Below, in pieces: positions 1 to 64,000 of a stretch of 64,000 nt of DNA (its first letter is position 1; every line of letters begins with the position of its first letter). The translations under genes and the position numbers were made by a program. Source of the stretch: Methylotenera sp. (lineage in GTDB: Bacteria > Pseudomonadota > Gammaproteobacteria > Burkholderiales > Methylophilaceae); the NCBI GenBank assembly GCA_013141075.1, contig JABFRQ010000005.1:620001-684000 (forward strand), in the 5' to 3' direction. The notes under the pieces are model-generated. The model saw only the letters and a list, made by a program, of their open reading frames with translations, searched no databases and was not told where the DNA came from.

Positions 1-2149
1 GCGTGAAGGCCGTGTGCAACGTGGCTTAAATTACGCACTGATTGATGAAGTGGATTCAATTTTAATTGATGAGGCGCGTACACCGTTGATTATTTCAGGT
101 CAAGCGGATGGCAGTATTGCGCTTTACAACCAAATCAACGAAGTTGCGGCTAAGTTAATTCCGCAAAAAGAGGAAGAAGGTGCGGGCGACTTTTGGGTAG
201 ATGAAAAAGGCCAAAATGTAGTTCTTTCTGAGCAAGGCCACGAGCATGCAGAGAATTTACTTACCGAATCAGGCATGTTGCCTGAAGGCTCAAGCTTGTA
301 TGAAGCGTCTAACATTACTTTAGTGCATCATTTGTATGCTTCACTGCGCGCGCGCAATTTGTACCATAGAGATCAACATTATGTAGTGCGTGATGGCGAG
401 ATTGTTATCGTTGATGAGATTAACGGCCGTATGATGCCAGGTCGTCGTTGGTCTGATGGCTTGCACCAAGCCGTTGAAGCCAAAGAAGGCGTTGAAATTC
501 AAAAAGAAAACCAAACGCTAGCTTCAATCACCTTTCAAAATTACTTCCGCATGTATGCAAAATTATCGGGCATGACAGGTACCGCTGATACTGAAGCCTA
601 TGAATTTAATCAGATCTATAATTTAGAAACCGTGGTTATCCCAACGCATCGCCCTATGTTGCGTAAAGATAATATGGATAAAGTTTTCCGTACTGCAAAA
701 GAGAAATATGCTGCGGTAATTTTAGATATTAAAGATTGTCAAAAACGCGGGCAGCCAGTGCTGGTGGGTACAACCTCAATTGAAAATTCAGAAATCATTT
801 CTAATTTATTGAATGTTGAAAAATTAGAGCATCAAGTGTTGAATGCCAAGCAGCATGAGCGTGAAGCCCATGTGATTGCGCAAGCAGGCCGCCCTGGGGT
901 GATTACCATTGCGACTAATATGGCAGGTCGTGGTACCGATATCGTACTAGGTGGCAACCCAGAAGCAGATATTGAAGCGGTTAAGCATGATCAAGCACTA
1001 AGCGAGGCTGAAAAAACCACGCGTATCGCAACTATTAAAGCTGAATGGCAACTGCGCCATGATGCAGTATTAGCTGCTGGCGGCTTGCATATTGCAGGTA
1101 CTGAGCGCCATGAATCACGCCGTATCGACAACCAATTGCGCGGTCGCTCAGGTCGCCAAGGTGACGCGGGCTCAAGCCGTTTTTATCTTTCATTAGAAGA
1201 CCAATTATTACGTATTTTCGCTTCTGATCGCGTTTCAGCGATTATGGAAAAACTCAACATGCCAGATGGCGAGGCGATTGAGCATCCGTGGGTTACCCGC
1301 GCCATTGAAAACGCACAGCGCAAAGTTGAAGGCCGTAACTTTGATATTCGTAAACAATTGCTTGAATACGATGATGTAGCGAATGATCAACGTAAAGTGA
1401 TTTACGAACAACGTAATGAGCTGCTAGAAGCCGCAGACGTTGGCGATACCATTAAAGCGATGCGTGAAGATGTACTGATTAGCATGATTGCAACGCATAT
1501 TCCGCCCAATAGTGTGGAGGAGCAATGGGATGTGCCTAGCCTAGAGCGTGAACTCAAGGCGGAGGCTAATTTAGAAATCCCGCTACAAAAAATGCTTGAA
1601 GAAAACCCAGATTTGCATGAAGAAACTCTACGCGAACGCGTCATTGATGCGGCTAATAGTGCTTATGTAGCTAAAGAGGATTTAGCGAGTGCAGATGTGA
1701 TGCGTCAATTTGAGCGTTCAGTGATGTTGCAAAGTTTGGATAACCATTGGCGCGAGCATTTAGCTGCGCTAGATCATTTGCGCCAAGGGATTCATTTACG
1801 TTCTTACGCACAAAAAAATCCTAAGCAAGAATACAAACGTGAAGCGTTTGAGTTATTTGAAGGCTTACTCAATACAGTGAAAAGCGAAGTGACAAAAGTC
1901 ACAATGCTGGTGCAGGTAAAAACTGAAGCGGATGTTGAAGCAGTGGAAAGCCCCGTAGAAGTCGCTAATGTGCAGTACCAACATGCAGATTATGATGAAG
2001 CATTAGCCAACCCAGCCGCTGAAGATGAGGCCGCTCAGCTAGCCAGCGGCAACCCAGTAGTGCGTGAAGGCTTGAAAGTGGGCCGTAATGACCCATGCCC
2101 ATGTGGTTCAGGCAAAAAATATAAACAATGCCACGGCGTTTTGAGTTAA
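1..2149 (+). CDS. secA: Protein translocase ATPase SecA (5' end outside the window)
   Basis: SecA is the motor ATPase that drives unfolded preproteins through SecYEG at the inner membrane. Only the C-terminal ~715 residues are here; full-length SecA is about 900, so the first nucleotide-binding motifs lie upstream. Visible are the [13 protein letters not shown] stretch (DEAD-type Walker B region), [10 protein letters not shown] and GRSGRQGD of the second motor domain, the helical scaffold/wing region, and the C-terminal zinc motif [13 protein letters not shown] that binds SecB and lipid. The frame is open from base 2. A GTG at position 14 could be mistaken for a start, but homology continues through it. 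The Ala/Glu-rich linker before the zinc motif is usual for the family. A DUF1289 gene follows after 10 bp. Confidence 0.97.
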
Positions 2150-2159
2150 GCCTAAAAAT

Positions 2160-2360
2160 ATGTCACAAAATGCCACAGCAGAAGTTAAATCTCCATGCAT
2201 AAGCGTATGTGCGATGAACGAGGATACAGGCTTCTGCCACGGTTGTTATCGCACCATAGACGAAATAAAAGCTTGGTGGGATATGGATGCAGAAGCGAAA
2301 AAAAACTTGCTTGTAACGCTAGATGATCGGCAGCTGCAATTAGTTGATTTCGCTGATTAG
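2160..2360 (+). CDS. Small DUF1289 family cysteine-rich protein
   Basis: A 66-residue protein with the DUF1289 pattern: CISVCAMNEDTGFCHGCYRT, four cysteines spaced C-x3-C-x8-C-x2-C, followed by the family's EI..WW motif. The cysteines probably bind a metal, but the family has no firmly established function. It starts 10 bp after secA and is likely co-transcribed with it. It ends 6 bp before the convergent HD-GYP gene. Confidence 0.85.
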   Translation: MSQNATAEVKSPCISVCAMNEDTGFCHGCYRTIDEIKAWWDMDAEAKKNLLVTLDDRQLQLVDFAD

Positions 2361-2366
2361 CTGAAA

Positions 2367-4277
2367 TTAAACGTGCTTGTATTGATTATAAATTTCCATT
2401 ATGCGCGGTAAAGCGCGCATAATCGCCGCTAAAATATCTGGGTCAAAGTGTTTGCCAGAATCTTGCTGCATCGCATTTAATGCGGCTTCAACGGTCCACG
2501 CTTCTTTGTAAGGTCTTTTTGAAGTAAGTGCGTCAAAAACATCAGCAGCTGACACTATGCGTGCTGATAGCGGAATACTTTGCCCAATTAAGCCTGCTGG
2601 GTAGCCGCTGCCATCAAATTTTTCATGGTGGCATTCTGCAATCTCAATGCCTATTTTAAACATGCTGTGTCCGAGTGCCTCCATTTGCGCTTCACAGCGG
2701 CGTAGCACCTCTCCGCCAATTGTAGGGTGCTGTTCAATTTCCTTGCGTTCATCTGCATCTAACTTGCCTGGCTTAAGCAATACATCATCGCGTACGCCTA
2801 CTTTGCCAATATCATGCATAGGTGCAAAGTGAAATACATCACGCACATAGGCTGGTGTAATTTTAGTTGTATAGGGCCCAATATGTCCTAGTTCTTCAGC
2901 AATAAGGGCTGAATAAAGTGCCATGCGTACTAGATGGTCGCCAGTTTCAGGGTCGCGACTTTCAGCAAGTTTAGCCATGCCCTGCACGGCTGAGGTGACT
3001 AGATTTTCTGTTACCACGGTTTTTTCTAGCACGTGTGAAATGGTTGCCGCAATATTGCTTATAAAATCTACATGTTCCTGTTGGTAGGGTAAGTCGGCAC
3101 TAGCAAATACCATAATAGCGCGGTTATTTGCTTTACTTAGCAAGGGTAAATATACCGCTGAGCGCAAGTTGTTATGCACTAAGGCCGCTTCTAGGCTGCC
3201 TTGCGTGGCAGATGATGTAGTAAAATTTAAGGTCAGTGGATATTCAGATAAGGTATGCAAACCACCTAAGTTGGCAGTAAAAGAGTCGCCTTCTTTTAGA
3301 CTGAGTTGCAGTTGGCTAAATTGGCGCTCTAGAGTAAATTTAGATCCATCTGGGTTCGCATAAAATACGCCCACCCAGTCTAAAGGCACAAAGCTTTGAA
3401 ACTCTTCATGCACAAAACCAAGCATCTCATCTAGCTTTTTGCCTTGGTTAATGCGGTCAGTCAGCCTGAACATGCTGTTTAGCCTAACAGTTAAGCGATT
3501 AAATGCAGATGTCATTTTGCCAATTTCATTACGACCTAATACAGGCAATTGGTGGCTAAAATCACCATTAGAGATGCGGCTAAAGCCCTTGAGTGTGCTA
3601 TTAAGTGGGCTTATGATGAGCTTTTGAATCATCACTAATATGATGATAAATATGGCGAGACTTAGGGCGGCAGTGAGCAGCTGAAAAATACGTATTGCGT
3701 TGAGCTTTTCCTCCATCATGCGTTGAAATGCATTGGTAAGGCGCTCTGATGAAGCTTCTAGTTTGGCACCGTTTTGTTCAATATACTCGGCAGCCCAAGT
3801 TAAACGCGGTTCGTTTATATTATCGCCAATTTTGTGTTTAAGTTCAGCGTTAAAGCTATTCCAAAAGGCGACGGTTTTATTCATTTGCTGCCGAGATTGT
3901 TCGTCCCAAGTGCAATAAATTTTACCGTGGCTGGTTTTGCCAGATAAATCTGCATCAATCACTCTTGCATCAAGTGCGCTTACAATTTTGCTATAAAGCG
4001 CAGTTTGCTTTTGTAAATCTTGCCAATAAGTGCCTAAGTCTCGCGTAAATTTGGCATTATCATCAGGCGCTTCTGCCACATAGTGGCGCGCCTGATTGGT
4101 CATATTGAGACTAATCACGCGCAATTGCCCAGTTAAATTCAGTATTAAATAATCATGCTGACGCAAATTTAAGGCATAAGACGTATAGCCTAAAGTGCCA
4201 ACCAACATTAGAAAAATCAGCAAAATAGCGAGGCCAATTTGTGCACGTAAAGAATGAAACCACAATGGAATTTGCAT
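2367..4277 (-). CDS. Membrane HD-GYP phosphodiesterase with PilJ-like sensor, HAMP and GAF-like region
   Basis: A probable cyclic-di-GMP phosphodiesterase. From the N-terminus: membrane segment (~7-32), a periplasmic PilJ/NIT-like sensor containing LTGQLRVISLNM, a second membrane helix (~195-217), HAMP, a GAF-like region, and a C-terminal HD-GYP domain. The HD dyad sits in HDIGKVG (~487) and the signature HHEKFDGSGYP at ~548; both are intact, so catalysis is expected. I chose the ATG at 4277, just after the upstream stop. A TTG at 4316 would add 13 residues and overlap the DUF2063 gene by 26 bp; neither start has a strong ribosome-binding site. It is the last gene of the bufferin block and may be co-transcribed with it, though a link between c-di-GMP and copper handling is only inferred. 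Confidence 0.9.
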   Translation of the reverse strand: MQIPLWFHSLRAQIGLAILLIFLMLVGTLGYTSYALNLRQHDYLILNLTGQLRVISLNMTNQARHYVAEAPDDNAKFTRDLGTYWQDLQKQTALYSKIVSALDARVIDADLSGKTSHGKIYCTWDEQSRQQMNKTVAFWNSFNAELKHKIGDNINEPRLTWAAEYIEQNGAKLEASSERLTNAFQRMMEEKLNAIRIFQLLTAALSLAIFIIILVMIQKLIISPLNSTLKGFSRISNGDFSHQLPVLGRNEIGKMTSAFNRLTVRLNSMFRLTDRINQGKKLDEMLGFVHEEFQSFVPLDWVGVFYANPDGSKFTLERQFSQLQLSLKEGDSFTANLGGLHTLSEYPLTLNFTTSSATQGSLEAALVHNNLRSAVYLPLLSKANNRAIMVFASADLPYQQEHVDFISNIAATISHVLEKTVVTENLVTSAVQGMAKLAESRDPETGDHLVRMALYSALIAEELGHIGPYTTKITPAYVRDVFHFAPMHDIGKVGVRDDVLLKPGKLDADERKEIEQHPTIGGEVLRRCEAQMEALGHSMFKIGIEIAECHHEKFDGSGYPAGLIGQSIPLSARIVSAADVFDALTSKRPYKEAWTVEAALNAMQQDSGKHFDPDILAAIMRALPRIMEIYNQYKHV

Positions 4278-4290
4278 AAGGAGCTTAATT

Positions 4291-5067
4291 TTATGTTGGG
4301 TTAGTGTAAATGCCAACTATAGCGCCTTGCGCTTGAAGGTTGGCTAAAATTTGTAATCCAAATTCAATGACTAGTTCTGTATTTTCATTATTTAGCTCGT
4401 TTGCAATTAAAGTGAGTGCTTGCTTACTTGTTAAATTATTTTGCAGCAGCAACTCAATTAAACGATGTGTGATGGCATTTATCTCTATAAATTTGACAGA
4501 AAAGTCTACATTACGAAATACCAAAAGATAGGTATCTTCATTTATTTTAAGTTTAAATTGGGGTGATATTTTTTGCACTGCATAATCATATTTGAGTAAC
4601 TGCATAACTGGTGCAAAGGCAGGCTGATGTGCTAATAGATCGCCATTCAGATTTGTGCTTAATGCTGTGTGATTTTTAGAATCTGGCATAGTTGAAACGA
4701 GCAACTCCACCCACTCATAGTGGCAAAGGCTAGTTAAATAGGGTGGGAGTTTAGTTAGGCTTGCGCCATTATTTTGTGCTAAGTAACTCAAAAACTCTTC
4801 AGGAATTTTGCGGAAAATGGGTGTATTTGAAGAATACTCGCGAAAAAAACCATGGGTTAGTTTTAACCATACGCGCTCGCCTACAACTTTTTTCGCAACT
4901 GGGAAACACGCAGAAACTGATTCAAATAAATTATTAAATACAATTTCTTTGTAAACATCCATGCGCTTAGCAGCTACATTTTTTGGACGAGGCTGATTTT
5001 TTGGGTCGCGAATGTGCGCAGTGAAAGCCAATTGGTATTGTTGAAAGCTAGGGTTGCTATTTGACAT
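4291..5067 (-). CDS. bufC: BufC/HvfC-like DUF2063 protein, partner of the MNIO enzyme
   Basis: A 258-residue protein of the DUF2063 (HvfC/BufC N-terminal domain) family. The N-terminal domain contains VYKEIVFNNLFESVSACFP, typical of the group; the C-terminal half is more divergent. In characterised bufferin and HvfA systems this protein helps the DUF692 oxygenase bind and modify its precursor peptide. Its start overlaps the end of the DUF692 gene by 11 bp, so the two are probably translationally coupled. Some databases label the family 'putative DNA-binding', which is probably misleading. Confidence 0.88.
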   Translation of the reverse strand: MSNSNPSFQQYQLAFTAHIRDPKNQPRPKNVAAKRMDVYKEIVFNNLFESVSACFPVAKKVVGERVWLKLTHGFFREYSSNTPIFRKIPEEFLSYLAQNNGASLTKLPPYLTSLCHYEWVELLVSTMPDSKNHTALSTNLNGDLLAHQPAFAPVMQLLKYDYAVQKISPQFKLKINEDTYLLVFRNVDFSVKFIEINAITHRLIELLLQNNLTSKQALTLIANELNNENTELVIEFGLQILANLQAQGAIVGIYTNPT

Positions 5068-5941
5068 GCGCTTTACCTAAACTAGCGGCACCCAATGTGG
5101 CAATTTTATTCACCTCTTGCATCAATATAGGCAATGGCGGAATGTTATTATCGCGCTCTAAACAGGTGGGAAACGCGCCAAATAGCGCATAAGCATCTTC
5201 AAGCAACGCCCAAACGGGGTCAATGACATCTGCACCATGCGTATCAATCAATAAGTCAGGTGCTTGCTGAAAATGACCTGCCATGTGCGCATAAGTAATG
5301 CGCTCGCCAGGAATTCCGCGCAAAAATTTATGCGCATCAAAACCAAAATTCACGCTATTCACGTAAATATTATTAATGTCTAGATGCAGTAAACAGTCAG
5401 ATTCAGCTAATACTGCTTTTAAAAAAGTGAGTTCGTCCATCGTGGAAATTGGTGCATGCACGTAATATGAAGCGTTTTCTACGGCTATTTGTTGGCCTAA
5501 AATATCCTGCGTTTGACGTATGCGTTTTGCCACATAATGCACAGCTTCTTCGGTGAAAGGAATGGGCAGTAAATCGTACAAATAACCTTGCTGGCCTTGG
5601 TAGCCATCGGTGCAATAGCTTAAGTGTTCGGTATAAAGCGGAATTTGGTATTGCGATAAGAATGCTCTAACCTGCATTAAAAACTCAGTATTGAGTGGCG
5701 CTAAACCACCAAGTGAGAGGCACAAGCCATGACAAGCAATTGGGTAGCGTTCTACAAACCAATCTAGTTGTTTTGCTTGCTTACCACCAGCATCAATCCA
5801 ATTTTCAGGGGCTATTTCTAAAAAGTTGATATTGGCGATAGCGTTATCGCCAAATGCTGCTTGAATTTGGGGTATTAGCTCGCGCTTAAGCCCCAAACCC
5901 ACGCCGTTAATAATAGATTTTTCATGATTAAGTGTAGCCAT
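5057..5941 (-). CDS. bufB: BufB-like MNIO (DUF692) peptide-modifying oxygenase
   Basis: A 294-residue TIM-barrel protein of the DUF692 family, now called multinuclear non-haem iron-dependent oxidases (MbnB, BufB, HvfB). These enzymes oxidise cysteines of a precursor peptide to oxazolone/thioamide or thiooxazole groups. Conserved stretches that supply iron ligands are visible: NFLEIAPENW near the N-terminus, ENASYY, HLDINNIYVN, YAHMAGH and IDTHGADV. It starts 30 bp after the precursor gene and overlaps the DUF2063 gene by 11 bp, which is the classic precursor-B-C order. The assignment to peptide modification is strong from family and context; the exact product is not predictable from sequence. 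Confidence 0.92.
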   Translation of the reverse strand: MATLNHEKSIINGVGLGLKRELIPQIQAAFGDNAIANINFLEIAPENWIDAGGKQAKQLDWFVERYPIACHGLCLSLGGLAPLNTEFLMQVRAFLSQYQIPLYTEHLSYCTDGYQGQQGYLYDLLPIPFTEEAVHYVAKRIRQTQDILGQQIAVENASYYVHAPISTMDELTFLKAVLAESDCLLHLDINNIYVNSVNFGFDAHKFLRGIPGERITYAHMAGHFQQAPDLLIDTHGADVIDPVWALLEDAYALFGAFPTCLERDNNIPPLPILMQEVNKIATLGAASLGKAHVK

Positions 5942-5971
5942 ATTAAAAAATCTAAACAGTATTAAAGCTAA

Positions 5972-6421
5972 TTAGCTGGTTGATTTTTTAGCTTTCATAT
6001 TTTTAGCTTTATGTTTTTTGCTAGAGGTTTTCTTTTTCATATTGGCACCACATTTGCCAGCGCTACATTTGCCTTCTTCCATCTTAGCGTCTGCTGCAGG
6101 TGCGGCTTCCATAGGCATAGTATCAGCAGAATTTTTCATTTCGGCACTGCATTTGCCTTCAGCTGTTTTTTCAGCAGAGCATGAACCATCATGGGCTTTT
6201 TCGCCCATTTTCTCTTCCATGGCTTTTTTCTTGCTTGCACCGCATTTACCCGCGCCACATTTGCCATCTTTCATTTTAATGTCGGCATCTGCCACTTGGT
6301 AGCCTGATGATAATGATTTTGCTGAAAATGGGTTTTCAGCCGCATTCACAGATGTGGCTGCAATCGTTAATGCAAATGCGCCGCTAATGGCGAGGGCGAT
6401 AGTTTTTTGTGTTGAGTTCAT
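5972..6421 (-). CDS. Bufferin/HvfA-like secreted cysteine-rich precursor peptide
   Basis: A 149-residue protein with a Sec signal peptide (~1-27, ending SVNA) and a Lys/Ala-rich mature part carrying six cysteines in three blocks: DGKCGAGKCGA, DGSCSAEKTAEGKCSA and EEGKCSAGKCGA. The (D/E)GKC(G/S) repeats match core motifs of bufferins, ribosomally made peptides exported to the periplasm where they bind copper after cysteine modification. The C-terminus is a strongly basic Lys tail. The start has a good ribosome-binding site (AAGGATTC). It follows the anti-sigma gene and precedes the MNIO gene. It could simply be an uncharacterised Cys-rich periplasmic protein, but the three-gene context makes the bufferin call likely. 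Confidence 0.85.
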   Translation of the reverse strand: MNSTQKTIALAISGAFALTIAATSVNAAENPFSAKSLSSGYQVADADIKMKDGKCGAGKCGASKKKAMEEKMGEKAHDGSCSAEKTAEGKCSAEMKNSADTMPMEAAPAADAKMEEGKCSAGKCGANMKKKTSSKKHKAKNMKAKKSTS

Positions 6422-6462
6422 GGTGAATCCTTTATTTAATAATTGAAAATACTAGTACAAAA

Positions 6463-6723
6463 TCAATGGTTTTTAGCTTGAATGTTATTCAAAATTCTAA
6501 TTTTTGCTTCTGATGTGAGCTGTATAGTGCTGTCATTTTCAGTGTCGCTTCTCATACTTTTCAGCGCATTACTTATTAAATGCAATTGCCGATTAAAACG
6601 TGTGCAGGCATCGCAAATAAACAAATGAAATTTCAACTTCATCCGATCTGACCATGACAATGGGTTGTCTAATGACTGTGAGATAATTTGGCTAGCTTGT
6701 TTACAAGTAATCATAAATTTCAT
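6463..6723 (-). CDS. Small zf-HC2-like anti-sigma factor
   Basis: About 86 residues with an N-terminal zinc-finger-like region (CKQASQIISQSLDNPLSW followed by H..C..C in FHLFICDAC), the layout of cytoplasmic ZAS-type anti-sigma domains. No membrane segment is visible, so it is probably soluble. The start is taken as ATG 6723, just after the sigma-factor stop; an in-frame TTG at 6735 and an ATG at 6714 are alternatives. It lies directly downstream of the ECF sigma gene and 41 bp before the bufferin precursor. It probably holds the sigma factor inactive until metal or thiol stress; the signal is inferred. Confidence 0.8.
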   Translation of the reverse strand: MKFMITCKQASQIISQSLDNPLSWSDRMKLKFHLFICDACTRFNRQLHLISNALKSMRSDTENDSTIQLTSEAKIRILNNIQAKNH

Positions 6724-6727
6724 TTTA

Positions 6728-7282
6728 CTAACCAATATTCCAGTTTATCTCTAAGCATTTTCTTAGCCCCATGCGGGCTCTATACAACATCACCCAAGCA
6801 TTGGTCGCGGTGATATCGAGTTCCTTACAAATAGTTTCATTCTCGGTTTCTTGCACATCGCGCATGGTAAAAATGGCCGCTAACTTCTTAGGCAACTTAT
6901 CCATACAGCTACTTAAAATATTTAAAAATTGTTTTTGTTCAAGCGCGTTTTCTGGCATGTCTAAGGTTTGTGGTTTATCTAGCCAATGGCCTTTTACGTC
7001 AAAAAAGTCATCCATGCTGGTGTCAGATGCATCAAAGTCGATTAAGTCTGAAACTGGTTGCTCACGTATTTGTTTGCGTTGCAAATCAATGATTTTATGC
7101 TTAAGTATGCCTGTGAGCCAAGTGCGCGCTGAAGAATCACCTTCAAAATTATTGCTTTTAATGGCGGCTAGCATGGTTTCTTGTACGGCGTCTTCTGCTT
7201 GGTGCGGGTCGCGTAGCCTTGCTAGGGCAAAACGATATAAATAATCACCGTGTTCATTTAGCCAGTCGTTTACATTACTCAT
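6728..7282 (-). CDS. ECF-family RNA polymerase sigma factor
   Basis: A 184-residue sigma-70 family protein with only region 2 (YRFALARLRDPHQAEDAVQE, ending with ARTWLTGILKHKIID) and region 4 (CKELDITATNAWVMLYRAR), as in ECF sigma factors. The start overlaps the stop of the DUF1841 gene by 4 bp, so translation is coupled. The anti-sigma factor and bufferin genes follow. ECF sigma plus zf-HC2 plus DUF692/DUF2063 is a known arrangement for metal-responsive bufferin-type operons, so this protein probably turns the operon on. No clear ECF-type promoter motif could be picked out by eye before the precursor gene. Confidence 0.92.
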   Translation of the reverse strand: MSNVNDWLNEHGDYLYRFALARLRDPHQAEDAVQETMLAAIKSNNFEGDSSARTWLTGILKHKIIDLQRKQIREQPVSDLIDFDASDTSMDDFFDVKGHWLDKPQTLDMPENALEQKQFLNILSSCMDKLPKKLAAIFTMRDVQETENETICKELDITATNAWVMLYRARMGLRKCLEINWNIG

Positions 7283-7722
7283 TCAGTTTGCCCAATTTTA
7301 TGATTCAGTAAGTTCAGATAATGCGCCGAGTTTAAAGGTTCATTATTACGTTGCGAATGCCATATTGTTTCAGCAAGGCAGTCAATCACATCATGGTACG
7401 CAAGGTGTGCGTCGTCATGTTGTTGTCGTAATTTATCATAAATCTGGGTGATGCCTATTGGCTGATTGATGCTAATTTGCTCAATCACCGATAAATGTAA
7501 GCTGATATGTAAAAAAGGGTTGGTTTCACCCATTTCAGGAAAATACTGCTGGTTGATATAACGCTCTGGCATATTAAATATTGTGTGATATTCGGGATGC
7601 ATTTGTATGACTTCAACCGCAATTTTTTCTAAATCTGAGAGTGGTGTATTTTGTTTGAACTTTGCCCAAGCATCAAATAAAAACTGGCGTGCTTGGTCGC
7701 GGCTGGGGTTGTATAAGCTCAT
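7279..7722 (-). CDS. DUF1841 family protein
   Basis: A 147-residue soluble protein beginning MSLYNPSRDQARQFLFDAW, the recognisable N-terminus of DUF1841, a family seen mainly in beta- and gammaproteobacteria. The centre holds the family's HPEYH and NPFLHISLH stretches, with several conserved histidines. No biochemical role is established. It is tightly packed: 1 bp after the FIST gene and overlapping the sigma-factor start by 4 bp. It therefore belongs to the same transcript as the sigma factor, though a shared function is not shown. Confidence 0.85.
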   Translation of the reverse strand: MSLYNPSRDQARQFLFDAWAKFKQNTPLSDLEKIAVEVIQMHPEYHTIFNMPERYINQQYFPEMGETNPFLHISLHLSVIEQISINQPIGITQIYDKLRQQHDDAHLAYHDVIDCLAETIWHSQRNNEPLNSAHYLNLLNHKIGQTE

Positions 7723-7723
7723 T

Positions 7724-8836
7724 TTATCTCGCTGAGAATAAAGTCAGCACCGCAGAATAGGGCAGCAATTGGTTTTCACCAGCCACTGTGGCAATTTCGC
7801 CATTTCCATAAAAACCTAATAATGGCATATTGGGCAATTGTTGCGTGATGACTTGTAAATCATGGTCAATGCCATCATAAAATGGGCCGCGGCCTAAACA
7901 TGAAAACAGTAAGCCAAAGTCTATTTTATCGCCCAATGCTTGCGATAACTGTTGCGTGGTAAGTCGTAAGTCTGTCTCTGCTGTGGCTTGGTCGCGCAAG
8001 CCCCAACTTAAAAACTGGCCTGCTTGTAATGGTTGTGCGAGCGTGATACTACCATTTTCTTCATTACAAGAAATTAAATTAGTCTGGCTAAAATTGCCCT
8101 CGTTAATGCCTTCTGCGCTGTTTGAAAATAACGCCATGACAAGGTGTGATGGCACGAGATTCGGTTGTACAGGCGCAACATTTTTATACTGAACTTTGCT
8201 TTTATCATGCGCATCCCAAGCCTTTTGTAATGCTGAATAAGGCGTTTTATGATCTAGCAGCTCAATATCATAACCATTCGTTCGTTGAATTTTTTTAGGC
8301 TTAGTCAGAATTTTTAGCCCATGTGAGGCTTTTGAGGCGAGTTGTACGCCCGTAAAAAAAGCTTCTGAGCGACCAGAACTATCTCCCTTACCATTCTGCC
8401 ATACTGAAAATGGCCCTTGGCCGATAACGTCACCAGATATACCGCCATACCGCTTGTTGCCATCATTTAGCCAAATATTGTTGATGGCATTCGGGGCAGT
8501 TAATGTTAACAGCGCTTGCTGGGCATGGTTAAGACGGGCTTGCTGAATGCTGATGTCGCCACCAAACACCATAGCTGCGGCTGCGGGGGCATCTAGCACC
8601 CAATCATCTTCAGTAAAAATGCCAGCGGCAGAGCAACCAAATATTTGTGTGCAGTTGGCGGCCTTGGCAGCGGCTCTAATGGCAGGTTGTGGGTCACTCG
8701 CAAACTCAGAGCTCAGCAATAGCAATACGCTGTTGGCGATGCTAATATCTGCCTTCTGCATAGCTTGAGAAACAGCCTGTGCGGCAAGGGCTGGCGTGGC
8801 TTGGCGGCCAATGATGATACTGGTTGCGACTTTCAT
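7724..8836 (-). CDS. FIST-domain signal transduction protein
   Basis: A 370-residue protein with FIST N (residues ~25-210) and FIST C (~220-350) domains, a sensory module thought to bind small ligands such as amino acids. Supporting stretches include GCSAAGIFTEDDW near the N-terminus and LFSCLGRG.FYDG with GFYGNGEIA at the C-terminus. There is no signal peptide, membrane helix or fused output domain, so it would act as a cytosolic sensor or partner. Its ATG overlaps the nth stop by 4 bp, which places it in the rnf-nth operon, and it is followed at once by DUF1841 and the ECF sigma gene. Confidence 0.88.
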   Translation of the reverse strand: MKVATSIIIGRQATPALAAQAVSQAMQKADISIANSVLLLLSSEFASDPQPAIRAAAKAANCTQIFGCSAAGIFTEDDWVLDAPAAAAMVFGGDISIQQARLNHAQQALLTLTAPNAINNIWLNDGNKRYGGISGDVIGQGPFSVWQNGKGDSSGRSEAFFTGVQLASKASHGLKILTKPKKIQRTNGYDIELLDHKTPYSALQKAWDAHDKSKVQYKNVAPVQPNLVPSHLVMALFSNSAEGINEGNFSQTNLISCNEENGSITLAQPLQAGQFLSWGLRDQATAETDLRLTTQQLSQALGDKIDFGLLFSCLGRGPFYDGIDHDLQVITQQLPNMPLLGFYGNGEIATVAGENQLLPYSAVLTLFSAR

Positions 8837-9522
8837 ATTATATTAAGACCGCGTGTTTTTGAAATGGTGGGTGGATTATATTCTTTGGCGTCATAATTTT
8901 TAGCATCATATTCGCATAAATCCTCAATGCAACATTCCACACATTTAGGTTTGCGTGCGGTGCATATATAGCGCCCATGCAAAATGAGTAAATGGTGTGC
9001 ATCTTGCATAAATGTTTTGGGAATCGTTTTGAGGTATTTCATTTCAACCTCTAATACCGTTTTGCCTGTGGCAAGTTTTATACGGTTACCTAGTCTAAAT
9101 AAATGCGTATCCACCGCGATTGTTGGTTCGCCAAATGCGGTATTCAAAATCACGTTAGCAGTTTTTCGACCTACGCCGGGTAAGGCTTCTAGCGCGGCGC
9201 GAGTGCTTGGCACTTGCGAATTGTGTTGCGCAATGAGTATTTGGCAAGTCGCCAACACATTTTTGGCTTTGGCATGATATAAACCAATAGAGTTGATATA
9301 GCTTTCTAAACCAGCCACACCAAGCGCTACAATGGCTTCTGGCATATTGGCCACGGCATAGAGTTTATCGGTGGCTAAATTCACGCCTTTATCAGTCGCT
9401 TGTGCTGATAAAATCACCGCAATCAATAGCTCAAACGTGCTGTTATGTTTGAGTTCTGTTGACGGGTTGGGGATAGCAACGCTTAAGCGCTTAAAGATTT
9501 CAAAGCGTTTGTCGGCGTTCAT
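8833..9522 (-). CDS. nth: Endonuclease III
   Basis: A DNA glycosylase/AP lyase that removes oxidised pyrimidines. The 229 residues carry the helix-hairpin-helix LPGVGRKTANVIL with the catalytic Lys (~120), the catalytic Asp in AVDTHLFRLGNR (~138), and the C-terminal 4Fe-4S loop with spacing C-x6-C-x2-C-x5-C. It directly follows rnfE, the same rsx/rnf-nth linkage seen in Escherichia coli. The C-terminus carries a ~20-residue Asn/Tyr-rich tail beyond the iron-sulfur loop. Confidence 0.97.
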   Translation of the reverse strand: MNADKRFEIFKRLSVAIPNPSTELKHNSTFELLIAVILSAQATDKGVNLATDKLYAVANMPEAIVALGVAGLESYINSIGLYHAKAKNVLATCQILIAQHNSQVPSTRAALEALPGVGRKTANVILNTAFGEPTIAVDTHLFRLGNRIKLATGKTVLEVEMKYLKTIPKTFMQDAHHLLILHGRYICTARKPKCVECCIEDLCEYDAKNYDAKEYNPPTISKTRGLNII

Positions 9523-9527
9523 TGGTG

Positions 9528-10205
9528 TTAGTGGTTAAGCGCTGGCTTTAGTGGTGATGTTGTATTGGTTTTTGCTGTTTTTCTAATCTCTATCCAGTTA
9601 CGCACTGCGATTAAAGTACCCAAGCCTAAAAATGCGCCAGGCGGCAACACGGCCAATAAAAAGCCGTGATAATCGGGCATGGTGTAAAGCGCTTTTGGCA
9701 TGCCTGTAAAAATTAAATCTAGGCCAGACAAGACCGTGCCTTTGCCAATAAACTCGCGCATTGCACCCAGCAAGCCTAGCACCAGCATTAAACCTGTGCC
9801 CATCATAAAGCCATCTAACATTGAAGGCACGGGGGCATTTTTTGCTGCAAAAGATTCTACACGCGCTAGTACAATACAATTCACCACAATAAGCGGAATA
9901 AAAATACCCAACACTTTATGTAGCGAATGCGCAAAGCCGTTAATGGATAAATCAATCACGGTAACTAAAGCAGCAATGACCAAAATAAACACTGGCACGC
10001 GAATTTCGCTTGGGATAAATCTACGCACAAGCGACACCGCGCCATTGGCACACGCCATGACTATGGCCGTTGCAAGGCCTAAGCTTAAGCCATTAACGGC
10101 GGTTGTAGTCACTGCAAGCGTTGGGCACAAGCCTAGTAGCTGCACTACGCCTGGGTTCTGCTTCCATAGGCCATTGATAGTAATTTCTTTATATATATTG
10201 CTCAT
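9528..10205 (-). CDS. rnfE: Electron transport complex subunit RnfE/RsxE
   Basis: An integral membrane subunit of the Rnf/Rsx ferredoxin:NAD+ oxidoreductase-type complex. It has about six hydrophobic segments and the conserved NPGVVQLLGLCPTLAVT near the N-terminus. I use ATG 10205, which has AAGGA at good spacing; a TTG two codons upstream is less likely. It lies 18 bp after rnfG and 5 bp before nth. In proteobacteria the complex either makes reduced ferredoxin or keeps SoxR reduced; which applies here cannot be told from sequence. Confidence 0.95.
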   Translation of the reverse strand: MSNIYKEITINGLWKQNPGVVQLLGLCPTLAVTTTAVNGLSLGLATAIVMACANGAVSLVRRFIPSEIRVPVFILVIAALVTVIDLSINGFAHSLHKVLGIFIPLIVVNCIVLARVESFAAKNAPVPSMLDGFMMGTGLMLVLGLLGAMREFIGKGTVLSGLDLIFTGMPKALYTMPDYHGFLLAVLPPGAFLGLGTLIAVRNWIEIRKTAKTNTTSPLKPALNH

Positions 10206-10223
10206 ACTCAATCCTTATGCTGT

Positions 10224-10853
10224 TTATTTTTCAACTGCAAAAAGTTTCTGTTTGTTGGCTTCAAAAAATTGTGTTGCTTTAAACACAGCTTTTACCACGG
10301 CGCGCGGGGTAATAGTGGCGCCGACCATGTAATCAAACTTGCCACCATCTTTTTTTACCAGCCACTGTGCAGCTGGTGTTTTATTGACAGATTCATCGTT
10401 AAATAGTTTTATCCATTCACCATGGGCGATGTCAATATAGTCGCCCAAGCCTGGTGTTTCTTTGTGCGCCAACACACGTACGCCACTAATTGAGCTGTCT
10501 GCCCGAATCGCAATAAGCAGCTTAATGTCGCCGCTATAGCCATCGTGCGCAATGGCTTCTAGTATCACGCCCGCGGTTTTGTCATTTATTTTTGCGATGT
10601 TTGCGATGGTGATTTGGCGATTACCGAGTTGCTCGTTAGGTGCTATTTGCACAGTTTCTTTTAATAAATCATTATCGTAAGCGCTTGTTGGCAGAATTTG
10701 TTTAAACAGCGCTAAGCGTGCTTCTTTTTCACTCGCTTCAATCGGCGCTTTGGTTTTGTCAAATACAAAAGCGAGCATGGCTGTGCCTACAAATGCAAAT
10801 GCGATTAAGGTGAGTGCGGTTTTTGATGCGTGTTTTAGAATCTCTTTAGGCAT
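10224..10853 (-). CDS. rnfG: Electron transport complex subunit RnfG/RsxG
   Basis: A 209-residue periplasmic flavoprotein subunit with one N-terminal membrane anchor (~12-32). The covalent FMN attachment motif is the VGATITPRAV stretch near residue 180, where the Thr of GAT carries FMN through a phosphodiester bond. An upstream ETPGLGDYI is also typical. Its ATG overlaps the rnfD stop (TAATG), which indicates coupling. Confidence 0.95.
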   Translation of the reverse strand: MPKEILKHASKTALTLIAFAFVGTAMLAFVFDKTKAPIEASEKEARLALFKQILPTSAYDNDLLKETVQIAPNEQLGNRQITIANIAKINDKTAGVILEAIAHDGYSGDIKLLIAIRADSSISGVRVLAHKETPGLGDYIDIAHGEWIKLFNDESVNKTPAAQWLVKKDGGKFDYMVGATITPRAVVKAVFKATQFFEANKQKLFAVEK

Positions 10854-11872
10854 TATTTTTCATGCCCAAAAACTCTAGGTTGTGTCAGCGTGTCAATTAG
10901 CGGTACGCACATATTCATCAACAATACGGCAAACGCCACGCCATCTGGGTAGCCGCCATACACGCGAATAATATAAGTCAGCAGCCCAGCGCCAGCCGCA
11001 AAATAAAGTTTTCCGCGTGGCGTGGTTGGCCCGCTCACAGGGTCGGTAATAATAAAAAATGCGCATAATAGTGAAGCGCCGCTCATTAAATGAAATAGCG
11101 GATTTGCAAAATGTGCGGGATTCACCGCATAAAATATAAGTGAAATGCTTGCCAATGCAGCTAAAAATGCCGTTGGCAAATGCCAGCTAATAATGCGCTG
11201 TTGAATTAAATATAAGCCGCCAAGCAAATATGCGCCTGTGACGACTTCGCCACCTTGCGCACCAAAATTACCAAACATTGGAGCTTGCGTGATGCCTGCC
11301 ACTTCTTGATTAAGCTTCAATTGCGTTTTCAAATAATCAAGCGGCGTGGCCGAGGTAATTGCATCCACCTTAACGTCATTCGGTAGCACATTACTAAAAA
11401 TAAAATGTAGTTGATCCATAAACCCAAGCGGATGCCCTGCAAGCGCTAAAGGCGCGGGCCATCTGGTCATAATAAGCGGGAACGAAATCAACAGCACCGC
11501 ATAACCCACCATGGCAGGGTTAAACGGGTTGTAGCCTAAGCCGCCATAAAGCTGCTTGGCAATCACAATGGCAAAAAATACACCAATCACCACCAACCAC
11601 CAAGGCGCAAGTGGCGGTAAGGCAAGCGCCAATAACCATGCGGTGACCACTGCGCTTAAATCCATTAGATGCGGTTTAATTGGGCGCTGACGAATTTTCA
11701 ATAAAGCGGCTTCGGCAATTAAAGCGGTAATGGTGGCGAGCGTAATTGTCACCAAAATGCCGCCGCCATAAATCCACGCGTAAGCAAAAATGCCAGGCAC
11801 AAGCGCAAGCAACACTTTTAGCATAATGGTGCTAACGGTTGGTGCGTCGGTAATGTAGGGTGAGCGGTTCAC
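10853..11872 (-). CDS. rnfD: Electron transport complex subunit RnfD/RsxD
   Basis: A 339-residue polytopic membrane subunit (about nine or ten helices) with a covalently bound FMN. The attachment Thr is in DAITSATPLDYLK (~residue 185). GLGYNPFNPAMVGYA and the C-terminal YGGYPDGVAFAVLLMN are family hallmarks. The start codon is GTG at 11872, 30 bp after rnfC. The gene keeps the canonical A-B-C-D-G-E order. Confidence 0.96.
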   Translation of the reverse strand: MNRSPYITDAPTVSTIMLKVLLALVPGIFAYAWIYGGGILVTITLATITALIAEAALLKIRQRPIKPHLMDLSAVVTAWLLALALPPLAPWWLVVIGVFFAIVIAKQLYGGLGYNPFNPAMVGYAVLLISFPLIMTRWPAPLALAGHPLGFMDQLHFIFSNVLPNDVKVDAITSATPLDYLKTQLKLNQEVAGITQAPMFGNFGAQGGEVVTGAYLLGGLYLIQQRIISWHLPTAFLAALASISLIFYAVNPAHFANPLFHLMSGASLLCAFFIITDPVSGPTTPRGKLYFAAGAGLLTYIIRVYGGYPDGVAFAVLLMNMCVPLIDTLTQPRVFGHEK

Positions 11873-11902
11873 TTTAATGTTTTCTCTCGTTATTCTAACG
11901 GT

Positions 11903-13726
11903 TTATTCCGATGACTTATTGGCTTCAGCGGCTGCTTTGGCGGCCTTCGCACGGGCTATGGCAGCGGCGATTTTTGCTTGCTTTTCTGCATCTGCGTTAC
12001 CAACTTCAGGTTTTTCAATCACTGGCTTTTCCAGCCCTACACTTTGGCGGCGTGCATCAATCTCAGCAATTTCTTGCTGAATGCTAACATTAGCGGGTTC
12101 AGTATTTTTTGGCGCTTCTCCACTTGCAGCCAACGCGGCTTTGGTGGCTTTTGCACGCTCAATCGCAGCGGCAATTGCGGCTTGTTTGGCGGCTTTTGCA
12201 ACATCGGCATCGGGTTTTTGAGCATCGCCAGCACCCGCATGGATATTGGCTCCCAGAGCATCATTATTTACTGTTTTTTCAGCTTGCACTCTGCCCGCTT
12301 CAGCTCTTTCAGCATGTTTTTGCGCGCGCTCTAGTTTCTCACGTTCAATTCTGGCAAGTCTAAAATCGTTACGTTCACGCGCTAAATCTGCCGCTTCTTT
12401 GGCTTTATCAATCGCGATAATTTCACTTTTTGCGTAGCGATAATATTGCACCAGCGGAATATCGCTTGGGCACACATAGGTGCAGCAGCCGCATTCTATG
12501 CAGTCAAATAAATTGTAATCGCGTGCTTTTTCAAAGTTGTCTGATTTTGAAAACCAGTAAAGTTCTTGCGGTTGCAAATTAACGGGGCAAGCATCGGCGC
12601 AGCGTGCACAGCGTATGCACGGCATGGCAGGTGGTGGCGCGGCAAATAAATTGGGCGCAGCGGCAATAATGCAATTGGCGGCTTTGGTAATAGGCACTTG
12701 CTCGCTTGGCAAGTCAAAGCCCATCATCGGGCCGCCCATAATGTAGTGTGTGGTTGCCGCTTTTGCGCCGCCAGCTGCTTTTATCAGCTCTGGTAGCGGC
12801 GTGCCAAATAGTACTTCAAAATTTTGTGGTGTTTGCACATTGCCTGTCACAGTGACGATACGGCTAATGGCAGGCTCACCCAGCGAAACATAACGGTAAA
12901 TTGCCCGCACAGTGGCGACGTTAAACACTTGCACGCCCATTTCAGTTGCGCGTTTATTGTGCGGAATTTCTAAGCCAGACACGAGCCGAATAAGCTGGCG
13001 CGCATCGCCACTTGGGTACAAAGTAGGCACAATACTCACGGTGATTGGCTTGCCAGCACATGCGGCTTGCATTGCGGTAATCGCCTGCGGTTTATTGTCT
13101 TCAATACCGATAATGCTTTTGCTCGCGCCCAATAAATGCTGCGCAATTTCAATGCCTTTGATGATTTCATCCGCGTATTCGCGCATCAGCATGTCATCGC
13201 AAGTAATATACGGCTCGCATTCTGCGGCGTTGATAATTAGCGTGTGTACGTTTGATTTTCCATTGCTACGTAGCTTAATGTGCGTTGGAAAAGTCGCGCC
13301 ACCAAAGCCTACAATGCCTGATTTGCATAAACTAGCTACCAACTCTTGCTTAGGCGTATTGTGCCAATCTAGTGCAGATAATGGTGCCCATGTTTCTTTC
13401 CCATCTGGAATAAGGGTGATGCATAAATCTGGCAAACCTGAAGGATGCGGAATAACTTCTTCGCTAATCGCGGCGATTGTGCCTGAAGTGGGTGCGTGAA
13501 TGGCCGCAGAGACCGCGCATTCAGGCGTGGCGAGTAGCTGCCCCTTTAAAACCGTGTCTCCTACGCTCACCAAAATTTTTGGCATATTGCCAATATGTTG
13601 GCGTAGCGGCAATACCAGCTTGCTCGGCAGCGGCAAGGTTGCTATTGGTAGTTGGGTAGATTCCGCTTTGTGTTCAGGCGGATGCACACCAGCTTTAGTT
13701 TTAAAAAAGTTAATAATTGCGTTCAA
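11903..13726 (-). CDS. rnfC: Electron transport complex subunit RnfC/RsxC, with a palindromic-repeat insertion in its C-terminal tail
   Basis: A peripheral subunit that binds NADH/FMN and two 4Fe-4S clusters. The 607 residues include [25 protein letters not shown], and the cluster motifs [12 protein letters not shown] and [12 protein letters not shown] (residues ~365-420). The C-terminal ~170 residues are Ala/Lys-rich helical repeats ([13 protein letters not shown] and relatives), as in many RsxC proteins. Within that tail the peptide [11 protein letters not shown] (~488-500) is encoded by a copy of the dispersed palindrome described separately, and the same peptide occurs in an unrelated GST gene at 26 kb. 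The start is TTG overlapping the rnfB stop as TTGA. The insertion sits in a flexible region and is unlikely to destroy function. Confidence 0.95.
12228..12261 (+). repeat. Palindromic element copy A, in frame inside rnfC
   Basis: A 34 bp block with the core GCATGGATATTGG, identical base for base to the reverse complement of 26315-26348 in the GST gene. Read on the rnfC strand it encodes [11 protein letters not shown]. It belongs to a family with at least four more diverged copies in this window. Confidence 0.85.
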
Positions 13727-14307
13727 TGTACTGCGTCTTTCAGTTTAACTTCGCTTAGTGGAATAGCCTTAATTGGAATAATCGGGTATTTCCATTTCCA
13801 ATTATCGGGCGTCACTTCAATTGGCTCCATAGTGATGCAATCCACAGGGCAGGGCGCCAAACATAGCTCACAACCTGTGCACTCGCTCGTAATAATGGTG
13901 TGCATGTGTTTGGCCGCACCTAAAATGGCATCTACAGGGCAAGCTTGAATGCACAAGGTGCAGCCGATGCAGGTTTGCTCATCAATAAACGCGACGGCTT
14001 TTGGTTTTTCTACGCCATTTTCAGCGTTAATCGGCTTGTACTCCACACCCATTAAATCAGCCAACGCATGTGCGCCAGCATCGCCGCCTGGTGGACATTG
14101 GTTAATGTCTGCTTCGCCTGCGGCAATGGCTGTGGCATAAGGCTTGCAGCCAGGGTAACCACACTGCCCACATTGTGTTTGCGGTAAAATAGCGTCAATG
14201 CGCGCGACTAATGGGTCGCCCTCAACTTTGAATTTAAGTGCGGCATAGCCTAAACCTAAACCTAAGACTAGCGCGAGGCCGAGCATAATGTATAAAGCGG
14301 TTAGCAT
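13723..14307 (-). CDS. rnfB: Electron transport complex subunit RnfB/RsxB
   Basis: A 194-residue iron-sulfur subunit. An N-terminal membrane anchor (~5-25) is followed by the Fe4S domain CGQCGYPGC (~45) and two ferredoxin motifs, [16 protein letters not shown] (~113) and [16 protein letters not shown] (~143). It passes electrons between RnfC and the membrane subunits. It starts 3 bp after rnfA and its TGA stop overlaps the TTG start of rnfC. It is short at the C-terminus, like gammaproteobacterial RsxB. Confidence 0.96.
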
Positions 14308-14310
14308 GCT

Positions 14311-14904
14311 TTAGTACTTATCCAGCCCAGCAAAGCCCATAAATGCTAGGCTCATCAGCGCGGCGGTGACCATGGCGATTGCTGAGCCTTGAAGCACTTT
14401 AGGAATATCCGCCGCTTCAAGCCGCTCGCGCATAGATGCAAATAAAATTAACACGAGTGAAAAACCAAGTGCGCCACCTAGGCCGAAAAATAATGACTCC
14501 ATAAAGCTGTGGCTGGCTTGTGCGTTTAATAATGGAATGCCTAGCACCGCGCAGTTAGTCGTAATCAGCGGTAAAAATATTCCTAAGCCTTGATAAAGCG
14601 GCGGAAAATTCTTCTCCATAACCATTTCAGTGAGTTGCACCACGCCAGCAATAATCACAATGAAAGATAGTGTGCGTAAATAAAGTAAACCGTTAGGCTC
14701 AAGCAAAAAATGGTTGATACCCCAGCTAGTCATAGAGCCAATACTCAGCACAAATGCAGTAGCATAAGCCATACCAATAGACGCTTCTAACTTTTTAGAA
14801 ACGCCCATAAATGGGCAAAGCCCAAGAATTTTAACCAGCACAATGTTATTCACAAGCACTGTGCTAATTAAAATCATGATGTATTGATGAAAATTTATTG
14901 TCAT
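14311..14904 (-). CDS. rnfA: Electron transport complex subunit RnfA/RsxA
   Basis: The first gene of the rnfABCDGE-nth cluster. The 197-residue, roughly six-helix membrane protein contains [31 protein letters not shown] and the C-terminal [12 protein letters not shown], all typical of RnfA. RnfA and RnfE are inversely oriented homologues that bind a 2Fe-2S cluster between them; the LCPF and NCAVL cysteines are the expected ligands. It is divergent from dapA across a 277 bp AT-rich gap that must hold the promoters of both. Confidence 0.96.
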
Positions 14905-15181
14905 TATGAAAATCTAAATTGTTACAGCAAAATTATACCGTGTTTACAAGCTGCTTAATCAAGCATAAGGCGGTTTGTACCAGTTTGACAGGCAATATAG
15001 CTAAAAATTTTTGCTGTAGCAAAGTATAATAAATTATACCTATATAGCTAAATAGAATATATGAGGCATTTATAAGCATTATCTCAGCTCAAACTATCTA
15101 TAGTGAAAGGTTTATTGACTAAGTTTTTATTTGGTAAGCTTTTAAGTTAAAATACAACATTCTAACTAGTTTAGGTTTGCT

Positions 15182-16057
15182 ATGTTGCAAGGTAGTTTAG
15201 TTGCTATTGTAACGCCCATGTTTGAAGACGGGCGTTTAGATATCCCATCACTGAATGCGCTGATTGATTTTCATATCGAGCAAGGCACAGATGGCATTGT
15301 GATTGTCGGCACCACGGGTGAATCACCTACGGTGGATTTTGACGAGCATTGCTTGTTAATCAAAACCGCTGTGAGCCAAGTGGCTGGCCGTGTGCCTGTC
15401 ATTGCAGGCACAGGCGCAAATTCAACAAAAGAAGCCATTGCGCTCACGCAAAAAGCTAAAGCGTTGGGTGTAGATGCTTGCTTGCTCGTAGCACCGTATT
15501 ACAATAAACCAACGCAAGAAGGCTTGTATCAGCATTTTATGGCTGTGGCGAATGCGGTAGATATTCCGCAAATTTTATACAATGTGCCAGGCCGCACAGG
15601 TTGTGACATTACTAATGACACGACTATTCGACTAGCGGCGCACAAAAATATTGTAGGCATTAAAGACGCCACAGGTGGCATAGAGCGTGGCACAGATTTA
15701 ATCTTACGTGCGCCTAAAGATTTTGCCATTTTAAGCGGCGATGATGCAACGGCTATGAGTTTAATGCTGCTCGGCGGCAAAGGCGTGATTTCAGTCACCG
15801 CTAATGTGGCACCAAAACTCATGCACGAAATGTGTGTGGCAGCGGTTGCTGGCGACACCATTAAAGCGCGTGAAATTAACGCAAAATTATTCCCGCTACA
15901 TCAAAAATTATTTGTAGAAGCGAACCCAATGCCCGTGAAATGGGTCTTAGCGCAGATGGGCTTGATTAAAACGGGCATTCGTTTACCTATGGTGCAAATG
16001 TCAGCGCAATATCATGATGTATTGCGTGCAGCTTGCAAACCAGCTGGCATTTTATAA
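15182..16057 (+). CDS. dapA: 4-hydroxy-tetrahydrodipicolinate synthase
   Basis: The first committed enzyme of lysine and meso-diaminopimelate synthesis; it condenses pyruvate with aspartate semialdehyde in the cytosol. The 291 residues show the class I aldolase barrel with GTTGESPT near residue 45, the catalytic Tyr in [10 protein letters not shown] (~133), and the Schiff-base Lys in VGIKDATGG (~161). The dapA-bamC pairing is common in proteobacteria. Confidence 0.98.
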
Positions 16058-16099
16058 ATAAGCATGAAGCTTTAATACAGAATTTTTAAAGAGGTTTGA

Positions 16100-17371
16100 A
16101 TGAAATCATTAAATGTTAAGCAATTAAATATTAAACAAAGTGTTATTTATGCGCTGGTAATTGCGAGTTTAAGTGCTTGCGACTCTATACCATTTATCAA
16201 TAACACTTCAGATTATAAAGGCGCGGGTCGCTCTAAGCCGCTAGAAGTGCCGCCAGATCTCACGCAGAGCCCAGTGAGTGATGCTTACTCTATTCCTGGC
16301 AGTACCAATTATTCAACCTACAGCCAAGCGCAAGAAGGCCAAGAAGTTGGCGTTGAAAAAGTATTAGCCACACCAGAGGGCGTTCGCTTAGAAAAAGCAG
16401 GTGGGCAACGTTGGTTAGTCGTCAATGCGCCAGCTGAAAAAGTATGGCCAGTTATACGTGAGTTTTGGGCTGATCAAGGTTTTGCCGTGCGCTCAGAAAA
16501 TGCGCTACTAGGTGTGATGGAAACCGAATGGATAGATGCTGAAACCATTAAAAAAGACACATCAGGTAATATTGGTGATAAATTTGATAAATGGTTAGAT
16601 AAATTATCTGGCTTTGCCGATAAAAAGAAATTTAAAACGCGTTTAGACCGTGGCAACGAACCAAATACCACAGAAATTTACATGACACACCGCTCTGTTG
16701 CAGGCGCGCAAGATGACGGTAAAAACAGGGTGAAGACACAGTTTGGTGAAATTGACCTAGGCTATAAAGCAGATGCGAAAAAAGCACCTGTAGCAGATGC
16801 AAGGGACGCCGAGTTAGACGATGAATTATTACGCCGCTTGATGGGGAAATTAGGCGTTGAAGAACAAAAATCTAAATCGATTATCGCCAATGCAGTGGTA
16901 GCAAAACGCGCAGAAGTGGTTAAAGAAGCTGATGGTAGTGCAACATTATTACTGAATGACCCATTCGACCGCGCATGGCGCCGTGTTGGCTTAGCGTTGG
17001 ATAGAATTGGTTTTGTCATTGAAGATAAAGATCGTTCAACAGGCGTGTTTTTTGTGCGATATGCCGATGTTGACATTGATGACACGCCACAGAAAAAGAA
17101 AGGTTTGTTAGAAAGCTTAAAATTCTGGGGCAATGACGATAAAAAAGAAGCCGAAGCATCGCCTAAAGAAGAAAAAAGCATGGTTGAAAAGCTTAAATTC
17201 TGGGGTACGGATGATAAGCAAAAAACTAACCCAGAAAAACAATACCGCATTAAAGTGGCTGATGGCGCTAAAGAAGACGCGACAGTGACTGTGGTAGATA
17301 AAGAAGGTGCACGCGTTAAAACTACAACGGCCAACCGCATTGTGGCGTTGATGTACGAGCAGTTGAAGTAG
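16100..17371 (+). CDS. bamC: Outer membrane protein assembly factor BamC (lipoprotein)
   Basis: A lipoprotein subunit of the beta-barrel assembly machinery. It has a lipoprotein signal ending SLSAC (Cys ~27), the unstructured N-terminal segment with SKPLEVPPDLTQ that contacts BamD, and two helix-grip domains (~100-230 and ~275-423). At 423 residues it is longer than E. coli BamC (~344). Much of the excess is a charged insertion in the second domain (~335-385) with an internal duplication: LLESLKFWGNDDKK and MVEKLKFWGTDDKQ. AAAGAGG supplies the ribosome-binding site. It follows dapA by 42 bp and precedes the MBL hydrolase by 9 bp. Confidence 0.93.
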   Translation: MKSLNVKQLNIKQSVIYALVIASLSACDSIPFINNTSDYKGAGRSKPLEVPPDLTQSPVSDAYSIPGSTNYSTYSQAQEGQEVGVEKVLATPEGVRLEKAGGQRWLVVNAPAEKVWPVIREFWADQGFAVRSENALLGVMETEWIDAETIKKDTSGNIGDKFDKWLDKLSGFADKKKFKTRLDRGNEPNTTEIYMTHRSVAGAQDDGKNRVKTQFGEIDLGYKADAKKAPVADARDAELDDELLRRLMGKLGVEEQKSKSIIANAVVAKRAEVVKEADGSATLLLNDPFDRAWRRVGLALDRIGFVIEDKDRSTGVFFVRYADVDIDDTPQKKKGLLESLKFWGNDDKKEAEASPKEEKSMVEKLKFWGTDDKQKTNPEKQYRIKVADGAKEDATVTVVDKEGARVKTTTANRIVALMYEQLK

Positions 17372-17380
17372 CCTAAAAAT

Positions 17381-18169
17381 ATGCGTTTTGCCTCACTAGG
17401 TAGCGGCAGTGCTGGCAATTCGCTTGTAGTAGAAGTCAATAAAACTATGCTAATGCTCGATTGTGGCTTTAGCATTAAAGAAACTGTCGCTAGGCTTGCG
17501 CGCTTAAACGTTGAGCCTAGCACCCTTGCTGGCATTGTGATTACGCATGAGCATGATGACCACGCGGGCGGCGCTTTTAAATTTGCCGCTAAATATCAAA
17601 TTCCCCTCTGGCTCACTTATGGCACACTTAAAATGGTGTCGCGCGCCTTACCAAATCAACGCGGGCCAAATCAGCATCAATTAAAGTTAAATATTGTTGA
17701 TAGCCACAGTGCATTTGCTGTCAATGATGTGCAAGTTCAACCTTACCCCGTGCCGCATGACGCACGCGAGCCAATTCAATGCGTATTTAGTGACGGCAAC
17801 CATAAGCTAGGTGTGCTGACTGACGTAGGTTGCACAACGCCGCACATAGAAGCGCAACTAAGCGGCTGCAAAGCATTAGTACTAGAATGTAACCACGATG
17901 CTAGTATGCTGCAAAACGGGCCGTATAGTTGGGCACTTAAACAGCGCGTGGGCGGTGACTTAGGTCATTTGGAAAATTCAGATTCTGCAAAACTATTATC
18001 AAAATTAGATAACAGTCAATTACAGCATATTGTGGCGGCACATTTAAGCGCTAAAAATAATACCCCCGCGCTAGCTAAAGCAGCTTTGGCTAAAGTATTA
18101 AACTGTGAAAACAACGATATTGGTATTGCCGACCAGCAATTAGGATTTGATTGGATAGTACTAAATTAG
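17381..18169 (+). CDS. YycJ/WalJ-like metallo-beta-lactamase-fold hydrolase
   Basis: A 262-residue MBL-fold protein. It begins MRFASLGSGSAGNSLVVEV, carries the zinc motif THEHDDHAGG (~58-67), and later HDAREPIQ, LTDVGC and an ECNHD segment. This is the cytosolic YycJ/WalJ group, which has 5'-3' DNA exonuclease-type members, rather than a beta-lactamase. It lies 9 bp after bamC, so co-transcription is likely. The exact substrate is unknown. Confidence 0.88.
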   Translation: MRFASLGSGSAGNSLVVEVNKTMLMLDCGFSIKETVARLARLNVEPSTLAGIVITHEHDDHAGGAFKFAAKYQIPLWLTYGTLKMVSRALPNQRGPNQHQLKLNIVDSHSAFAVNDVQVQPYPVPHDAREPIQCVFSDGNHKLGVLTDVGCTTPHIEAQLSGCKALVLECNHDASMLQNGPYSWALKQRVGGDLGHLENSDSAKLLSKLDNSQLQHIVAAHLSAKNNTPALAKAALAKVLNCENNDIGIADQQLGFDWIVLN

Positions 18170-18181
18170 ATTGAAAAATAG

Positions 18182-18220
18182 ATGCCCTGAGAGCCGCTCT
18201 GCTATTGGCTTGCAGGGCAT
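18182..18220. repeat. Palindromic element copy E, between genes
   Basis: ATGCCCTG and CAGGGCAT form perfect 8 bp outer arms around a core ending TATTGGCTTG. It aligns with the other copies of the GCATGGATATTGG family, though the left half of the core is diverged (GCTCTGC in place of GCATGGA). It lies just after the MBL gene and could also act as a transcript-end hairpin. Confidence 0.75.
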
Positions 18221-18298
18221 GTGTTTGTATGCTTAGGTTGGCTAATTTGGTTTAGTGGTGTTGCTGATTAGTGATTATGTGAATGAAAACTTAAAATA

Positions 18299-18326
18299 AA
18301 AAAAGCCGACTAAAAGTCGGCTTTTT
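18299..18326. terminator. Bidirectional Rho-independent terminator
   Basis: AAAAAGCCGAC and GTCGGCTTTTT form a perfect 11 bp stem with a 5-base loop, with A/T runs on both sides. It can end the Ala-rich lipoprotein transcript (minus strand) and the dapA-bamC-MBL transcript (plus strand). Confidence 0.88.
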
Positions 18327-18346
18327 AATAGCTTACTAACAGCTAA

Positions 18347-18595
18347 TTACTGAGCAGCAGCTGGAGCAGCTTCAACTACTGCAGCAGCAGCGTCAGCGGC
18401 AGCAGCTGGAGCAGCTTCAACAGCAGCAGCGGCAGCATCAACAGCTGGAGCAGCTGCATCAACAACAGCTGGAGCAGCTTCAACAGCAGCTTCAACAGCT
18501 GGAGCAGCTACTTCAGTAGCAGTTTCAGCAGCTTTTTCGCCACAAGCAGTAACAGCAAGAGCCAATAGTGCAGCAAGTAATAGTGAACGTGTCAT
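18347..18595 (-). CDS. Small Ala-rich lipoprotein of unknown function
   Basis: An 82-residue protein with a lipoprotein signal (LLALAVTAC, Cys ~18). The remainder is almost only Ala, Glu, Val, Pro and Asp in degenerate repeats such as VEAAPA. The gene has its own terminator just downstream and AAGGAATT before the ATG. Low-complexity composition makes homology useless. Outer-membrane or periplasmic helical filler proteins of this type are common in betaproteobacteria. The DNA repeats could change copy number by slippage. Confidence 0.75.
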   Translation of the reverse strand: MTRSLLLAALLALAVTACGEKAAETATEVAAPAVEAAVEAAPAVVDAAAPAVDAAAAAVEAAPAAAADAAAAVVEAAPAAAQ

Positions 18596-18777
18596 TTTTA
18601 ATTCCTTAAGGTTTATAACTAGTTAAAAAAACTTTTTTCGATAAATGCTTAAAAAGTTTTACCTAATTAGCTATACCGAGTGGCGCAAATTTTACCAGCA
18701 ATTTAAAAAAACGCTAGTATTTTCATACCATAACCTAAAAATAAGTACAAAATAGTCAGAAATATACAACAATTAAA

Positions 18778-19611
18778 CTAGTCTACGCGAATAGTAAGGG
18801 CATTATCTTGCAATTGATTGCTGATTGACCTACTTAAAATTGCGCGGCTCACCTCATCTTTTTGCTGCATTGTGCTACCTAAATCAAACCACTCTCCTTT
18901 ATTCACGCGCACTATTGTGCTGAGTTCTTCAAAATCTATAAAGCCAGCTTGGTTCAATTGCGCAATTCTCGGCGTGATTTCTAATTCTACTTGGTTACCA
19001 ATGCTACGCGCCCGCACTGCAAAGCCAGTGGAAATGTCTACAAATTCTGTGGTGCGTTGCACGCGAATGTAGCGGTGCATGTAGGTAACCCATTCTTGCG
19101 TAAACGGCACAGATTGCCCCACGCGAATAAATGCTTGCCCGCCATCTAGTACGTTAATAAATTGGTTACTATTGCTACGTGTATTACTTTGATTGTTTTC
19201 GATGTCAATTTGCACACCATCTGGCGCGCGCCTAGAGGTACGATTAGTGCCAATCACTACATTGCCGATACGCTTCTGCCCGCTCACCGCTACGCCGTTA
19301 CGCGAAGTTTGCTGGCTATTTTGGCGGTTGACGGTAATTTTTAAATTTTGTTGCGCTGCGTCTAAACTTGCAATGGTTTGCTCAATTTCTAGCATTCTTT
19401 CTGGGCTTGCACGAATGATTAAATGATTTTGCATGCCAGTTACGGCGCCATCTTCGCCCGCTAGCGGCTGAATAATCGGCAGAATATCTTCAACAAAACG
19501 ATGTTGTAAGGTGATAATTTTGAAATCAGTCACTGCCAGCGCTTGAGTTGGCAGCATTAGCGCTAATAAAATACTGCAAGCTAATAATAAACGGTGGACA
19601 AATGCCTGCAT
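18778..19611 (-). CDS. Secretin N-domain (STN)-like periplasmic protein
   Basis: A 277-residue protein with a signal peptide (~1-26, ending QALA). It has a secretin N-type nodule: LQHRFVEDILPIIQPLAG, then NHLIIRASPERMLEIEQTIA (~60-85). The Arg/Asn-rich middle and C-terminal GQSVPFTQEW and LEITPRI resemble the start of a secretin beta domain. It is too short to form a secretin pore and has no type II secretion genes nearby. It sits 2 bp after the DUF7931-like gene in a three-gene minus-strand operon with the roxA-like gene. Its role is unknown. Confidence 0.75.
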   Translation of the reverse strand: MQAFVHRLLLACSILLALMLPTQALAVTDFKIITLQHRFVEDILPIIQPLAGEDGAVTGMQNHLIIRASPERMLEIEQTIASLDAAQQNLKITVNRQNSQQTSRNGVAVSGQKRIGNVVIGTNRTSRRAPDGVQIDIENNQSNTRSNSNQFINVLDGGQAFIRVGQSVPFTQEWVTYMHRYIRVQRTTEFVDISTGFAVRARSIGNQVELEITPRIAQLNQAGFIDFEELSTIVRVNKGEWFDLGSTMQQKDEVSRAILSRSISNQLQDNALTIRVD

Positions 19612-19613
19612 GG

Positions 19614-20111
19614 TTAAAGCCCTAAATTGGTCACGGTGACTTTGTTTTGTGTAGCTTCTAACAACTCTTCAAAGCGCGAATTTAACTGCCGCACCGTTTC
19701 TGGATCGTCCAACGCATACTTAAAGCGCGCTTGGTCTATATGAATGCGCTTAATGTAATGCTTGCCATCGGCCAATATAAAGCAGTCTTTGGCGTGTTTG
19801 GCGGTGTCATTTGTTTCATGCACGGTCATTTTGTGGCCGTAAGTTTCTAGCAACTTCAATAAACGCGGACATTTTTCTTGAAAAAACACCGTACTTTGTA
19901 AAACAATGGTGAGGTGGCTGTTAATATTGCCGCTCAAAAACTGTTCAAAAAGCGCAATTTTTTGCAAACTAGCAAAATCACCACGGCTTAAATCTTGGTC
20001 AAAAATCAGCAATTCAGCTCGCGCATTGGTTAAAATAATGCTGATTGCCTCAGCGTACAGGCGCTCTCCAGCTAGTATTTGATTGGGTGTAAGTGTTAAA
20101 TTATTGTCCAT
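19614..20111 (-). CDS. Conserved hypothetical protein (DUF7931-like)
   Basis: A 165-residue soluble protein without signal peptide or membrane helix. It contains RAELLIFDQDLSRGDF and later DCFILADGKHYIKRIH, a pattern reminiscent of the phospholipase-D-like fold but without HKD motifs. I recognise it only as a conserved betaproteobacterial family found next to a RoxA-like gene; the DUF number is from memory. It is encoded 21 bp after the roxA-like gene and 2 bp before the STN protein. Confidence 0.65.
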   Translation of the reverse strand: MDNNLTLTPNQILAGERLYAEAISIILTNARAELLIFDQDLSRGDFASLQKIALFEQFLSGNINSHLTIVLQSTVFFQEKCPRLLKLLETYGHKMTVHETNDTAKHAKDCFILADGKHYIKRIHIDQARFKYALDDPETVRQLNSRFEELLEATQNKVTVTNLGL

Positions 20112-20132
20112 AAAAATAATTCAATATTAAAG

Positions 20133-21311
20133 TTAAGTATTAAAGTTTAAATAACCAGCCACATACCAATCATAAAGCTGCTGTAATAAGTTTTCATCAA
20201 AAATCGTACCAGCTTCAATACGGCGATTATCTGCCAACAATTTTAGTATGTTTGCTGATTCTCCTGCAAATATAGCCAACTCACCATTCATAAAAAATGA
20301 ATCGCCAAAAAATAACATTTGGCTTTTTAGGTCAAGTGCGATGCCAAGCTTGGCGAGTTTGTCAGCAAAGGCTTTGGCAGATATTTTTTTATTCGCTTCA
20401 AATACTACATCTGGCTTAGGTTCTGAGAGATATGTACCTAAAAACTCTGCTACCAAAGCATCTGACCATTTAATTTTTTGTAAGTTTGCACTCACTTTAC
20501 TAACCATTTCTTTGCCAATTTCGGCAGGATGAGTTTGCAAACTTAAATCTGCATCGCTGTAAATTCCATCTAAAGTTAGCTTATTATCTTGATTCAATTG
20601 GTCTTGCATAAAACCTAAAAACTCAGTTGCTAGCTCCTGATTTTTTGGCGCTCTAAAACCTATAGAATATGTCATGCAGTCATCAGCGCCGTCGGACACT
20701 GCAATGCCCCAATGCGCCAGCTGTGGCGGTAAGTAGAGCATATCCCCCGCTTCTAGCAGCCATTCTTGCGCGGTTTCAAAGTTTTGCAAAATACGCAAAG
20801 GCGCGCCTTCAATTAGCGCTAAATCCGTTTGCTCGCTCACGCGCCATAAGCGCTTGCCTTGGCCTTGTAGCAAGAATACATCGTAACTATCAAAATGCGG
20901 CCCCACGCCGCCGCCATTGGGTGCATAACTCACCATTAAGTCATCAAGCCGCGCATGGGGAATAAAATTAAACTGCTGTAATAAAGCTGTGGCTTCAGGC
21001 AGATAATGGTTCACGCTTTGTACTAGCAAAGTCCAATTGTGATTTGGCGTTGGATTTTCAGGCAAGTTTGCAAAATCTTCATCTTCAAACGGGCCGTGGT
21101 GTGCGAGCCATTTTCCTTTTTTAAATTCCACAATGCGCGATTGCACATCGTCTTCGCAAGCCAAGCCAGCCAGCTCATCAGGGCTTAATAAACCTGTGAA
21201 ATTAGGGATTGCTTGCTTGATGAGCAGGGGTTTTTTTTGCCAGTATTCAGCCAAAAATTGCGCAGGCGTTAAGCCACCAAGTAATGGAAATGGTTTAATA
21301 TTGGTCGTCAT
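20133..21311 (-). CDS. roxA: Cupin/JmjC ribosomal protein uL16 arginine hydroxylase (RoxA/YcfD-like)
   Basis: A 2-oxoglutarate/Fe(II) oxygenase that, in E. coli YcfD, hydroxylates an arginine of ribosomal protein uL16. The 392 residues show the JmjC fold with the iron motif H-x-D in GPHFDSYDVFLLQGQGKR (~138) and the distal His in LPPQLAHWGIAV (~205), followed by a winged-helix C-terminal region. The N-terminal LTPAQFLAEYWQKKPLLI is a strong group signature. The length matches the family (~370-390). It is first in an operon with two genes of unknown function. Confidence 0.87.
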   Translation of the reverse strand: MTTNIKPFPLLGGLTPAQFLAEYWQKKPLLIKQAIPNFTGLLSPDELAGLACEDDVQSRIVEFKKGKWLAHHGPFEDEDFANLPENPTPNHNWTLLVQSVNHYLPEATALLQQFNFIPHARLDDLMVSYAPNGGGVGPHFDSYDVFLLQGQGKRLWRVSEQTDLALIEGAPLRILQNFETAQEWLLEAGDMLYLPPQLAHWGIAVSDGADDCMTYSIGFRAPKNQELATEFLGFMQDQLNQDNKLTLDGIYSDADLSLQTHPAEIGKEMVSKVSANLQKIKWSDALVAEFLGTYLSEPKPDVVFEANKKISAKAFADKLAKLGIALDLKSQMLFFGDSFFMNGELAIFAGESANILKLLADNRRIEAGTIFDENLLQQLYDWYVAGYLNFNT

Positions 21312-21459
21312 TTTAATAATTTTTTTGCATGGTCAGATAAATGTTAATTATGCCATTGCATTGCTAGACAGGTTGGTCTATATTTAGGCTAATTTACAAA
21401 ATAAAAGTTAATTGTAATCATTCTGAAAATAAGTTTGCCGTAATTTTGAGGAGAGTGCT

Positions 21460-23589
21460 ATGAACGCCCCAGTTGATGCTTCTATTAAAACCTTTCACGG
21501 CGGTTGCCCGCACGATTGCCCAGACACTTGCAGTATGGTGTTTCATGTAAAAGATGAAAAACTCATCGCGGTGACAGGCAACACAGAGCACCCGATGACG
21601 CGCGGCGGCTTGTGCGTTAAACTCAAAGATTACGAAAAACGGCATTATCACCCAGACCGCCTACTTTACCCCATGAAGCGCACAGGCCCCAAAGGCAGCA
21701 AGCAATTTACGCGCATTACTTGGGATGAAGCGTTAGATACCATTGTTGATAAATGGCAGGGCATTATTAAAACAGACGGCCCGCGTGCCATTATGCCCGC
21801 CAGTTATTTAGGTAACCAAGGGCTAGTGCATGGTTTAAATGGTGGCGATGCGTTTTTTAACAAATTGGGCGCGACTGTTTGTGAAAGAACATTTTGTGGT
21901 GAAGGCTCATGCACCGCATGGTTGCTCACTGTTGGGCCAACGGGTGGCGTTGACCCTGAAAGTTTTATTCACAGCAAATTCATTATTATTTGGGCGTGCA
22001 ATTCCGTTTCTACCAATCTGCATCATTGGCATATTGTGCACGAGGCGCAGAAAAAAGGCGCAAAAGTGGTGGTGATTGACAGTTACGCCTCAAAAACCGC
22101 TAAAGAAGCTGATTGGCACATTGCCCCAAAACCTGGCACCGATGGTGCGTTAGCCATGGCGATGATGCACGTGATTATTGAAGAAAATTTAGTTGACCAA
22201 GACTATGTAGATAACTACACGGTTGGCTATAAAGAACTCGCCGCACGCGCCAAAACCCGTACGCCTGAATGGGCAGAGCAAATTACAGGCATCGCTGCCG
22301 CAGATATTCGCCAATTAGCACGTGAATACGCCACCACGCCACCAGCGGCAATTCGCATGGGCATTGCTTTAGAGCGCAATTATGGCGGCAGCCAAGCGAT
22401 TCGCGCGGTTACCTGCTTGCCCGCGCTGATTGGCGCTTGGCGGCATGTGGGCGGCGGCGTGCTGCAAATGCCAATTTGGGAGCATCCGTATGATTTTATG
22501 ACCATGTGCCGCCCTGATTTAATCCCAGAAGGCACGCCAGTGGTGAATATTCTGCAACTTGGGCGCGCACTCACGGGTGAGTTAAATCTCGAAACACCGA
22601 TTAAATCGCTCATGGTGTGGAACACCAACCCTGTAACGCAATCGCCAGAAACCGATAAAATTGTGGCAGGTTTGCAGTGTGAAGATTTATTCACCATTGT
22701 GGCCGACCATTTTATTTCAGACACCGCCGCCTATGCCGACATCATTCTGCCAGCCGCCATGGGCGCAGAGATGGAAGATATTATCGTGTCATGGGGGCAT
22801 TTTTATCTCACGTATAACGCCAAATGTATTGAGCCGCCAGCCGAAGCAATCCCCAATAACGAGATTTTCCGCCGCCTTGCCAAACGCATGGGCTTTACCG
22901 AGCCGCAATTTAGTTGGTCTGATAGCGAATGCCTAGAGCACTACATTAACTGGAGCGCGCCAGTGTGCGAAGGCATTGATGTAGCTTACCTACGCGAGCA
23001 CGGCTTTGCACGCCTAAAAGTGGGCACAAAAGATGACCGCGCACCGCACAAAAATGGCAACTTCCCCACGCCCACAGGCAAGGTAATGCTCATGGTTGAG
23101 GGTGCTAAAAACTTTGTGGCTGGGCCTTTCCGCCAAATGTACGATGGCTTTCAGCCAGGGCAAGATTTAGACCCGCTGCCAGATTATTTAGCCTCGCGTG
23201 AATCGCCTGAGAGCAACCCAGCGTTAGCGGCCAAATATCCGCTCAGTATAATTACGCCCAAAAGCCACGGATTTTTAAACTCGTGCTATGCGAATATGAC
23301 GGATAAAATTAAAAAACAAGGGGAGCAATACGTGCTCATTCACCCAGCAGATGCCGCCATGCGCAACATTGCAGAAGGCGCCAAAGTGCGCGTGTTTAAT
23401 GACCGCGGCGCGTTTGAGGCGCAGGCGAACATTACGCAAGATGTGAACCCAGGTTTGGTTGTTTCGCCGCTTGGTTATTGGCGGCAGTTGAATAAGGGCA
23501 CGGCCAACTCCATTAGTTTGGCGGAGTTTGGGGATATGGGCAACTCGGCGAGTTTTAGTGATAATTTGGTTGAAGTGGAGTTGGGATAA
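21460..23589 (+). CDS. Molybdopterin-dependent oxidoreductase
   Basis: A 709-residue catalytic subunit of the bis-MGD molybdoenzyme (DMSO reductase) family. The N-terminal 4Fe-4S site is CPHDCPDTC...GLCVK (~11-50); the central molybdopterin domains include PGTDGALAMAM and ERNYGGSQAIRA, and the C-terminal cofactor-binding domain begins near SIITPKSHGF. There is no twin-arginine signal, so it acts in the cytosol. There is no partner subunit beside it. GAGGAGAG gives a good ribosome-binding site. Substrate is not predictable; close families are annotated only as 'molybdopterin oxidoreductase'. Codon use is noticeably more GC-rich than its right-hand neighbour. Confidence 0.92.
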   Translation: MNAPVDASIKTFHGGCPHDCPDTCSMVFHVKDEKLIAVTGNTEHPMTRGGLCVKLKDYEKRHYHPDRLLYPMKRTGPKGSKQFTRITWDEALDTIVDKWQGIIKTDGPRAIMPASYLGNQGLVHGLNGGDAFFNKLGATVCERTFCGEGSCTAWLLTVGPTGGVDPESFIHSKFIIIWACNSVSTNLHHWHIVHEAQKKGAKVVVIDSYASKTAKEADWHIAPKPGTDGALAMAMMHVIIEENLVDQDYVDNYTVGYKELAARAKTRTPEWAEQITGIAAADIRQLAREYATTPPAAIRMGIALERNYGGSQAIRAVTCLPALIGAWRHVGGGVLQMPIWEHPYDFMTMCRPDLIPEGTPVVNILQLGRALTGELNLETPIKSLMVWNTNPVTQSPETDKIVAGLQCEDLFTIVADHFISDTAAYADIILPAAMGAEMEDIIVSWGHFYLTYNAKCIEPPAEAIPNNEIFRRLAKRMGFTEPQFSWSDSECLEHYINWSAPVCEGIDVAYLREHGFARLKVGTKDDRAPHKNGNFPTPTGKVMLMVEGAKNFVAGPFRQMYDGFQPGQDLDPLPDYLASRESPESNPALAAKYPLSIITPKSHGFLNSCYANMTDKIKKQGEQYVLIHPADAAMRNIAEGAKVRVFNDRGAFEAQANITQDVNPGLVVSPLGYWRQLNKGTANSISLAEFGDMGNSASFSDNLVEVELG

Positions 23590-23699
23590 AGCGGCTACTA
23601 AATTACTAGGGTAGGAAAAGCTAGCTGCCCTAGTAGCTATTCATATTAAAAATTGATTATTAGTTCTTTGTTTGTATAACTTATGAATATAATAAGACT

Positions 23700-24605
23700 A
23701 TGAGAAAATTAAAAGCTTTTTTGAGTAATCCTGTCTGGCAAGGGCTCAGCGTTCTTATTACAGTTATTGGCATTTTTCTAAGCATTTCAAATTCAAAATC
23801 AAACGAAGTCTCAATAATACCAACTGAAAAATTTACTCACCTAAGTGAATATTTTCCTGACTCCAAAATAAAATTTACTATTGAGGGTGAAACGTCAAAT
23901 TTAGACAATTTATATTATAGGTATTTTTATGTTTATAACAATTCCAACTTACCTCTAACAGCAGATGATTTTAAAAAGAAAATTAGTGTCAAGTCCAGAA
24001 ATTCAAATTTTGAGATTCTTTTGGTTAGTTCTTGTAGAAATAAAAATGAGCTAAAGGAAATGTCCCAAATAAGTGAGCCCCAGTTTAACTGGTCTAAATC
24101 TAAACAAGGCTGGGAGTTGGAGCCAGAACTGTTAAATTCAGAAGAAGGTGGTTGCGTGATAATGGTCGTTCGTAACTTTCCTCAAGACCAAACTGGTATT
24201 GCTGATATTAAAGAGTCAGACTTTATATGGGATGGAAGGATAGTAGGAACTAGGCTAAAAATTTATTCTAGCCCAGAGGAGTATTGGGAAAGTAATACTA
24301 ATATAACTAATTACTTACAAGTTACAGTGGCTTTTGGTACAGAAGGTGTACTTTGGTTTTTAGTCCTACAGTATTTCCTTTTTATAGTACCTTTATATAT
24401 TGCTGAAAAAATAAAAGTTATTTTTTTACAAAATGTTAATAATGCGTATATTTTTGTTCTTTTTTCAATCACGACATCCGAAATTTTAGTTTCAAAGTTT
24501 ATTAATGGAAATCAACAGCATCCAGTTGTTTGGCCTTTACTGTTAATGCATTTACTATTATTTATATATTTAGCATATAGAACATACAAATTAAATAAGG
24601 TATAA
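23700..24605 (+). CDS. Membrane protein of unknown function, AT-rich
   Basis: A 301-residue protein that I do not recognise. It has one N-terminal membrane segment (~15-32), a soluble domain of ~190 residues probably outside the cytosol with two or three cysteines, then three hydrophobic segments (~222-240, ~250-270, ~275-295). Base composition is clearly richer in A and T than the neighbours, which suggests recent acquisition. A TATAAT at 23688-23693 lies only 6 bp before the ATG, and no ribosome-binding site is obvious, so the mRNA may be leaderless or the real start may lie further in. Confidence 0.65.
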   Translation: MRKLKAFLSNPVWQGLSVLITVIGIFLSISNSKSNEVSIIPTEKFTHLSEYFPDSKIKFTIEGETSNLDNLYYRYFYVYNNSNLPLTADDFKKKISVKSRNSNFEILLVSSCRNKNELKEMSQISEPQFNWSKSKQGWELEPELLNSEEGGCVIMVVRNFPQDQTGIADIKESDFIWDGRIVGTRLKIYSSPEEYWESNTNITNYLQVTVAFGTEGVLWFLVLQYFLFIVPLYIAEKIKVIFLQNVNNAYIFVLFSITTSEILVSKFINGNQQHPVVWPLLLMHLLLFIYLAYRTYKLNKV

Positions 24606-24649
24606 CTTATTTATGTTGTGTTGAGTAGTCGCTTTCGCGCGACTAGCGA

Positions 24650-24683
24650 GTTACTTTTTCTTGCTTAGCCAAGAAAAAGTAAC
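24650..24683. repeat. 14 bp inverted repeat at the start of a gene-free repeat-rich stretch (24606-25041)
   Basis: GTTACTTTTTCTTG and CAAGAAAAAGTAAC form perfect arms around a 6-base loop. Just before it is a smaller hairpin, AGTCGC/GCGACT. Read through on the plus strand the repeat gives SQEKVTKKKATPY, a phrase seen in many spurious small proteobacterial ORFs, so this is a common intergenic repeat and the open frame to 24891 is probably not a gene. The rest of this stretch holds only the long inverted repeat at 24911-24992. Confidence 0.7.
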
Positions 24684-24910
24684 CAAAAAGAAGGCTACCC
24701 CCTACCGCTTGTTTCCTGCGCTACTCAGCTTCATGGGCGGCAATCGGAAACTCGCCAAAAAAAGCACTTGGCTCAAACAGCCGCTTGCCGAAACCACCCA
24801 TGAAACTGAGCAGCGCAGGCGCGGTAGCAGGGGATTTGAGGTCAAAACCAGTAGGCTGGGTAACATTGAAATTTCACGGCTGTATATTTAATTCATAAAA
24901 CTCTCAAACT

Positions 24911-24992
24911 CCGTCATCCTCGCGAAAGCGGGGATCCATTTTAGGTTTTTGTTTAAATCCAAATTGGATCCCCGCTTTCGCGAGGATGACGG
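24911..24992. repeat. Long perfect inverted repeat (28 bp arms)
   Basis: Arms 24911-24938 and 24965-24992 are exact reverse complements (each contains CGCGAAAGCGGGGATCCA or its complement) around a 26-base AT-rich loop. This is the widespread 'GTCAT...CGCGAAAGCGGGGATCC' intergenic element. It lies 49 bp before pyrD and would form a very stable RNA hairpin. A short relative is at 42962-42989. Confidence 0.88.
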
Positions 24993-25041
24993 CGGCGGTG
25001 TGCAATTTTGGGTAAGTTACATAATGAAGTAAAATCACGTT

Positions 25042-26073
25042 ATGGATATTTACTCACTCGCAAAACCGTTGTTGTTTCAGTTTGATGCTGAAGCCGCGCA
25101 TGATTTCACTTTAAAAACTCTCAAGCTGGCTGAAAAAACAGGGGCGTTATCGCTTTACCCTGCGCCGCCTGTGTGTGCGCCTCGGCAGGTGATGGGCATT
25201 ACATTCCCCAATCCCGTTGGTTTGGCGGCAGGTTTGGATAAAAACGCTGCGGTGATTGATGGCATGGCGGCGCTTGGCTTTGGTTTTATTGAGGTTGGCA
25301 CGGTCACGCCGCGCCCGCAACCTGGCAACCCTAAGCCGCGCTTATTTCGCGTGAAAGAGGCGCAAGGCATTGTGAATCGCTTTGGTTTTAACAATTTGGG
25401 CGTAGATAATTTAATCGCGAATGTAAAAGCCGCCAAATATAAAGGTCTGACTTCTAATCAAATACTTGGCATTAACATCGGCAAAAACTTTGATACGCCT
25501 ATGGAAAATGCGGTGGATGATTATTTAATTTGCATGCAAAAAGTATATGCATATGCGACTTATATTACGGTGAATATTTCATCGCCCAACACTAAAAACT
25601 TGCGTGCTTTGCAAGAAAAAGAAGCACTTTCTAGCTTGCTGGCAACGCTTAAATTAGAGCAAACCAAGCTGGCAAATCAGCATGGTAAATATGTTCCAAT
25701 TACCTTAAAAATAGCGCCAGACTTAGAGCTGAGCCAAATCAATGAAATTGCAGATTTGCTAATGGAGCACAAAATTGATGGCGTAATTGCCACAAATACA
25801 ACCTTGGCGCGTGACATGGTAAAAGGCATGGAACATGCGGAAGAAGCTGGCGGGTTGTCTGGCGCGCCAGTGCGTGAAAAATCAACGATGGTGATTCAAC
25901 AATTATCGCAACGCTTGCAAGGCGCGTTGCCAATTATTGGCGTGGGCGGTATTTTAAGCGGGGCAGATGCCGTAGAAAAAATTGCAGCAGGTGCTGACCT
26001 TGTGCAAGTTTATAGCGGGCTGATTTATAAAGGGCCTAAGCTGGTGCATGATGTTTGCAAATCGCTAGGTTAG
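25042..26073 (+). CDS. pyrD: Dihydroorotate dehydrogenase (quinone), class 2
   Basis: The fourth step of pyrimidine synthesis: oxidises dihydroorotate to orotate and passes electrons to the quinone pool at the inner membrane. The 343 residues have the class 2 N-terminal amphipathic extension (to ~40), the FMN barrel beginning [13 protein letters not shown], the catalytic Ser in TVNISSPNT (~175), and IGVGGILSG and [13 protein letters not shown] near the C-terminus for phosphate binding. A GST-like gene follows after 12 bp. Confidence 0.97.
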
Positions 26074-26085
26074 ATAAAAGTTGTA

Positions 26086-26700
26086 ATGGCACTACCAATT
26101 TTATATTCTTATCGCCGCTGCCCCTATGCTATGCGTGCAAGAATGGCGCTCAAGTTGGCGAACATTGATGTGGAAATTCGCGAGATTTCACTGCGCGAAA
26201 AACCTGCCCACATGCTGAAAGTTTCCCCCAAAGGCACCGTGCCTGTGTTGGTGTTGCAAGATGGAAGTGTGATTGAACAAAGTTTAGAAATCATGCAATG
26301 GGCATTAAAACAGCATGCTCTGGGAGCCAATATCCATGCGGGTGCTGGAGCATCTGTTTTAGGGCTTATTTCAGAGAATGACGACGCATTTAAACGTGCT
26401 TTAGATGCCTACAAATATCCCGAACGCTACCCCAACAAAACACAAACACAACATCGAGCAGACGGTGAAGTTTTTTTGAAAAAGCTGGAAAACTTGCTGT
26501 TAGAGAATAGCAATTTATTCAGCGTCGCGCCTAGCTTGGCTGATATCGCGGTATTTCCGTTTGTACGGCAGTTTGCGGCGGTGGATGCGGCTTGGTTTGA
26601 AAATTCGCCTTATCCGAAATTGCAGACTTGGCTAAAAAAATTGGTTGAATCTGAATTATTTAACAGCGTGATGGAAAAACAGCCAACTTATATTGCATAA
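26086..26700 (+). CDS. Glutathione S-transferase-like protein with a palindromic-repeat insertion
   Basis: A 204-residue GST-fold protein. The thioredoxin-like N-terminal domain begins LYSYRRCPYAMRARMAL with a CPYA motif (Cys ~12); PKGTVPVLVLQDG and IEQSLEIMQW form the glutathione-binding edge; the C-terminal helical domain includes NDDAFKRALDAYKYPERYP. Between the domains, at ~77-87, the peptide [11 protein letters not shown] is encoded by a copy of the dispersed palindrome. Relatives usually have a short acidic loop there. The fold should tolerate it, since the linker is surface-exposed. It lies 12 bp after pyrD. Confidence 0.88.
   Translation: MALPILYSYRRCPYAMRARMALKLANIDVEIREISLREKPAHMLKVSPKGTVPVLVLQDGSVIEQSLEIMQWALKQHALGANIHAGAGASVLGLISENDDAFKRALDAYKYPERYPNKTQTQHRADGEVFLKKLENLLLENSNLFSVAPSLADIAVFPFVRQFAAVDAAWFENSPYPKLQTWLKKLVESELFNSVMEKQPTYIA
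26315..26348 (-). repeat. Palindromic element copy B, in frame inside the GST-like gene
   Basis: The reverse complement is identical over 34 bp to 12228-12261 in rnfC. In both genes the coding strand reads GCCAATATCCATGCG in the same frame and yields [11 protein letters not shown]. Extended outward, ATGCTC and GAGCAT pair as an outer stem. Confidence 0.85.
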
Positions 26701-26737
26701 GCTGGCTATTGTTTTTACTGCTATCAATACTGCAAAG

Positions 26738-29011
26738 TTAAACTTCTGCTAATGCACTTTCTGAAGGTGTTTTATCATCAGCAAAAATCAATTTAACCTC
26801 ATCTTTGCTATCAATATCCACATGCACTGTGCCGCCGTTGGCCAGTTTGCCAAACAATAATTCATCTGCCAATGCTTTACGAATGGTGTCTTGAATCAAG
26901 CGTGCCATTGGCCTTGCGCCCATCAGTGGGTCAAAACCTTTTTTGCCCAAGTAAGCTTTTAAGGCATCACTGAAGGTGACTTCCACTTTCTTATCATGCA
27001 ATTGGTCTTCTAATTGAATCAAGAATTTATCAACCACGCGAATGATAATATCTTGATTTAGCGCGGCAAATGACACGGTTGCATCCAAGCGGTTACGGAA
27101 TTCAGGTGAGAATAAGCGTTTAATATCCGCTTGCTCGTCACCCGCTTGTTTGGCGTTGGTAAAGCCCATGTTGGCTTTAGATAAATTCTCTGCGCCAGCG
27201 TTGGTGGTCATAATAATCGTCACGTTTCTAAAGTCCGCTTTGCGACCGTTATTATCTGTGAGCGTGCCGTGATCCATCACTTGCAGCAGAATGTTGAAAA
27301 TGTCTGGGTGCGCTTTTTCAATTTCATCGAGCAATAATACGCAGTATGGGTGCTTAGTAATGGCCTCGGTCATCAGCCCACCTTGCTCAAAGCCCACATA
27401 GCCTGGCGGCGCGCCGATTAAGCGCGAAACAGCGTGGCGCTCCATATATTCACTCATGTCGAAGCGAATGAGCTCAATGCCCATGATGTAAGCCAATTGT
27501 TTAGCTACTTCTGTTTTACCCACACCAGTCGGGCCGCTGAATAAGAAGCTACCAACAGGTTTGTTGTTGCCACCCAAGCCGCTGCGCGCCATTTTTACGG
27601 CAGAGGTGAGTACTTCAATCGCTTTATCTTGGCCAAACACTACCGCTTTTAAATCGCGTTCTAATGTTTTAAGCGCGCTACGGTCATCGCTAGAAATATT
27701 TTTAGGCGGAATACGCGCAATTTTGGCAATAATGTCTTCAATCTCTTTATTGCCGATGACTTTTTTCTGTTTCGATTTTGGCAATATGCGTTGTGCAGCG
27801 CCAGCTTCATCAATCACGTCAATCGCTTTGTCTGGCAAATGGCGGTCGTTAATATATTTAGCTGAAAGCTCAGCGGCTGTAGTCAATGCAGAAGCTGAAT
27901 ATTTCACACTGTGATGCTCTTCAAACCTTGATTTCAAGCCTTTTAGAATCTCAATCGTTTCAGCTACGCTAGGTTCGGCCACATCAATTTTTTGGAAACG
28001 GCGTGATAGCGCATGGTCTTTTTCAAAAATACCGCGATATTCTTGATAAGTGGTTGCGCCTATGCATTTAAGCGTGCCGTTAGAAAGCGCTGGTTTTAGT
28101 AAATTGCTGGCATCTAAAGTGCCGCCGCTGGCAGAGCCAGCACCAATTAAGGTATGAATTTCATCTATAAATAAAATTGCATTTGGGTTTTCCGCAAGCT
28201 GTTTCATCACCGCTTTTAAGCGTTGCTCAAAGTCGCCACGGTATTTAGTGCCAGCCAGCAATGCGCCCATGTCGAGCGAATAAACAACCGCGTTAGCCAG
28301 CACATCAGGAATATCTTTATTCACAATTCGGCTCGCTAAACCTTCTGCAATGGCAGTTTTACCCACACCAGCTTCGCCCACTAACAGCGGGTTATTTTTA
28401 CGGCGGCGGCAAAGCGTTTGCACAACGCGTTCTAACTCTGGTGCGCGGCCGATGAGCGGGTCAATTTTGCCAGCAATTACTTGCACATTTAAGTTAAGCG
28501 TGTAGCTTTCTAGTGCGCCGCTGGGTGCGGCTTCTGCATCAATTTCAGCATCTGCGCCTTCTATTTTTTCAGACTCTGCAACTTTAGAAACGCCATGCGA
28601 AATGTAATTCACAATATCTAAGCGCGTTACGCCTTGTTGGTGCAAGAAAAACACCGCGTGCGAATCTTTTTCACCAAAAATCGCCACCAGCACATTTGCG
28701 CCTGTGACTTCTTTTTTGCCAGATGATTGCACGTGCAACATGGCGCGCTGAATTACGCGCTGAAAGCCCAGCGTAGGCTGTGTGTCTACGTCATCTTGGC
28801 CGATAACTGTAGGCGTGTGTTCTTCAATATATTGATTAAGCTCAGTACGCAATGTTTCAAGCGTAGCGCCGCACGCACGCAGTACATCAGCCGCGGTGGG
28901 GTTATCTATCATGGCGAGCAGCAAATGCTCTACAGTGATAAGCTCATGGCGCTTTTGTCTAGCGTCCATAAAGGCCATGTGTAGGCTAACTTCTAGTTCT
29001 TGAGCAATCAT
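26738..29011 (-). CDS. clpA: ATP-dependent Clp protease ATP-binding subunit ClpA
   Basis: A hexameric AAA+ unfoldase that feeds substrates to ClpP in the cytosol. The 757 residues include the N-terminal Clp repeat domain (~1-140, the ClpS docking site), a first AAA module with Walker [10 protein letters not shown] (~215) and a second with GPTGVGKTE (~497), and the C-terminal D2-small domain ([20 protein letters not shown]). The length is normal for ClpA. It is encoded downstream of clpS in the usual clpS-clpA order, 83 bp apart. Confidence 0.97.
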
Positions 29012-29094
29012 AATATATCCTTACTTTAATTACCTTCACAATATGTGTCACTTTGAGCCATCAAGGTTAAATTGGTCGCCAATTTAGGCAAACA

Positions 29095-29418
29095 TCAAGT
29101 AGGCTCAATGACACATTGTAAAGGGTGTTGCATTTCTCTGGCAAAGCTAAGTACTTGATTCATCTTAGTTTCTGCAATATCTTGCGGGTAAACACCGCAA
29201 ACACCCACACCCTCTGTATGTACTTTGAGCATAATTTGCGTTGCTTGTTCACGCGATTTGTTAAAAAAACGTTCCAAGCACTCCACCACAAACTCCATTG
29301 GCGTGTAATCATCATTTAATAACAGCACCTTGAACATTGGGGGCAGTTTTGGTTTTGCAACCGCCGGTTTAAGTGCCGTGTTATTTGATGTTGAACTATC
29401 GTTGGGTAAGTTAGCCAT
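29095..29418 (-). CDS. clpS: ClpAP adaptor ClpS
   Basis: An N-end-rule adaptor that delivers substrates to ClpA. I start it at ATG 29418 (107 residues), which matches the normal ~106; a longer frame to 29484 would add 22 residues with no family match. Key stretches are [21 protein letters not shown], which holds the Asn-Asp pair and Met that form the N-degron pocket, and [20 protein letters not shown] disordered N-terminal arm (~1-25) is typical. Confidence 0.95.
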
Positions 29419-29510
29419 GATGTAATTTATATTGGTGTAACCTATTTTGAGCCGATTAGTGAAAAATTCAAGCCCAATTTGCATAGGGGCTCAAATATTT
29501 TTTTGAGGAA

Positions 29511-30797
29511 TTAAGGGAATATTTTAACGCTTTTAACGATGCGGTCTTGGGTTTGCACAATTTCTAGCACGTGCTCACCCACTTTAAAGCTGGTGTTGGA
29601 TTCTGGAATGTCTTCAAAATATTCAATAATTAAGCCGTTAAGCGTGCGCGGGCCATCAAGCGGCAGTGAGAGATTAAGCTTTTTATTAAGGTCGCGTAGC
29701 GTGCTACTGCCATCTACCAGCCAGCTACCGTCAGCTTCTTTGCGGTAACTGCCAAGCCGTGAAGGCGATTGTGTGGTGAAGTCACCTATCATTTCTTCTA
29801 AAATATCTTCTAAGGTCACCAGACCTTTAAACTCACCGTATTCATCCACCACCAGTGCCACGCGTTGTTTGTTTTCTTGAAACTGCTGAATTTGCGTATA
29901 AAGTGGCGTGCCAGACGGGATAAAATAAGGCTCAGAAATGACTTCCCGTAAGGTTTCTTTGGTTAAATCATCGCTTTCATGGTGCGTGTGGTCATGGTGT
30001 GCACGTAAGTGTGACATGAGCTTACGCAGGTGCAAAATGCCAATAATTTCTTCATTTTCGCCTTCGCGCACAGGCAGCCGCGTATGTTGGCTATTGGAGA
30101 CTTGTTGCCAAATATCTTCAAGTGGCGCATCAAAGTCTATGGTTTCAACCAAAGTGTGGGCGGTCATTACATCGTCTACCGCAATTTTTTCTAAATCAAA
30201 CAAATTGAGTAAAATTGCGCGGTGTTTTTTGGGCAAAAAATGCCCAGCATCCGTGACTATACTGCGTAATTCATCCATGGTAAGCGATTGTGCGCTGTCG
30301 TTAAAATTGATGTTGACCCGTAATAATTTAAGCAATCCTTCTACAAATAAGTTAATAAACCAAACAGCAGGATATAAAACTTTTAGCAAGGGGTAGAGTA
30401 TGTAGCTGCATAAAATTCCAAGTTTTTCAGGGTAAGCAGCAGCGATTACTTTTGGCGTAATTTCGCTAAACACTAAAATGGCGAAGGTGACAGCTAAAGT
30501 GCCTACCATCAGCACCCATTCACCTTCACCAAATAATTCAACGGTAATGAGCGTTACAAGCGTGGCTGAAGCGGCATTGGCAAAATTATTGCAAAGCAGA
30601 ATAACGCCTAAAAGCTTATCTGTTTTTGCCAGCAAAGCGCTTGCAAGCTTTGCCCCTCGATGCCCTTCTTTAACCAAATGTCGCAACCGATAGCGGTTAA
30701 GCGACATTAGGCTGGTTTCAGCAACAGAGAAAAACCCCGAGATAAGTAACAGCAGGGCTAGAATAGCCAGTTGCCAGCTAATAGGGATATTATCCAA
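29511..30797 (-). CDS. CNNM/CorC-family protein with DUF21, CBS pair and CorC domain
   Basis: A 428-residue HlyC/CorC-family membrane protein. The N-terminal DUF21 (CNNM transmembrane) domain has about four helices (~8-30, 60-80, 90-110, 125-150), followed by two CBS domains (~205-335, including DVMTAHTLVETIDFD and VALVVDEYGEFKGLVTLEDILEE) and the C-terminal CorC_HlyC domain. Relatives are implicated in Mg2+/Co2+ efflux. A His-rich stretch (HLRAHHDHTHHESDD, ~265-279) between the CBS motifs could bind metal. It is transcribed alone between secF and clpS. Confidence 0.92.
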   Translation of the reverse strand: MDNIPISWQLAILALLLLISGFFSVAETSLMSLNRYRLRHLVKEGHRGAKLASALLAKTDKLLGVILLCNNFANAASATLVTLITVELFGEGEWVLMVGTLAVTFAILVFSEITPKVIAAAYPEKLGILCSYILYPLLKVLYPAVWFINLFVEGLLKLLRVNINFNDSAQSLTMDELRSIVTDAGHFLPKKHRAILLNLFDLEKIAVDDVMTAHTLVETIDFDAPLEDIWQQVSNSQHTRLPVREGENEEIIGILHLRKLMSHLRAHHDHTHHESDDLTKETLREVISEPYFIPSGTPLYTQIQQFQENKQRVALVVDEYGEFKGLVTLEDILEEMIGDFTTQSPSRLGSYRKEADGSWLVDGSSTLRDLNKKLNLSLPLDGPRTLNGLIIEYFEDIPESNTSFKVGEHVLEIVQTQDRIVKSVKIFP

Positions 30798-30859
30798 TGG
30801 GTGAGCTTACTGTTATTAAGATGGTGAAAGTGTAGCCCTGAGCGGTATGCATATCAACA

Positions 30860-31825
30860 TTAGGCAAAATCAGAAGGGTGCGGCTCTACCACTTTAGCTT
30901 CTTTTTCGCCTTCTTTTTTCTCAACGTCACCTATTAGGTTAGCGCGGTTCACGCCCAGCCACATGGCGATAGGGCAGGCTACTAATACTGATGAGTAAAT
31001 GCCGAACAAAATACCAATGGTTAGCGCAAGTGCAAAGTTGTGTAATACTTCACCGCCAAATAACAGCATAGAACCCACCATGGTTTGCGTCATGGTATGC
31101 GTAATAATGGTGCGTGACATGGTACGTGTAATGGCGTTATCAATCACTTGTACTACGCTGGCTTTACGCATTTTTCTAAAGTTTTCGCGTACTCGGTCAA
31201 ATACCACAACTGATTCATTCACAGAGTAACCTAGCACGGCTAAAATCGCAGCCAATACGGTTAAGTTAAATTCCCATTGAAAGAACGCAAAAAAGCCTAA
31301 AATAATCACCACGTCGTGCATGTTGGCGATAATTGCCGCAACCGCAAAGCGCCATTCAAAACGTAGCCATAGGTAAAGCACAATACCCAAGCTTACAAAA
31401 AATAATGCTAAACCACCATTTTCATACAGCTCATCACCCACCTGTGCACCTACTGCTTCTACACGACGGACTTCTGCTGTAGGGTCTGCTGCCACCAAAG
31501 CGGCTTTTACTTGTTCAGAGAGTTGTGACACAGATAAATCTGCTTTAACTGGCAGGCGAATCAGCACGTCGTGACTTGAGCCAAAATTTTGCACAGTCGC
31601 TTCTTTTAGGCCGATGCTATCTACTGCCTTACGTACGTTTTCTAGGTTGGCCGCTTGTGGGTAGTTTACTTCCATGACGGTGCCGCCAGTAAAGTCTACG
31701 CCAAAGTTTAAGCCGCGCGTGGCTAAAAAGAAAATCGCTAGAATGAATGTCACCAATGAAATTGCGGTCGTCAGGCGACCGTAACTCATAAAGGGAATGT
31801 CATTTTTGATTCTAAATAATTCCAT
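30860..31825 (-). CDS. secF: Protein translocase subunit SecF
   Basis: An RND-like membrane subunit that, with SecD, uses the proton motive force to finish protein export. The 321 residues have an N-terminal helix, a periplasmic P1-like domain that includes GVDFTGGTVMEV, then five helices with LAILGYSVNES-type VLGYSVNESVVVFDRVREN. The C-terminal ~25 residues are charged. It follows secD after 92 bp, a longer gap than usual that contains an inverted repeat. Confidence 0.97.
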   Translation of the reverse strand: MELFRIKNDIPFMSYGRLTTAISLVTFILAIFFLATRGLNFGVDFTGGTVMEVNYPQAANLENVRKAVDSIGLKEATVQNFGSSHDVLIRLPVKADLSVSQLSEQVKAALVAADPTAEVRRVEAVGAQVGDELYENGGLALFFVSLGIVLYLWLRFEWRFAVAAIIANMHDVVIILGFFAFFQWEFNLTVLAAILAVLGYSVNESVVVFDRVRENFRKMRKASVVQVIDNAITRTMSRTIITHTMTQTMVGSMLLFGGEVLHNFALALTIGILFGIYSSVLVACPIAMWLGVNRANLIGDVEKKEGEKEAKVVEPHPSDFA

Positions 31826-31879
31826 AATTTTTTACTCTTAAAAATTTACTTTTAAATTCAGCTGTTGCAAAAAGTTATT

Positions 31880-31911
31880 CTGTCATTGCCACGCTACGGT
31901 CGCAATGACAG
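31880..31911. repeat. Inverted repeat between secD and secF
   Basis: CTGTCATTGC and GCAATGACAG form perfect 10 bp arms around a 12-base loop. It is related in its GTCAT ends to the elements at 24.9 and 42.9 kb. Placed within the secD-secF transcript, it could stabilise or partly terminate the message. Confidence 0.75.
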
Positions 31912-31917
31912 GGTGTA

Positions 31918-33762
31918 TTACGCTTTGTAAATTTGACCAATTGATAATTTAGTCAACTTACGGCGATAACCGTAAATCATGTTCACAATCGCGCGCGATA
32001 CCAATACCGCACTGAACATTGAGGTCAAAATACCTAAAACGTGTACCACGGCAAAGCCTTTAATCGGGCCAGTACCAAACATAAACAATGCTAAACCTGC
32101 AATCAATGTGGTGACGTTTGAGTCTAAAATAGTATCCCAAGCACGCTCGTAACCCGCATGAATGCTGGCTTGTGGCGTGTTGCCATTGCGTAGCTCTTCA
32201 CGTATACGTTCGTTAATCAGCACGTTGGCATCAATCGCCATGCCGAGTGCCAGCGCGATTGCCGCTAAGCCTGGTAAGGTGAGCGTGGCTTGCAACATAG
32301 AAAGAATCGCTACTAATAATAATAAGTTGATAGCTAACGCAAGCACAGATACTGCGCCGAATATCATGTAATAAAACATCATCATCACGGCAATTGCAGC
32401 AAAACCCCACAAGGTTGAATGAATGCCGCGTTTAATATTGGCTTCACCCATGCTAGGGCCAACGGTACGCTCTTCAATAATATCCATAGGTGCGGCAAGT
32501 GCGCCAGCGCGTAATAATAGTGAAATATCCGTGGCTTCTTGCGTGTTGGCCATGCCAGAAATTTGTACTCGACCACCACCAATCTCTTCGTTAATGGTAG
32601 GTGCGGTAATCACTTCTGTACTGCCTTTTTCAATCAGCAATATCGCCATGCGCTTGCCCACGTTTTCACGCGTGACTTCTTTAAAAATACGCGCACCACG
32701 CGCATCTAACGCAACGTTTACGGTAGAGCGGCCTGATTGACTATCAACGCCTGGACCAGCATCGGTAATGTAATCACCCGTTAGCACTACACTCTTTTTC
32801 ACTAAAATTGCGCGGCCATCACGGTCTTTAAACACATCATCGCCTAGCGGCGCTTGGCCTTGTTCGGCTTTTTCCATCGTGGCCGCATCAGTTTTTTCTT
32901 CATCTACTAAGCGAATTTCCAATGTGGCAGTGCGGCCTAAAATCTCTTTTGCTTTTGCGGTATCTTGCACGCCAGGCAGTTGCACCACCACGCGGTCTGC
33001 ACCTTGTTGTTGAATAATTGGTTCAGCCACGCCTAGCTCGTTAATACGGTTATGCAGTGTTTGAATATTTTGCTTAATTGCAAAATCTTGTATCGTTTTT
33101 TGCTCAACTAAATTAAGCGATGCGGCCAATACTTTTTCTTCGCCACTTGTAGATTCTGTGAGCGTTAAATTAGGGTATTCTTTACTAATAATCGCCTTAG
33201 CTTTTACCAGCTCAGCTTCGTTATTAAAATTGATTTTTACCACTTCGCCTTCGCGCGTTACGCCTACGTAAGAAATGCGTTCTTTACGCAAAGCAATTCT
33301 AAAGTCGCCCACAAAGCGTTCTGCAGCCTTGTTTAAAGCAGCTTTCATGTCAACTTGCATTAAAAAGTGCACACCACCGCGTAAATCTAAGCCTAAATAC
33401 ATCGGTTTTGCGCCTATGCTACGCAACCAACTAGGTGAGCGCGAGAGCAAGTTAAGTGCAACTGTGTAATTTTTACCTAAGCCAGTTTCAAGCAAATCTT
33501 TTGCTTTAATTTGCGTATCGGTATTCGCAAAGCTGGCTTTTACGCCGCGCTCATCTAGGTAAACGCTATCGTAGGCAATTTTTTCTTGCTTAAAAATCGC
33601 CTCAACTTGGCCTAGTAAGGCTGAATCAAGCTTAGTAGTGCTTTTAGCTGGCGTAATTTGCACAGCAGGTGATTCACCAAAAAAGTTTGGAATGGTGTAA
33701 AGCAGCCCAATCAAAATTACAATGGCGACAAGGATGTTTTTCCACATTGGATAGCGGTTCAT
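31918..33762 (-). CDS. secD: Protein translocase subunit SecD
   Basis: The large partner of SecF. The 614 residues include one N-terminal helix, a big periplasmic P1 domain beginning near GLDLRGGVHFLMQVD, and five C-terminal helices with ALGMAIDANVLINERIREE, which holds the conserved Asp of the proton path. The order yajC-secD-secF matches most proteobacteria. Upstream is yajC (70 bp gap). Confidence 0.97.
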   Translation of the reverse strand: MNRYPMWKNILVAIVILIGLLYTIPNFFGESPAVQITPAKSTTKLDSALLGQVEAIFKQEKIAYDSVYLDERGVKASFANTDTQIKAKDLLETGLGKNYTVALNLLSRSPSWLRSIGAKPMYLGLDLRGGVHFLMQVDMKAALNKAAERFVGDFRIALRKERISYVGVTREGEVVKINFNNEAELVKAKAIISKEYPNLTLTESTSGEEKVLAASLNLVEQKTIQDFAIKQNIQTLHNRINELGVAEPIIQQQGADRVVVQLPGVQDTAKAKEILGRTATLEIRLVDEEKTDAATMEKAEQGQAPLGDDVFKDRDGRAILVKKSVVLTGDYITDAGPGVDSQSGRSTVNVALDARGARIFKEVTRENVGKRMAILLIEKGSTEVITAPTINEEIGGGRVQISGMANTQEATDISLLLRAGALAAPMDIIEERTVGPSMGEANIKRGIHSTLWGFAAIAVMMMFYYMIFGAVSVLALAINLLLLVAILSMLQATLTLPGLAAIALALGMAIDANVLINERIREELRNGNTPQASIHAGYERAWDTILDSNVTTLIAGLALFMFGTGPIKGFAVVHVLGILTSMFSAVLVSRAIVNMIYGYRRKLTKLSIGQIYKA

Positions 33763-33832
33763 AGTCTGGCTCTAGTCAATAACGGTGTGTGGTTTAGGTT
33801 TCTTTAAACTTACTTAACTTAAAGTTTTTTGC

Positions 33833-34150
33833 TTAAAGACTTTTAATCGTACCTTTTGGCAATGCGCTTTGTACGGCTTGTTTTTGCACAGTAATTTCTG
33901 TGTTCGCAGCAATTTCAATAGTCACAAAAGCATCTGTCACTTTAGTTACCTTGCCTACAATGCCGCCGCTGGTGACCACTTCATCACCCTTTTGCAAAGC
34001 GGTAATCATTGCGCGCTGTTCTTTAGCCGCTTTCATTTGCGGGCGAATAATCATGAAATAAAATAAAACAAAAATAGCAACAAGCGGTAAAAAGCTCATT
34101 AAATCGTTACCTGCTGGCGCACCTGCGGCATAAGCGTTTGAAATAAACAT
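33833..34150 (-). CDS. yajC: Sec translocon accessory subunit YajC
   Basis: A 105-residue single-pass membrane protein associated with SecDF. One helix (~18-37) is followed by MIIRPQMKAAKEQRAMI, then GDEVVTSGGIVGKV, the family core. AAAGGA is the ribosome-binding site. In many relatives it directly follows tgt; here a 170-residue gene of unknown function and a palindromic repeat lie between them. Confidence 0.96.
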   Translation of the reverse strand: MFISNAYAAGAPAGNDLMSFLPLVAIFVLFYFMIIRPQMKAAKEQRAMITALQKGDEVVTSGGIVGKVTKVTDAFVTIEIAANTEITVQKQAVQSALPKGTIKSL

Positions 34151-34337
34151 GCTGAAATATCCTTTAAAAGTAAAGCTGAAAATTAACGCAAGATTTTAAC
34201 ACATACTTGGCTTTTGTTAGCATGAAGCGCGTTGCTGACAAAATTCTTTGAAATAATTACCTACTTAAAGTAAGGGCGGCAGATGAATACGTGGAAAATA
34301 CAGAATCAATGGAATCTGAGCTAGCCCCATTACCTTG

Positions 34338-34850
34338 TTAAAATCTAACACCTTCTGATGAATCATGAATAATCAATAAATTGTTTATACGTTTCCGAAT
34401 GTCAGCATCATCATTTACAGAGCTGAGCCACTGGTCAACAGAATCTGCTATATCATTGCAAAATATGTCAACTTGTAGCTGTAATGTATTATTGGACTGA
34501 TTGCAGTGGATATGACAACCTGGAATAGGTGTAATAAAGTGAAAGTCTTCTAAGGCTTTTTGCGCTCTCTGCATTTCAATATTGGAGCCGCCTTCATGTA
34601 AATAGCAACACCTCAAGGCGTAACAATCTTCACCATGAAGAAACACACGCTTTATACGATTCGGCCCAACTTCTGATGTATATTTTGATTGTACCCAAAC
34701 ACGAAACCAATCAACATATCTTGCTTGAGAGCCTGAGTTAGGTTTTTCCAACCGACCACAAACATCTGGTAACGTTAGTGCAGTTGATAAAGCACCATAC
34801 CAATCATTTGCTTGTATCGATTTTCGGATTGAATCAGTAAATCTATGCAT
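34338..34850 (-). CDS. Conserved hypothetical protein with a possible HEPN-like motif
   Basis: A 170-residue soluble protein. The start is ATG 34850 with AGGA upstream; a longer frame to 34898 lacks support. The N-terminal part has FTDSIRKSIQANDWYGALSTALTLPDVCGRLE; the middle has GEDCYALRCCYLHEGG, an R-x4-H arrangement like the catalytic motif of HEPN RNases. I know similar proteins only as scattered hypotheticals. It interrupts the usual tgt-yajC neighbourhood, which suggests insertion. The HEPN idea is an inference from one motif. Confidence 0.6.
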   Translation of the reverse strand: MHRFTDSIRKSIQANDWYGALSTALTLPDVCGRLEKPNSGSQARYVDWFRVWVQSKYTSEVGPNRIKRVFLHGEDCYALRCCYLHEGGSNIEMQRAQKALEDFHFITPIPGCHIHCNQSNNTLQLQVDIFCNDIADSVDQWLSSVNDDADIRKRINNLLIIHDSSEGVRF

Positions 34851-34937
34851 ACTATATCCTAGTAATTGTAGTGTGTGCAAATGGGTTGTTATTTGCACAT
34901 CTTTTTTAGATTTCTCTTCAAGGAGCTTAAAGTAACT

Positions 34938-34974
34938 TGCCCTGCGACCCGCATGGATATTGGTTTTTAGGGCA
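34938..34974. repeat. Palindromic element copy C, between genes
   Basis: TGCCCT and AGGGCA are the outer arms; the centre is CCCGCATGGATATTGG, exact over the family core. It lies between the hypothetical gene at 34.3 kb and tgt, both on the minus strand. Confidence 0.82.
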
Positions 34975-34990
34975 TGTCTTTTTTAATAAT

Positions 34991-36160
<1,170 letters not shown>

Positions 36161-36209
36161 TTAAATTTGCGCTATACTGAATTTTGTTAAAACATTAGGG
36201 TGTAATTAA

Positions 36210-36848
36210 ATGGCTTCAAGCGATGAAAACCGTCGTCCGCTAACCACGCGCAGCATGGTTTGGGCAAAATGGTTGGCAAATATGTTGGTAAAAACCAATA
36301 TTTCGCCCAATCAAATTTCAGTGCTAAGTATTTTACCTGCCCTAGCAGGCGCATGGATATTGGCTTGCAGGCCTGCCCCTTTAAGTGCGTATTGGTTGAT
36401 TTTGGTTGCGCTGTGTATTCAATTGCGTTTGCTGTGCAATATGTTAGATGGCATGGTGGCGATTGAAGGTGGCAAGCAATCTAAAGTAGGCATTTTGTAT
36501 AATGAGATTCCAGATCGCATTGCGGATTCTTTATTTATTGTGGCGTTGGGTTACGCTATTGCGCTGCCGTGGCTCGGTTGGTTGGGCGCGTTGTTGGCGG
36601 CTAAAACGGCGTATATTCGGGTGCTGGGCGGCGCGAATGGGTTGGTGCAAGATTTTCGTGGGCCGCTCGCCAAGCCGCATCGCATGTTTGTGATGACATT
36701 GGGCTGCTTAATTGCTGCGGTAGAGTTGCAATTTAACGGCACAATGTTAGCGCTTACTATCACAGCAACCATTATTACAATTGGCTCTGGCATTACTTGC
36801 GTTACGCGTACTTTGGCCATTGCGCAACAGCTCAAAGTAAAACAATAA
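36210..36848 (+). CDS. CDP-alcohol phosphatidyltransferase family membrane protein
   Basis: A 212-residue protein with about five helices. The CDP-alcohol transferase signature is loose: NMLDGMVAIEGGKQSK, then GILYNEIPDRIADS. The acidic residues that hold the divalent metal are there, but the usual A-R pair after DG is not. It resembles E. coli YnbA. It starts a compact run of phospholipid genes. Residues ~45-56 (LAGAWILACRPA), in the first hydrophobic stretch, are encoded by a copy of the dispersed palindrome in the orientation opposite to rnfC/GST. The stop overlaps the acyltransferase start (TAATG). Confidence 0.85.
   Translation: MASSDENRRPLTTRSMVWAKWLANMLVKTNISPNQISVLSILPALAGAWILACRPAPLSAYWLILVALCIQLRLLCNMLDGMVAIEGGKQSKVGILYNEIPDRIADSLFIVALGYAIALPWLGWLGALLAAKTAYIRVLGGANGLVQDFRGPLAKPHRMFVMTLGCLIAAVELQFNGTMLALTITATIITIGSGITCVTRTLAIAQQLKVKQ
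36338..36374. repeat. Palindromic element copy D, inside the CDP-alcohol transferase gene
   Basis: TGCCCT on the left and GCAGGC on the right flank the exact core GCATGGATATTGGCTTGCAG. Here the gene reads the plus strand of the core as AWILA, unlike the ANIHA reading in rnfC and the GST gene. The hydrophobic reading fits a membrane helix. Confidence 0.78.
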
Positions 36849-37447
36849 TGCTTGCAAGTGTAGTGCGTATTAGTTTAATTGGTTTGGTTAAATTGCTGGT
36901 GGGCGCGCACCCACGCTGGGTGGCTGCTATACCTGATGCCGCCCAGAGCATTTATTTTACCAACCACACCAGCCATTTAGATACGCTCGCACTTTGGGTG
37001 GCTTTGCCTGCAAAAATCCGTGCTAAAGCACGGCCTGTGGCGGCGAAAGATTATTGGGGCAAGGGCATAATTAAGCGATTTATTGCCTTAAAAGTGTTAA
37101 ACGCAGTGCTAATTGAGCGCGAAATGACGCGCGATCCATTAGCGCCAATGTTGGCGGCGTTGGCTGTGGGTGATTCGCTGATTATTTTTCCTGAAGGTAC
37201 GCGCCGTGCGCAGGCCGAGCCTAGCGATTTTAAAGGCGGTATTTATCAGTTGGCTGAGACTTTTCCGCAAGTAAAATTGATTCCTGTGTATTTAGATACG
37301 CTACATAGAAGCATGCCCAAAGGTAGTATTTTACCCGTGCCAATGATATGCACCGTGCGCTTTGGCGGCGCAATTGCTTTGCAAGCCAACGAACATAAAA
37401 AAGCTTTTTTAGTGCGCGCGCGTGAAGCGGTGCTTAGCTTAATGTAA
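36848..37447 (+). CDS. 1-acyl-sn-glycerol-3-phosphate acyltransferase-like protein
   Basis: A ~199-residue PlsC-family acyltransferase. The catalytic NHTSHLDTLAL (H-x4-D, ~38) and the phosphate-binding FPEGTRR (~115) are clear. The start is ATG 36848, overlapping the upstream stop as TAATG; an in-frame ATG at 36797 lies inside the previous gene and is rejected. It probably acylates lysophosphatidate or a related lipid. It is part of an operon with a CDP-alcohol transferase and a CDP-diglyceride synthase. Confidence 0.88.
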   Translation: MLASVVRISLIGLVKLLVGAHPRWVAAIPDAAQSIYFTNHTSHLDTLALWVALPAKIRAKARPVAAKDYWGKGIIKRFIALKVLNAVLIEREMTRDPLAPMLAALAVGDSLIIFPEGTRRAQAEPSDFKGGIYQLAETFPQVKLIPVYLDTLHRSMPKGSILPVPMICTVRFGGAIALQANEHKKAFLVRAREAVLSLM

Positions 37448-37463
37448 AGTGAATAGGGTAGAT

Positions 37464-38456
37464 ATGATAAATAACGTTTTTAATGCTTTAGAAAATTTAA
37501 ACCCCAGCCATAAATTTTACTGGTTAATGGGCGCTGTCGCCGCATTATTGCTGGTTGCTAGCATCATTGGCGCTTTGTTAAAAAGCCGATTAAGCCAGCA
37601 ACAAAACCCATCAGAAAAGTCACAAAAACTTGTGAACAACCTTGTAAGCCGCGTGAATGCTTGGTGGGTAATGGTGGCGGTGCTGGCGGTGGCATTTTTG
37701 GCGGGTAAGCTCGGCACCATTATTTTGTTTGCGGCTATTTCATATTTCGCCTTGCGCGAATTTATGACTTTAACCCCCACGCGCAAAGGCGACCACCGTA
37801 CTTTGTCGTTGGCGTTTTTCTTGTTGATTCCGCTGCATTATTATTTAATTTACATTGAATGGTATGCGTTATTTAGCATTTTGATTCCTGTGTACGCGTT
37901 TTTGCTGATGCCTTCAATTTCAGTGCTGGCGCAAGATACCGAACATTTTTTAGAACGTGCTGCGAAAATTCAATGGGGCGTGATGATTACGATTTACTGT
38001 ATCAGCCACGCGCCTGCTTTGTTGCTATTGCCGATTACCAATTATGCAGGTCAAAATGCATTATTGCTATTTTACTTTTTGCTGATAGTGCAGTTAAGCG
38101 ATGTGCTGCAATATGTGTTTGGCAATTTGTTTGGTAAAACTAAGGTCGCCCCAATTGTGAGCCCAAATAAAACGCTAGAAGGCTTAGTCGGCGGCGGCTT
38201 GAGCACAATTTTAGTGGGCGCGGCTTTATGGTGGATTACGCCATTTACCCCAATACAAAGCGCATGCATGGCGGCAATTATCGTGATAATGGGCTTTTTA
38301 GGCGGGCTGGTGATGTCTGCCATTAAGCGTAGTTTAGGTGCAAAAGATTGGGGCAATATGATAGAAGGCCACGGCGGCATGTTAGATAGAATGGATTCGG
38401 TAAGTTTTGCCGCGCCTATATTTTTCCATTTAGTGCGTTACTTTTTTACGGCTTAA
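37464..38456 (+). CDS. Phosphatidate cytidylyltransferase-like protein
   Basis: A ~330-residue polytopic membrane protein of the CdsA family. It makes CDP-diacylglycerol from phosphatidate and CTP. The C-terminal signature is SAIKRSLGAKDWGN followed by EGHGGMLDRMDS, matching S-x3-KR...KD...GHGG-x2-DR-x-D. The start is ATG 37464 behind AGGGTAG; a GTG at 37449 is less likely. It is longer than essential CdsA (~285) and resembles E. coli YnbB, so a separate cdsA may exist elsewhere. Confidence 0.88.
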   Translation: MINNVFNALENLNPSHKFYWLMGAVAALLLVASIIGALLKSRLSQQQNPSEKSQKLVNNLVSRVNAWWVMVAVLAVAFLAGKLGTIILFAAISYFALREFMTLTPTRKGDHRTLSLAFFLLIPLHYYLIYIEWYALFSILIPVYAFLLMPSISVLAQDTEHFLERAAKIQWGVMITIYCISHAPALLLLPITNYAGQNALLLFYFLLIVQLSDVLQYVFGNLFGKTKVAPIVSPNKTLEGLVGGGLSTILVGAALWWITPFTPIQSACMAAIIVIMGFLGGLVMSAIKRSLGAKDWGNMIEGHGGMLDRMDSVSFAAPIFFHLVRYFFTA

Positions 38457-38525
38457 GTATAATAAGCACATCAGTATAAAAGTGTTTGTTATACTTAACC
38501 AAACTTAAATTGATTGACAGAACTC

Positions 38526-39323
38526 ATGGCTGAATCGAACGAAAAAACTAAAGTTAAACGTAGAGAATCTGACAGCGCTAGCTTGCGCGCTCGTGGCATT
38601 TATTTACTGCCTAATTTGTTTACTTCGGCGGCTTTATTTGCAGGCTTTTTTGCCATTGTGCAGGCTATGAATAATCATTTTGAGCTTTCTGCCATCGCTA
38701 TTTTTATTGCCATGGTGTTAGATGGGCTTGATGGTCGCGTCGCCCGCATGACCAATACACAAAGTGCGTTTGGCGCAGAGTACGATAGTTTGTCTGACAT
38801 GGTGTCATTTGGCGTGGCGCCCGCACTTATTTTATACGAATGGGCGTTAAGGCCGTTAGGTAAGTTGGGCTGGTTAGCAGCATTTACATATTGCGCCTGT
38901 GCGGCCTTGCGCTTGGCACGCTTTAATACCAAGCTAGATGATGAACATCAAGATAAGCGATATTTTCAAGGCTTGCCCAGCCCAGGAGCAGCAGCTTTAT
39001 TGGCGGGTTTTGTGTGGGTTTCGTATGAATACGGTGTAACAGGCCGCGATATATTTTTTGGCTTACTCCAATGGAAGTGGATGGCTTGGGGCATTACCGT
39101 ATTTGCAGGCTTATCTATGGTGAGCGATTTACGTTTTTACAGCGGCAAAGATATTAACCTAAAAGAAAGTGTACCGTTTTTTGTGATTTTGGGCATTATG
39201 TTGGCCATTGTGTTAGTTTCATACAGCCCGCCAGAAGTACTATTTTTTGTGATGGTGGTGTACGCGCTTTCAGGTTATGCGCTATGGTTGAGAGATAAAT
39301 TGAAACAAAAAACACCAGTTTGA
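38526..39323 (+). CDS. pssA: CDP-diacylglycerol-serine O-phosphatidyltransferase
   Basis: The first step towards phosphatidylethanolamine. The ~265-residue membrane protein carries the full CDP-alcohol signature DGLDGRVARMTNTQSAFG, then AEYDSLSDMVSFGVAP. The N-terminus is charged (KTKVKRRESDS) before the first helix, and the C-terminus ends with several helices, typical of the Bacillus-type PssA used by many betaproteobacteria. The start is ATG 38526; a TTG at 38514 is also in frame. pssA beside leuA is frequent in this order of bacteria. Confidence 0.93.
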   Translation: MAESNEKTKVKRRESDSASLRARGIYLLPNLFTSAALFAGFFAIVQAMNNHFELSAIAIFIAMVLDGLDGRVARMTNTQSAFGAEYDSLSDMVSFGVAPALILYEWALRPLGKLGWLAAFTYCACAALRLARFNTKLDDEHQDKRYFQGLPSPGAAALLAGFVWVSYEYGVTGRDIFFGLLQWKWMAWGITVFAGLSMVSDLRFYSGKDINLKESVPFFVILGIMLAIVLVSYSPPEVLFFVMVVYALSGYALWLRDKLKQKTPV

Positions 39324-39426
39324 TAAAAAACCAAATAAATAAATAGCTGAATAATTTAGTGCTATCAATTATTTAAAGCATTAAACGCTTGCACAGCGCC
39401 GCAAAAAATACTATATTTACATCACT

Positions 39427-39546
39427 ATGTTGAATTTACAGATTTCAATTCCAGTTTTTGCTGTTAGCTTAATTGCTACCACATTGTTATTGCGCAAAAT
39501 GTTTGCGCTTCGTACTGCTGCGCTTCGCCTCAGCAACCTGCGCTAG
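39427..39546 (+). other. Possible Leu-rich leader ORF before leuA, within an otherwise gene-free 358 bp stretch
   Basis: A 39-codon ORF starts with ATG and contains nine Leu, with three in a row (TTG TTA TTG) at codons 20-22. Directly after them GCGCAAA (39492-39498) can pair with TTTGCGC (39502-39508). That second segment can instead pair with GCGCAAA at 39548-39554, just past the stop. Mutually exclusive pairing plus Leu codons before a Leu biosynthesis gene recalls attenuation. No clean terminator with a T-run follows and the ORF is long for a leader, so this is speculative. The stretch 39324-39681 shows no other gene. Confidence 0.3.
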
Positions 39547-39681
39547 CGCGCAAACTAAACCCCCACCCCCATGTATTAAAACGCCGCCTATTTATATGCG
39601 GCCAGATTCTGCTTTTTGAGCCTTATTGTGCCTCGAATTAAGCTAAAATAGACCCAAATTAAAAGTAAGGTACAACACACC

Positions 39682-41235
39682 ATGAAACAAAATACGACAC
39701 AACAAAACCAAATTATTATTTTTGATACCACTTTGCGCGATGGCGAACAAAGCCCAGGCGCAAGTATGACCAAAGAAGAAAAAATTCGTATTGCACGCCA
39801 ATTAGAAAAATTGGGTGTGAACGTGATTGAAGCAGGCTTTGCTGCCGCAAGCCCAGGCGACTTTGATGCGATTTCTGAAATTGCCAAAATCATTAAAAAC
39901 TCAACTGTTTGCTCATTAGCGCGTGCCAGTGAAAACGACGTGCGCCGCGCAGGCGAGGCCATTAAACACGCGGCTAGCGGGCGCATTCATACGTTTATCG
40001 CCACCAGCAAAATCCATATGGAAAACAAATTGCGCATGACCGAAGACCAAGTGGTTGAGCGCGCAGTGCAAGCCGTAAAATGGGCGTTGGAGTATACCAA
40101 AGACGTAGAATTTTCAGCCGAAGATGCAGTTCGCTCTGAAATAGACTTTTTAGTACGCATATTTGATGCGGTAATTGAAGCGGGCGCGACAACGATTAAC
40201 GTGCCTGACACGGTTGGCTACAGCATCCCTGCGCCGTGGGGCGCAACCATGGCGACTTTAATTAAACGCGTAAAAAATAGTGATAAAGTGGTGTGGAGCA
40301 CGCATTGCCATAATGATTTAGGCATGGCAGTGGCTAACTCATTGGCCGCAGTGATGGGCGGCGCGCGCCAAGTAGAATGCACTATTAACGGCTTGGGCGA
40401 GCGCGCAGGCAATGCTAGCTTAGAAGAAGTGGTGATGGCTTTGCGCACGCGTAAAGACATATTCAACTTAGAAACCAGTATTGACGCTACTCAGATTGTG
40501 CCTACCAGCAAATTGGTTTCTACTATTACAGGCTACCCTGTGCAGCCAAACAAGGCGATAGTTGGTGCAAACGCATTTGCGCACGAAAGCGGTATTCACC
40601 AAGATGGCGTATTAAAACACCGCGAGACTTACGAAATCATGCGGGCAGAAGACGTAGGTTGGAACGCCAATAAATTAACTTTGGGAAAATTGTCAGGCCG
40701 CAACGCTTTTAGAACGCGCTTAAAAGAATTGGGTATCGAGTTAGATTCTGAAGATTTATTGAATGCCGCATTTGCGCGATTTAAAGATTTAGCCGACAAA
40801 AAATCTGAAATATTTGATGAAGATTTACACGCTTTAGTGAGTGATGAGTTTATTTCAGAAACGCCAGAATGCTTTAAATTGGTGTATTTACAAGTGGCTT
40901 CAATCACAGGTGAAGTGCCACATGCGGTGATTGCCGTATCAGAAAATGGCGTAGAACAACGCGCTGAAGCAGATGGCGGTGGCCCAGTTGACGCGGCTTT
41001 CAAAGCCATTGAAACTATGGTGAACAGCGGCACAGAGTTGCAATTGTACTCAGTAAACAACATCACAAGCGGCACCGATGCGCAAGGCGAAGTAACTGTG
41101 CGCTTAGCTAAAGGCGGCCGCATTGTAAACGGTCAAGGCGCAGATACTGATATTGTAGTGGCCTCGGTTAAAGCGTATTTAAATGCCTTGAATAAAATAC
41201 AGTCAAAATCTGAGCGCGCGCATCCGCAGGTTTAA
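39682..41235 (+). CDS. leuA: 2-isopropylmalate synthase
   Basis: Condenses acetyl-CoA with 2-ketoisovalerate in the first committed step of leucine synthesis. The 517 residues show the HMGL-like barrel beginning [15 protein letters not shown], the metal-binding [11 protein letters not shown] (His-x-His-x2-Asp, ~210), [13 protein letters not shown], and a C-terminal LeuA allosteric domain (~390-505) that senses leucine. The start has TAAGG upstream. The gene follows pssA but is separated by 358 bp, so it has its own control region. Confidence 0.97.
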
Positions 41236-41239
41236 GGAC

Positions 41240-42031
41240 ATGAGTGCATATAAGTGGAATGCGAAAGATTACGAAAAAAACTCTCAAGCGCAACAAAAAT
41301 GGGCAAGAGAGCTCATAGCAATTCTTAACTTAACGGGCACTGAAAGCGTACTTGATTTAGGTTGTGGCGATGGGAAAGTGACCGCGGAATTAGCGCAATT
41401 GGTCGCACATGGCGCTATCATTGGTGTTGATAATTCAACGCCAATGATAGCGCTTGCAAAAGAAAGATACCCTCAAAGCCAGTATCCCAATCTCACTTTT
41501 CAAGTCATGGATGCGAGTAGCTTAAGCTTTGAAAACTGTTTTGATGTCATTTTTTCAAATGCAGTGTTGCACTGGGTTAGAAATCATCAGCCAGTAGTTA
41601 AAGGGTTATATAAAAGCCTTAAAACTGGTGGAAAAATTCTACTACGTATGGGCGGACAAGGCGATGCGGCAGGCATTCTTGCGGTGATGGATGATTTAAA
41701 AGCCTCTAATAAATGGGCTCAGTACTTCGCTGATTTTGAGTTTCCTTTCACCTTTATGGGCGTTGACGCATACCAAAGATTGCTAAATGATGCGGGATTT
41801 TCTATCAAACGCGTTGAGCTTATTCCTAAAGATATGACGCATGAGGGGAAGGCTGGGCTGGAGGGCTGGATTAGAACCACATGGCTACCTTACACAGGGC
41901 GGATTCCAGCAGAATTGAAAGAGCCGTTTATTACAGAAGCCGCCACAAAGTATCTTGAAAATGTGCCGTTAAGCGCAGATGGCAAAGCTCATGTGGCTAT
42001 GGTGATGATTGAAGTCGAGGCAGTGAAATAA
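41240..42031 (+). CDS. Class I SAM-dependent methyltransferase
   Basis: A 263-residue methyltransferase with motif I VLDLGCGDGKVTAELA (~38) and GVDNSTPMIALAKERYP, followed by VIFSNAVLHWVRNH. It resembles the trans-aconitate/malonyl-ACP methyltransferase group, but its substrate cannot be named. It starts 4 bp after leuA with AAGGA in front, so it is probably co-transcribed with leuA. Confidence 0.88.
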   Translation: MSAYKWNAKDYEKNSQAQQKWARELIAILNLTGTESVLDLGCGDGKVTAELAQLVAHGAIIGVDNSTPMIALAKERYPQSQYPNLTFQVMDASSLSFENCFDVIFSNAVLHWVRNHQPVVKGLYKSLKTGGKILLRMGGQGDAAGILAVMDDLKASNKWAQYFADFEFPFTFMGVDAYQRLLNDAGFSIKRVELIPKDMTHEGKAGLEGWIRTTWLPYTGRIPAELKEPFITEAATKYLENVPLSADGKAHVAMVMIEVEAVK

Positions 42032-42077
42032 TGAGGTAATGAAGTAAGTTTCCTCAACTTTCCCACTAAGTTATTTT

Positions 42078-42953
42078 ATGAAAAGTAATAATCAAGCCTT
42101 ACTCGTTGCGTTGGCTCTTTTTTGCACCTACTTCATTTGGGGTTCAACTTACCTTGCTATTAAATTTGGTATTGAAAGCTTCCCGCCTTTTTTGATGGGA
42201 GCCACTAGGTTTATTGCGGCTGGGGTGATTTTATATGGGGTGATGCGCTTGCTTGGCAGCCCAAACCCATCGCGTCAGCAATGGTTTGGGGCGGGCATTG
42301 TGGGCATATTGTTGCCAGCGGTGGGTAATGGCACAGTGTGTTTTGTGCAGCAAACGGTATCATCTAGCGTGGCGGCTTTATCTATTGCCACAGCGCCTAT
42401 TTGGATGGCGATTTTTTCAAGCATTTGGGGGCATAAAATTACTGCACAAGAATGGCTGGGCATCGCCATTGGCTTGGCGGGGATTTTATTGTTAAACATG
42501 GGCGGCACTTTTAATGGCGACATCACCAGCGCGCTATTGCTTATTTTTGCCGCCGCAAGCTGGTCATTTGGTTCGGTGTGGAGCAAGCACCTTGCCATGC
42601 CGCAAGGCTTAATGGGCGCGGCTTGCCAAATGCTGGTGGGTGGCATTGCTCTACTGGTGTTTAGCCAGATGCAAGGTGAAACCTGGCCTGCACAAATATC
42701 TACAAAATCTTGGGGTGCAATGTTATTTTTGATTATTTTAGGCTCGCTAGTGGCTTACAGCGCCTACCAATATTTGCTTAAAGCTGTGCGACCCTTGGTG
42801 GCGAGCAGTAATACTTTTGTGAACCCAATAGTCGCGTTTGCTGTGGGCATTTGGTTTGCGAATGAGCATGTAACCCGCGTAGAATTGATGGCGCTTACCG
42901 TGATTTTAGTCGGCGTATTTTTGGTGTTGTCGGCGAATAGTGAGAAGGTATAA
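42078..42953 (+). CDS. EamA/DMT-family transporter
   Basis: A 291-residue ten-helix drug/metabolite transporter with two EamA repeats (~10-140 and ~150-285). FCTYFIWGSTYLAIKFGIES is a clear N-terminal signature of the RhaT/YedA-like group. Exports a metabolite or amino acid of unknown identity. It lies 46 bp after the methyltransferase. Confidence 0.9.
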   Translation: MKSNNQALLVALALFCTYFIWGSTYLAIKFGIESFPPFLMGATRFIAAGVILYGVMRLLGSPNPSRQQWFGAGIVGILLPAVGNGTVCFVQQTVSSSVAALSIATAPIWMAIFSSIWGHKITAQEWLGIAIGLAGILLLNMGGTFNGDITSALLLIFAAASWSFGSVWSKHLAMPQGLMGAACQMLVGGIALLVFSQMQGETWPAQISTKSWGAMLFLIILGSLVAYSAYQYLLKAVRPLVASSNTFVNPIVAFAVGIWFANEHVTRVELMALTVILVGVFLVLSANSEKV

Positions 42954-42961
42954 GTCAACGC

Positions 42962-42989
42962 CGTTATTCCCGTTTTCACGGGAATGACG
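42962..42989. repeat. Short inverted repeat of the GTCATTCCCG family
   Basis: CGTTATTCCCGT and ACGGGAATGACG pair with one mismatch around TTTC. It is a shorter relative of the 28 bp-arm element at 24.9 kb. It sits 9 bp after the EamA gene and may act as its transcript end. Confidence 0.75.
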
Positions 42990-43029
42990 AAATGAAGTAA
43001 GATTTTTTTAGTATATAAAGACATAAAAA

Positions 43030-43698
43030 ATGAAACAAAATCTAGCATTATTTGACCTAGACAACACGCTACTCGCTGGCGATTCTGATTACAACTGGAG
43101 CTTATTTTTAATCTCAGAAGGCTTGCTTGACGCCAAAAGGCACCACGAGCGCAATGAGCAGTTTTACCAAGATTATAAAAATGGCAATTTGGATATTTAC
43201 AAGTTTTTAGAATTTCAGCTTAAACCACTTTCACAGCATTCAGTCGCGTTTTTGGATGAACTTCACCTTAAATATATGGATAAAGTCATTCGCCCAATGA
43301 TGACGCAAAAAGCGCAAGATTTAGTGAACAAGCATAAAGCGCAAGGTGATTTGTGCTTGGTGATTACTGCCACCAATAGCTTTGTCACCAAGCCAATCGC
43401 CACCGCTTACGGCATTGACCACTTAATCGGCACCGACCCAGAAATGGTAGATGGCAAATACACAGGCGCAGTGAGCGGTGTGCCAAGCTTTCAAGCGGGA
43501 AAAGTCACGCGTATTAACCAATGGCTGGCCGAGCGTGGTCAAAGTTTGAATGATTTTACAACGAGCTATTTTTACAGCGATTCACATAACGACTTACCGT
43601 TAATGAAGCTAGTAACCAACCCTGTGGCGGTAGATGCGGATGAAACTTTGATGAAATATGCAAAGCAAAAAGAATGGCCGCAAATTAGCTTGCGTTAA
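43030..43698 (+). CDS. HAD-IB family phosphatase (SerB-like)
   Basis: A 222-residue haloacid-dehalogenase-fold hydrolase. Motif I is LFDLDNTLL (nucleophile and acid Asp at ~9/11), motif II VITATNS (~115), and motif III/IV YFYSDSHNDLPLMKL (~180). The group includes phosphoserine phosphatase-like and lipid phosphatase enzymes; HAD-IB members are often labelled 'histidinol-phosphatase/SerB-like'. The substrate is not known. Confidence 0.88.
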   Translation: MKQNLALFDLDNTLLAGDSDYNWSLFLISEGLLDAKRHHERNEQFYQDYKNGNLDIYKFLEFQLKPLSQHSVAFLDELHLKYMDKVIRPMMTQKAQDLVNKHKAQGDLCLVITATNSFVTKPIATAYGIDHLIGTDPEMVDGKYTGAVSGVPSFQAGKVTRINQWLAERGQSLNDFTTSYFYSDSHNDLPLMKLVTNPVAVDADETLMKYAKQKEWPQISLR

Positions 43699-43737
43699 AG
43701 GTTGAATAAGCTCGGAATTACACTCGAGCGAAAATCA

Positions 43738-43776
43738 CTGCCCTGCAGCCCGCTCTGGATAAGGCTCGCAGGACAG
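43738..43776. repeat. Palindromic element copy F, between convergent genes
   Basis: CTGCCCTGC...CAGGACAGT are the arms, with centre GCCCGCTCTGGATAAGGCT. It aligns over its length with copies C and E but is diverged in the core. It lies between the HAD gene (plus) and the ccsA-like gene (minus). Confidence 0.65.
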
Positions 43777-43804
43777 TAGGTTTGATGAAGCTAATTTCAC
43801 ACGT

Positions 43805-44623
43805 TTAACGCCCTAACAAAACCTGCAATATAAACTTGCTACCCACATAAGCTAATAGCAATAATACAAAGCCTGCCAGTGTCCAGCGGATAGCTTTTGC
43901 GCCGCGCCAGCCGTATTTAAATCGTCCGTACAGCAAGCCGCCATAGATAAACCAGCTAGCGATTGAAAATATGGTTTTGTGATTAAATTGTAGTGGTTTG
44001 TTAAAAATCTGCTCGCTAAACAACATGCCGCTTATTAGCGTAATGGTGAGTAAAATAAATCCTAAGCCTATGATTTTGAATAACAAGCCCTCCATCACCA
44101 TGAGCGGCGGAAAGCTGGGCAGTTTAATGAGCGTGGCTTTGTTGTGTAGCGTGCGCTCTGCAATCGTCATTAGTAGGGCATGCAAAGTGGCAAAGGTGAA
44201 TAAGCTGTAAGCGAGTAATGCAATGCCGATATGGGCTAAGAATAGCGGTGATTCTGAGCTCGGCATCATATGATTTGCGGCGTTGCTTGCTGGTAATAGT
44301 GCAAAAATGGCGGCAGGCGGCAGCACAAAGGCTTGCAGGCTGGTGAGTTGGTGTTTTAAATCGGCCACCCAATAAATAAGTACGGTGAGCCAAGCGATTG
44401 CTGAAAGCATGTTAAAAAAGCCTAGATTAAAGCCATTGGCAAAAATCACTTGGTATAGCAACCAGCCATGAATCACCAGCCCAAGCGCTACCATGGTGGA
44501 ATGCAACTTAAGTTGTTGGCGGCTATCAGCCGACTTTGCGCCTCGCCAAAAGTCGATAGCCACGGCCAAGTAAATAAAAACAACCACTAAATAAGGAATG
44601 ATTTTTTGCGCAGTATAGTTCAT
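43805..44623 (-). CDS. CcsA/YpjD-like cytochrome c assembly membrane protein
   Basis: A 272-residue protein with about eight helices and the family's C-terminal features (YGGLLYGRFKYGWRGAKA). The cytochrome c assembly domain covers ~70-265. E. coli YpjD, in the same position divergent from ffh, is the closest match by context; its role is not well defined. The tryptophan-rich WWD haem motif of true CcsA is not visible, so a direct haem-handling role is doubtful. Confidence 0.85.
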   Translation of the reverse strand: MNYTAQKIIPYLVVVFIYLAVAIDFWRGAKSADSRQQLKLHSTMVALGLVIHGWLLYQVIFANGFNLGFFNMLSAIAWLTVLIYWVADLKHQLTSLQAFVLPPAAIFALLPASNAANHMMPSSESPLFLAHIGIALLAYSLFTFATLHALLMTIAERTLHNKATLIKLPSFPPLMVMEGLLFKIIGLGFILLTITLISGMLFSEQIFNKPLQFNHKTIFSIASWFIYGGLLYGRFKYGWRGAKAIRWTLAGFVLLLLAYVGSKFILQVLLGR

Positions 44624-44745
44624 AGCGTAATTATGGCGTAAATATGCTGTAAATATAATAGCTTGATGTAAAATTGTGCTATTAAATTAGTGCAAAAGAA
44701 TTTGCGCTTTAAATCATTTGTAAAATCACTTGTATCGAGTACAAC

Positions 44746-46110
44746 ATGCTAGAAAATCTAACCGACCGCCTGCAGGGCGTCCTTAAAAATTTACGTGGTC
44801 AAGCAAGGCTAACGGAAGAAAACATTAGTGATGCCATGCGCGAAGTGCGTATGGCGCTGCTAGAGGCCGATGTTGCTTTGCCAGTAGTGAAAGACTTTAT
44901 CGCACAAGTAAAAACGCGCGCGCAGGGCAAAGAGGTGTTGCTAAGCTTAACGCCAGGCCAAGCGGTGATTCAAGTGGTGCATGACGAACTCACCGCCTTA
45001 ATGGGTAAGGCTAACGTAGGCTTGAATTTAGCTGCAGTGCCGCCAGCCATTATTTTGATGGCTGGTTTGCAGGGCTCAGGTAAAACTACAACCTCTGCAA
45101 AACTCGCAAAATTATTAAAAGAACAAAAGAAAAAAGTGTTGCTAGCAAGCGCAGACGTATATCGCCCAGCCGCGATTGAGCAGCTAAAAACGCTAGCTAA
45201 ACAATTAAATGTAGATTGCTTTGATAGCAATGCCTCGCAGAAGCCCGTGGATATTGCCTCGCAGGCCATCGATTTTGCCAAACGTGGTTATTACGATGTG
45301 GTGATTTTCGATACCGCAGGTCGTTTGGGCATTGATGAAGCGATGATGGCGGAAATTAAAGCGCTACATACCTTGCTAAACCCGATTGAAACCTTGTTCG
45401 TGGTCGATGCCATGCAGGGGCAAGACGCAGTAAACACGGCCAAAGCTTTTGGCGATACATTGCCACTTACGGGCATTATCCTTACTAAGCTAGATGGTGA
45501 CTCACGCGGTGGTGCTGCGTTATCTGTACGCCACATCACTGGCAAGCCCATTAAATTCGTCGGGGTGAGCGAAAAAGTTGATGGCTTAGAACCATTCCAT
45601 CCAGAACGTATGGCTTCACGCGTGTTAGGCATGGGCGATGTGTTGAGTTTGATTGAGCAAGCGCATAAAAACGTCGATATGGCCGAGGCGCAAAAGCTTG
45701 CCGATAAAGTTAAATCAGGCGCTAAGTTTGATTTAGACGACTTTAAAGCGCAAATGTCACAAATGCGCAAAATGGGCGGTATGGGCGCGCTAATGGATAA
45801 AATGCCAGCGCAAATGGCGGGCATGGCAGGCAAAATGAACCCAGATGATGCTGACAAAGCCGTTCGCCGCATTGAAGGCATTATCAACAGCATGACACCG
45901 CTAGAGCGCCGCAAGCCAGAAGTTATCAAAGCCACCCGCAAAAAACGCATTGCCGATGGTAGCGGCGTGCAAGTGCAAGAAGTAAACCGTTTGCTTAAAC
46001 AGTTTGAAGAAACGCAAAAAATGATGAAAATGTTCAGCAAAGGCGGCATGGCCAAAATGATGCGCGGTATGGGCAATATGATGGGCGGAAAAATGCCAGG
46101 CATGCGCTAG
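44746..46110 (+). CDS. ffh: Signal recognition particle protein Ffh
   Basis: The GTPase that binds signal sequences of inner membrane proteins as part of SRP with 4.5S RNA. The 454 residues include the N domain (~1-95), the G domain with GLQGSGKTTTSAKLA (~105), DTAGRLG and TKLDGDSRGGAALS, and the C-terminal Met-rich M domain ending in GGMAKMMRGMGNMMGGKMPG. The length is standard. It is divergent from the ypjD-like gene, as in E. coli. Confidence 0.98.
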   Translation: MLENLTDRLQGVLKNLRGQARLTEENISDAMREVRMALLEADVALPVVKDFIAQVKTRAQGKEVLLSLTPGQAVIQVVHDELTALMGKANVGLNLAAVPPAIILMAGLQGSGKTTTSAKLAKLLKEQKKKVLLASADVYRPAAIEQLKTLAKQLNVDCFDSNASQKPVDIASQAIDFAKRGYYDVVIFDTAGRLGIDEAMMAEIKALHTLLNPIETLFVVDAMQGQDAVNTAKAFGDTLPLTGIILTKLDGDSRGGAALSVRHITGKPIKFVGVSEKVDGLEPFHPERMASRVLGMGDVLSLIEQAHKNVDMAEAQKLADKVKSGAKFDLDDFKAQMSQMRKMGGMGALMDKMPAQMAGMAGKMNPDDADKAVRRIEGIINSMTPLERRKPEVIKATRKKRIADGSGVQVQEVNRLLKQFEETQKMMKMFSKGGMAKMMRGMGNMMGGKMPGMR

Positions 46111-46185
46111 TCGCCCACCAGTTAAGCCATTCGACAGCCTTTTAAGATAAAGTGAATAAAATATTACTTATTTGCTAGTTTTGCA

Positions 46186-46214
46186 TTGACCAAGTGCTGA
46201 GTTTCTAGCATAAT
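46186..46214 (+). promoter_or_regulatory. Sigma-70 promoter, probably for the tRNA-Lys
   Basis: TTGACC at 46186-46191 and CATAAT at 46209-46214 are 17 bp apart, followed by a GC-rich discriminator (TGCGCCC), as in stable-RNA promoters. The predicted start (~46221) would leave a 5' leader of about 100 bases before the tRNA. Confidence 0.7.
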
Positions 46215-46323
46215 TGCGCCCTTTCGTAGGTGATGCAACGGCAAAGCAATTAAAGCCATTGAAAATCTTAAGAAATCACCAGAATACCCATTTAGCAGTA
46301 AATACTTATGTAATAAGTACAAT

Positions 46324-46399
46324 GGGGCGTTAGCTCAGCTGGTAGAGCAGCGGACTTTTAATCCGTTTGTCGTGGGTTCGATCCCCGCACGCCCTACCA
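46324..46399 (+). tRNA. tRNA-Lys (anticodon TTT)
   Basis: A 76-base cloverleaf with encoded CCA. The acceptor GGGGCGT pairs with ACGCCCT (one G-U at the end), T8/A9 are in place, the anticodon arm is CGGACTTTTAATCCG, and the T arm contains GTTCGATCC. The anticodon TTT reads AAA/AAG. Its 3' end is followed 188 bp later by an integrase gene and serves as the island's integration site. Confidence 0.97.
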
Positions 46400-46433
46400 A
46401 TACCATGTTTTAGGAAGTCCTAGAGCGTACAAG

Positions 46434-46460
46434 AAACCAGCCTAAGTGCTGGTTTTTTAT
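46434..46460 (+). terminator. Rho-independent terminator after tRNA-Lys
   Basis: ACCAGC and GCTGGT form a 6 bp stem with a 6-base loop, followed at once by a run of six T. It is 37 bp after the tRNA. Confidence 0.85.
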
Positions 46461-46587
46461 TGCCTATTTGCTCTGTATGGTGTAATGTCATCCAATGCAA
46501 TCCAGCATCAAGTGGGGGTATGTTTAGGGGTAGTTACCCCCAAGCGAAAAAATATACCCCCAGACAACTGCAAAAGGGTTATTTTGT

Positions 46588-47799
46588 ATGGCGCTGTCTG
46601 ACACTAAAATCAAAGCAATAAAATCTACAGATAAACCATTTAAGCTTGCCGATGAGCGCGGCTTATTTTTATTAGTGCAACCCGCAGGCGGCAAGCTATG
46701 GCGTCTTAAATATCGAATTGATGGTAAAGAGAAGCTGTTAAGTTTTGGCACTTATCCTGATGTGTCACTTGCTGACGCTCGAGAAAAAAGAGAGCAAGCC
46801 CGTAAACTCATTGCTGCAGGTAATGACCCTAGCGAATTACGCAAAGCTAACAAAGCAGGTAGGAATGATAACGCTGCAAATAGCTTTGAAGTCATTACAC
46901 GTATTTGGTTGAAAAACTATTCGGCAAACCTTTCAAAAGTAACCAGTGAAAAAAATCTAAGATTATTTGAGCGTGACTTATTCCCGTGGATTGGTAGCAA
47001 GCCAATTGCCGAATTAAAACCTAAAGAGATACTCGACACGGCTAGACGTATTGAAGCCAGAGGTGCGGTTGATACCGCTAAGCGGGCTATACAATTATGT
47101 GGTCAAGTGTTTCAGCAAGCTGTGATTGATGAAAAAGTCATGAGCGACCCAACCCGTGACATTCGCCGAGCAATAAAACCGCTTAAAGACAAACACTTTG
47201 CAAGTCTGACTGATCCCAAAGAGGTGGCCGAGCTATTACGCGCAATAGATGCATTTAATGGCACTTTTGTTGTTATGTGCGCCATGCGCCTAGCACCATT
47301 AGTTTTTGTAAGGCCTGGTGAGCTAAGGCTAGCTCGGTGGCGTGATATTGATCTTGAAACGGGAGAATGGCGTTATCTAGTCACCAAAACAAATACAGAC
47401 CACTTAGTACCCCTTGCAAAGCAAGCCGTTAATTTATTGAGGGAGTTGCAACCACTTACAGGTGGAGGAGAATTTGTTTTTCAAGTGGGTAATGACCCTA
47501 AAAAACCCATGAGTGCAGCAACTATAAACGCAGCATTACAGCGAATGGGGTATGACACCAAGACGCAGATCACAGGTCACGGTTTTAGGGCAATGGCACG
47601 CACCATACTGCATGAACGATTAAATATTGATCCGCATATCATTGAGCATCAACTAGCGCACGCTGTACCTGATAACCTAGGGGGCGCATATAACCGTACT
47701 AAATTTATTGAGCAACGCATTGCTATGATGCAACAATGGGCCGATTATTTGGACGATCTCAAAGCGGGTGCAAAAATACTATCACTCAAGATCGCTTAA
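46588..47799 (+). CDS. P4-type tyrosine integrase of a genomic island
   Basis: A 403-residue integrase that recombines an element into a tRNA gene. The N-terminal arm-binding DUF4102 domain (~1-85) contains LSDTKIKAIKSTDKPFKLAD and YPDVSLADAREKREQARKL; the catalytic domain has Arg I in RPGELRLARW (~241), HGFRAMAR (His-x2-Arg, ~331), a late His in HQLAHAV (~354) and the nucleophile Tyr in GGAYNRTKF (~367). All catalytic residues are visible, so it should be active. It points away from the adjacent tRNA-Lys, marking the left end of the island. The right attachment site is not in the window. Confidence 0.96.
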   Translation: MALSDTKIKAIKSTDKPFKLADERGLFLLVQPAGGKLWRLKYRIDGKEKLLSFGTYPDVSLADAREKREQARKLIAAGNDPSELRKANKAGRNDNAANSFEVITRIWLKNYSANLSKVTSEKNLRLFERDLFPWIGSKPIAELKPKEILDTARRIEARGAVDTAKRAIQLCGQVFQQAVIDEKVMSDPTRDIRRAIKPLKDKHFASLTDPKEVAELLRAIDAFNGTFVVMCAMRLAPLVFVRPGELRLARWRDIDLETGEWRYLVTKTNTDHLVPLAKQAVNLLRELQPLTGGGEFVFQVGNDPKKPMSAATINAALQRMGYDTKTQITGHGFRAMARTILHERLNIDPHIIEHQLAHAVPDNLGGAYNRTKFIEQRIAMMQQWADYLDDLKAGAKILSLKIA

Positions 47800-48078
47800 T
47801 AGAAATTGATAAATATGCTGAATGTAGTCAGGATAGTTAGCAATTGTGATAGTAATATATAACTTCTCTCCTAACTGCATGGTGACTAGATAAGAATTCT
47901 GTTTGGATGAACCTGTAGAATTGTTGATGCTACTGTTTTTTATAAAGTATCATTAGCACGCAGATTGTCAAATGAGTAGCTGGTAATAATCAACTAGATC
48001 GTTTGTATGCTACGATTCATAAAATAAGATAGCGAAATGAGCATTGTACAAAGATGATTAAACAGAAGAAGTTGAAAC

Positions 48079-48159
48079 ATGATTAAGTCTGAGGCACAAA
48101 CTCGTGCCGAGTTGATTGATTTGCAGCTTGGTTGTTCCAGCGGGAATGTCAAAGTTTAA
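48079..48159 (+). pseudogene. Remnant of the N-terminus of a type I restriction subunit (hsdR)
   Basis: A 26-codon ORF reads MIKSEAQTRAELIDLQLG, then diverges and stops. That start is characteristic of HsdR and related type I restriction helicases, which continue with an AGWNV-like segment; here GNVKV may be its shifted trace. The rest is gone, replaced by the start of the ATPase gene 16 bp later. The preceding stretch (47800-48078) shows nothing else that I can support. It suggests a restriction locus was deleted here. Confidence 0.6.
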
Positions 48160-48175
48160 TCTTGGAGTTTGAACG

Positions 48176-50793
48176 ATGATTCTGGCTGAGTACCGCCGTT
48201 TTTTGCAGACGCTCACAAACGCTCATCCGCAAGAGTGGCGCAAAGTAGCAAACCTTGTATTGCTGCATTTTGATGACTTACTGCCACTCACCACGGCACA
48301 AGGTCAGCGCGTCAAAAAGTTTGTCGAGTTGGCCCAGGCTAACTGGGAAGCCGTCAGTGCTGACATTCAACCGATCCCTGCGCAAGCCGCAGCAACCTCT
48401 AACCCGATACACCAGTTAAAAAGTCTCCGCGTCGGACCATTTCGCGGTTTTGCTAAACCAGAAGATTTCGACCTTGCCAGTTCATTGGTGCTAATTTACG
48501 GCCCAAACGGCTCAGGAAAGTCGAGCTTTTGTGAGGCATTGAATATGGATTATTAGGCAGTGTTGCCGAGGCCGAAAGCAAACGTTTTCGCGAACAAAAT
48601 GACTATCTGAGAAATGCCCACACCAATACAGTTATCGCTCCAGTGATTAAGGTAACAGATAGCCAAGGGCAGGAAGCTGTTTTGCAGGCCAACGAAGCAG
48701 CATATCGTTTCTGTTTTGTAGAAAAGAACCGTATTGATAGTTTTTCGCGCATTGCTGCGCAAACGCCTGCCAAGCAAACCGAGCTTATTTCCACGTTATT
48801 TGGCTTGGATTCCTTTAGTGAGTTCGTGCGCAACTTCAGCGCTGAAATTGATGACAAATACATTAATCTGACTGGTGCAAAGGCGAGTGCATTGGCGTTA
48901 AAACGCCTATCGCTTGCAGGCTCGGAGCAGCAACGAGAAACCAATGCAGAAGAATTGAGAAGGCTGGATGCTGAAGAAAATGCGCTAGCGAGCCAATATC
49001 GCGAGGGCATCACCTTTGCGCATATAGTGATGGAATTGCTTGGCGATGAAAAAAACGCTGGGCTAATTAAAACCATTGAAAATGAGCTGCAACAGCCACT
49101 AGCCACAAAAAGCCAATTATCCAGCGCAAGTTTGCAAGCGCTTCAACGAGGTATTCGCAACGATCTGGCAAATATCAGCGCCAAACAACATGCGCTGACA
49201 GAAGCTAGCCAACAAGTATCGTTTAAGCAGTTGTACGAGGCTGTTAGCCAACTGCAGCCCAGTAGCCCAGCACATTGCCCAGCATGTCAAACATCTTTGC
49301 AGCAAGTCGCTGTAAACCCTTACACGCACGCCAGCGACGAACTGAAAAAACTACAGCATCTGGCACAGTTGCAACAAGAACTGCGACAACTCAATAACAC
49401 GATCAACCAATCACTGAATTCACTATCACAAGTCGTGGACACCTGTGCCGCGCATTTCGCATCAAATAACGAGCTATCGAAATATGTTGTCTCATCAGGT
49501 TTGGCTGCAACTGTTGATTGGTGGAGCTCTCTGCACCAAACCTTGAGTGATAGTTTTACACCATGGCAGCACTTGGAAGCTCAAGTTCGACAACTCGAAG
49601 AATCCGACCAAGCCATAGAGCAAGCCGCGCAACAGCGCACAAGTAAGCAGCTGCAACTTACAAAACTGCGTGAATTTAACACGACAATTACGCAGCTTCA
49701 GACACGCCGAACCACCGCTACAACCGCTATCACTTCGGCGAATCAGGCTATCACCAATTTTGAAACAGTAAACAAACAACTGATTACAGATGCAGCGGCA
49801 GAAGCTGCGGTAGTTACAAAAAACAAAGCCATCGCCAATGCTTATGTCAGCTTTGTTGCCAAATTGAACCACTACGCAACCAATTTACCAGCGCAATTGG
49901 TTGCCGATTTGAGCGATAAAGTTGTTGAGCTTTACAACGCCTTTAATCGAAACGATTTACCAAGTGAAAAGTTGGCATCTGTTCGACTACCCTTATTGCA
50001 AAATGAGCGCTTGCTAATTTCATTTCAAACTGACGCAACTCGTTTTTTTGATGCCCTCCATGTTTTAAGTGAGGGACATATTCGCTGTATCGGTTTGGCG
50101 ATATTGTTGGCGAAGAACATAAAAGAAAATTGCCCTGTTTTGATTTTTGACGACCCAGTAAATGCTATCGATGATGATCATCGTGAATCCATAAGACGAA
50201 CGCTATTTGATGATGCGTTTTTCGTGAATAAACAAATCATCATCACCTGTCATGGCGAAGAGTTTTTTAAGGACATACAGAACTTGCTACCTGTTAGGCG
50301 CGCTTCGCAATCAAAAGCATTTACTTTCTTGCCGCGTTTGGATGAATCGCATATTCGGGTGGACTTCAACTGTGCACCACGGAATTACATTATTTCGGCC
50401 AGAAACCATTTGAATAACAGCGAAATAAGAGATGCACTCAGTAAAGCAAGGCAAGCCTTAGAATCGCTCACTAAGGGCAAGCTCTGGCCATATGTAAATA
50501 AACATGGCGATGGGTATCTCAGTCTGAAATTTCGTTCAGTAACTGCGTCAATTGAGCTGCGCAATTTAACCGAACAGCTTAAATCAAAAATTGCAAAAGC
50601 TGATTTTGGCGATGAAAATAAGGACAATGTACTTGCGCTAATTGAAACTCTCCTGGGCGCAAACGGAGACTCTCGTGAATGGCGCTATCTGAATAAAGGC
50701 ACGCATGAAGAGGCAGACCGATCCGAGTTTGATCGGCAATCAGTTCAGCAAATCGTGACCACCCTTGAGCAGCTTGACGCTGCACCTTTGTAG
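48176..50793 (+). pseudogene. Rad50/RecF-like zinc-hook ATPase, interrupted by one frameshift
   Basis: Two open frames (48176-48556 and 48643-50793) form one ~870-residue protein if a single G is restored near 48541: TTGAATATGG would become TTGGAATATGG, reading ALEYGLLGSVAEAESKR onwards with no stop. Walker A is YGPNGSGKSSF (~113-123); a coiled coil holds a Rad50-type hook HCPACQTSL; the C-terminal motor half has LIFDDPVNAIDDDHRES with IITCHGEEF. The C-terminal region ends with LNKGTHEEADRSEFD. Such ATPases occur beside type I restriction genes and some cut tRNA (RloC). Here it is either a true pseudogene or a sequencing error. Confidence 0.82.
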
Positions 50794-50795
50794 AA

Positions 50796-51560
50796 ATGGA
50801 CGGCAATATGAGCTTGATTGATTCAGCCTATAAAATACCAAAAGCCATGGAAAACAGACTAAAATTTTGGCTTTTAATGGATGCATGGAGTATTGATGAT
50901 GCAGCTCAAATTATTGCTGGAATTGATCCTGATAAGACAATAAAACCAAGCATAACTGACAACACTGGCAGTCGCATATTGGGGGCAGTAACCCTGTTTG
51001 ATGGACGCCAGTTGCCTAGCCCTCCCCGTGAAGAGGCATATAGGCTCGTTGGTGGGGAGTTTTTCGATAGTCTCGAGCTTGTCGAAGATGAAAACTTTGA
51101 TGATTCTTCCGATGATGCTGAAATTGAGTGGCGCAGAGAGGAATCGAATGCGCTGGAGTCATACTTCGATAAGTGTGCAAGCATTGCTCGACTTTTCAAC
51201 AACCCAACTACATGTCCAACCTCACCTAAAGAATGGATTGAGCGGGCACTTTCAAAAAAAATTGCAATCCCTTGGCTTGCGCTTGCCAAAGAAAAAGGCC
51301 TATTAACCAATAGCATGACCGAAGAATCTGAAAGAGCGAGCAAGTCAAATGCTTCAACAGATAAATCCTACAAACCAAGCAACGTTAAACGAGAAGCAGG
51401 AAAGTTAAAAACACAAAAAATGTACCAAACGTGGCAAAAGAAATACCGCGAACTAGTAAAAATACACGGGCATAAGAACATGTCCGGTGAGTGGTACTCG
51501 CAACAGATTGCCAAGTTGAGATTGCCAAAGGGCGCAACTCGAACAGGATCCTCCGCATGA
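50796..51560 (+). CDS. Island protein of unknown function
   Basis: A 254-residue acidic protein with a basic C-terminus and no membrane segment. I do not recognise it. The N-terminal MENRLKFWLLMDAWSIDDAAQ resembles openings of hypothetical proteins common on integrative elements. The C-terminal part (KREAGKLKTQKMYQTWQKKYRE) is basic and could contact nucleic acid. It begins 2 bp after the ATPase stop, so it is co-transcribed; ATG 50808 is an alternative start. The pairing with the ATPase suggests a joint role, but none is known. Confidence 0.6.
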   Translation: MDGNMSLIDSAYKIPKAMENRLKFWLLMDAWSIDDAAQIIAGIDPDKTIKPSITDNTGSRILGAVTLFDGRQLPSPPREEAYRLVGGEFFDSLELVEDENFDDSSDDAEIEWRREESNALESYFDKCASIARLFNNPTTCPTSPKEWIERALSKKIAIPWLALAKEKGLLTNSMTEESERASKSNASTDKSYKPSNVKREAGKLKTQKMYQTWQKKYRELVKIHGHKNMSGEWYSQQIAKLRLPKGATRTGSSA

Positions 51561-51804
51561 TGAAGTAAAAAAACCCGGGCATAATAATTTCGCCCAACTC
51601 ACCAACGCTAAGCCATTGTTTTTGCAATAAATTTATGACCATCTAAGCTGCACTTCACCCGTTAATCTCCGCAACACAACACGTAACCTATTGATTTCAA
51701 TAATACAGCCATAACTCATGGCTGAAGTTTAAGTATTGTATCGCCCAAATCGCCCAGCCAATATTCATTCTAGCAAGTTTGCTAAGACTTAAAGGGGTTT
51801 GAAG

Positions 51805-52047
51805 ATGAATAATAGAATATTACGACTACATGCTGTTTTGGAGCAGCGCGGCAGATCACGCAGTTCACATTACACAGACATTAAAACAGGGCTTTTTGTA
51901 AAGCCAGTGCTAATTGGTTTGCGTGCTGTGGGCTGGCCATCTAGCGAAGTGATGGTGATTAACGAGGCGCGGATCGCAGGCAAGTGCGATCAAGAAATCC
52001 GCACATTGGTGTCACAACTTGAAGTTGCGCGAAAAACAGCCGCGTAA
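51805..52047 (+). CDS. AlpA-like small DNA-binding protein (possible excisionase/regulator)
   Basis: An 80-residue protein with the AlpA pattern: RLHAVLEQRGRSRSSHYTDI, then GLFVKPVLIGLRAVGWPSSEV, and a basic helix (NEARIAG). Members bind DNA and control integrase or act as excisionases. The start is ATG 51805 behind AAAGGGG; a TTG two codons upstream is ignored. It precedes mobC and the relaxase. The 244 bp before it contain only a weak hairpin (AGCCAT/ATGGCT) and no gene. Confidence 0.8.
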   Translation: MNNRILRLHAVLEQRGRSRSSHYTDIKTGLFVKPVLIGLRAVGWPSSEVMVINEARIAGKCDQEIRTLVSQLEVARKTAA

Positions 52048-52096
52048 ATCATATGAACCAAAATCGAAAGCCTCCAGCATTTGAAGGATAAATTGC

Positions 52097-52426
52097 ATGA
52101 GTAAACTTTTCAAAAAGATGCCAATTGAAGCGAAAAAAATATCTCGCTTAGAAATACGCCTAACAGCCATAGATGCTGCAAAAATAAGCGCCTCAGCCGT
52201 GATGCGCAATCTATCCATGTCAGATTTTATGCGCCGAGCCGCACTAGGGCGACGCGCCGATGTGTATTTTGAAACAGAAATTGTTGTTTCACTGCGCGAG
52301 GTCGCTCAATCAATTCAAGCCATACACGCAGCCTTTGTTAAGCATGGCATACCGCCGCCAGAAACAAAAATTGGTGAGCTGCTTGATATAGCACGCGACG
52401 CAATGCTTCAGCTACAGAACCTTTAG
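52097..52426 (+). CDS. MobC-like relaxosome accessory protein
   Basis: A 109-residue protein with MobC/ribbon-helix-helix character: RLEIRLTAIDAAKISASAVM, then NLSMSDFMRRAALGRRADVY. Such proteins bind near oriT and help the relaxase open the DNA. A relaxase gene lies 660 bp downstream, with one unknown gene between. The call rests on fold pattern and context. Confidence 0.7.
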   Translation: MSKLFKKMPIEAKKISRLEIRLTAIDAAKISASAVMRNLSMSDFMRRAALGRRADVYFETEIVVSLREVAQSIQAIHAAFVKHGIPPPETKIGELLDIARDAMLQLQNL

Positions 52427-52474
52427 CAAACCAAGTAATACATTTATTTCAAATATAAAAATCGAGAAATTAAC

Positions 52475-53083
52475 ATGGCATATTTATCAGCAGTAAAAAT
52501 CGGCAACAAGCACGGCCTCAGTTATCAAAAAATTAACAAAATTTTAACCGTAGAAGGGTATATAAACGAAGCTACTAAACGCCCATCAGCAGCTTCGTTT
52601 GAAAGTGGATTGGCGAGTCTACGCACTAGCAAAAGTCAATTCACCTCAGATCAAATTGAATTTGTTGTATGGGATTACACTAAGTTAAAGTCACTGTTTC
52701 CTGAGCCAGTAAAAAAAATAAAAAGCACAAAACCTCGTACCTACCCATACTATATTTCCGATCCCTTGGAGCCAATCTGCGCCGTATTTACAACGTTTTA
52801 TGTAATGTTAGATTTGGATAATCAATCGCACATAAAAGGGGTGAGCTCCCATGTGCTTCAGGCGGCAACTGAGTGTTATTTTGACGACCCACACTTTTTG
52901 GGTGGAACTAAGTTTATGCACAGGCAAATGACTAAAGCTGATGCCGTGCAAATTGAGGCGATTGTGGTGCCTATGGCTGCCGAATTGTTTGAAGCTGCAA
53001 AAAAAATCAGCTTGAAAGAAGCCAAAGCGAATATGTTGGAACTTGACGTAGCTTTGCTTAATTTGCACAAAAATGCACTGTAA
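52475..53083 (+). CDS. Hypothetical protein of the mobilisation module
   Basis: A 202-residue soluble protein, not recognised. Residues ~1-40 (VKIGNKHGLSYQKINKILT) may form a helix-turn-helix; the rest has DPLEPICAVF and FDDPHFLGGTKFMHRQM. It lies 48 bp after the mobC-like gene and 5 bp before the relaxase, so it belongs to the mob operon. It could be a relaxosome component. Confidence 0.6.
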   Translation: MAYLSAVKIGNKHGLSYQKINKILTVEGYINEATKRPSAASFESGLASLRTSKSQFTSDQIEFVVWDYTKLKSLFPEPVKKIKSTKPRTYPYYISDPLEPICAVFTTFYVMLDLDNQSHIKGVSSHVLQAATECYFDDPHFLGGTKFMHRQMTKADAVQIEAIVVPMAAELFEAAKKISLKEAKANMLELDVALLNLHKNAL

Positions 53084-53088
53084 TATTT

Positions 53089-55689
53089 ATGCTCCCCATC
53101 ATCCCTGATCAACGTAAATCTACAGTTACTTTAAGCAAACAATTTAATGATCTAGTCGCCTATTGTCAAAATAGTCAACAAACAGAAAAGCTATATGCGG
53201 TCTCCCAAACTCAAAAATTTGGCGACATCCTCAACTACACCACACAACAGCAGGACAGGCGCAGTAATGTAGAAAAGTGCATCGCTGTGCGCACCCATGG
53301 CGTGCTGGACATAAGCACGGCCACCATGGAAATGAATGCCGTGGCCGCCAAAAACACCCGTTGCAAGGCGCCTGCTTTTCATTTTATTCTGACCTGGCCA
53401 GAACACGAATATCCTGACCCAGCTGATATCTTTGACGCAGCCGAGCATGCCATCAAAACGCTAAAACTGGCCGAACACCAGTACGTTCTGGCGGTACACA
53501 TTGACACAGATAATATCCACTGCCATGTTGCTGTCAATCGTATCCACCCAAAAACTTTCAAATCCAGAAACATCGAATGGGCAAAAAAGACCCTACACCT
53601 AGCCGCGCGTCAAAGTGAATTGAAGCATGGCTGGACCCACGATAATGGCATTTACATTGTGGAAACCAGTGCTAATGGTCAAAAATCCATCGTGTTAAAC
53701 AGCAATATTGTGAGCTCAGCCAATGCTAAACAAGACTATGCACAATCACATCAGGGCATAAATAACACCTTGCCAGCATGGCACGACCCAGATAGCCTAA
53801 GTGCATGGATTAAAACCGATGTCTCAATAGCGCTCAAACAAGTACTTCCCAAGCTCTACGACTGGAATGCTTTACATGGCTGGCTTGCCAGGCATCACAT
53901 TACGCTCACCGATAGTGGAGGTGGCGGTATGAGGATCCATGCCACTTCTGCTGTAACAGGTGAGGTGGTGGACTTGCCCGCCAGCAAAGGCTTGCGATGT
54001 TTAAAACGCACAGAATTAGAAGTGCGCTGGGGTAGATACTCTCAAGGGGCATTAGAACCCAACCCCTACATACCTTCTTACCAATCAGATCGAATAGAGC
54101 TTGACGAAACCAATGATACTGTCAGTGTCGCCGCCATTAGGCACATTCAACCTGACAGACCTCACCTAACCCCTCTGCAATTGGAGAGGGGCGCCATTAA
54201 GTTTCTAAAACAATATGAGCGCAGCTTCCCGCCCAATCGAGAGATGCTTAACGTATACGATGAGCCTGATCGTTTAATACCAGCCTCGCACAGAAGAGGT
54301 GACTTGCAAGAAATAGAAAGCAGCCCCAGAAGCTTGAGTCGTGATGATGCTAAACGAGAAGCCCGCAAATGGGAGCGTGCTGCTGCCCGTTTAGATTTGC
54401 GCAGCCGCTATGCGCAATATCAACGATTCGTGCGTGAAGGCGATACTGAGTACAGTCTGCATAGCAAAGCCATTCGAGAAGATCGTGGTTGGGCACTTAA
54501 AGCCCTGTATGAAGCCACTAATTTAGAAAAGCGAGCAGTACGCAAGAACCAAACACTGCCTCAAGTTGAGAGATTCCTTGAAATAGTCTCAATTTTTACC
54601 GAAAGCACTCAGTTAAAACTGCAAATAAATGCTGATTTCCAAGCCCAAAAGGCCGCATTAAAAGCGACCCGTCCACCCCCATTAGGTTGGCGTACTTGGT
54701 TGCATGAGCAAGCTAACTTGGGTGATCAAGCAGCTTTATCGGCATTACGTGGCATCGTTTACCAAGCGCAACGCGATGCAAAATACCGAAGCGAAATTGC
54801 ACATGATGCTGAAGAAACAATAGAACTCGAAGAAATCACACAAGAAAACCGCGCACGCAAATTCAATCAACTTATGGCGCGTCTATTGGATGAAGAACAA
54901 AAAGAAGTTGCCATACGTTCAGCCAGAGCAAGTGATATGCGCCCCTATGAGGCAGACGCACTCCTTGCTAAATATGTTGGAATCCAATGGCGAGTTACTG
55001 GCAACGGTAATGTTGCGTATAGCGACAGTAATGCGTCACACTTATTTACTGATCGTGGCAATCGTATTACCTTTGACCGAGCACTAGTCAGCGATGAAGA
55101 CATTCTCCTAGCTTTAGTGCACGCACAGAATAAGTTCGGCAAGCAGTTAACCCTTACAGGGCAAGATTCAGTCTTCAGCGAGCGCATGGCAAGACTGGCG
55201 GATGATATGGGCATGGCTATTCTCAACCCAGAATTGCAAATCACGATTGAAAATCACCGTCACGCCAAAGCGCTGCAGATAATAGAAACCGCAGCTCAAA
55301 CAAGTGTAATGACCCATGACCCTGCGCAGCAGGAAGATATGTTGCAAGTATCAGCAGCAATGGTTGCTCAACCTATTTTACCACAAGGCCAAACAGCCGA
55401 TGATCACTTGCGCGCCAAAGTGTTATCGATTGACCCATATGCTCAATTTATTATTCCAGATATTGCAGATAATAAACGTGTCTATACAGGGTTGATTGTT
55501 GCAACTATTAACCAAAATGAAACTACGCAATCAGGCTTTGCACAGCACATTGGGCGTGGACTTTATGTCTTGCATCCAATTGACGCTCCAGGTGATTCGA
55601 ATATGGGAGACATCAAAGTTAAATATGACAACGGTCAAGCTTTAGCCACCATACTTAAGAAAGTAAAAGTGAAAGGGCGAAATGAATAG
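53089..55689 (+). CDS. MOBP-type conjugative relaxase with LPD7-like and KfrB-like C-terminal regions
   Basis: An 866-residue relaxase that would nick at oriT and pilot the strand into a recipient. The N-terminal relaxase domain has the catalytic Tyr in LVAYCQNSQQTEKL (~25), by analogy with RP4 TraI, and the metal-binding motif III HIDTDNIHCHVAVNRIHP (~146). The middle is charged coiled coil (~420-630); the C-terminal part includes an LPD7-like domain (~645-735) and a KfrB-like end. No type IV secretion genes are seen, so the island would be mobilised by a helper unless they lie beyond the window. oriT was not located. Confidence 0.92.
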   Translation: MLPIIPDQRKSTVTLSKQFNDLVAYCQNSQQTEKLYAVSQTQKFGDILNYTTQQQDRRSNVEKCIAVRTHGVLDISTATMEMNAVAAKNTRCKAPAFHFILTWPEHEYPDPADIFDAAEHAIKTLKLAEHQYVLAVHIDTDNIHCHVAVNRIHPKTFKSRNIEWAKKTLHLAARQSELKHGWTHDNGIYIVETSANGQKSIVLNSNIVSSANAKQDYAQSHQGINNTLPAWHDPDSLSAWIKTDVSIALKQVLPKLYDWNALHGWLARHHITLTDSGGGGMRIHATSAVTGEVVDLPASKGLRCLKRTELEVRWGRYSQGALEPNPYIPSYQSDRIELDETNDTVSVAAIRHIQPDRPHLTPLQLERGAIKFLKQYERSFPPNREMLNVYDEPDRLIPASHRRGDLQEIESSPRSLSRDDAKREARKWERAAARLDLRSRYAQYQRFVREGDTEYSLHSKAIREDRGWALKALYEATNLEKRAVRKNQTLPQVERFLEIVSIFTESTQLKLQINADFQAQKAALKATRPPPLGWRTWLHEQANLGDQAALSALRGIVYQAQRDAKYRSEIAHDAEETIELEEITQENRARKFNQLMARLLDEEQKEVAIRSARASDMRPYEADALLAKYVGIQWRVTGNGNVAYSDSNASHLFTDRGNRITFDRALVSDEDILLALVHAQNKFGKQLTLTGQDSVFSERMARLADDMGMAILNPELQITIENHRHAKALQIIETAAQTSVMTHDPAQQEDMLQVSAAMVAQPILPQGQTADDHLRAKVLSIDPYAQFIIPDIADNKRVYTGLIVATINQNETTQSGFAQHIGRGLYVLHPIDAPGDSNMGDIKVKYDNGQALATILKKVKVKGRNE

Positions 55690-55897
55690 AGGCAAATACT
55701 TAAGCTGTGCTTTGTGTGGCTGATTTTTATGAAATTAACTTAGGTTGATTTAATCTATCAATAGCGGAAACTAATCGCCTATTACTATCGGCCAAAAGCT
55801 AACTCTTAATAACTGGAAAATATAGCAAAAATAGTGAGCCTGCAATTTAACAGGTAACAATGCAATAAATATTACACAAAATGTAACTGGCAAATAG

Positions 55898-55922
55898 TTT
55901 GATTATTGTTACAATAATCAAA
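55898..55922. promoter_or_regulatory. 25 bp perfect palindrome overlapping the umuD start: likely operator
   Basis: TTTGATTATTGT and ACAATAATCAAA are exact reverse complements around a single T, ending on the A of the umuD ATG. It does not fit the E. coli LexA box (CTGT-N8-ACAG). It resembles TTGA...TCAA operators known for self-regulating UmuD homologues. Confidence 0.75.
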
Positions 55923-56548
55923 TGGATAAACAAGTCACTCAAACACAAGCTAGCTTAAGAGGCGGCAAACGCGAAAGTGCAGGGCGTAAGCTTGGCACAG
56001 GCAAGTTTAAAGAGGCCACGACGGTTGTGCGCATGCCCGCAAGTCAATTACCCGTGGTAAAAGACTTTCTAGCAGCTTATCAACGCAAAAAATTGTCTGC
56101 AGATTTAGATGTGGTGGGCGATATTGTATTGCCTGTACTCAATACCACGCCCATTAAACTACCTTTGTTTTTAAGCAAAGTAGCCGCTGGCTTCCCCAGC
56201 CCTGCCGAGGAGCATGTCGAAAAACGCCTCGACCCCAGCGAGTTTCTAATCGACCAAAAGGACGCTACGTTTTTTGTCACCATTCAAGGTTTATCCATGA
56301 TGGATGTTGGCTTGTTGCCAGGCGACAAGGCCGTGGTGGATCGTTCTAAACTAGCGTCTATCGGCGATATTGTCTTGGCGGTCATTGATGGCGAATTTAC
56401 CATTAAAACGCTAGCGCGTAAAAAAGATGGCACACCGCGTTTATTGCCAGCCAACTCGACGGGTGCGTTCTCACCGATTGATATCAAAGAAGGCATGGAC
56501 TTCGAGATTTGGGGCGTGGTGACAGGCTCATTTAGACGCTTCAAGTAG
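55922..56548 (+). CDS. umuD: UmuD-like LexA-family peptidase with N-terminal DNA-binding-like extension
   Basis: A 208-residue S24 peptidase. The C-terminal ~130 residues are UmuD-like: cleavage site ..AAGF (~89), catalytic Ser in [11 protein letters not shown] (~122), catalytic Lys in [11 protein letters not shown] (~158). The N-terminal ~60 residues, [20 protein letters not shown] and the following [10 protein letters not shown], resemble small ribbon-helix-helix proteins and are missing from E. coli UmuD (139 residues). With the palindrome at its start codon this suggests it represses itself and is released by RecA-stimulated cleavage. It is followed after 7 bp by umuC. Confidence 0.92.
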
Positions 56549-56555
56549 TGGCATC

Positions 56556-57830
56556 ATGCGTAACATCGCCCTTATCGACGTAAACAATTTCTACGTTTCC
56601 TGCGAGCGTGTCTTTAACCCCATGCTAGCCAATAAGCCAGTAGTCGTACTATCTAACAATGACGGCTGTGCGGTAGCGCGCAGTAATGAAGTCAAAGCCT
56701 TGGGCGTAACGATGGGCGCACCTTGGTTCAAGCTCAAAGACCTTGCCAAGCAACATGGCATTATCGCGCTATCCAGTAATTACGCCTTGTATGCCGATAT
56801 GAGCAATCGCGTGATGTCGATACTGCGAGATTTCAGCCCGAATCAAGAGGTCTATTCCATTGATGAATCGTTCCTCGATTTAACCGATTTCAAACATAAA
56901 AATCTCAGTGAATATGGTCAAGCCATGCGCGGCAGGATTTTACAATGGACGGGCTTACCTGTTTGCGTAGGCATCGGTTCAACCAAGACACTCTCAAAAC
57001 TAGCCAACCACTGCGCTAAAAAGCGCAAAGAGTTTGATAGCGTATGCAACTTGAATACCATGCCAATGAATGATTTAGATGGCCTACTCAGTCAAATAGG
57101 TGTCGGGGAAATCTGGGGTGTAGGCCGCAAACTCGCACCAAAGCTACAAGCCCTTGGATTCAACACCGTATTGGATTTAAAACGTGCCAACCCTGAACGC
57201 TTACGCCAACAATTTAGTGTGGTGATGGAAAAAACCATTCGTGAACTCAATGGCACGGTGTGTATTGAGATGGAAGAAATCAGTCCGCCTAAACAGCAAA
57301 TACTCAATTCACGTAGCTTCGGCCAGCCAGTGCGTGACTACAACAGCCTGGCCGAATCCATCACGCTTTATATGAGCAGCGCTGCAGTTAAACTTAGAAG
57401 ACAGCAATCGTTCGCAGGTTCAGTGCATGTGTTCATCACCACCAGCCTGCATAAGCCCGATGAACCGTTTTACAGCAACGCCACCACGATTTCTTTGCCA
57501 TCGCCAACGTCAGACTCTCGGCAACTGGTGAATATCGCGCTATGGGGCTTAAAACAGCTTTATAAGCCTAATCACAATTATGCAAAAGCTGGCGTAATGC
57601 TTGGCGAGCTGGTGCCAGCCCAAGGGGTGCAAACGGATATGTTTAGCCAAGCGACCGCATCGCCTAAATCTGCGGCATTAATGACAGCAATGGACAGCAT
57701 TAATAAAAAGATGGGTAAAGAATCAATCAAGCTCGCCAGTGAAGGTTTTAAGCGACCTTGGAAGATGAAGCAGGAAAGCAAGAGTCCGAGTTATACGAGC
57801 AAATGGGATGAAGTGCTGCAAGTGAATTAA
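56556..57830 (+). CDS. umuC: Y-family DNA polymerase V subunit UmuC
   Basis: The translesion polymerase subunit. The 424 residues contain [19 protein letters not shown] (first catalytic Asp), [10 protein letters not shown] (D-E pair, ~102), a helix-hairpin-helix ([17 protein letters not shown]), the little-finger domain and the DUF4113 C-terminal region. Full length is normal (~422). It forms an operon with umuD and ends overlapping the convergent SRAP gene by 4 bp. Confidence 0.97.
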
Positions 57831-58465
57831 CGCGGCGCTGCTTCGCTGACTAGAAAGTTATCTGGCGCAACTTTAAGCAAGCTATGCGCTTGCTCATGGT
57901 TAGCATGTAACCAAGGCTGATAATCCGCTTCACTCAGCACAATAATAGACCGCTTCTCGTCTTCTGGCTTATGAAAATGCTGCATGATTGAATGCCCGTC
58001 AGCATTTACCGTGAGCATCGAAAACGAGAAAATCACCTCACCAGTTTCTTTGTCGATAAAACGTTCCCATATTGACGGCACAGCAATCGGCTGCGTATCA
58101 GCGCGTTTAATGCGCCAACGAACTGCTTTACCTGTTTCCCAATTAGGTTCATAAAAGCTTTCCATAATAGCTAAACCAAATTGACGCTCTTTCCAAGCAT
58201 GACGGTAACTTGGTTTCTCATGCACGGTTTCGCTACGCGCATTGTAGGTTCTTAAACCAAATTTCTTTTTATCATCAGCCCAATGCGGCACAAGACCAAA
58301 TTGCGCTAACTCACATTTAGGCTTGCCGTCTTGCAAATAAATGAATGGGGCAGGATAAGTGGGATAGGCTTCTTCACGCCAAGGGGCTTGGTGTAATGGG
58401 CAGCCAAAATGTTCCTCTACCCATTGCGCGTGTTCAGTTTTGATCGGTTGGAAATTGCTGCACAT
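57827..58465 (-). CDS. SRAP/YedK (HMCES-type) abasic-site protein
   Basis: A 212-residue SOS-response-associated peptidase-family protein. Cys2 in MCSNF, after Met removal, forms a covalent crosslink with abasic sites in single-stranded DNA. Conserved features visible are TYNARSET (~73), the Glu of [11 protein letters not shown] (~100) and the active His in [12 protein letters not shown]. It is convergent with umuC, so two DNA-damage functions travel together on this island. Confidence 0.94.
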
Positions 58466-58576
58466 TTGAGTATTTTTTGAGATTTTGGTTAATTAAATAA
58501 TAGCTTTAGTATATCTAAAACCAGATAGAATTTAACTTCTGTAAATAATCAAGATTCTTTTATATAGGGAAATATT

Positions 58577-58966
58577 GTGTTAAATAATAATAACCATAAA
58601 AATGAAGTTGTCATCATTAGGGGCTTGCCAGGAAGTGGTAAATCCACATTAGCTAAAAGTATGGTTGATTACCTACATTTCGAAGCTGATATGTATTTGG
58701 AAATTAACGGTGAGTATGTATATGATGCAACAAAAATAAAGCAAGCACATGATTGGTGTGTCGCCTCAGCAAAAAACGCTCTGGAAAAAGGTGCAAATGT
58801 TGTTGTCTCTAACACTTTTGTAAAACTTTGGGAGATACAGCGCTACATCGATCTTGGGTTCCCATACAAAATTCTAGAATTACAAGGGAAGTGGCCTAAC
58901 ATCCATGGAGTACCGATTGAAAAGATTGATATTATGGCCTCGAGATGGGAAAAACTACCCACTTAA
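58577..58966 (+). CDS. Small P-loop kinase/ATPase
   Basis: A 129-residue P-loop protein with Walker A GLPGSGKSTLA (~16-26). FEADMYLEINGEYVYD and VVVSNTFVKLWEIQ match the 'AAA_33'/NEDD4BP2-like polynucleotide kinase-type group found on phages and islands. The start is GTG 58577 after AGGGA. Function unproven; a small nucleotide or RNA kinase is possible. Confidence 0.75.
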   Translation: MLNNNNHKNEVVIIRGLPGSGKSTLAKSMVDYLHFEADMYLEINGEYVYDATKIKQAHDWCVASAKNALEKGANVVVSNTFVKLWEIQRYIDLGFPYKILELQGKWPNIHGVPIEKIDIMASRWEKLPT

Positions 58967-59071
58967 TGAATTGCTAAACAATAATTTTTGAGTTGCACTA
59001 GGAATTATTGATACTAAATACAATTCAACACCTAGTCAATAAAATGGACAAACAAACACTCATAAGATTAA

Positions 59072-59203
59072 ATGGGTCGCGATTTGCCCCATAACATCAA
59101 TATTGCCTTACAGCTAAGAAGTCATTGGTTCTATGAAAACCGACTTGCCAAAAAGTGGACGTTAAAAAATGGTGCTTTCGGCAAAAGCGAAGGTTCAAGG
59201 TGA
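59072..59203 (+). other. Short ORF in the 737 bp gene-poor stretch 58967-59703 (possible remnant)
   Basis: A 43-codon ORF with coding-like composition (ALQLRSHWFYENRLAKKWT) but no recognised family. A second short ORF, 59357-59458 (33 codons, with AAGAAAGAG before the ATG and a sequence ending VSVKASYVPE), follows. No start-to-stop gene of normal length is visible, so the stretch may be decayed coding DNA. I cannot assign origin. Confidence 0.25.
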
Positions 59204-59643
59204 AAGTACAATCGGCGCGTTAAATTCAAACGTAAGCTTTCTAGATATAGCATGAAATGGTTTGAAGCATGATGACCCCACCATCTCGAGGGTGTAAATA
59301 ATTTTGGGTAAACGTAATTTTGCAGGATTCTGCTATTCTAAGAAAGAGATTAAAAATGATGACCACAAAAAACAAAGCAACAACAGCATTACCCAGCGAC
59401 GATGGACATATCGCAATAAAGCTTGTCAGCGTCAAAGCTTCTTACGTACCAGAGTAAAAATGGCTTTAGCGGCCTACCATTCATATTCTTTGCGATTTTT
59501 TAGGTTAGTGAGTAGCAATAGCTTATGCCCACATAACATCAGAAATCTGATACCCATAATCATTAATTCAAAATTACCTAACCTTTTAGGTAACGATTGT
59601 AACTTTATGAGTAACGTTGGTAAAACAAACTATATACATTTAA

Positions 59644-59694
59644 TATAATTTATCATAATATATAATTTATCATAACGTATAATTATTCATAAGG
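59644..59694. promoter_or_regulatory. Three 17 bp tandem repeats before the WYL gene
   Basis: Units begin at 59644, 59661 and 59678 with exact 17 bp spacing. Units 1 and 2 share TATAATTTATCATAA; unit 3 is TATAATTATTCATAA. They end 9 bp before the start codon of the WYL regulator, overlapping where its promoter and ribosome-binding site (TAAGG) lie. Likely a multi-site operator. Confidence 0.7.
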
Positions 59695-59703
59695 TAGTGT
59701 GCG

Positions 59704-60537
59704 ATGGCAAAAAAACTAGATACACAGCGATTGCACTTGATGGAATTACTACTTCGATGGGAAGGTCAGATTGGTAACGCGCGCTTAAGGCAGATGCTGA
59801 GGCTCAGCTCGATAAGAGCAAGTCAGTGGCTTAGGGAGTTTAGAGAATATCAGCCTAACTGGACACAGTGGAACAGCATCTCGCGTAGTTTTAATGCAAC
59901 CCCAGAGTTTTATCGCGACAAGCATGAAGATGACTCAGGATCTCTCGCTAAATACTTATCTCTTGTTGGATTGCCAGCTACTACTGATTCAGAAAGTCAG
60001 CACGTTGTAGTCGCTGCCTTCCCTGACATAACTACACCTAATCCTTACATTTTTGCAGTTCTATCAAGTGCTTCTCGAATGGGGAGAGCAGTAGAGGTCA
60101 CTTATCGCTCTATGCGAGACCCTGCGCCTCACAAGCGTATCATTTCGCCGCATAGCATCATTCGCGCAGGTCGGCGCTGGCATGTCAGAGCTTACTGTGA
60201 ACTTAATAAGCAGTTTCGCGATTACACATTAGGGCGCATCTCTCATGCGGTATTGCTTGATCAGCCCGCAGGTTCTTTAATTGGAGATGATAAGGACTGG
60301 GCAACTGAAGTCCCTGTGAGATTAATTGCACATCCAGGTCTTAGTCAAGAGCAGCAAGCAGTGATTTGTTTTGAATATTTCAAAGACACGTCTTCACGCA
60401 CTACAACATGCCGAGTGCCCCTTGTGAATTATTACATACAGGATGTACGCGCTGCTGTTGATATTGAAACGCAACGCCCACCTGAATATCAGTTAGCCAT
60501 TGGCAATGTTAAGGAGATTAAAAAATGGCTATTCTAG
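59704..60537 (+). CDS. WYL-domain transcriptional regulator of a Wadjet operon
   Basis: A 277-residue regulator: an N-terminal winged-helix (LMELLLRWEGQIGNARLRQML, then SSIRASQWLREF), then a WYL domain with VEVTYRSMRDP, RIISPHSIIRAGRRWHVRAYCE and FRDYTLGRIS. This layout is shared with BrxR/CapW regulators that control phage- and plasmid-defence loci. It overlaps the jetA start by 13 bp, so it is part of the operon. It probably binds the three tandem repeats in front of it. Confidence 0.93.
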   Translation: MAKKLDTQRLHLMELLLRWEGQIGNARLRQMLRLSSIRASQWLREFREYQPNWTQWNSISRSFNATPEFYRDKHEDDSGSLAKYLSLVGLPATTDSESQHVVVAAFPDITTPNPYIFAVLSSASRMGRAVEVTYRSMRDPAPHKRIISPHSIIRAGRRWHVRAYCELNKQFRDYTLGRISHAVLLDQPAGSLIGDDKDWATEVPVRLIAHPGLSQEQQAVICFEYFKDTSSRTTTCRVPLVNYYIQDVRAAVDIETQRPPEYQLAIGNVKEIKKWLF

Positions 60538-62000
60538 AAATGGACGCGCCATCTTTTGAAGGCTCTTTATTATTCAAGCGGTTGCCAGATCGCATCTTCT
60601 CACCATTAGCATCAATCAACAGACATAAGTATTGGTCGCTGTTGTGTCATTTGCATGAGCGAAGATTTGGTCCAGAAGCGCCGCTACCGCCTAGCAAAGG
60701 GTACCCTTCCAAAACGATTGTTCAGGATATTGTTGATGCGCTTGATTTACAGGATGCCTGGGTCGATGAAGAGTCAGGCGAAATTGGCAGCTCTACCGAA
60801 TTGCGCGCGATAGCGATATTCAATCGCTTCCAAGAATGCGGATGGCTACGAATTGATCAACCAAGATTTGACAAGAAGGTAACGATGCAGCCAGCTGTTA
60901 GTCAATTTTTGACTATGCTGATCAATTTTGCAGAAACTGGACCCGTATTCGTATCAGGCAAGATACGCTCTATTGATGTAAACGTGCAGTTGGTGTTGGA
61001 TGGAAAAGCTTCAGGTGACTCTCTCAATGAAGCCGCTGAGCAAGCCAGAAACCTTCTTGAACACGTACGCAATACTGGTACCAATATTAGAGAATTAATG
61101 GAAACCTTACATAAGGATTCCACTACCGCACAGTTTGTTCAACGGTTCTTTAGTGATTACATTGAACGTGTATTTATTGGTGACTATCGAGAGTTGCATA
61201 CCAGTGAACATCCATTGTCCAAGCGCGCTCAGATCATTGCCAATATTGAAGACATCAGGGAGTCTGAATCACACAAGAATAAACTCATTGAATGGTATGA
61301 GTCCAATCTCTGTAAAGGTGATCATAAAAAAGCCGAGCGCTTATTTGAACGCGACATCTACCGTTTATCTGAACTACATAGAATTGATGAATACCTTGAC
61401 CGTCTAGACGATGAGATTCGTAAAGCCAATAAGCGTGCATTAGCCTTCCTAGATTATCGGATTCGCTCATTAGGATCCGTGGATGTGATGGTGAATCAGG
61501 CGATTGAGTCAATTAACAAAGAAGGTTTACCTTTAATTGGCGATCCTTTTGCTGCGGGCGAAATGTTAAGTGAAGATCGTCTTGCCGAACCAAGAAAGCC
61601 AGTCGAACGCGCAGCGCCATCAACATTGAGAAAAGTCGTTGTATCTGATGAGCAATTAGCAAAAGCTAATATCGCACGTCGCGCAAGAATCAATCGTATG
61701 GTAACGCCCATCAATCTTTCAGTCTATGTGAGTGATCAACTTGGTAATAAGAATGCAATAAGCAATCAAAACATAAAGACAGACACTATAACCAGTATCC
61801 GTATGTATCAGACCTTGGCTACATTGGCGATGCAGGCTAATGTAAAAAGCAGAAAGCTTCGACTGGATGGATTGGCAATGTCGAAAGGGTTCCGTGTTGA
61901 AGCCAGCAATGAACCTGAAATGCCACATGAGCATATATCATCGATTCCGTTTACCGTCAGAAAACATAAAGCATCATCAGGTCAGGAGTCGAAAAAATGA
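60525..62000 (+). CDS. jetA: Wadjet system protein JetA (kleisin-like)
   Basis: A 491-residue protein placed first in the JetABCD order. In Wadjet, JetA is the kleisin/winged-helix subunit of an SMC complex that senses and cuts small circular DNA. The sequence opens LLFKRLPDRIFSPLASINRHKYW, has a coiled helical centre (DRLDDEIRKANKRALAFLDY) and a disordered C-terminal end. This looks like the DUF5716-type JetA rather than DUF3375, so type I is unlikely, but I cannot assign the subtype firmly. AAGGAG sits 8 bp before ATG 60525, supporting this start despite overlap with the WYL gene. The stop overlaps jetB by 4 bp. Confidence 0.85.
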   Translation: MAILEMDAPSFEGSLLFKRLPDRIFSPLASINRHKYWSLLCHLHERRFGPEAPLPPSKGYPSKTIVQDIVDALDLQDAWVDEESGEIGSSTELRAIAIFNRFQECGWLRIDQPRFDKKVTMQPAVSQFLTMLINFAETGPVFVSGKIRSIDVNVQLVLDGKASGDSLNEAAEQARNLLEHVRNTGTNIRELMETLHKDSTTAQFVQRFFSDYIERVFIGDYRELHTSEHPLSKRAQIIANIEDIRESESHKNKLIEWYESNLCKGDHKKAERLFERDIYRLSELHRIDEYLDRLDDEIRKANKRALAFLDYRIRSLGSVDVMVNQAIESINKEGLPLIGDPFAAGEMLSEDRLAEPRKPVERAAPSTLRKVVVSDEQLAKANIARRARINRMVTPINLSVYVSDQLGNKNAISNQNIKTDTITSIRMYQTLATLAMQANVKSRKLRLDGLAMSKGFRVEASNEPEMPHEHISSIPFTVRKHKASSGQESKK

Positions 62001-62650
62001 GTTACTGGGAATTAATAGCATCAAGGACTGATGGGCAATACACAACAGAAGATTTTGAGTCTGCAGCTTATCGTTTAGTGTCGGAACAGGTAATCTATCA
62101 TTCAGATAAGCATAGCCGGGTCGCCTACGCACTTATTGAACGGTTTGCCAGAAACTTCGAGACAGCGCTGGAGCCTCTTGGCATTGATATCCAAGTTAAT
62201 TCATTGCTCCGCTATGTATATGCTAAGCCAAGACACGGCAAAGCCGGATCCGCATCCGTTAATCAAACCCTACTTGCATTAGTGCTTCGCAGCTTGTATG
62301 ACGAAGCTATTAGATCCGGACAGGTTAATGACAATGGAGAGGCCTTGTGTGACCTGATAGAGCTAGATGAAAAATATCGCTTGGCCACTGGTAGGGAATT
62401 ACCTTCAAGGGCAGAGTTTGATGCGATTATTAAGCAGTTTAGGCGCTGGGGTATAGTAAAAGTAGCTGATGAGAATAGTACAGATGAGCTAGACGGTGAT
62501 GCGGATCTAAATCTATACATCATGATACGTCCCGCCATATTTGAAATTCTTGGCGACTCTGCGCTTCAGCGGCTAGGAAGCTGGTCACAGAATAAAACGG
62601 CACAAGATATCGTCAATAAAGAGCAAGAATCTGATGAGGTTGCGGAATGA
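61997..62650 (+). CDS. jetB: Wadjet system protein JetB (DUF4194, KITE-like)
   Basis: A 217-residue DUF4194 protein, the KITE-type subunit that bridges JetA and the SMC heads. The N-terminal YRLVSEQVIYHSDKHSRVAY and the conserved FRRWGIVKV and LYIMIRPAIFEIL segments are typical. It overlaps jetA and jetC by 4 bp on each side, a tightly coupled operon. Confidence 0.9.
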   Translation: MSYWELIASRTDGQYTTEDFESAAYRLVSEQVIYHSDKHSRVAYALIERFARNFETALEPLGIDIQVNSLLRYVYAKPRHGKAGSASVNQTLLALVLRSLYDEAIRSGQVNDNGEALCDLIELDEKYRLATGRELPSRAEFDAIIKQFRRWGIVKVADENSTDELDGDADLNLYIMIRPAIFEILGDSALQRLGSWSQNKTAQDIVNKEQESDEVAE

Positions 62651-64000
62651 AATACCTTGAGAGCGTTAAATTAGTCCAATTTTTCCTATTTGAAATTATT
62701 GATATAAAAATTAATGAGATTACTGGAATATTTGGCCCCAATGCCAGTGGTAAAAGCTCATTGGTGGATGCATTACAGATCGCAATGTTTGGCGCAAATG
62801 GCAACTTGGTGAACCTCAATGCGCAGGCTGATGAACGCGCAACTACTAGGACCATCCGCTCTTATTGCCTTGGCATGCAGGACGAGTCTAAATATGTTCG
62901 CGATAACGCGACAACTTACATTACTTTGATTTGGCGGGACTCGGTAACCAAAGAAGCAACCTCTATGGGCGTTTGCCTCTATGCATCAGTGGATACTGAT
63001 AAACATGAAGTACGAGGCCGCTATATTGTCCCAGGTGTTGAATTGTCCATGCAGGATCATCTAGACATCGTTAATAATGAGGCGCAACCGCGAACATGGG
63101 AGACATTTCGTCACCAGTTAGTAGAGCGCTCAAAAATGACTGGGATCGATCCGCTTCATCCTGATTCTGAAAGGTATATCAAATCAGCTTTGCATTTATT
63201 GCGTGGCTCAGGTGGCGTTCCTTCTTTTGAAGCATTTAAAAGTGCCTTTAAATTTGCATTAAGAATGCGATTTGATAAATCTGTTGATCATATCGTTCGT
63301 CATGATGTCCTAGAGTCACGTCCTACCAATATACAGAAATTTAAAGAGGTCAATGATACCTTCCGTCGCTTACGTGAAATGGTTGCTCAGGTTAAAGCCA
63401 AGATACTAGACGGTGAGAAGGTGGCCGCAGAATATGCCAAAGCTGAAGCTGCCTCGGTTCGCGGTACTACTTGGAATGCTTTATCTTGCGAATCCGCAAG
63501 TGGTGAAGCGGGGCATTATCTTAATTTAGCCTCAGAAGAAAAACAAATCGCTGAAGATGCTCTGCAGTCATTAGTAGATGAATTTCAGGATAAAGAAAAA
63601 GTGCTAACTGATGCACAGCATCAGGCAGAGTCTACTAATAACTTAATTATGAGCCATTCTGCCCACAAGGAAAGTGGTGCTATTACTGCGGATATAGAAG
63701 AAGCCAAAGCGCAGGAAAGCAGGAAATCTAAAGAGATTCAGAATAATTTAAGTTTAATTCGTAATACTTTAAACCAAGCAATAGATTCTGAGCATTTAAA
63801 AGAATCTACAACCAAGCTCAAAGCCATCTCCAAATCGATTAGCGATGCCTTGCCAACGTGTAAGGATTTGACCAAGGAGCAACTGGCTTCCTTATTAAAT
63901 CCAATGGTCATAGAGGCCTCTCATGCAAAAAATGAATTATTTAACGCAGGCAGAGTTATCGGAGCCAGTTTAAAGCTGAATGAAGATCAGCTTGAGATAT
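62647..64000 (+). CDS. jetC: Wadjet system SMC-like ATPase JetC (3' end outside the window)
   Basis: The first ~451 residues of an SMC/MukB-like ATPase. Walker A is GIFGPNASGKSSLVDALQ (~29-46), followed by the ATPase lobe and, from ~240, a long coiled coil. Full-length JetC is usually over 1000 residues, so the Walker B half lies beyond 64000. ATG overlaps the jetB stop (ATGA). jetD, the topoisomerase-VI-like nuclease needed for cutting, is not in the window. Confidence 0.92.
   Translation, partial: MKYLESVKLVQFFLFEIIDIKINEITGIFGPNASGKSSLVDALQIAMFGANGNLVNLNAQADERATTRTIRSYCLGMQDESKYVRDNATTYITLIWRDSVTKEATSMGVCLYASVDTDKHEVRGRYIVPGVELSMQDHLDIVNNEAQPRTWETFRHQLVERSKMTGIDPLHPDSERYIKSALHLLRGSGGVPSFEAFKSAFKFALRMRFDKSVDHIVRHDVLESRPTNIQKFKEVNDTFRRLREMVAQVKAKILDGEKVAAEYAKAEAASVRGTTWNALSCESASGEAGHYLNLASEEKQIAEDALQSLVDEFQDKEKVLTDAQHQAESTNNLIMSHSAHKESGAITADIEEAKAQESRKSKEIQNNLSLIRNTLNQAIDSEHLKESTTKLKAISKSISDALPTCKDLTKEQLASLLNPMVIEASHAKNELFNAGRVIGASLKLNEDQLEI

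Follow-up and report, generated by a model that had tools for sequence, protein, structure and literature searches.

The 34-bp sequence shared by two unrelated genes of the window (the whole 64-kb stretch of DNA that was analysed) belongs to a genome-wide family of short palindromes in this Methylotenera relative, with 53 exact copies of a 13-nt core in 2.48 Mb (25 on the plus and 28 on the minus strand; 0 for a reversed-pattern control). Palindromic repeats inside genes are already known beyond Rickettsia, and excerpts of PMC3733652 mention O. terrae, Thioalkalivibrio and Xanthomonas. Our best reading, to which we give a probability of about 0.46, is that of an untagged REP-like element that apparently spread by short-patch copying and partly serves as terminators. 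Among the papers listed on Methylotenera, Burkholderiales REPs, in-gene palindromic elements and phage hairpins there was no description of the element, nor was any paper found containing the core strings.

Copies of the element in the window and in the genome

Blocks 12228-12261 (+) and 26315-26348 (-) agreed as reverse complements at 34 of 34 bases in the whole 64-kb window, as the original prediction had stated, and BLAST of the genome returned the row G000:C1:632228-632261 at 100% identity. Translation bore out that the rnfC and GST-like reading frames both read the block, in frame, as the same 11-residue peptide. Its proposed placement in a flexible tail and in an inter-domain loop fits the Pfam domain limits. 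In RnfC the Fer4 matches of the Fe-S domain stop at residue 423 and the peptide follows near 487-497; in the GST-like protein it lies between GST_N_3 (6-78) and GST_C_2 (131-184). An unfiltered model scan found 6 loci of at least 22 bits in the 64 kb:

12221-12265, plus strand: copy 1, core 12237-12249, inside rnfC (11903-13726, minus strand), read as the 11-residue peptide; 55.8 bits
26311-26355, minus strand: copy 2, core 26327-26339, inside the GST-like gene (26086-26700, plus strand), same 11-residue peptide; 56.8 bits
34935-34979, plus strand: copy 3, core 34951-34963, intergenic, between ORFs 34991-36106 (minus) and 34338-34898 (minus); 54.5 bits
36335-36379, plus strand: copy 4, core 36351-36363, inside a CDP-alcohol phosphatidyltransferase-like gene (36210-36848, plus strand); 50.1 bits
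18180-18224, plus strand: variant with loop GCTCTGCTATT, intergenic, between convergent ORFs 17381-18169 (plus) and 18347-18595 (minus); 35.6 bits
43736-43780, plus strand: variant with another loop, intergenic, between convergent ORFs 43030-43698 (plus) and 43805-44623 (minus); 22.4 bits

The exact cores of copies 3 and 4 and the two loop variants were absent from the original prediction. Copy 3 is located directly beyond the 3' end of ORF 34991-36106, and copy 4, the third coding copy of the window, is read in a different frame, giving AWILA.

The unit is an imperfect palindrome of ~45 bp, with arms of ~13 nt and an 11-nt loop, most commonly GCATGGATATT. A model of the element gave at least 143 matches in the genome at E ≤ 0.1, a lower bound since 150 of 1,957 candidates were scored. 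Among the exact cores, L001 and L002 sit in one duplicated stretch (98% identity over 1015 nt). Sixty-one non-exact matches were tried, of which one was unmappable and three more were excluded from the loop tally for their odd length; 16 cassette-array matches were listed separately, with C8:20991 common to both lists. Covariation between the arms was weak (71% of cells paired; 28 changes on both sides against 20.1 ± 4 in shuffles, 6/500), so it does not prove that a folded RNA is under selection. A known structured RNA family was rejected, as 15 loci gave no Rfam match at the gathering score; of six weak matches below threshold, two were to mir-9209 (E 0.015 and 0.093) and fell on the hairpin.

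Coding copies and their orthologues

Thirty-four copies, 16 exact and 18 non-exact, were judged to lie within genes, and in-frame presence in unrelated protein genes is a trait of the RPE type. One of the six frames, reading AL-x-A[NS]IHA, was used by 23 of the 34 (p 5e-11 against 1/6), that is, by 13/18 non-exact and 10/16 exact copies (10/14 by the gene caller, before two were added by reading). The same frame was preferred elsewhere, in 6 of 10 coding copies from three other genomes.

The NIHA motif was missing from all 29 RnfC orthologue tails read (34 loci tried) and from 20 of 22 usable GST orthologues (30 loci minus this genome, two without result and five unusable rows), and the two exceptions, G331 and G727, also carried the DNA element. 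The peptide is therefore not kept in RnfC or GST orthologues that lack the element.

Ten coding genes could be compared with relatives, L005, L006, L027 and L037 being left out as they had no usable orthologue alignment over the site. Against relatives without the element there was no net change of length in ThiC (6 orthologues), photolyase (4), HscA (2), an ATP-grasp protein (1) and a DUF2878-like protein (1). In photolyase, HscA and the ATP-grasp protein the DNA aligner placed balanced gaps within the block (net 0), and MAFFT or protein alignments were ungapped; a +1 nt difference at L365 was an end effect of the DNA comparison, the protein alignment being ungapped. TyrA likewise kept its length relative to three sisters; as those sisters have a near match, it was not counted among the unchanged genes, making five and not six of the ten. 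Elsewhere the differences were all below the ~45-nt unit: gains of 18 nt in GlnE and 3-12 in GST, -10 to +3 in RnfC and up to 39 in MurU (+39 nt against G284). Since five of the ten genes have the same length without the element, sequence seems to have been replaced in register rather than cleanly inserted, although the DNA of the relatives is ~80% identical, so that the apparent overwriting could represent many substitutions over time, and drift could help in ThiC and the DUF2878-like protein, whose own family sequences already resemble the encoded peptide. The original prediction of RPE-like behaviour thus held as far as the element recurs as a palindromic family and sits in frame in unrelated genes, but not as regards clean insertion: whole-unit gain within genes was not seen, with net length 0 at 5 of 10 coding sites and partial differences at the others.

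At the GST site, close sisters have a similar-looking sequence that is 12 nt shorter, and the loop differs in more distant relatives, so no empty site with joined flanks was seen. The single full-size presence/absence site was the intergenic L010, where G296 lacks ~53 bp and G284 ~42 bp, the pattern that an insertion would give; no target-site duplication was evident by eye at this one usable site. An unrelated hairpin takes the place of the element in G331 at the L012 site and in G296 at the L009 site. Between orthologous copies at L009 and L047 the loop was inverted, as a hairpin with a spacer able to flip would show. The family is a natural example of a repeat that apparently made its way into conserved protein genes, among them ThiC, HscA and photolyase, through in-register replacement, with one peptide that is mostly tolerated.

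Intergenic copies and terminator-like features

Intergenic copies were concentrated between the 3' ends of genes. Among 37 such copies, 21 lay in convergent, 15 in tandem and 1 in divergent gaps; compared with background gaps drawn mainly from stretches around the copies, with genes called by a home-made scorer, convergent gaps were enriched (21/37 against 15/138, Fisher 2e-8) and divergent ones rarer (1/37 against 26/138, p 0.019). The 38 copies classed as intergenic for the folding and A/T counts, one of which (L016_2901) turned out to be coding, had a mean folding energy of -18.0 kcal/mol against -10.8 for 15 coding copies (p 5e-5), and 5.3 against 2.7 A in the 10 nt before the arm (p 2e-5). 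At least five A upstream were found in 27/38, at least five T in 10 nt in 19/38 and both tracts in 14/38; T enrichment past the right arm was not significant in these 38 copies (p 0.08). The intergenic copies resemble bidirectional transcription terminators and would work as such.

Proposed copying, known repeats and alternative explanations

Fourteen non-exact copies had in common a right closing GC, followed in 12 by CTCGCA, and 12 had an unrepaired left CC. Copying is indicated because these sub-family variants are linked and non-compensated. Moreover, 13 pairs of copies shared at least 75 nt of in-register sequence, 10 of them on one side only, up to the core or arm; of the remaining three, two shared both flanks and one was the duplicated stretch of L001 and L002. 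We propose that the element would spread without a dedicated transposase, via short-patch recombination or template switching; the template, either a hairpin in single-stranded form or a copy already present, would overwrite partly matching sequence. In-gene copies would be those that survived, encoding a mild peptide rich in Ala and Gly, and intergenic ones would act as bidirectional terminators. If confirmed at strain level, this would represent a copying route for short palindromes needing no dedicated transposase, would tie chromosomal repeats to the hairpin tip of many viral contigs and would supply ready-made candidates for bidirectional terminators.

With REPs as described in excerpts of PMC3733652, the element shares short palindromes that lie mostly downstream of genes, in convergent or tandem gaps, with some in genes. 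It differs in its 11-nt loop of nearly fixed length, in its several coding copies without length change, in the lack of a visible RAYT link and in the lack of the tags that, in the same excerpts, mark the GTAG and CGTC super-families: GTAG was at one end of 2/53 copies and CGTC of 2/53, below the shuffled means of 9.1 and 6.2. The RAYT transposase domain PF01797 was absent from this genome (assembly 90% complete) and present in 1 of 10 high-copy genomes, and a RAYT-driven REP is accordingly not supported for this genome. RPEs, which according to an excerpt of PMC2229807 are 105-146 bp long and occur in frame in numerous unrelated protein genes, are likewise palindromic; unlike them, the element is ~45 bp long, often replaces sequence in register and has terminator-like intergenic copies.

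A possible, though unlikely, alternative is that an unrecognised transposase moves a REP/RPE-like mini-element in trans. Coding copies of unchanged length would then go back to old insertions that deletion has cut down, or to late substitutions. This alternative would account for the full-size difference at L010, for the 39 nt gained by MurU and for the patchy spread of the element (at least 10 cores in 10 of 150 genomes of the host's family), and REPs and RPEs within genes are known, as excerpted in PMC3733652 and PMC2229807. The zero net length at half of the compared coding sites and the missing tags argue against it, as does the distribution of Y1_Tnp, which occurs in 49/150 family genomes but in only 1/10 high-copy ones; a mobilising enzyme could be missing because the assembly is 90% complete, and the transposase search covered the RAYT domain only.

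Decidedly improbable is an uptake-signal-like motif, near matches being drawn to a consensus by biased uptake and recombination, with hairpin copies as terminators. Indel-free change, a preferred orientation in genes and use in terminator hairpins are habits of DUS/USS in the excerpts of PMC2346458 and PMC1852404, and the element shares the latter two. In addition, in orthologues of ThiC (6/6), TyrA (3/4) and DUF2878 the match to the block is closer than that of other segments from the same stretch, a result also given by alignment and conserved protein sequence alone. Against this, the exact cores are far fewer than the short cores of uptake signals, which PMC1852404, as excerpted, puts at about a thousand or more, and no cloud of near matches surrounds them in the window (7 cores within two mismatches, 2.5 expected, 4 of the 7 exact). 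The single core also sits in the loop, and the shared derived sub-family variants, linked and non-compensated, point to copying.

We give very little weight to the core as an RNA-binding loop of the CsrA type. The loop contains AUGGAU, a CsrA motif of the GGA-loop kind, and the 3' positions would fit; however, no CsrA family match was found in the genome, core orientation in tandem gaps was mixed (6 same, including L003, later read as coding, and 10 opposite) and the loop is inverted at the two orthologous sites, and the candidate is disfavoured. That the peptide arose in two genes by convergence or a single duplication is refuted by the number of exact and modelled copies; the genome-wide core search had already shown that the element is not confined to the two sites.

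Alongside short-patch copying of an untagged REP-like element, we considered the more speculative, and rather doubtful, idea that machinery common to proteobacterial phages and chromosomes recognises the 21-nt tip (AACCCGC-ATGGATAYT-GGCTT) as a portable hairpin, and that this hairpin multiplies by overwriting DNA and adds no length. It would then exemplify a kind of selfish palindrome that acts by conversion of sequence and not by insertion, in terminators and genes alike. The 21-nt form was present in 44 viral stretches; in IMG/VR, a 16-mer matched 28 stretches, coding matches being mixed with the hairpin tip, and a 23-mer of the chromosomal form gave 0 matches. The tip AACCCGCATGGATAYTGGCTT of viral contigs, for which no published name was found, has the same loop and closing pairs as the element but other flanks, with long outer arms in a minority. 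Exact outer arms of at least 6 nt occurred in 13/36 tips against a shuffled-partner mean of 6.8 (maximum 16), and of at least 8 nt in 9/36; on these counts, the notion that viral tips generally sit on inverted repeats was dropped.

A class-wide distribution was rejected, as the 15-mer was found in 2 of 368 other genomes of a class-wide sample, about chance level; by eye, one of the two resembles a repeat of G132. Several single matches in the order and family samples fall in the conserved coding stretch YRGMDIGTAKP, which we take to be miaA. Plasmid and phage BLAST rows (E 0.3 to 1) are leads only. The viral AACCCGCATGGATAYTGGCTT tips were enriched near direct repeats, and several lay beyond primase-like genes.

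The element in the window and across the genome

The original prediction described two 34-bp blocks in unrelated genes as exact reverse complements encoding the same 11-residue peptide, and both observations held. The locations it proposed for the peptide fitted the Pfam domains as well: in RnfC the peptide follows the Fe-S domain, in the tail, and in the GST it separates the N-terminal domain from the C-terminal one. The 13-nt core, GCATGGATATTGG, had two extra copies in the window:

12228-12261, + strand, first block, inside rnfC (11903-13726, -)
26315-26348, - strand, second block, inside the GST-like gene (26086-26700, +)
34951, extra core copy, intergenic
36351, extra core copy, in a CDP-alcohol phosphatidyltransferase-like gene, read as AWILA

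The closest RnfC relatives among the named genomes were Methylotenera MAGs. Throughout the genome (G000; 2.48 Mb, 11 contigs, 90% complete) we found 53 exact cores, 25 on the + and 28 on the - strand, against none for the reversed pattern used as a control; two of them sit within one duplicated stretch. Alignment of the exact copies revealed an imperfect palindrome with the consensus ATGCCCTGCGASCC - GCATGGATATT - GGCTCGCAGGGCAT. A covariance model built from 51 copies yielded at least 143 matches at E ≤ 0.1, a lower bound because 150 of the 1,957 candidates were scored. In an unfiltered scan, six window loci reached at least 22 bits, and the window density would extrapolate to about 230 copies genome-wide. 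Among 57 tallied non-exact copies (model matches lacking the exact core), the same stem carried the alternative loops GCATGGATACT in 21 and GCATGGATGCT in 5, further loops including GCTCTGGTATT and GCACCAGCATT. Loop length was 11 nt in 57 of 60 mapped copies, and arm covariation was weak.

Three side observations were made. Contig C1 begins with a stretch of at least 1 kb that recurs with 98% identity (C1:1-2822 and C1:57110-60122); the duplication is either genuine or produced by the assembly. Between genes, window positions 24911-24992 hold a separate near-perfect inverted repeat of CCGTCATCCTCGCGAAAGCGGGGATCC type (38-nt arms, 92% complementary), which is another palindromic repeat family. 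Positions 18347-18595 contain an ORF that starts like a lipoprotein and consists of Ala/Pro/Val repeats, derived from a 13-copy direct repeat.

Intergenic copies

Our home-made gene caller placed 14 of the 53 exact copies in coding sequence, 16 after reading locus L003 and window position 36351. The remaining 37 lay between convergent (21), tandem (15) or divergent (1) genes, compared with 15, 97 and 26, respectively, of the core-free gaps that served as background, each 40 bp or longer and drawn from the window and the stretches fetched around copies (Fisher, 2e-8 for convergent and 0.019 for divergent gaps). Copies classed as intergenic folded more stably than coding ones (mean -18.0 versus -10.8 kcal/mol) and had a higher A content ahead of the left arm; T content after the right arm was also higher, the difference not being significant. 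Given the weak arm covariation, a terminator role of the intergenic copies is plausible on the grounds of position, stability and these partial A/T tracts.

In related genomes, the L010 site lacked about 53 bp in G296 and about 42 bp in G284, the latter having a short A/T inverted repeat, and unrelated hairpins took the element's place at L012 in G331 and at L009 in G296. Where the element was shared, at L009 (G000, G331 and G222) and L047 (G000 and G331), the stem was kept and the loop orientation in the relatives was opposite to that in G000; at the GST site, G331 had the G000 orientation. Tip orientation relative to a common gene likewise differed between the related viral contigs L461 and L472. 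Such loop inversions are more in line with events in the DNA itself than with a protein that reads the loop as RNA.

Copies inside genes

Coding copies used one of the six frames, reading AL-x-A[NS]IHA, in 23 of 34 cases (10/16 exact and 13/18 non-exact; p = 5e-11 against 1/6), and in 6 of 10 coding copies among the 30 of 120 exact copies examined from three other genomes. ThiC, HscA, MurU and an MNIO-type maturase passed NCBIfam cut-offs as hosts, prephenate dehydrogenase and photolyase were family matches under the cut-off, and RnfC, GST and CDP-alcohol phosphatidyltransferase were assigned by Pfam; GlnE, ATP-grasp, DUF2878 and desaturase hosts are our own readings. In genome G262, three exact cores were called within two genes inside about 600 bp (L244).

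Length comparisons against same-genus orthologues were as follows.

Length change at coding sites carrying the element
ThiC: zero, 6/6 orthologues
Photolyase: zero, 5/5 (G331 with the element, four others without)
HscA: zero, 2/2
ATP-grasp protein: zero, 1/1
DUF2878-like protein: zero, 1/1
TyrA: zero versus three sisters, which carry near matches; +12 nt versus G718
GlnE: +18, 6/6
MurU: +39 versus G284; +18 versus G331, where the element is also present
GST: +12 versus seven near sisters; +3 versus six farther relatives
RnfC: -10 to +3

None of the coding sites compared showed the clean gain of a whole unit between intact flanks expected of insertion like that of Rickettsia palindromic elements (RPEs). 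The proposed RPE parallel was half right, in that copies do lie in frame in unrelated genes. An unusual part of the element is that about half of the genes compared show replacement in register, the ThiC and DUF2878-like cases being weakened because these protein families themselves already have sequence similar to the encoded peptide. At the GST site, near sisters had look-alike loops, perhaps decayed, and far relatives a different loop. The GST gene of G727 (L270) contains a second, different palindromic repeat, seemingly nested inside the element, which enlarges the loop region to 141 nt with the frame kept.

Spread, known relatives and the viral tip

Fourteen non-exact copies had a common closing GC, which broke the pair with the left CC in 12, and 12 of the 14 had the same right arm. 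Among 13 pairs of copies with at least 75 nt in common in register, 10 matched on one side only, breaking at the core or arm (among them L013/L030 and the L041 and L033 pairs on the left, L013/L018 and L020/L041 on the right); two matched on both sides (L030 with each L041 copy) and one was the duplicated stretch mentioned above. These variants and one-sided pairs are evidence for block copying. A transposase search restricted to the REP-linked RAYT family found no RAYT domain in G000; RAYT was present in 49 of 150 family genomes and absent from 9 of the 10 with at least ten exact cores, G000 included, the exception being G331. Its absence from most high-copy genomes, together with the signs of block copying, favours short-patch recombination or template switching, by which the copies would have spread.

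Repetitive extragenic palindromes (REPs), in their GTAG and CGTC classes, occupy similar kinds of places, some inside genes (PMC3733652), but their class tags are absent from the element. RPEs are longer (PMC2229807). Uptake signals, too, occur in terminators and show an orientation bias in genes (PMC1852404, PMC2346458), whereas the element's copy number is far lower. Literature searches found no published description of the element, which is real, genome-wide, untagged and REP-like.

The core occurred in 51 of 150 family genomes, with at least ten copies in 10, and the 15-mer was at chance level outside G000 (369 genomes of the class). The hairpin tip that the element shares with viral contigs is the other unusual part: the 21-nt form AACCCGCATGGATAYTGGCTT, for which we estimate a chance expectation below 1 even in 100 billion bases, occurred in 44 viral stretches, representing 37 distinct sequences (GATACT in 34) and 21 groups by common flanking 12-mers. 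Repeated 10-mers lay within 200 nt of 25/37 viral tips versus 103/370 control windows, outer arms of at least 8 nt accompanied only 9/36, and at 8 of the 13 loci inspected a primase/helicase-like gene preceded the tip, which lay past the gene's 3' end (genes named by eye). Weak BLAST matches, one in plasmid 2b and one in an IncFIA region, where it lies between a site-specific integrase gene and repE, are leads only.

Two G000 regions contained same-strand rows of an element variant after repeated GTTAGGGC ends, 11 on C5 and 5 on C8. In these rows (C5:1-19990 and C8:10000-23000), the loop was mostly GCATGTTTATT-like, and the variants lay between small ORFs, nearly all directly after a repeated AAACGTTAGGGC-like end. 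By analogy with attC sites, they look like arrays of integron gene cassettes, with the hairpin as part of each cassette carrying it. In G132, a multicopy sequence with the core and a GGAAGCC/GGCTTGCAG stem, its copies reaching contig ends (L186-L188, L190), is perhaps an IS end.
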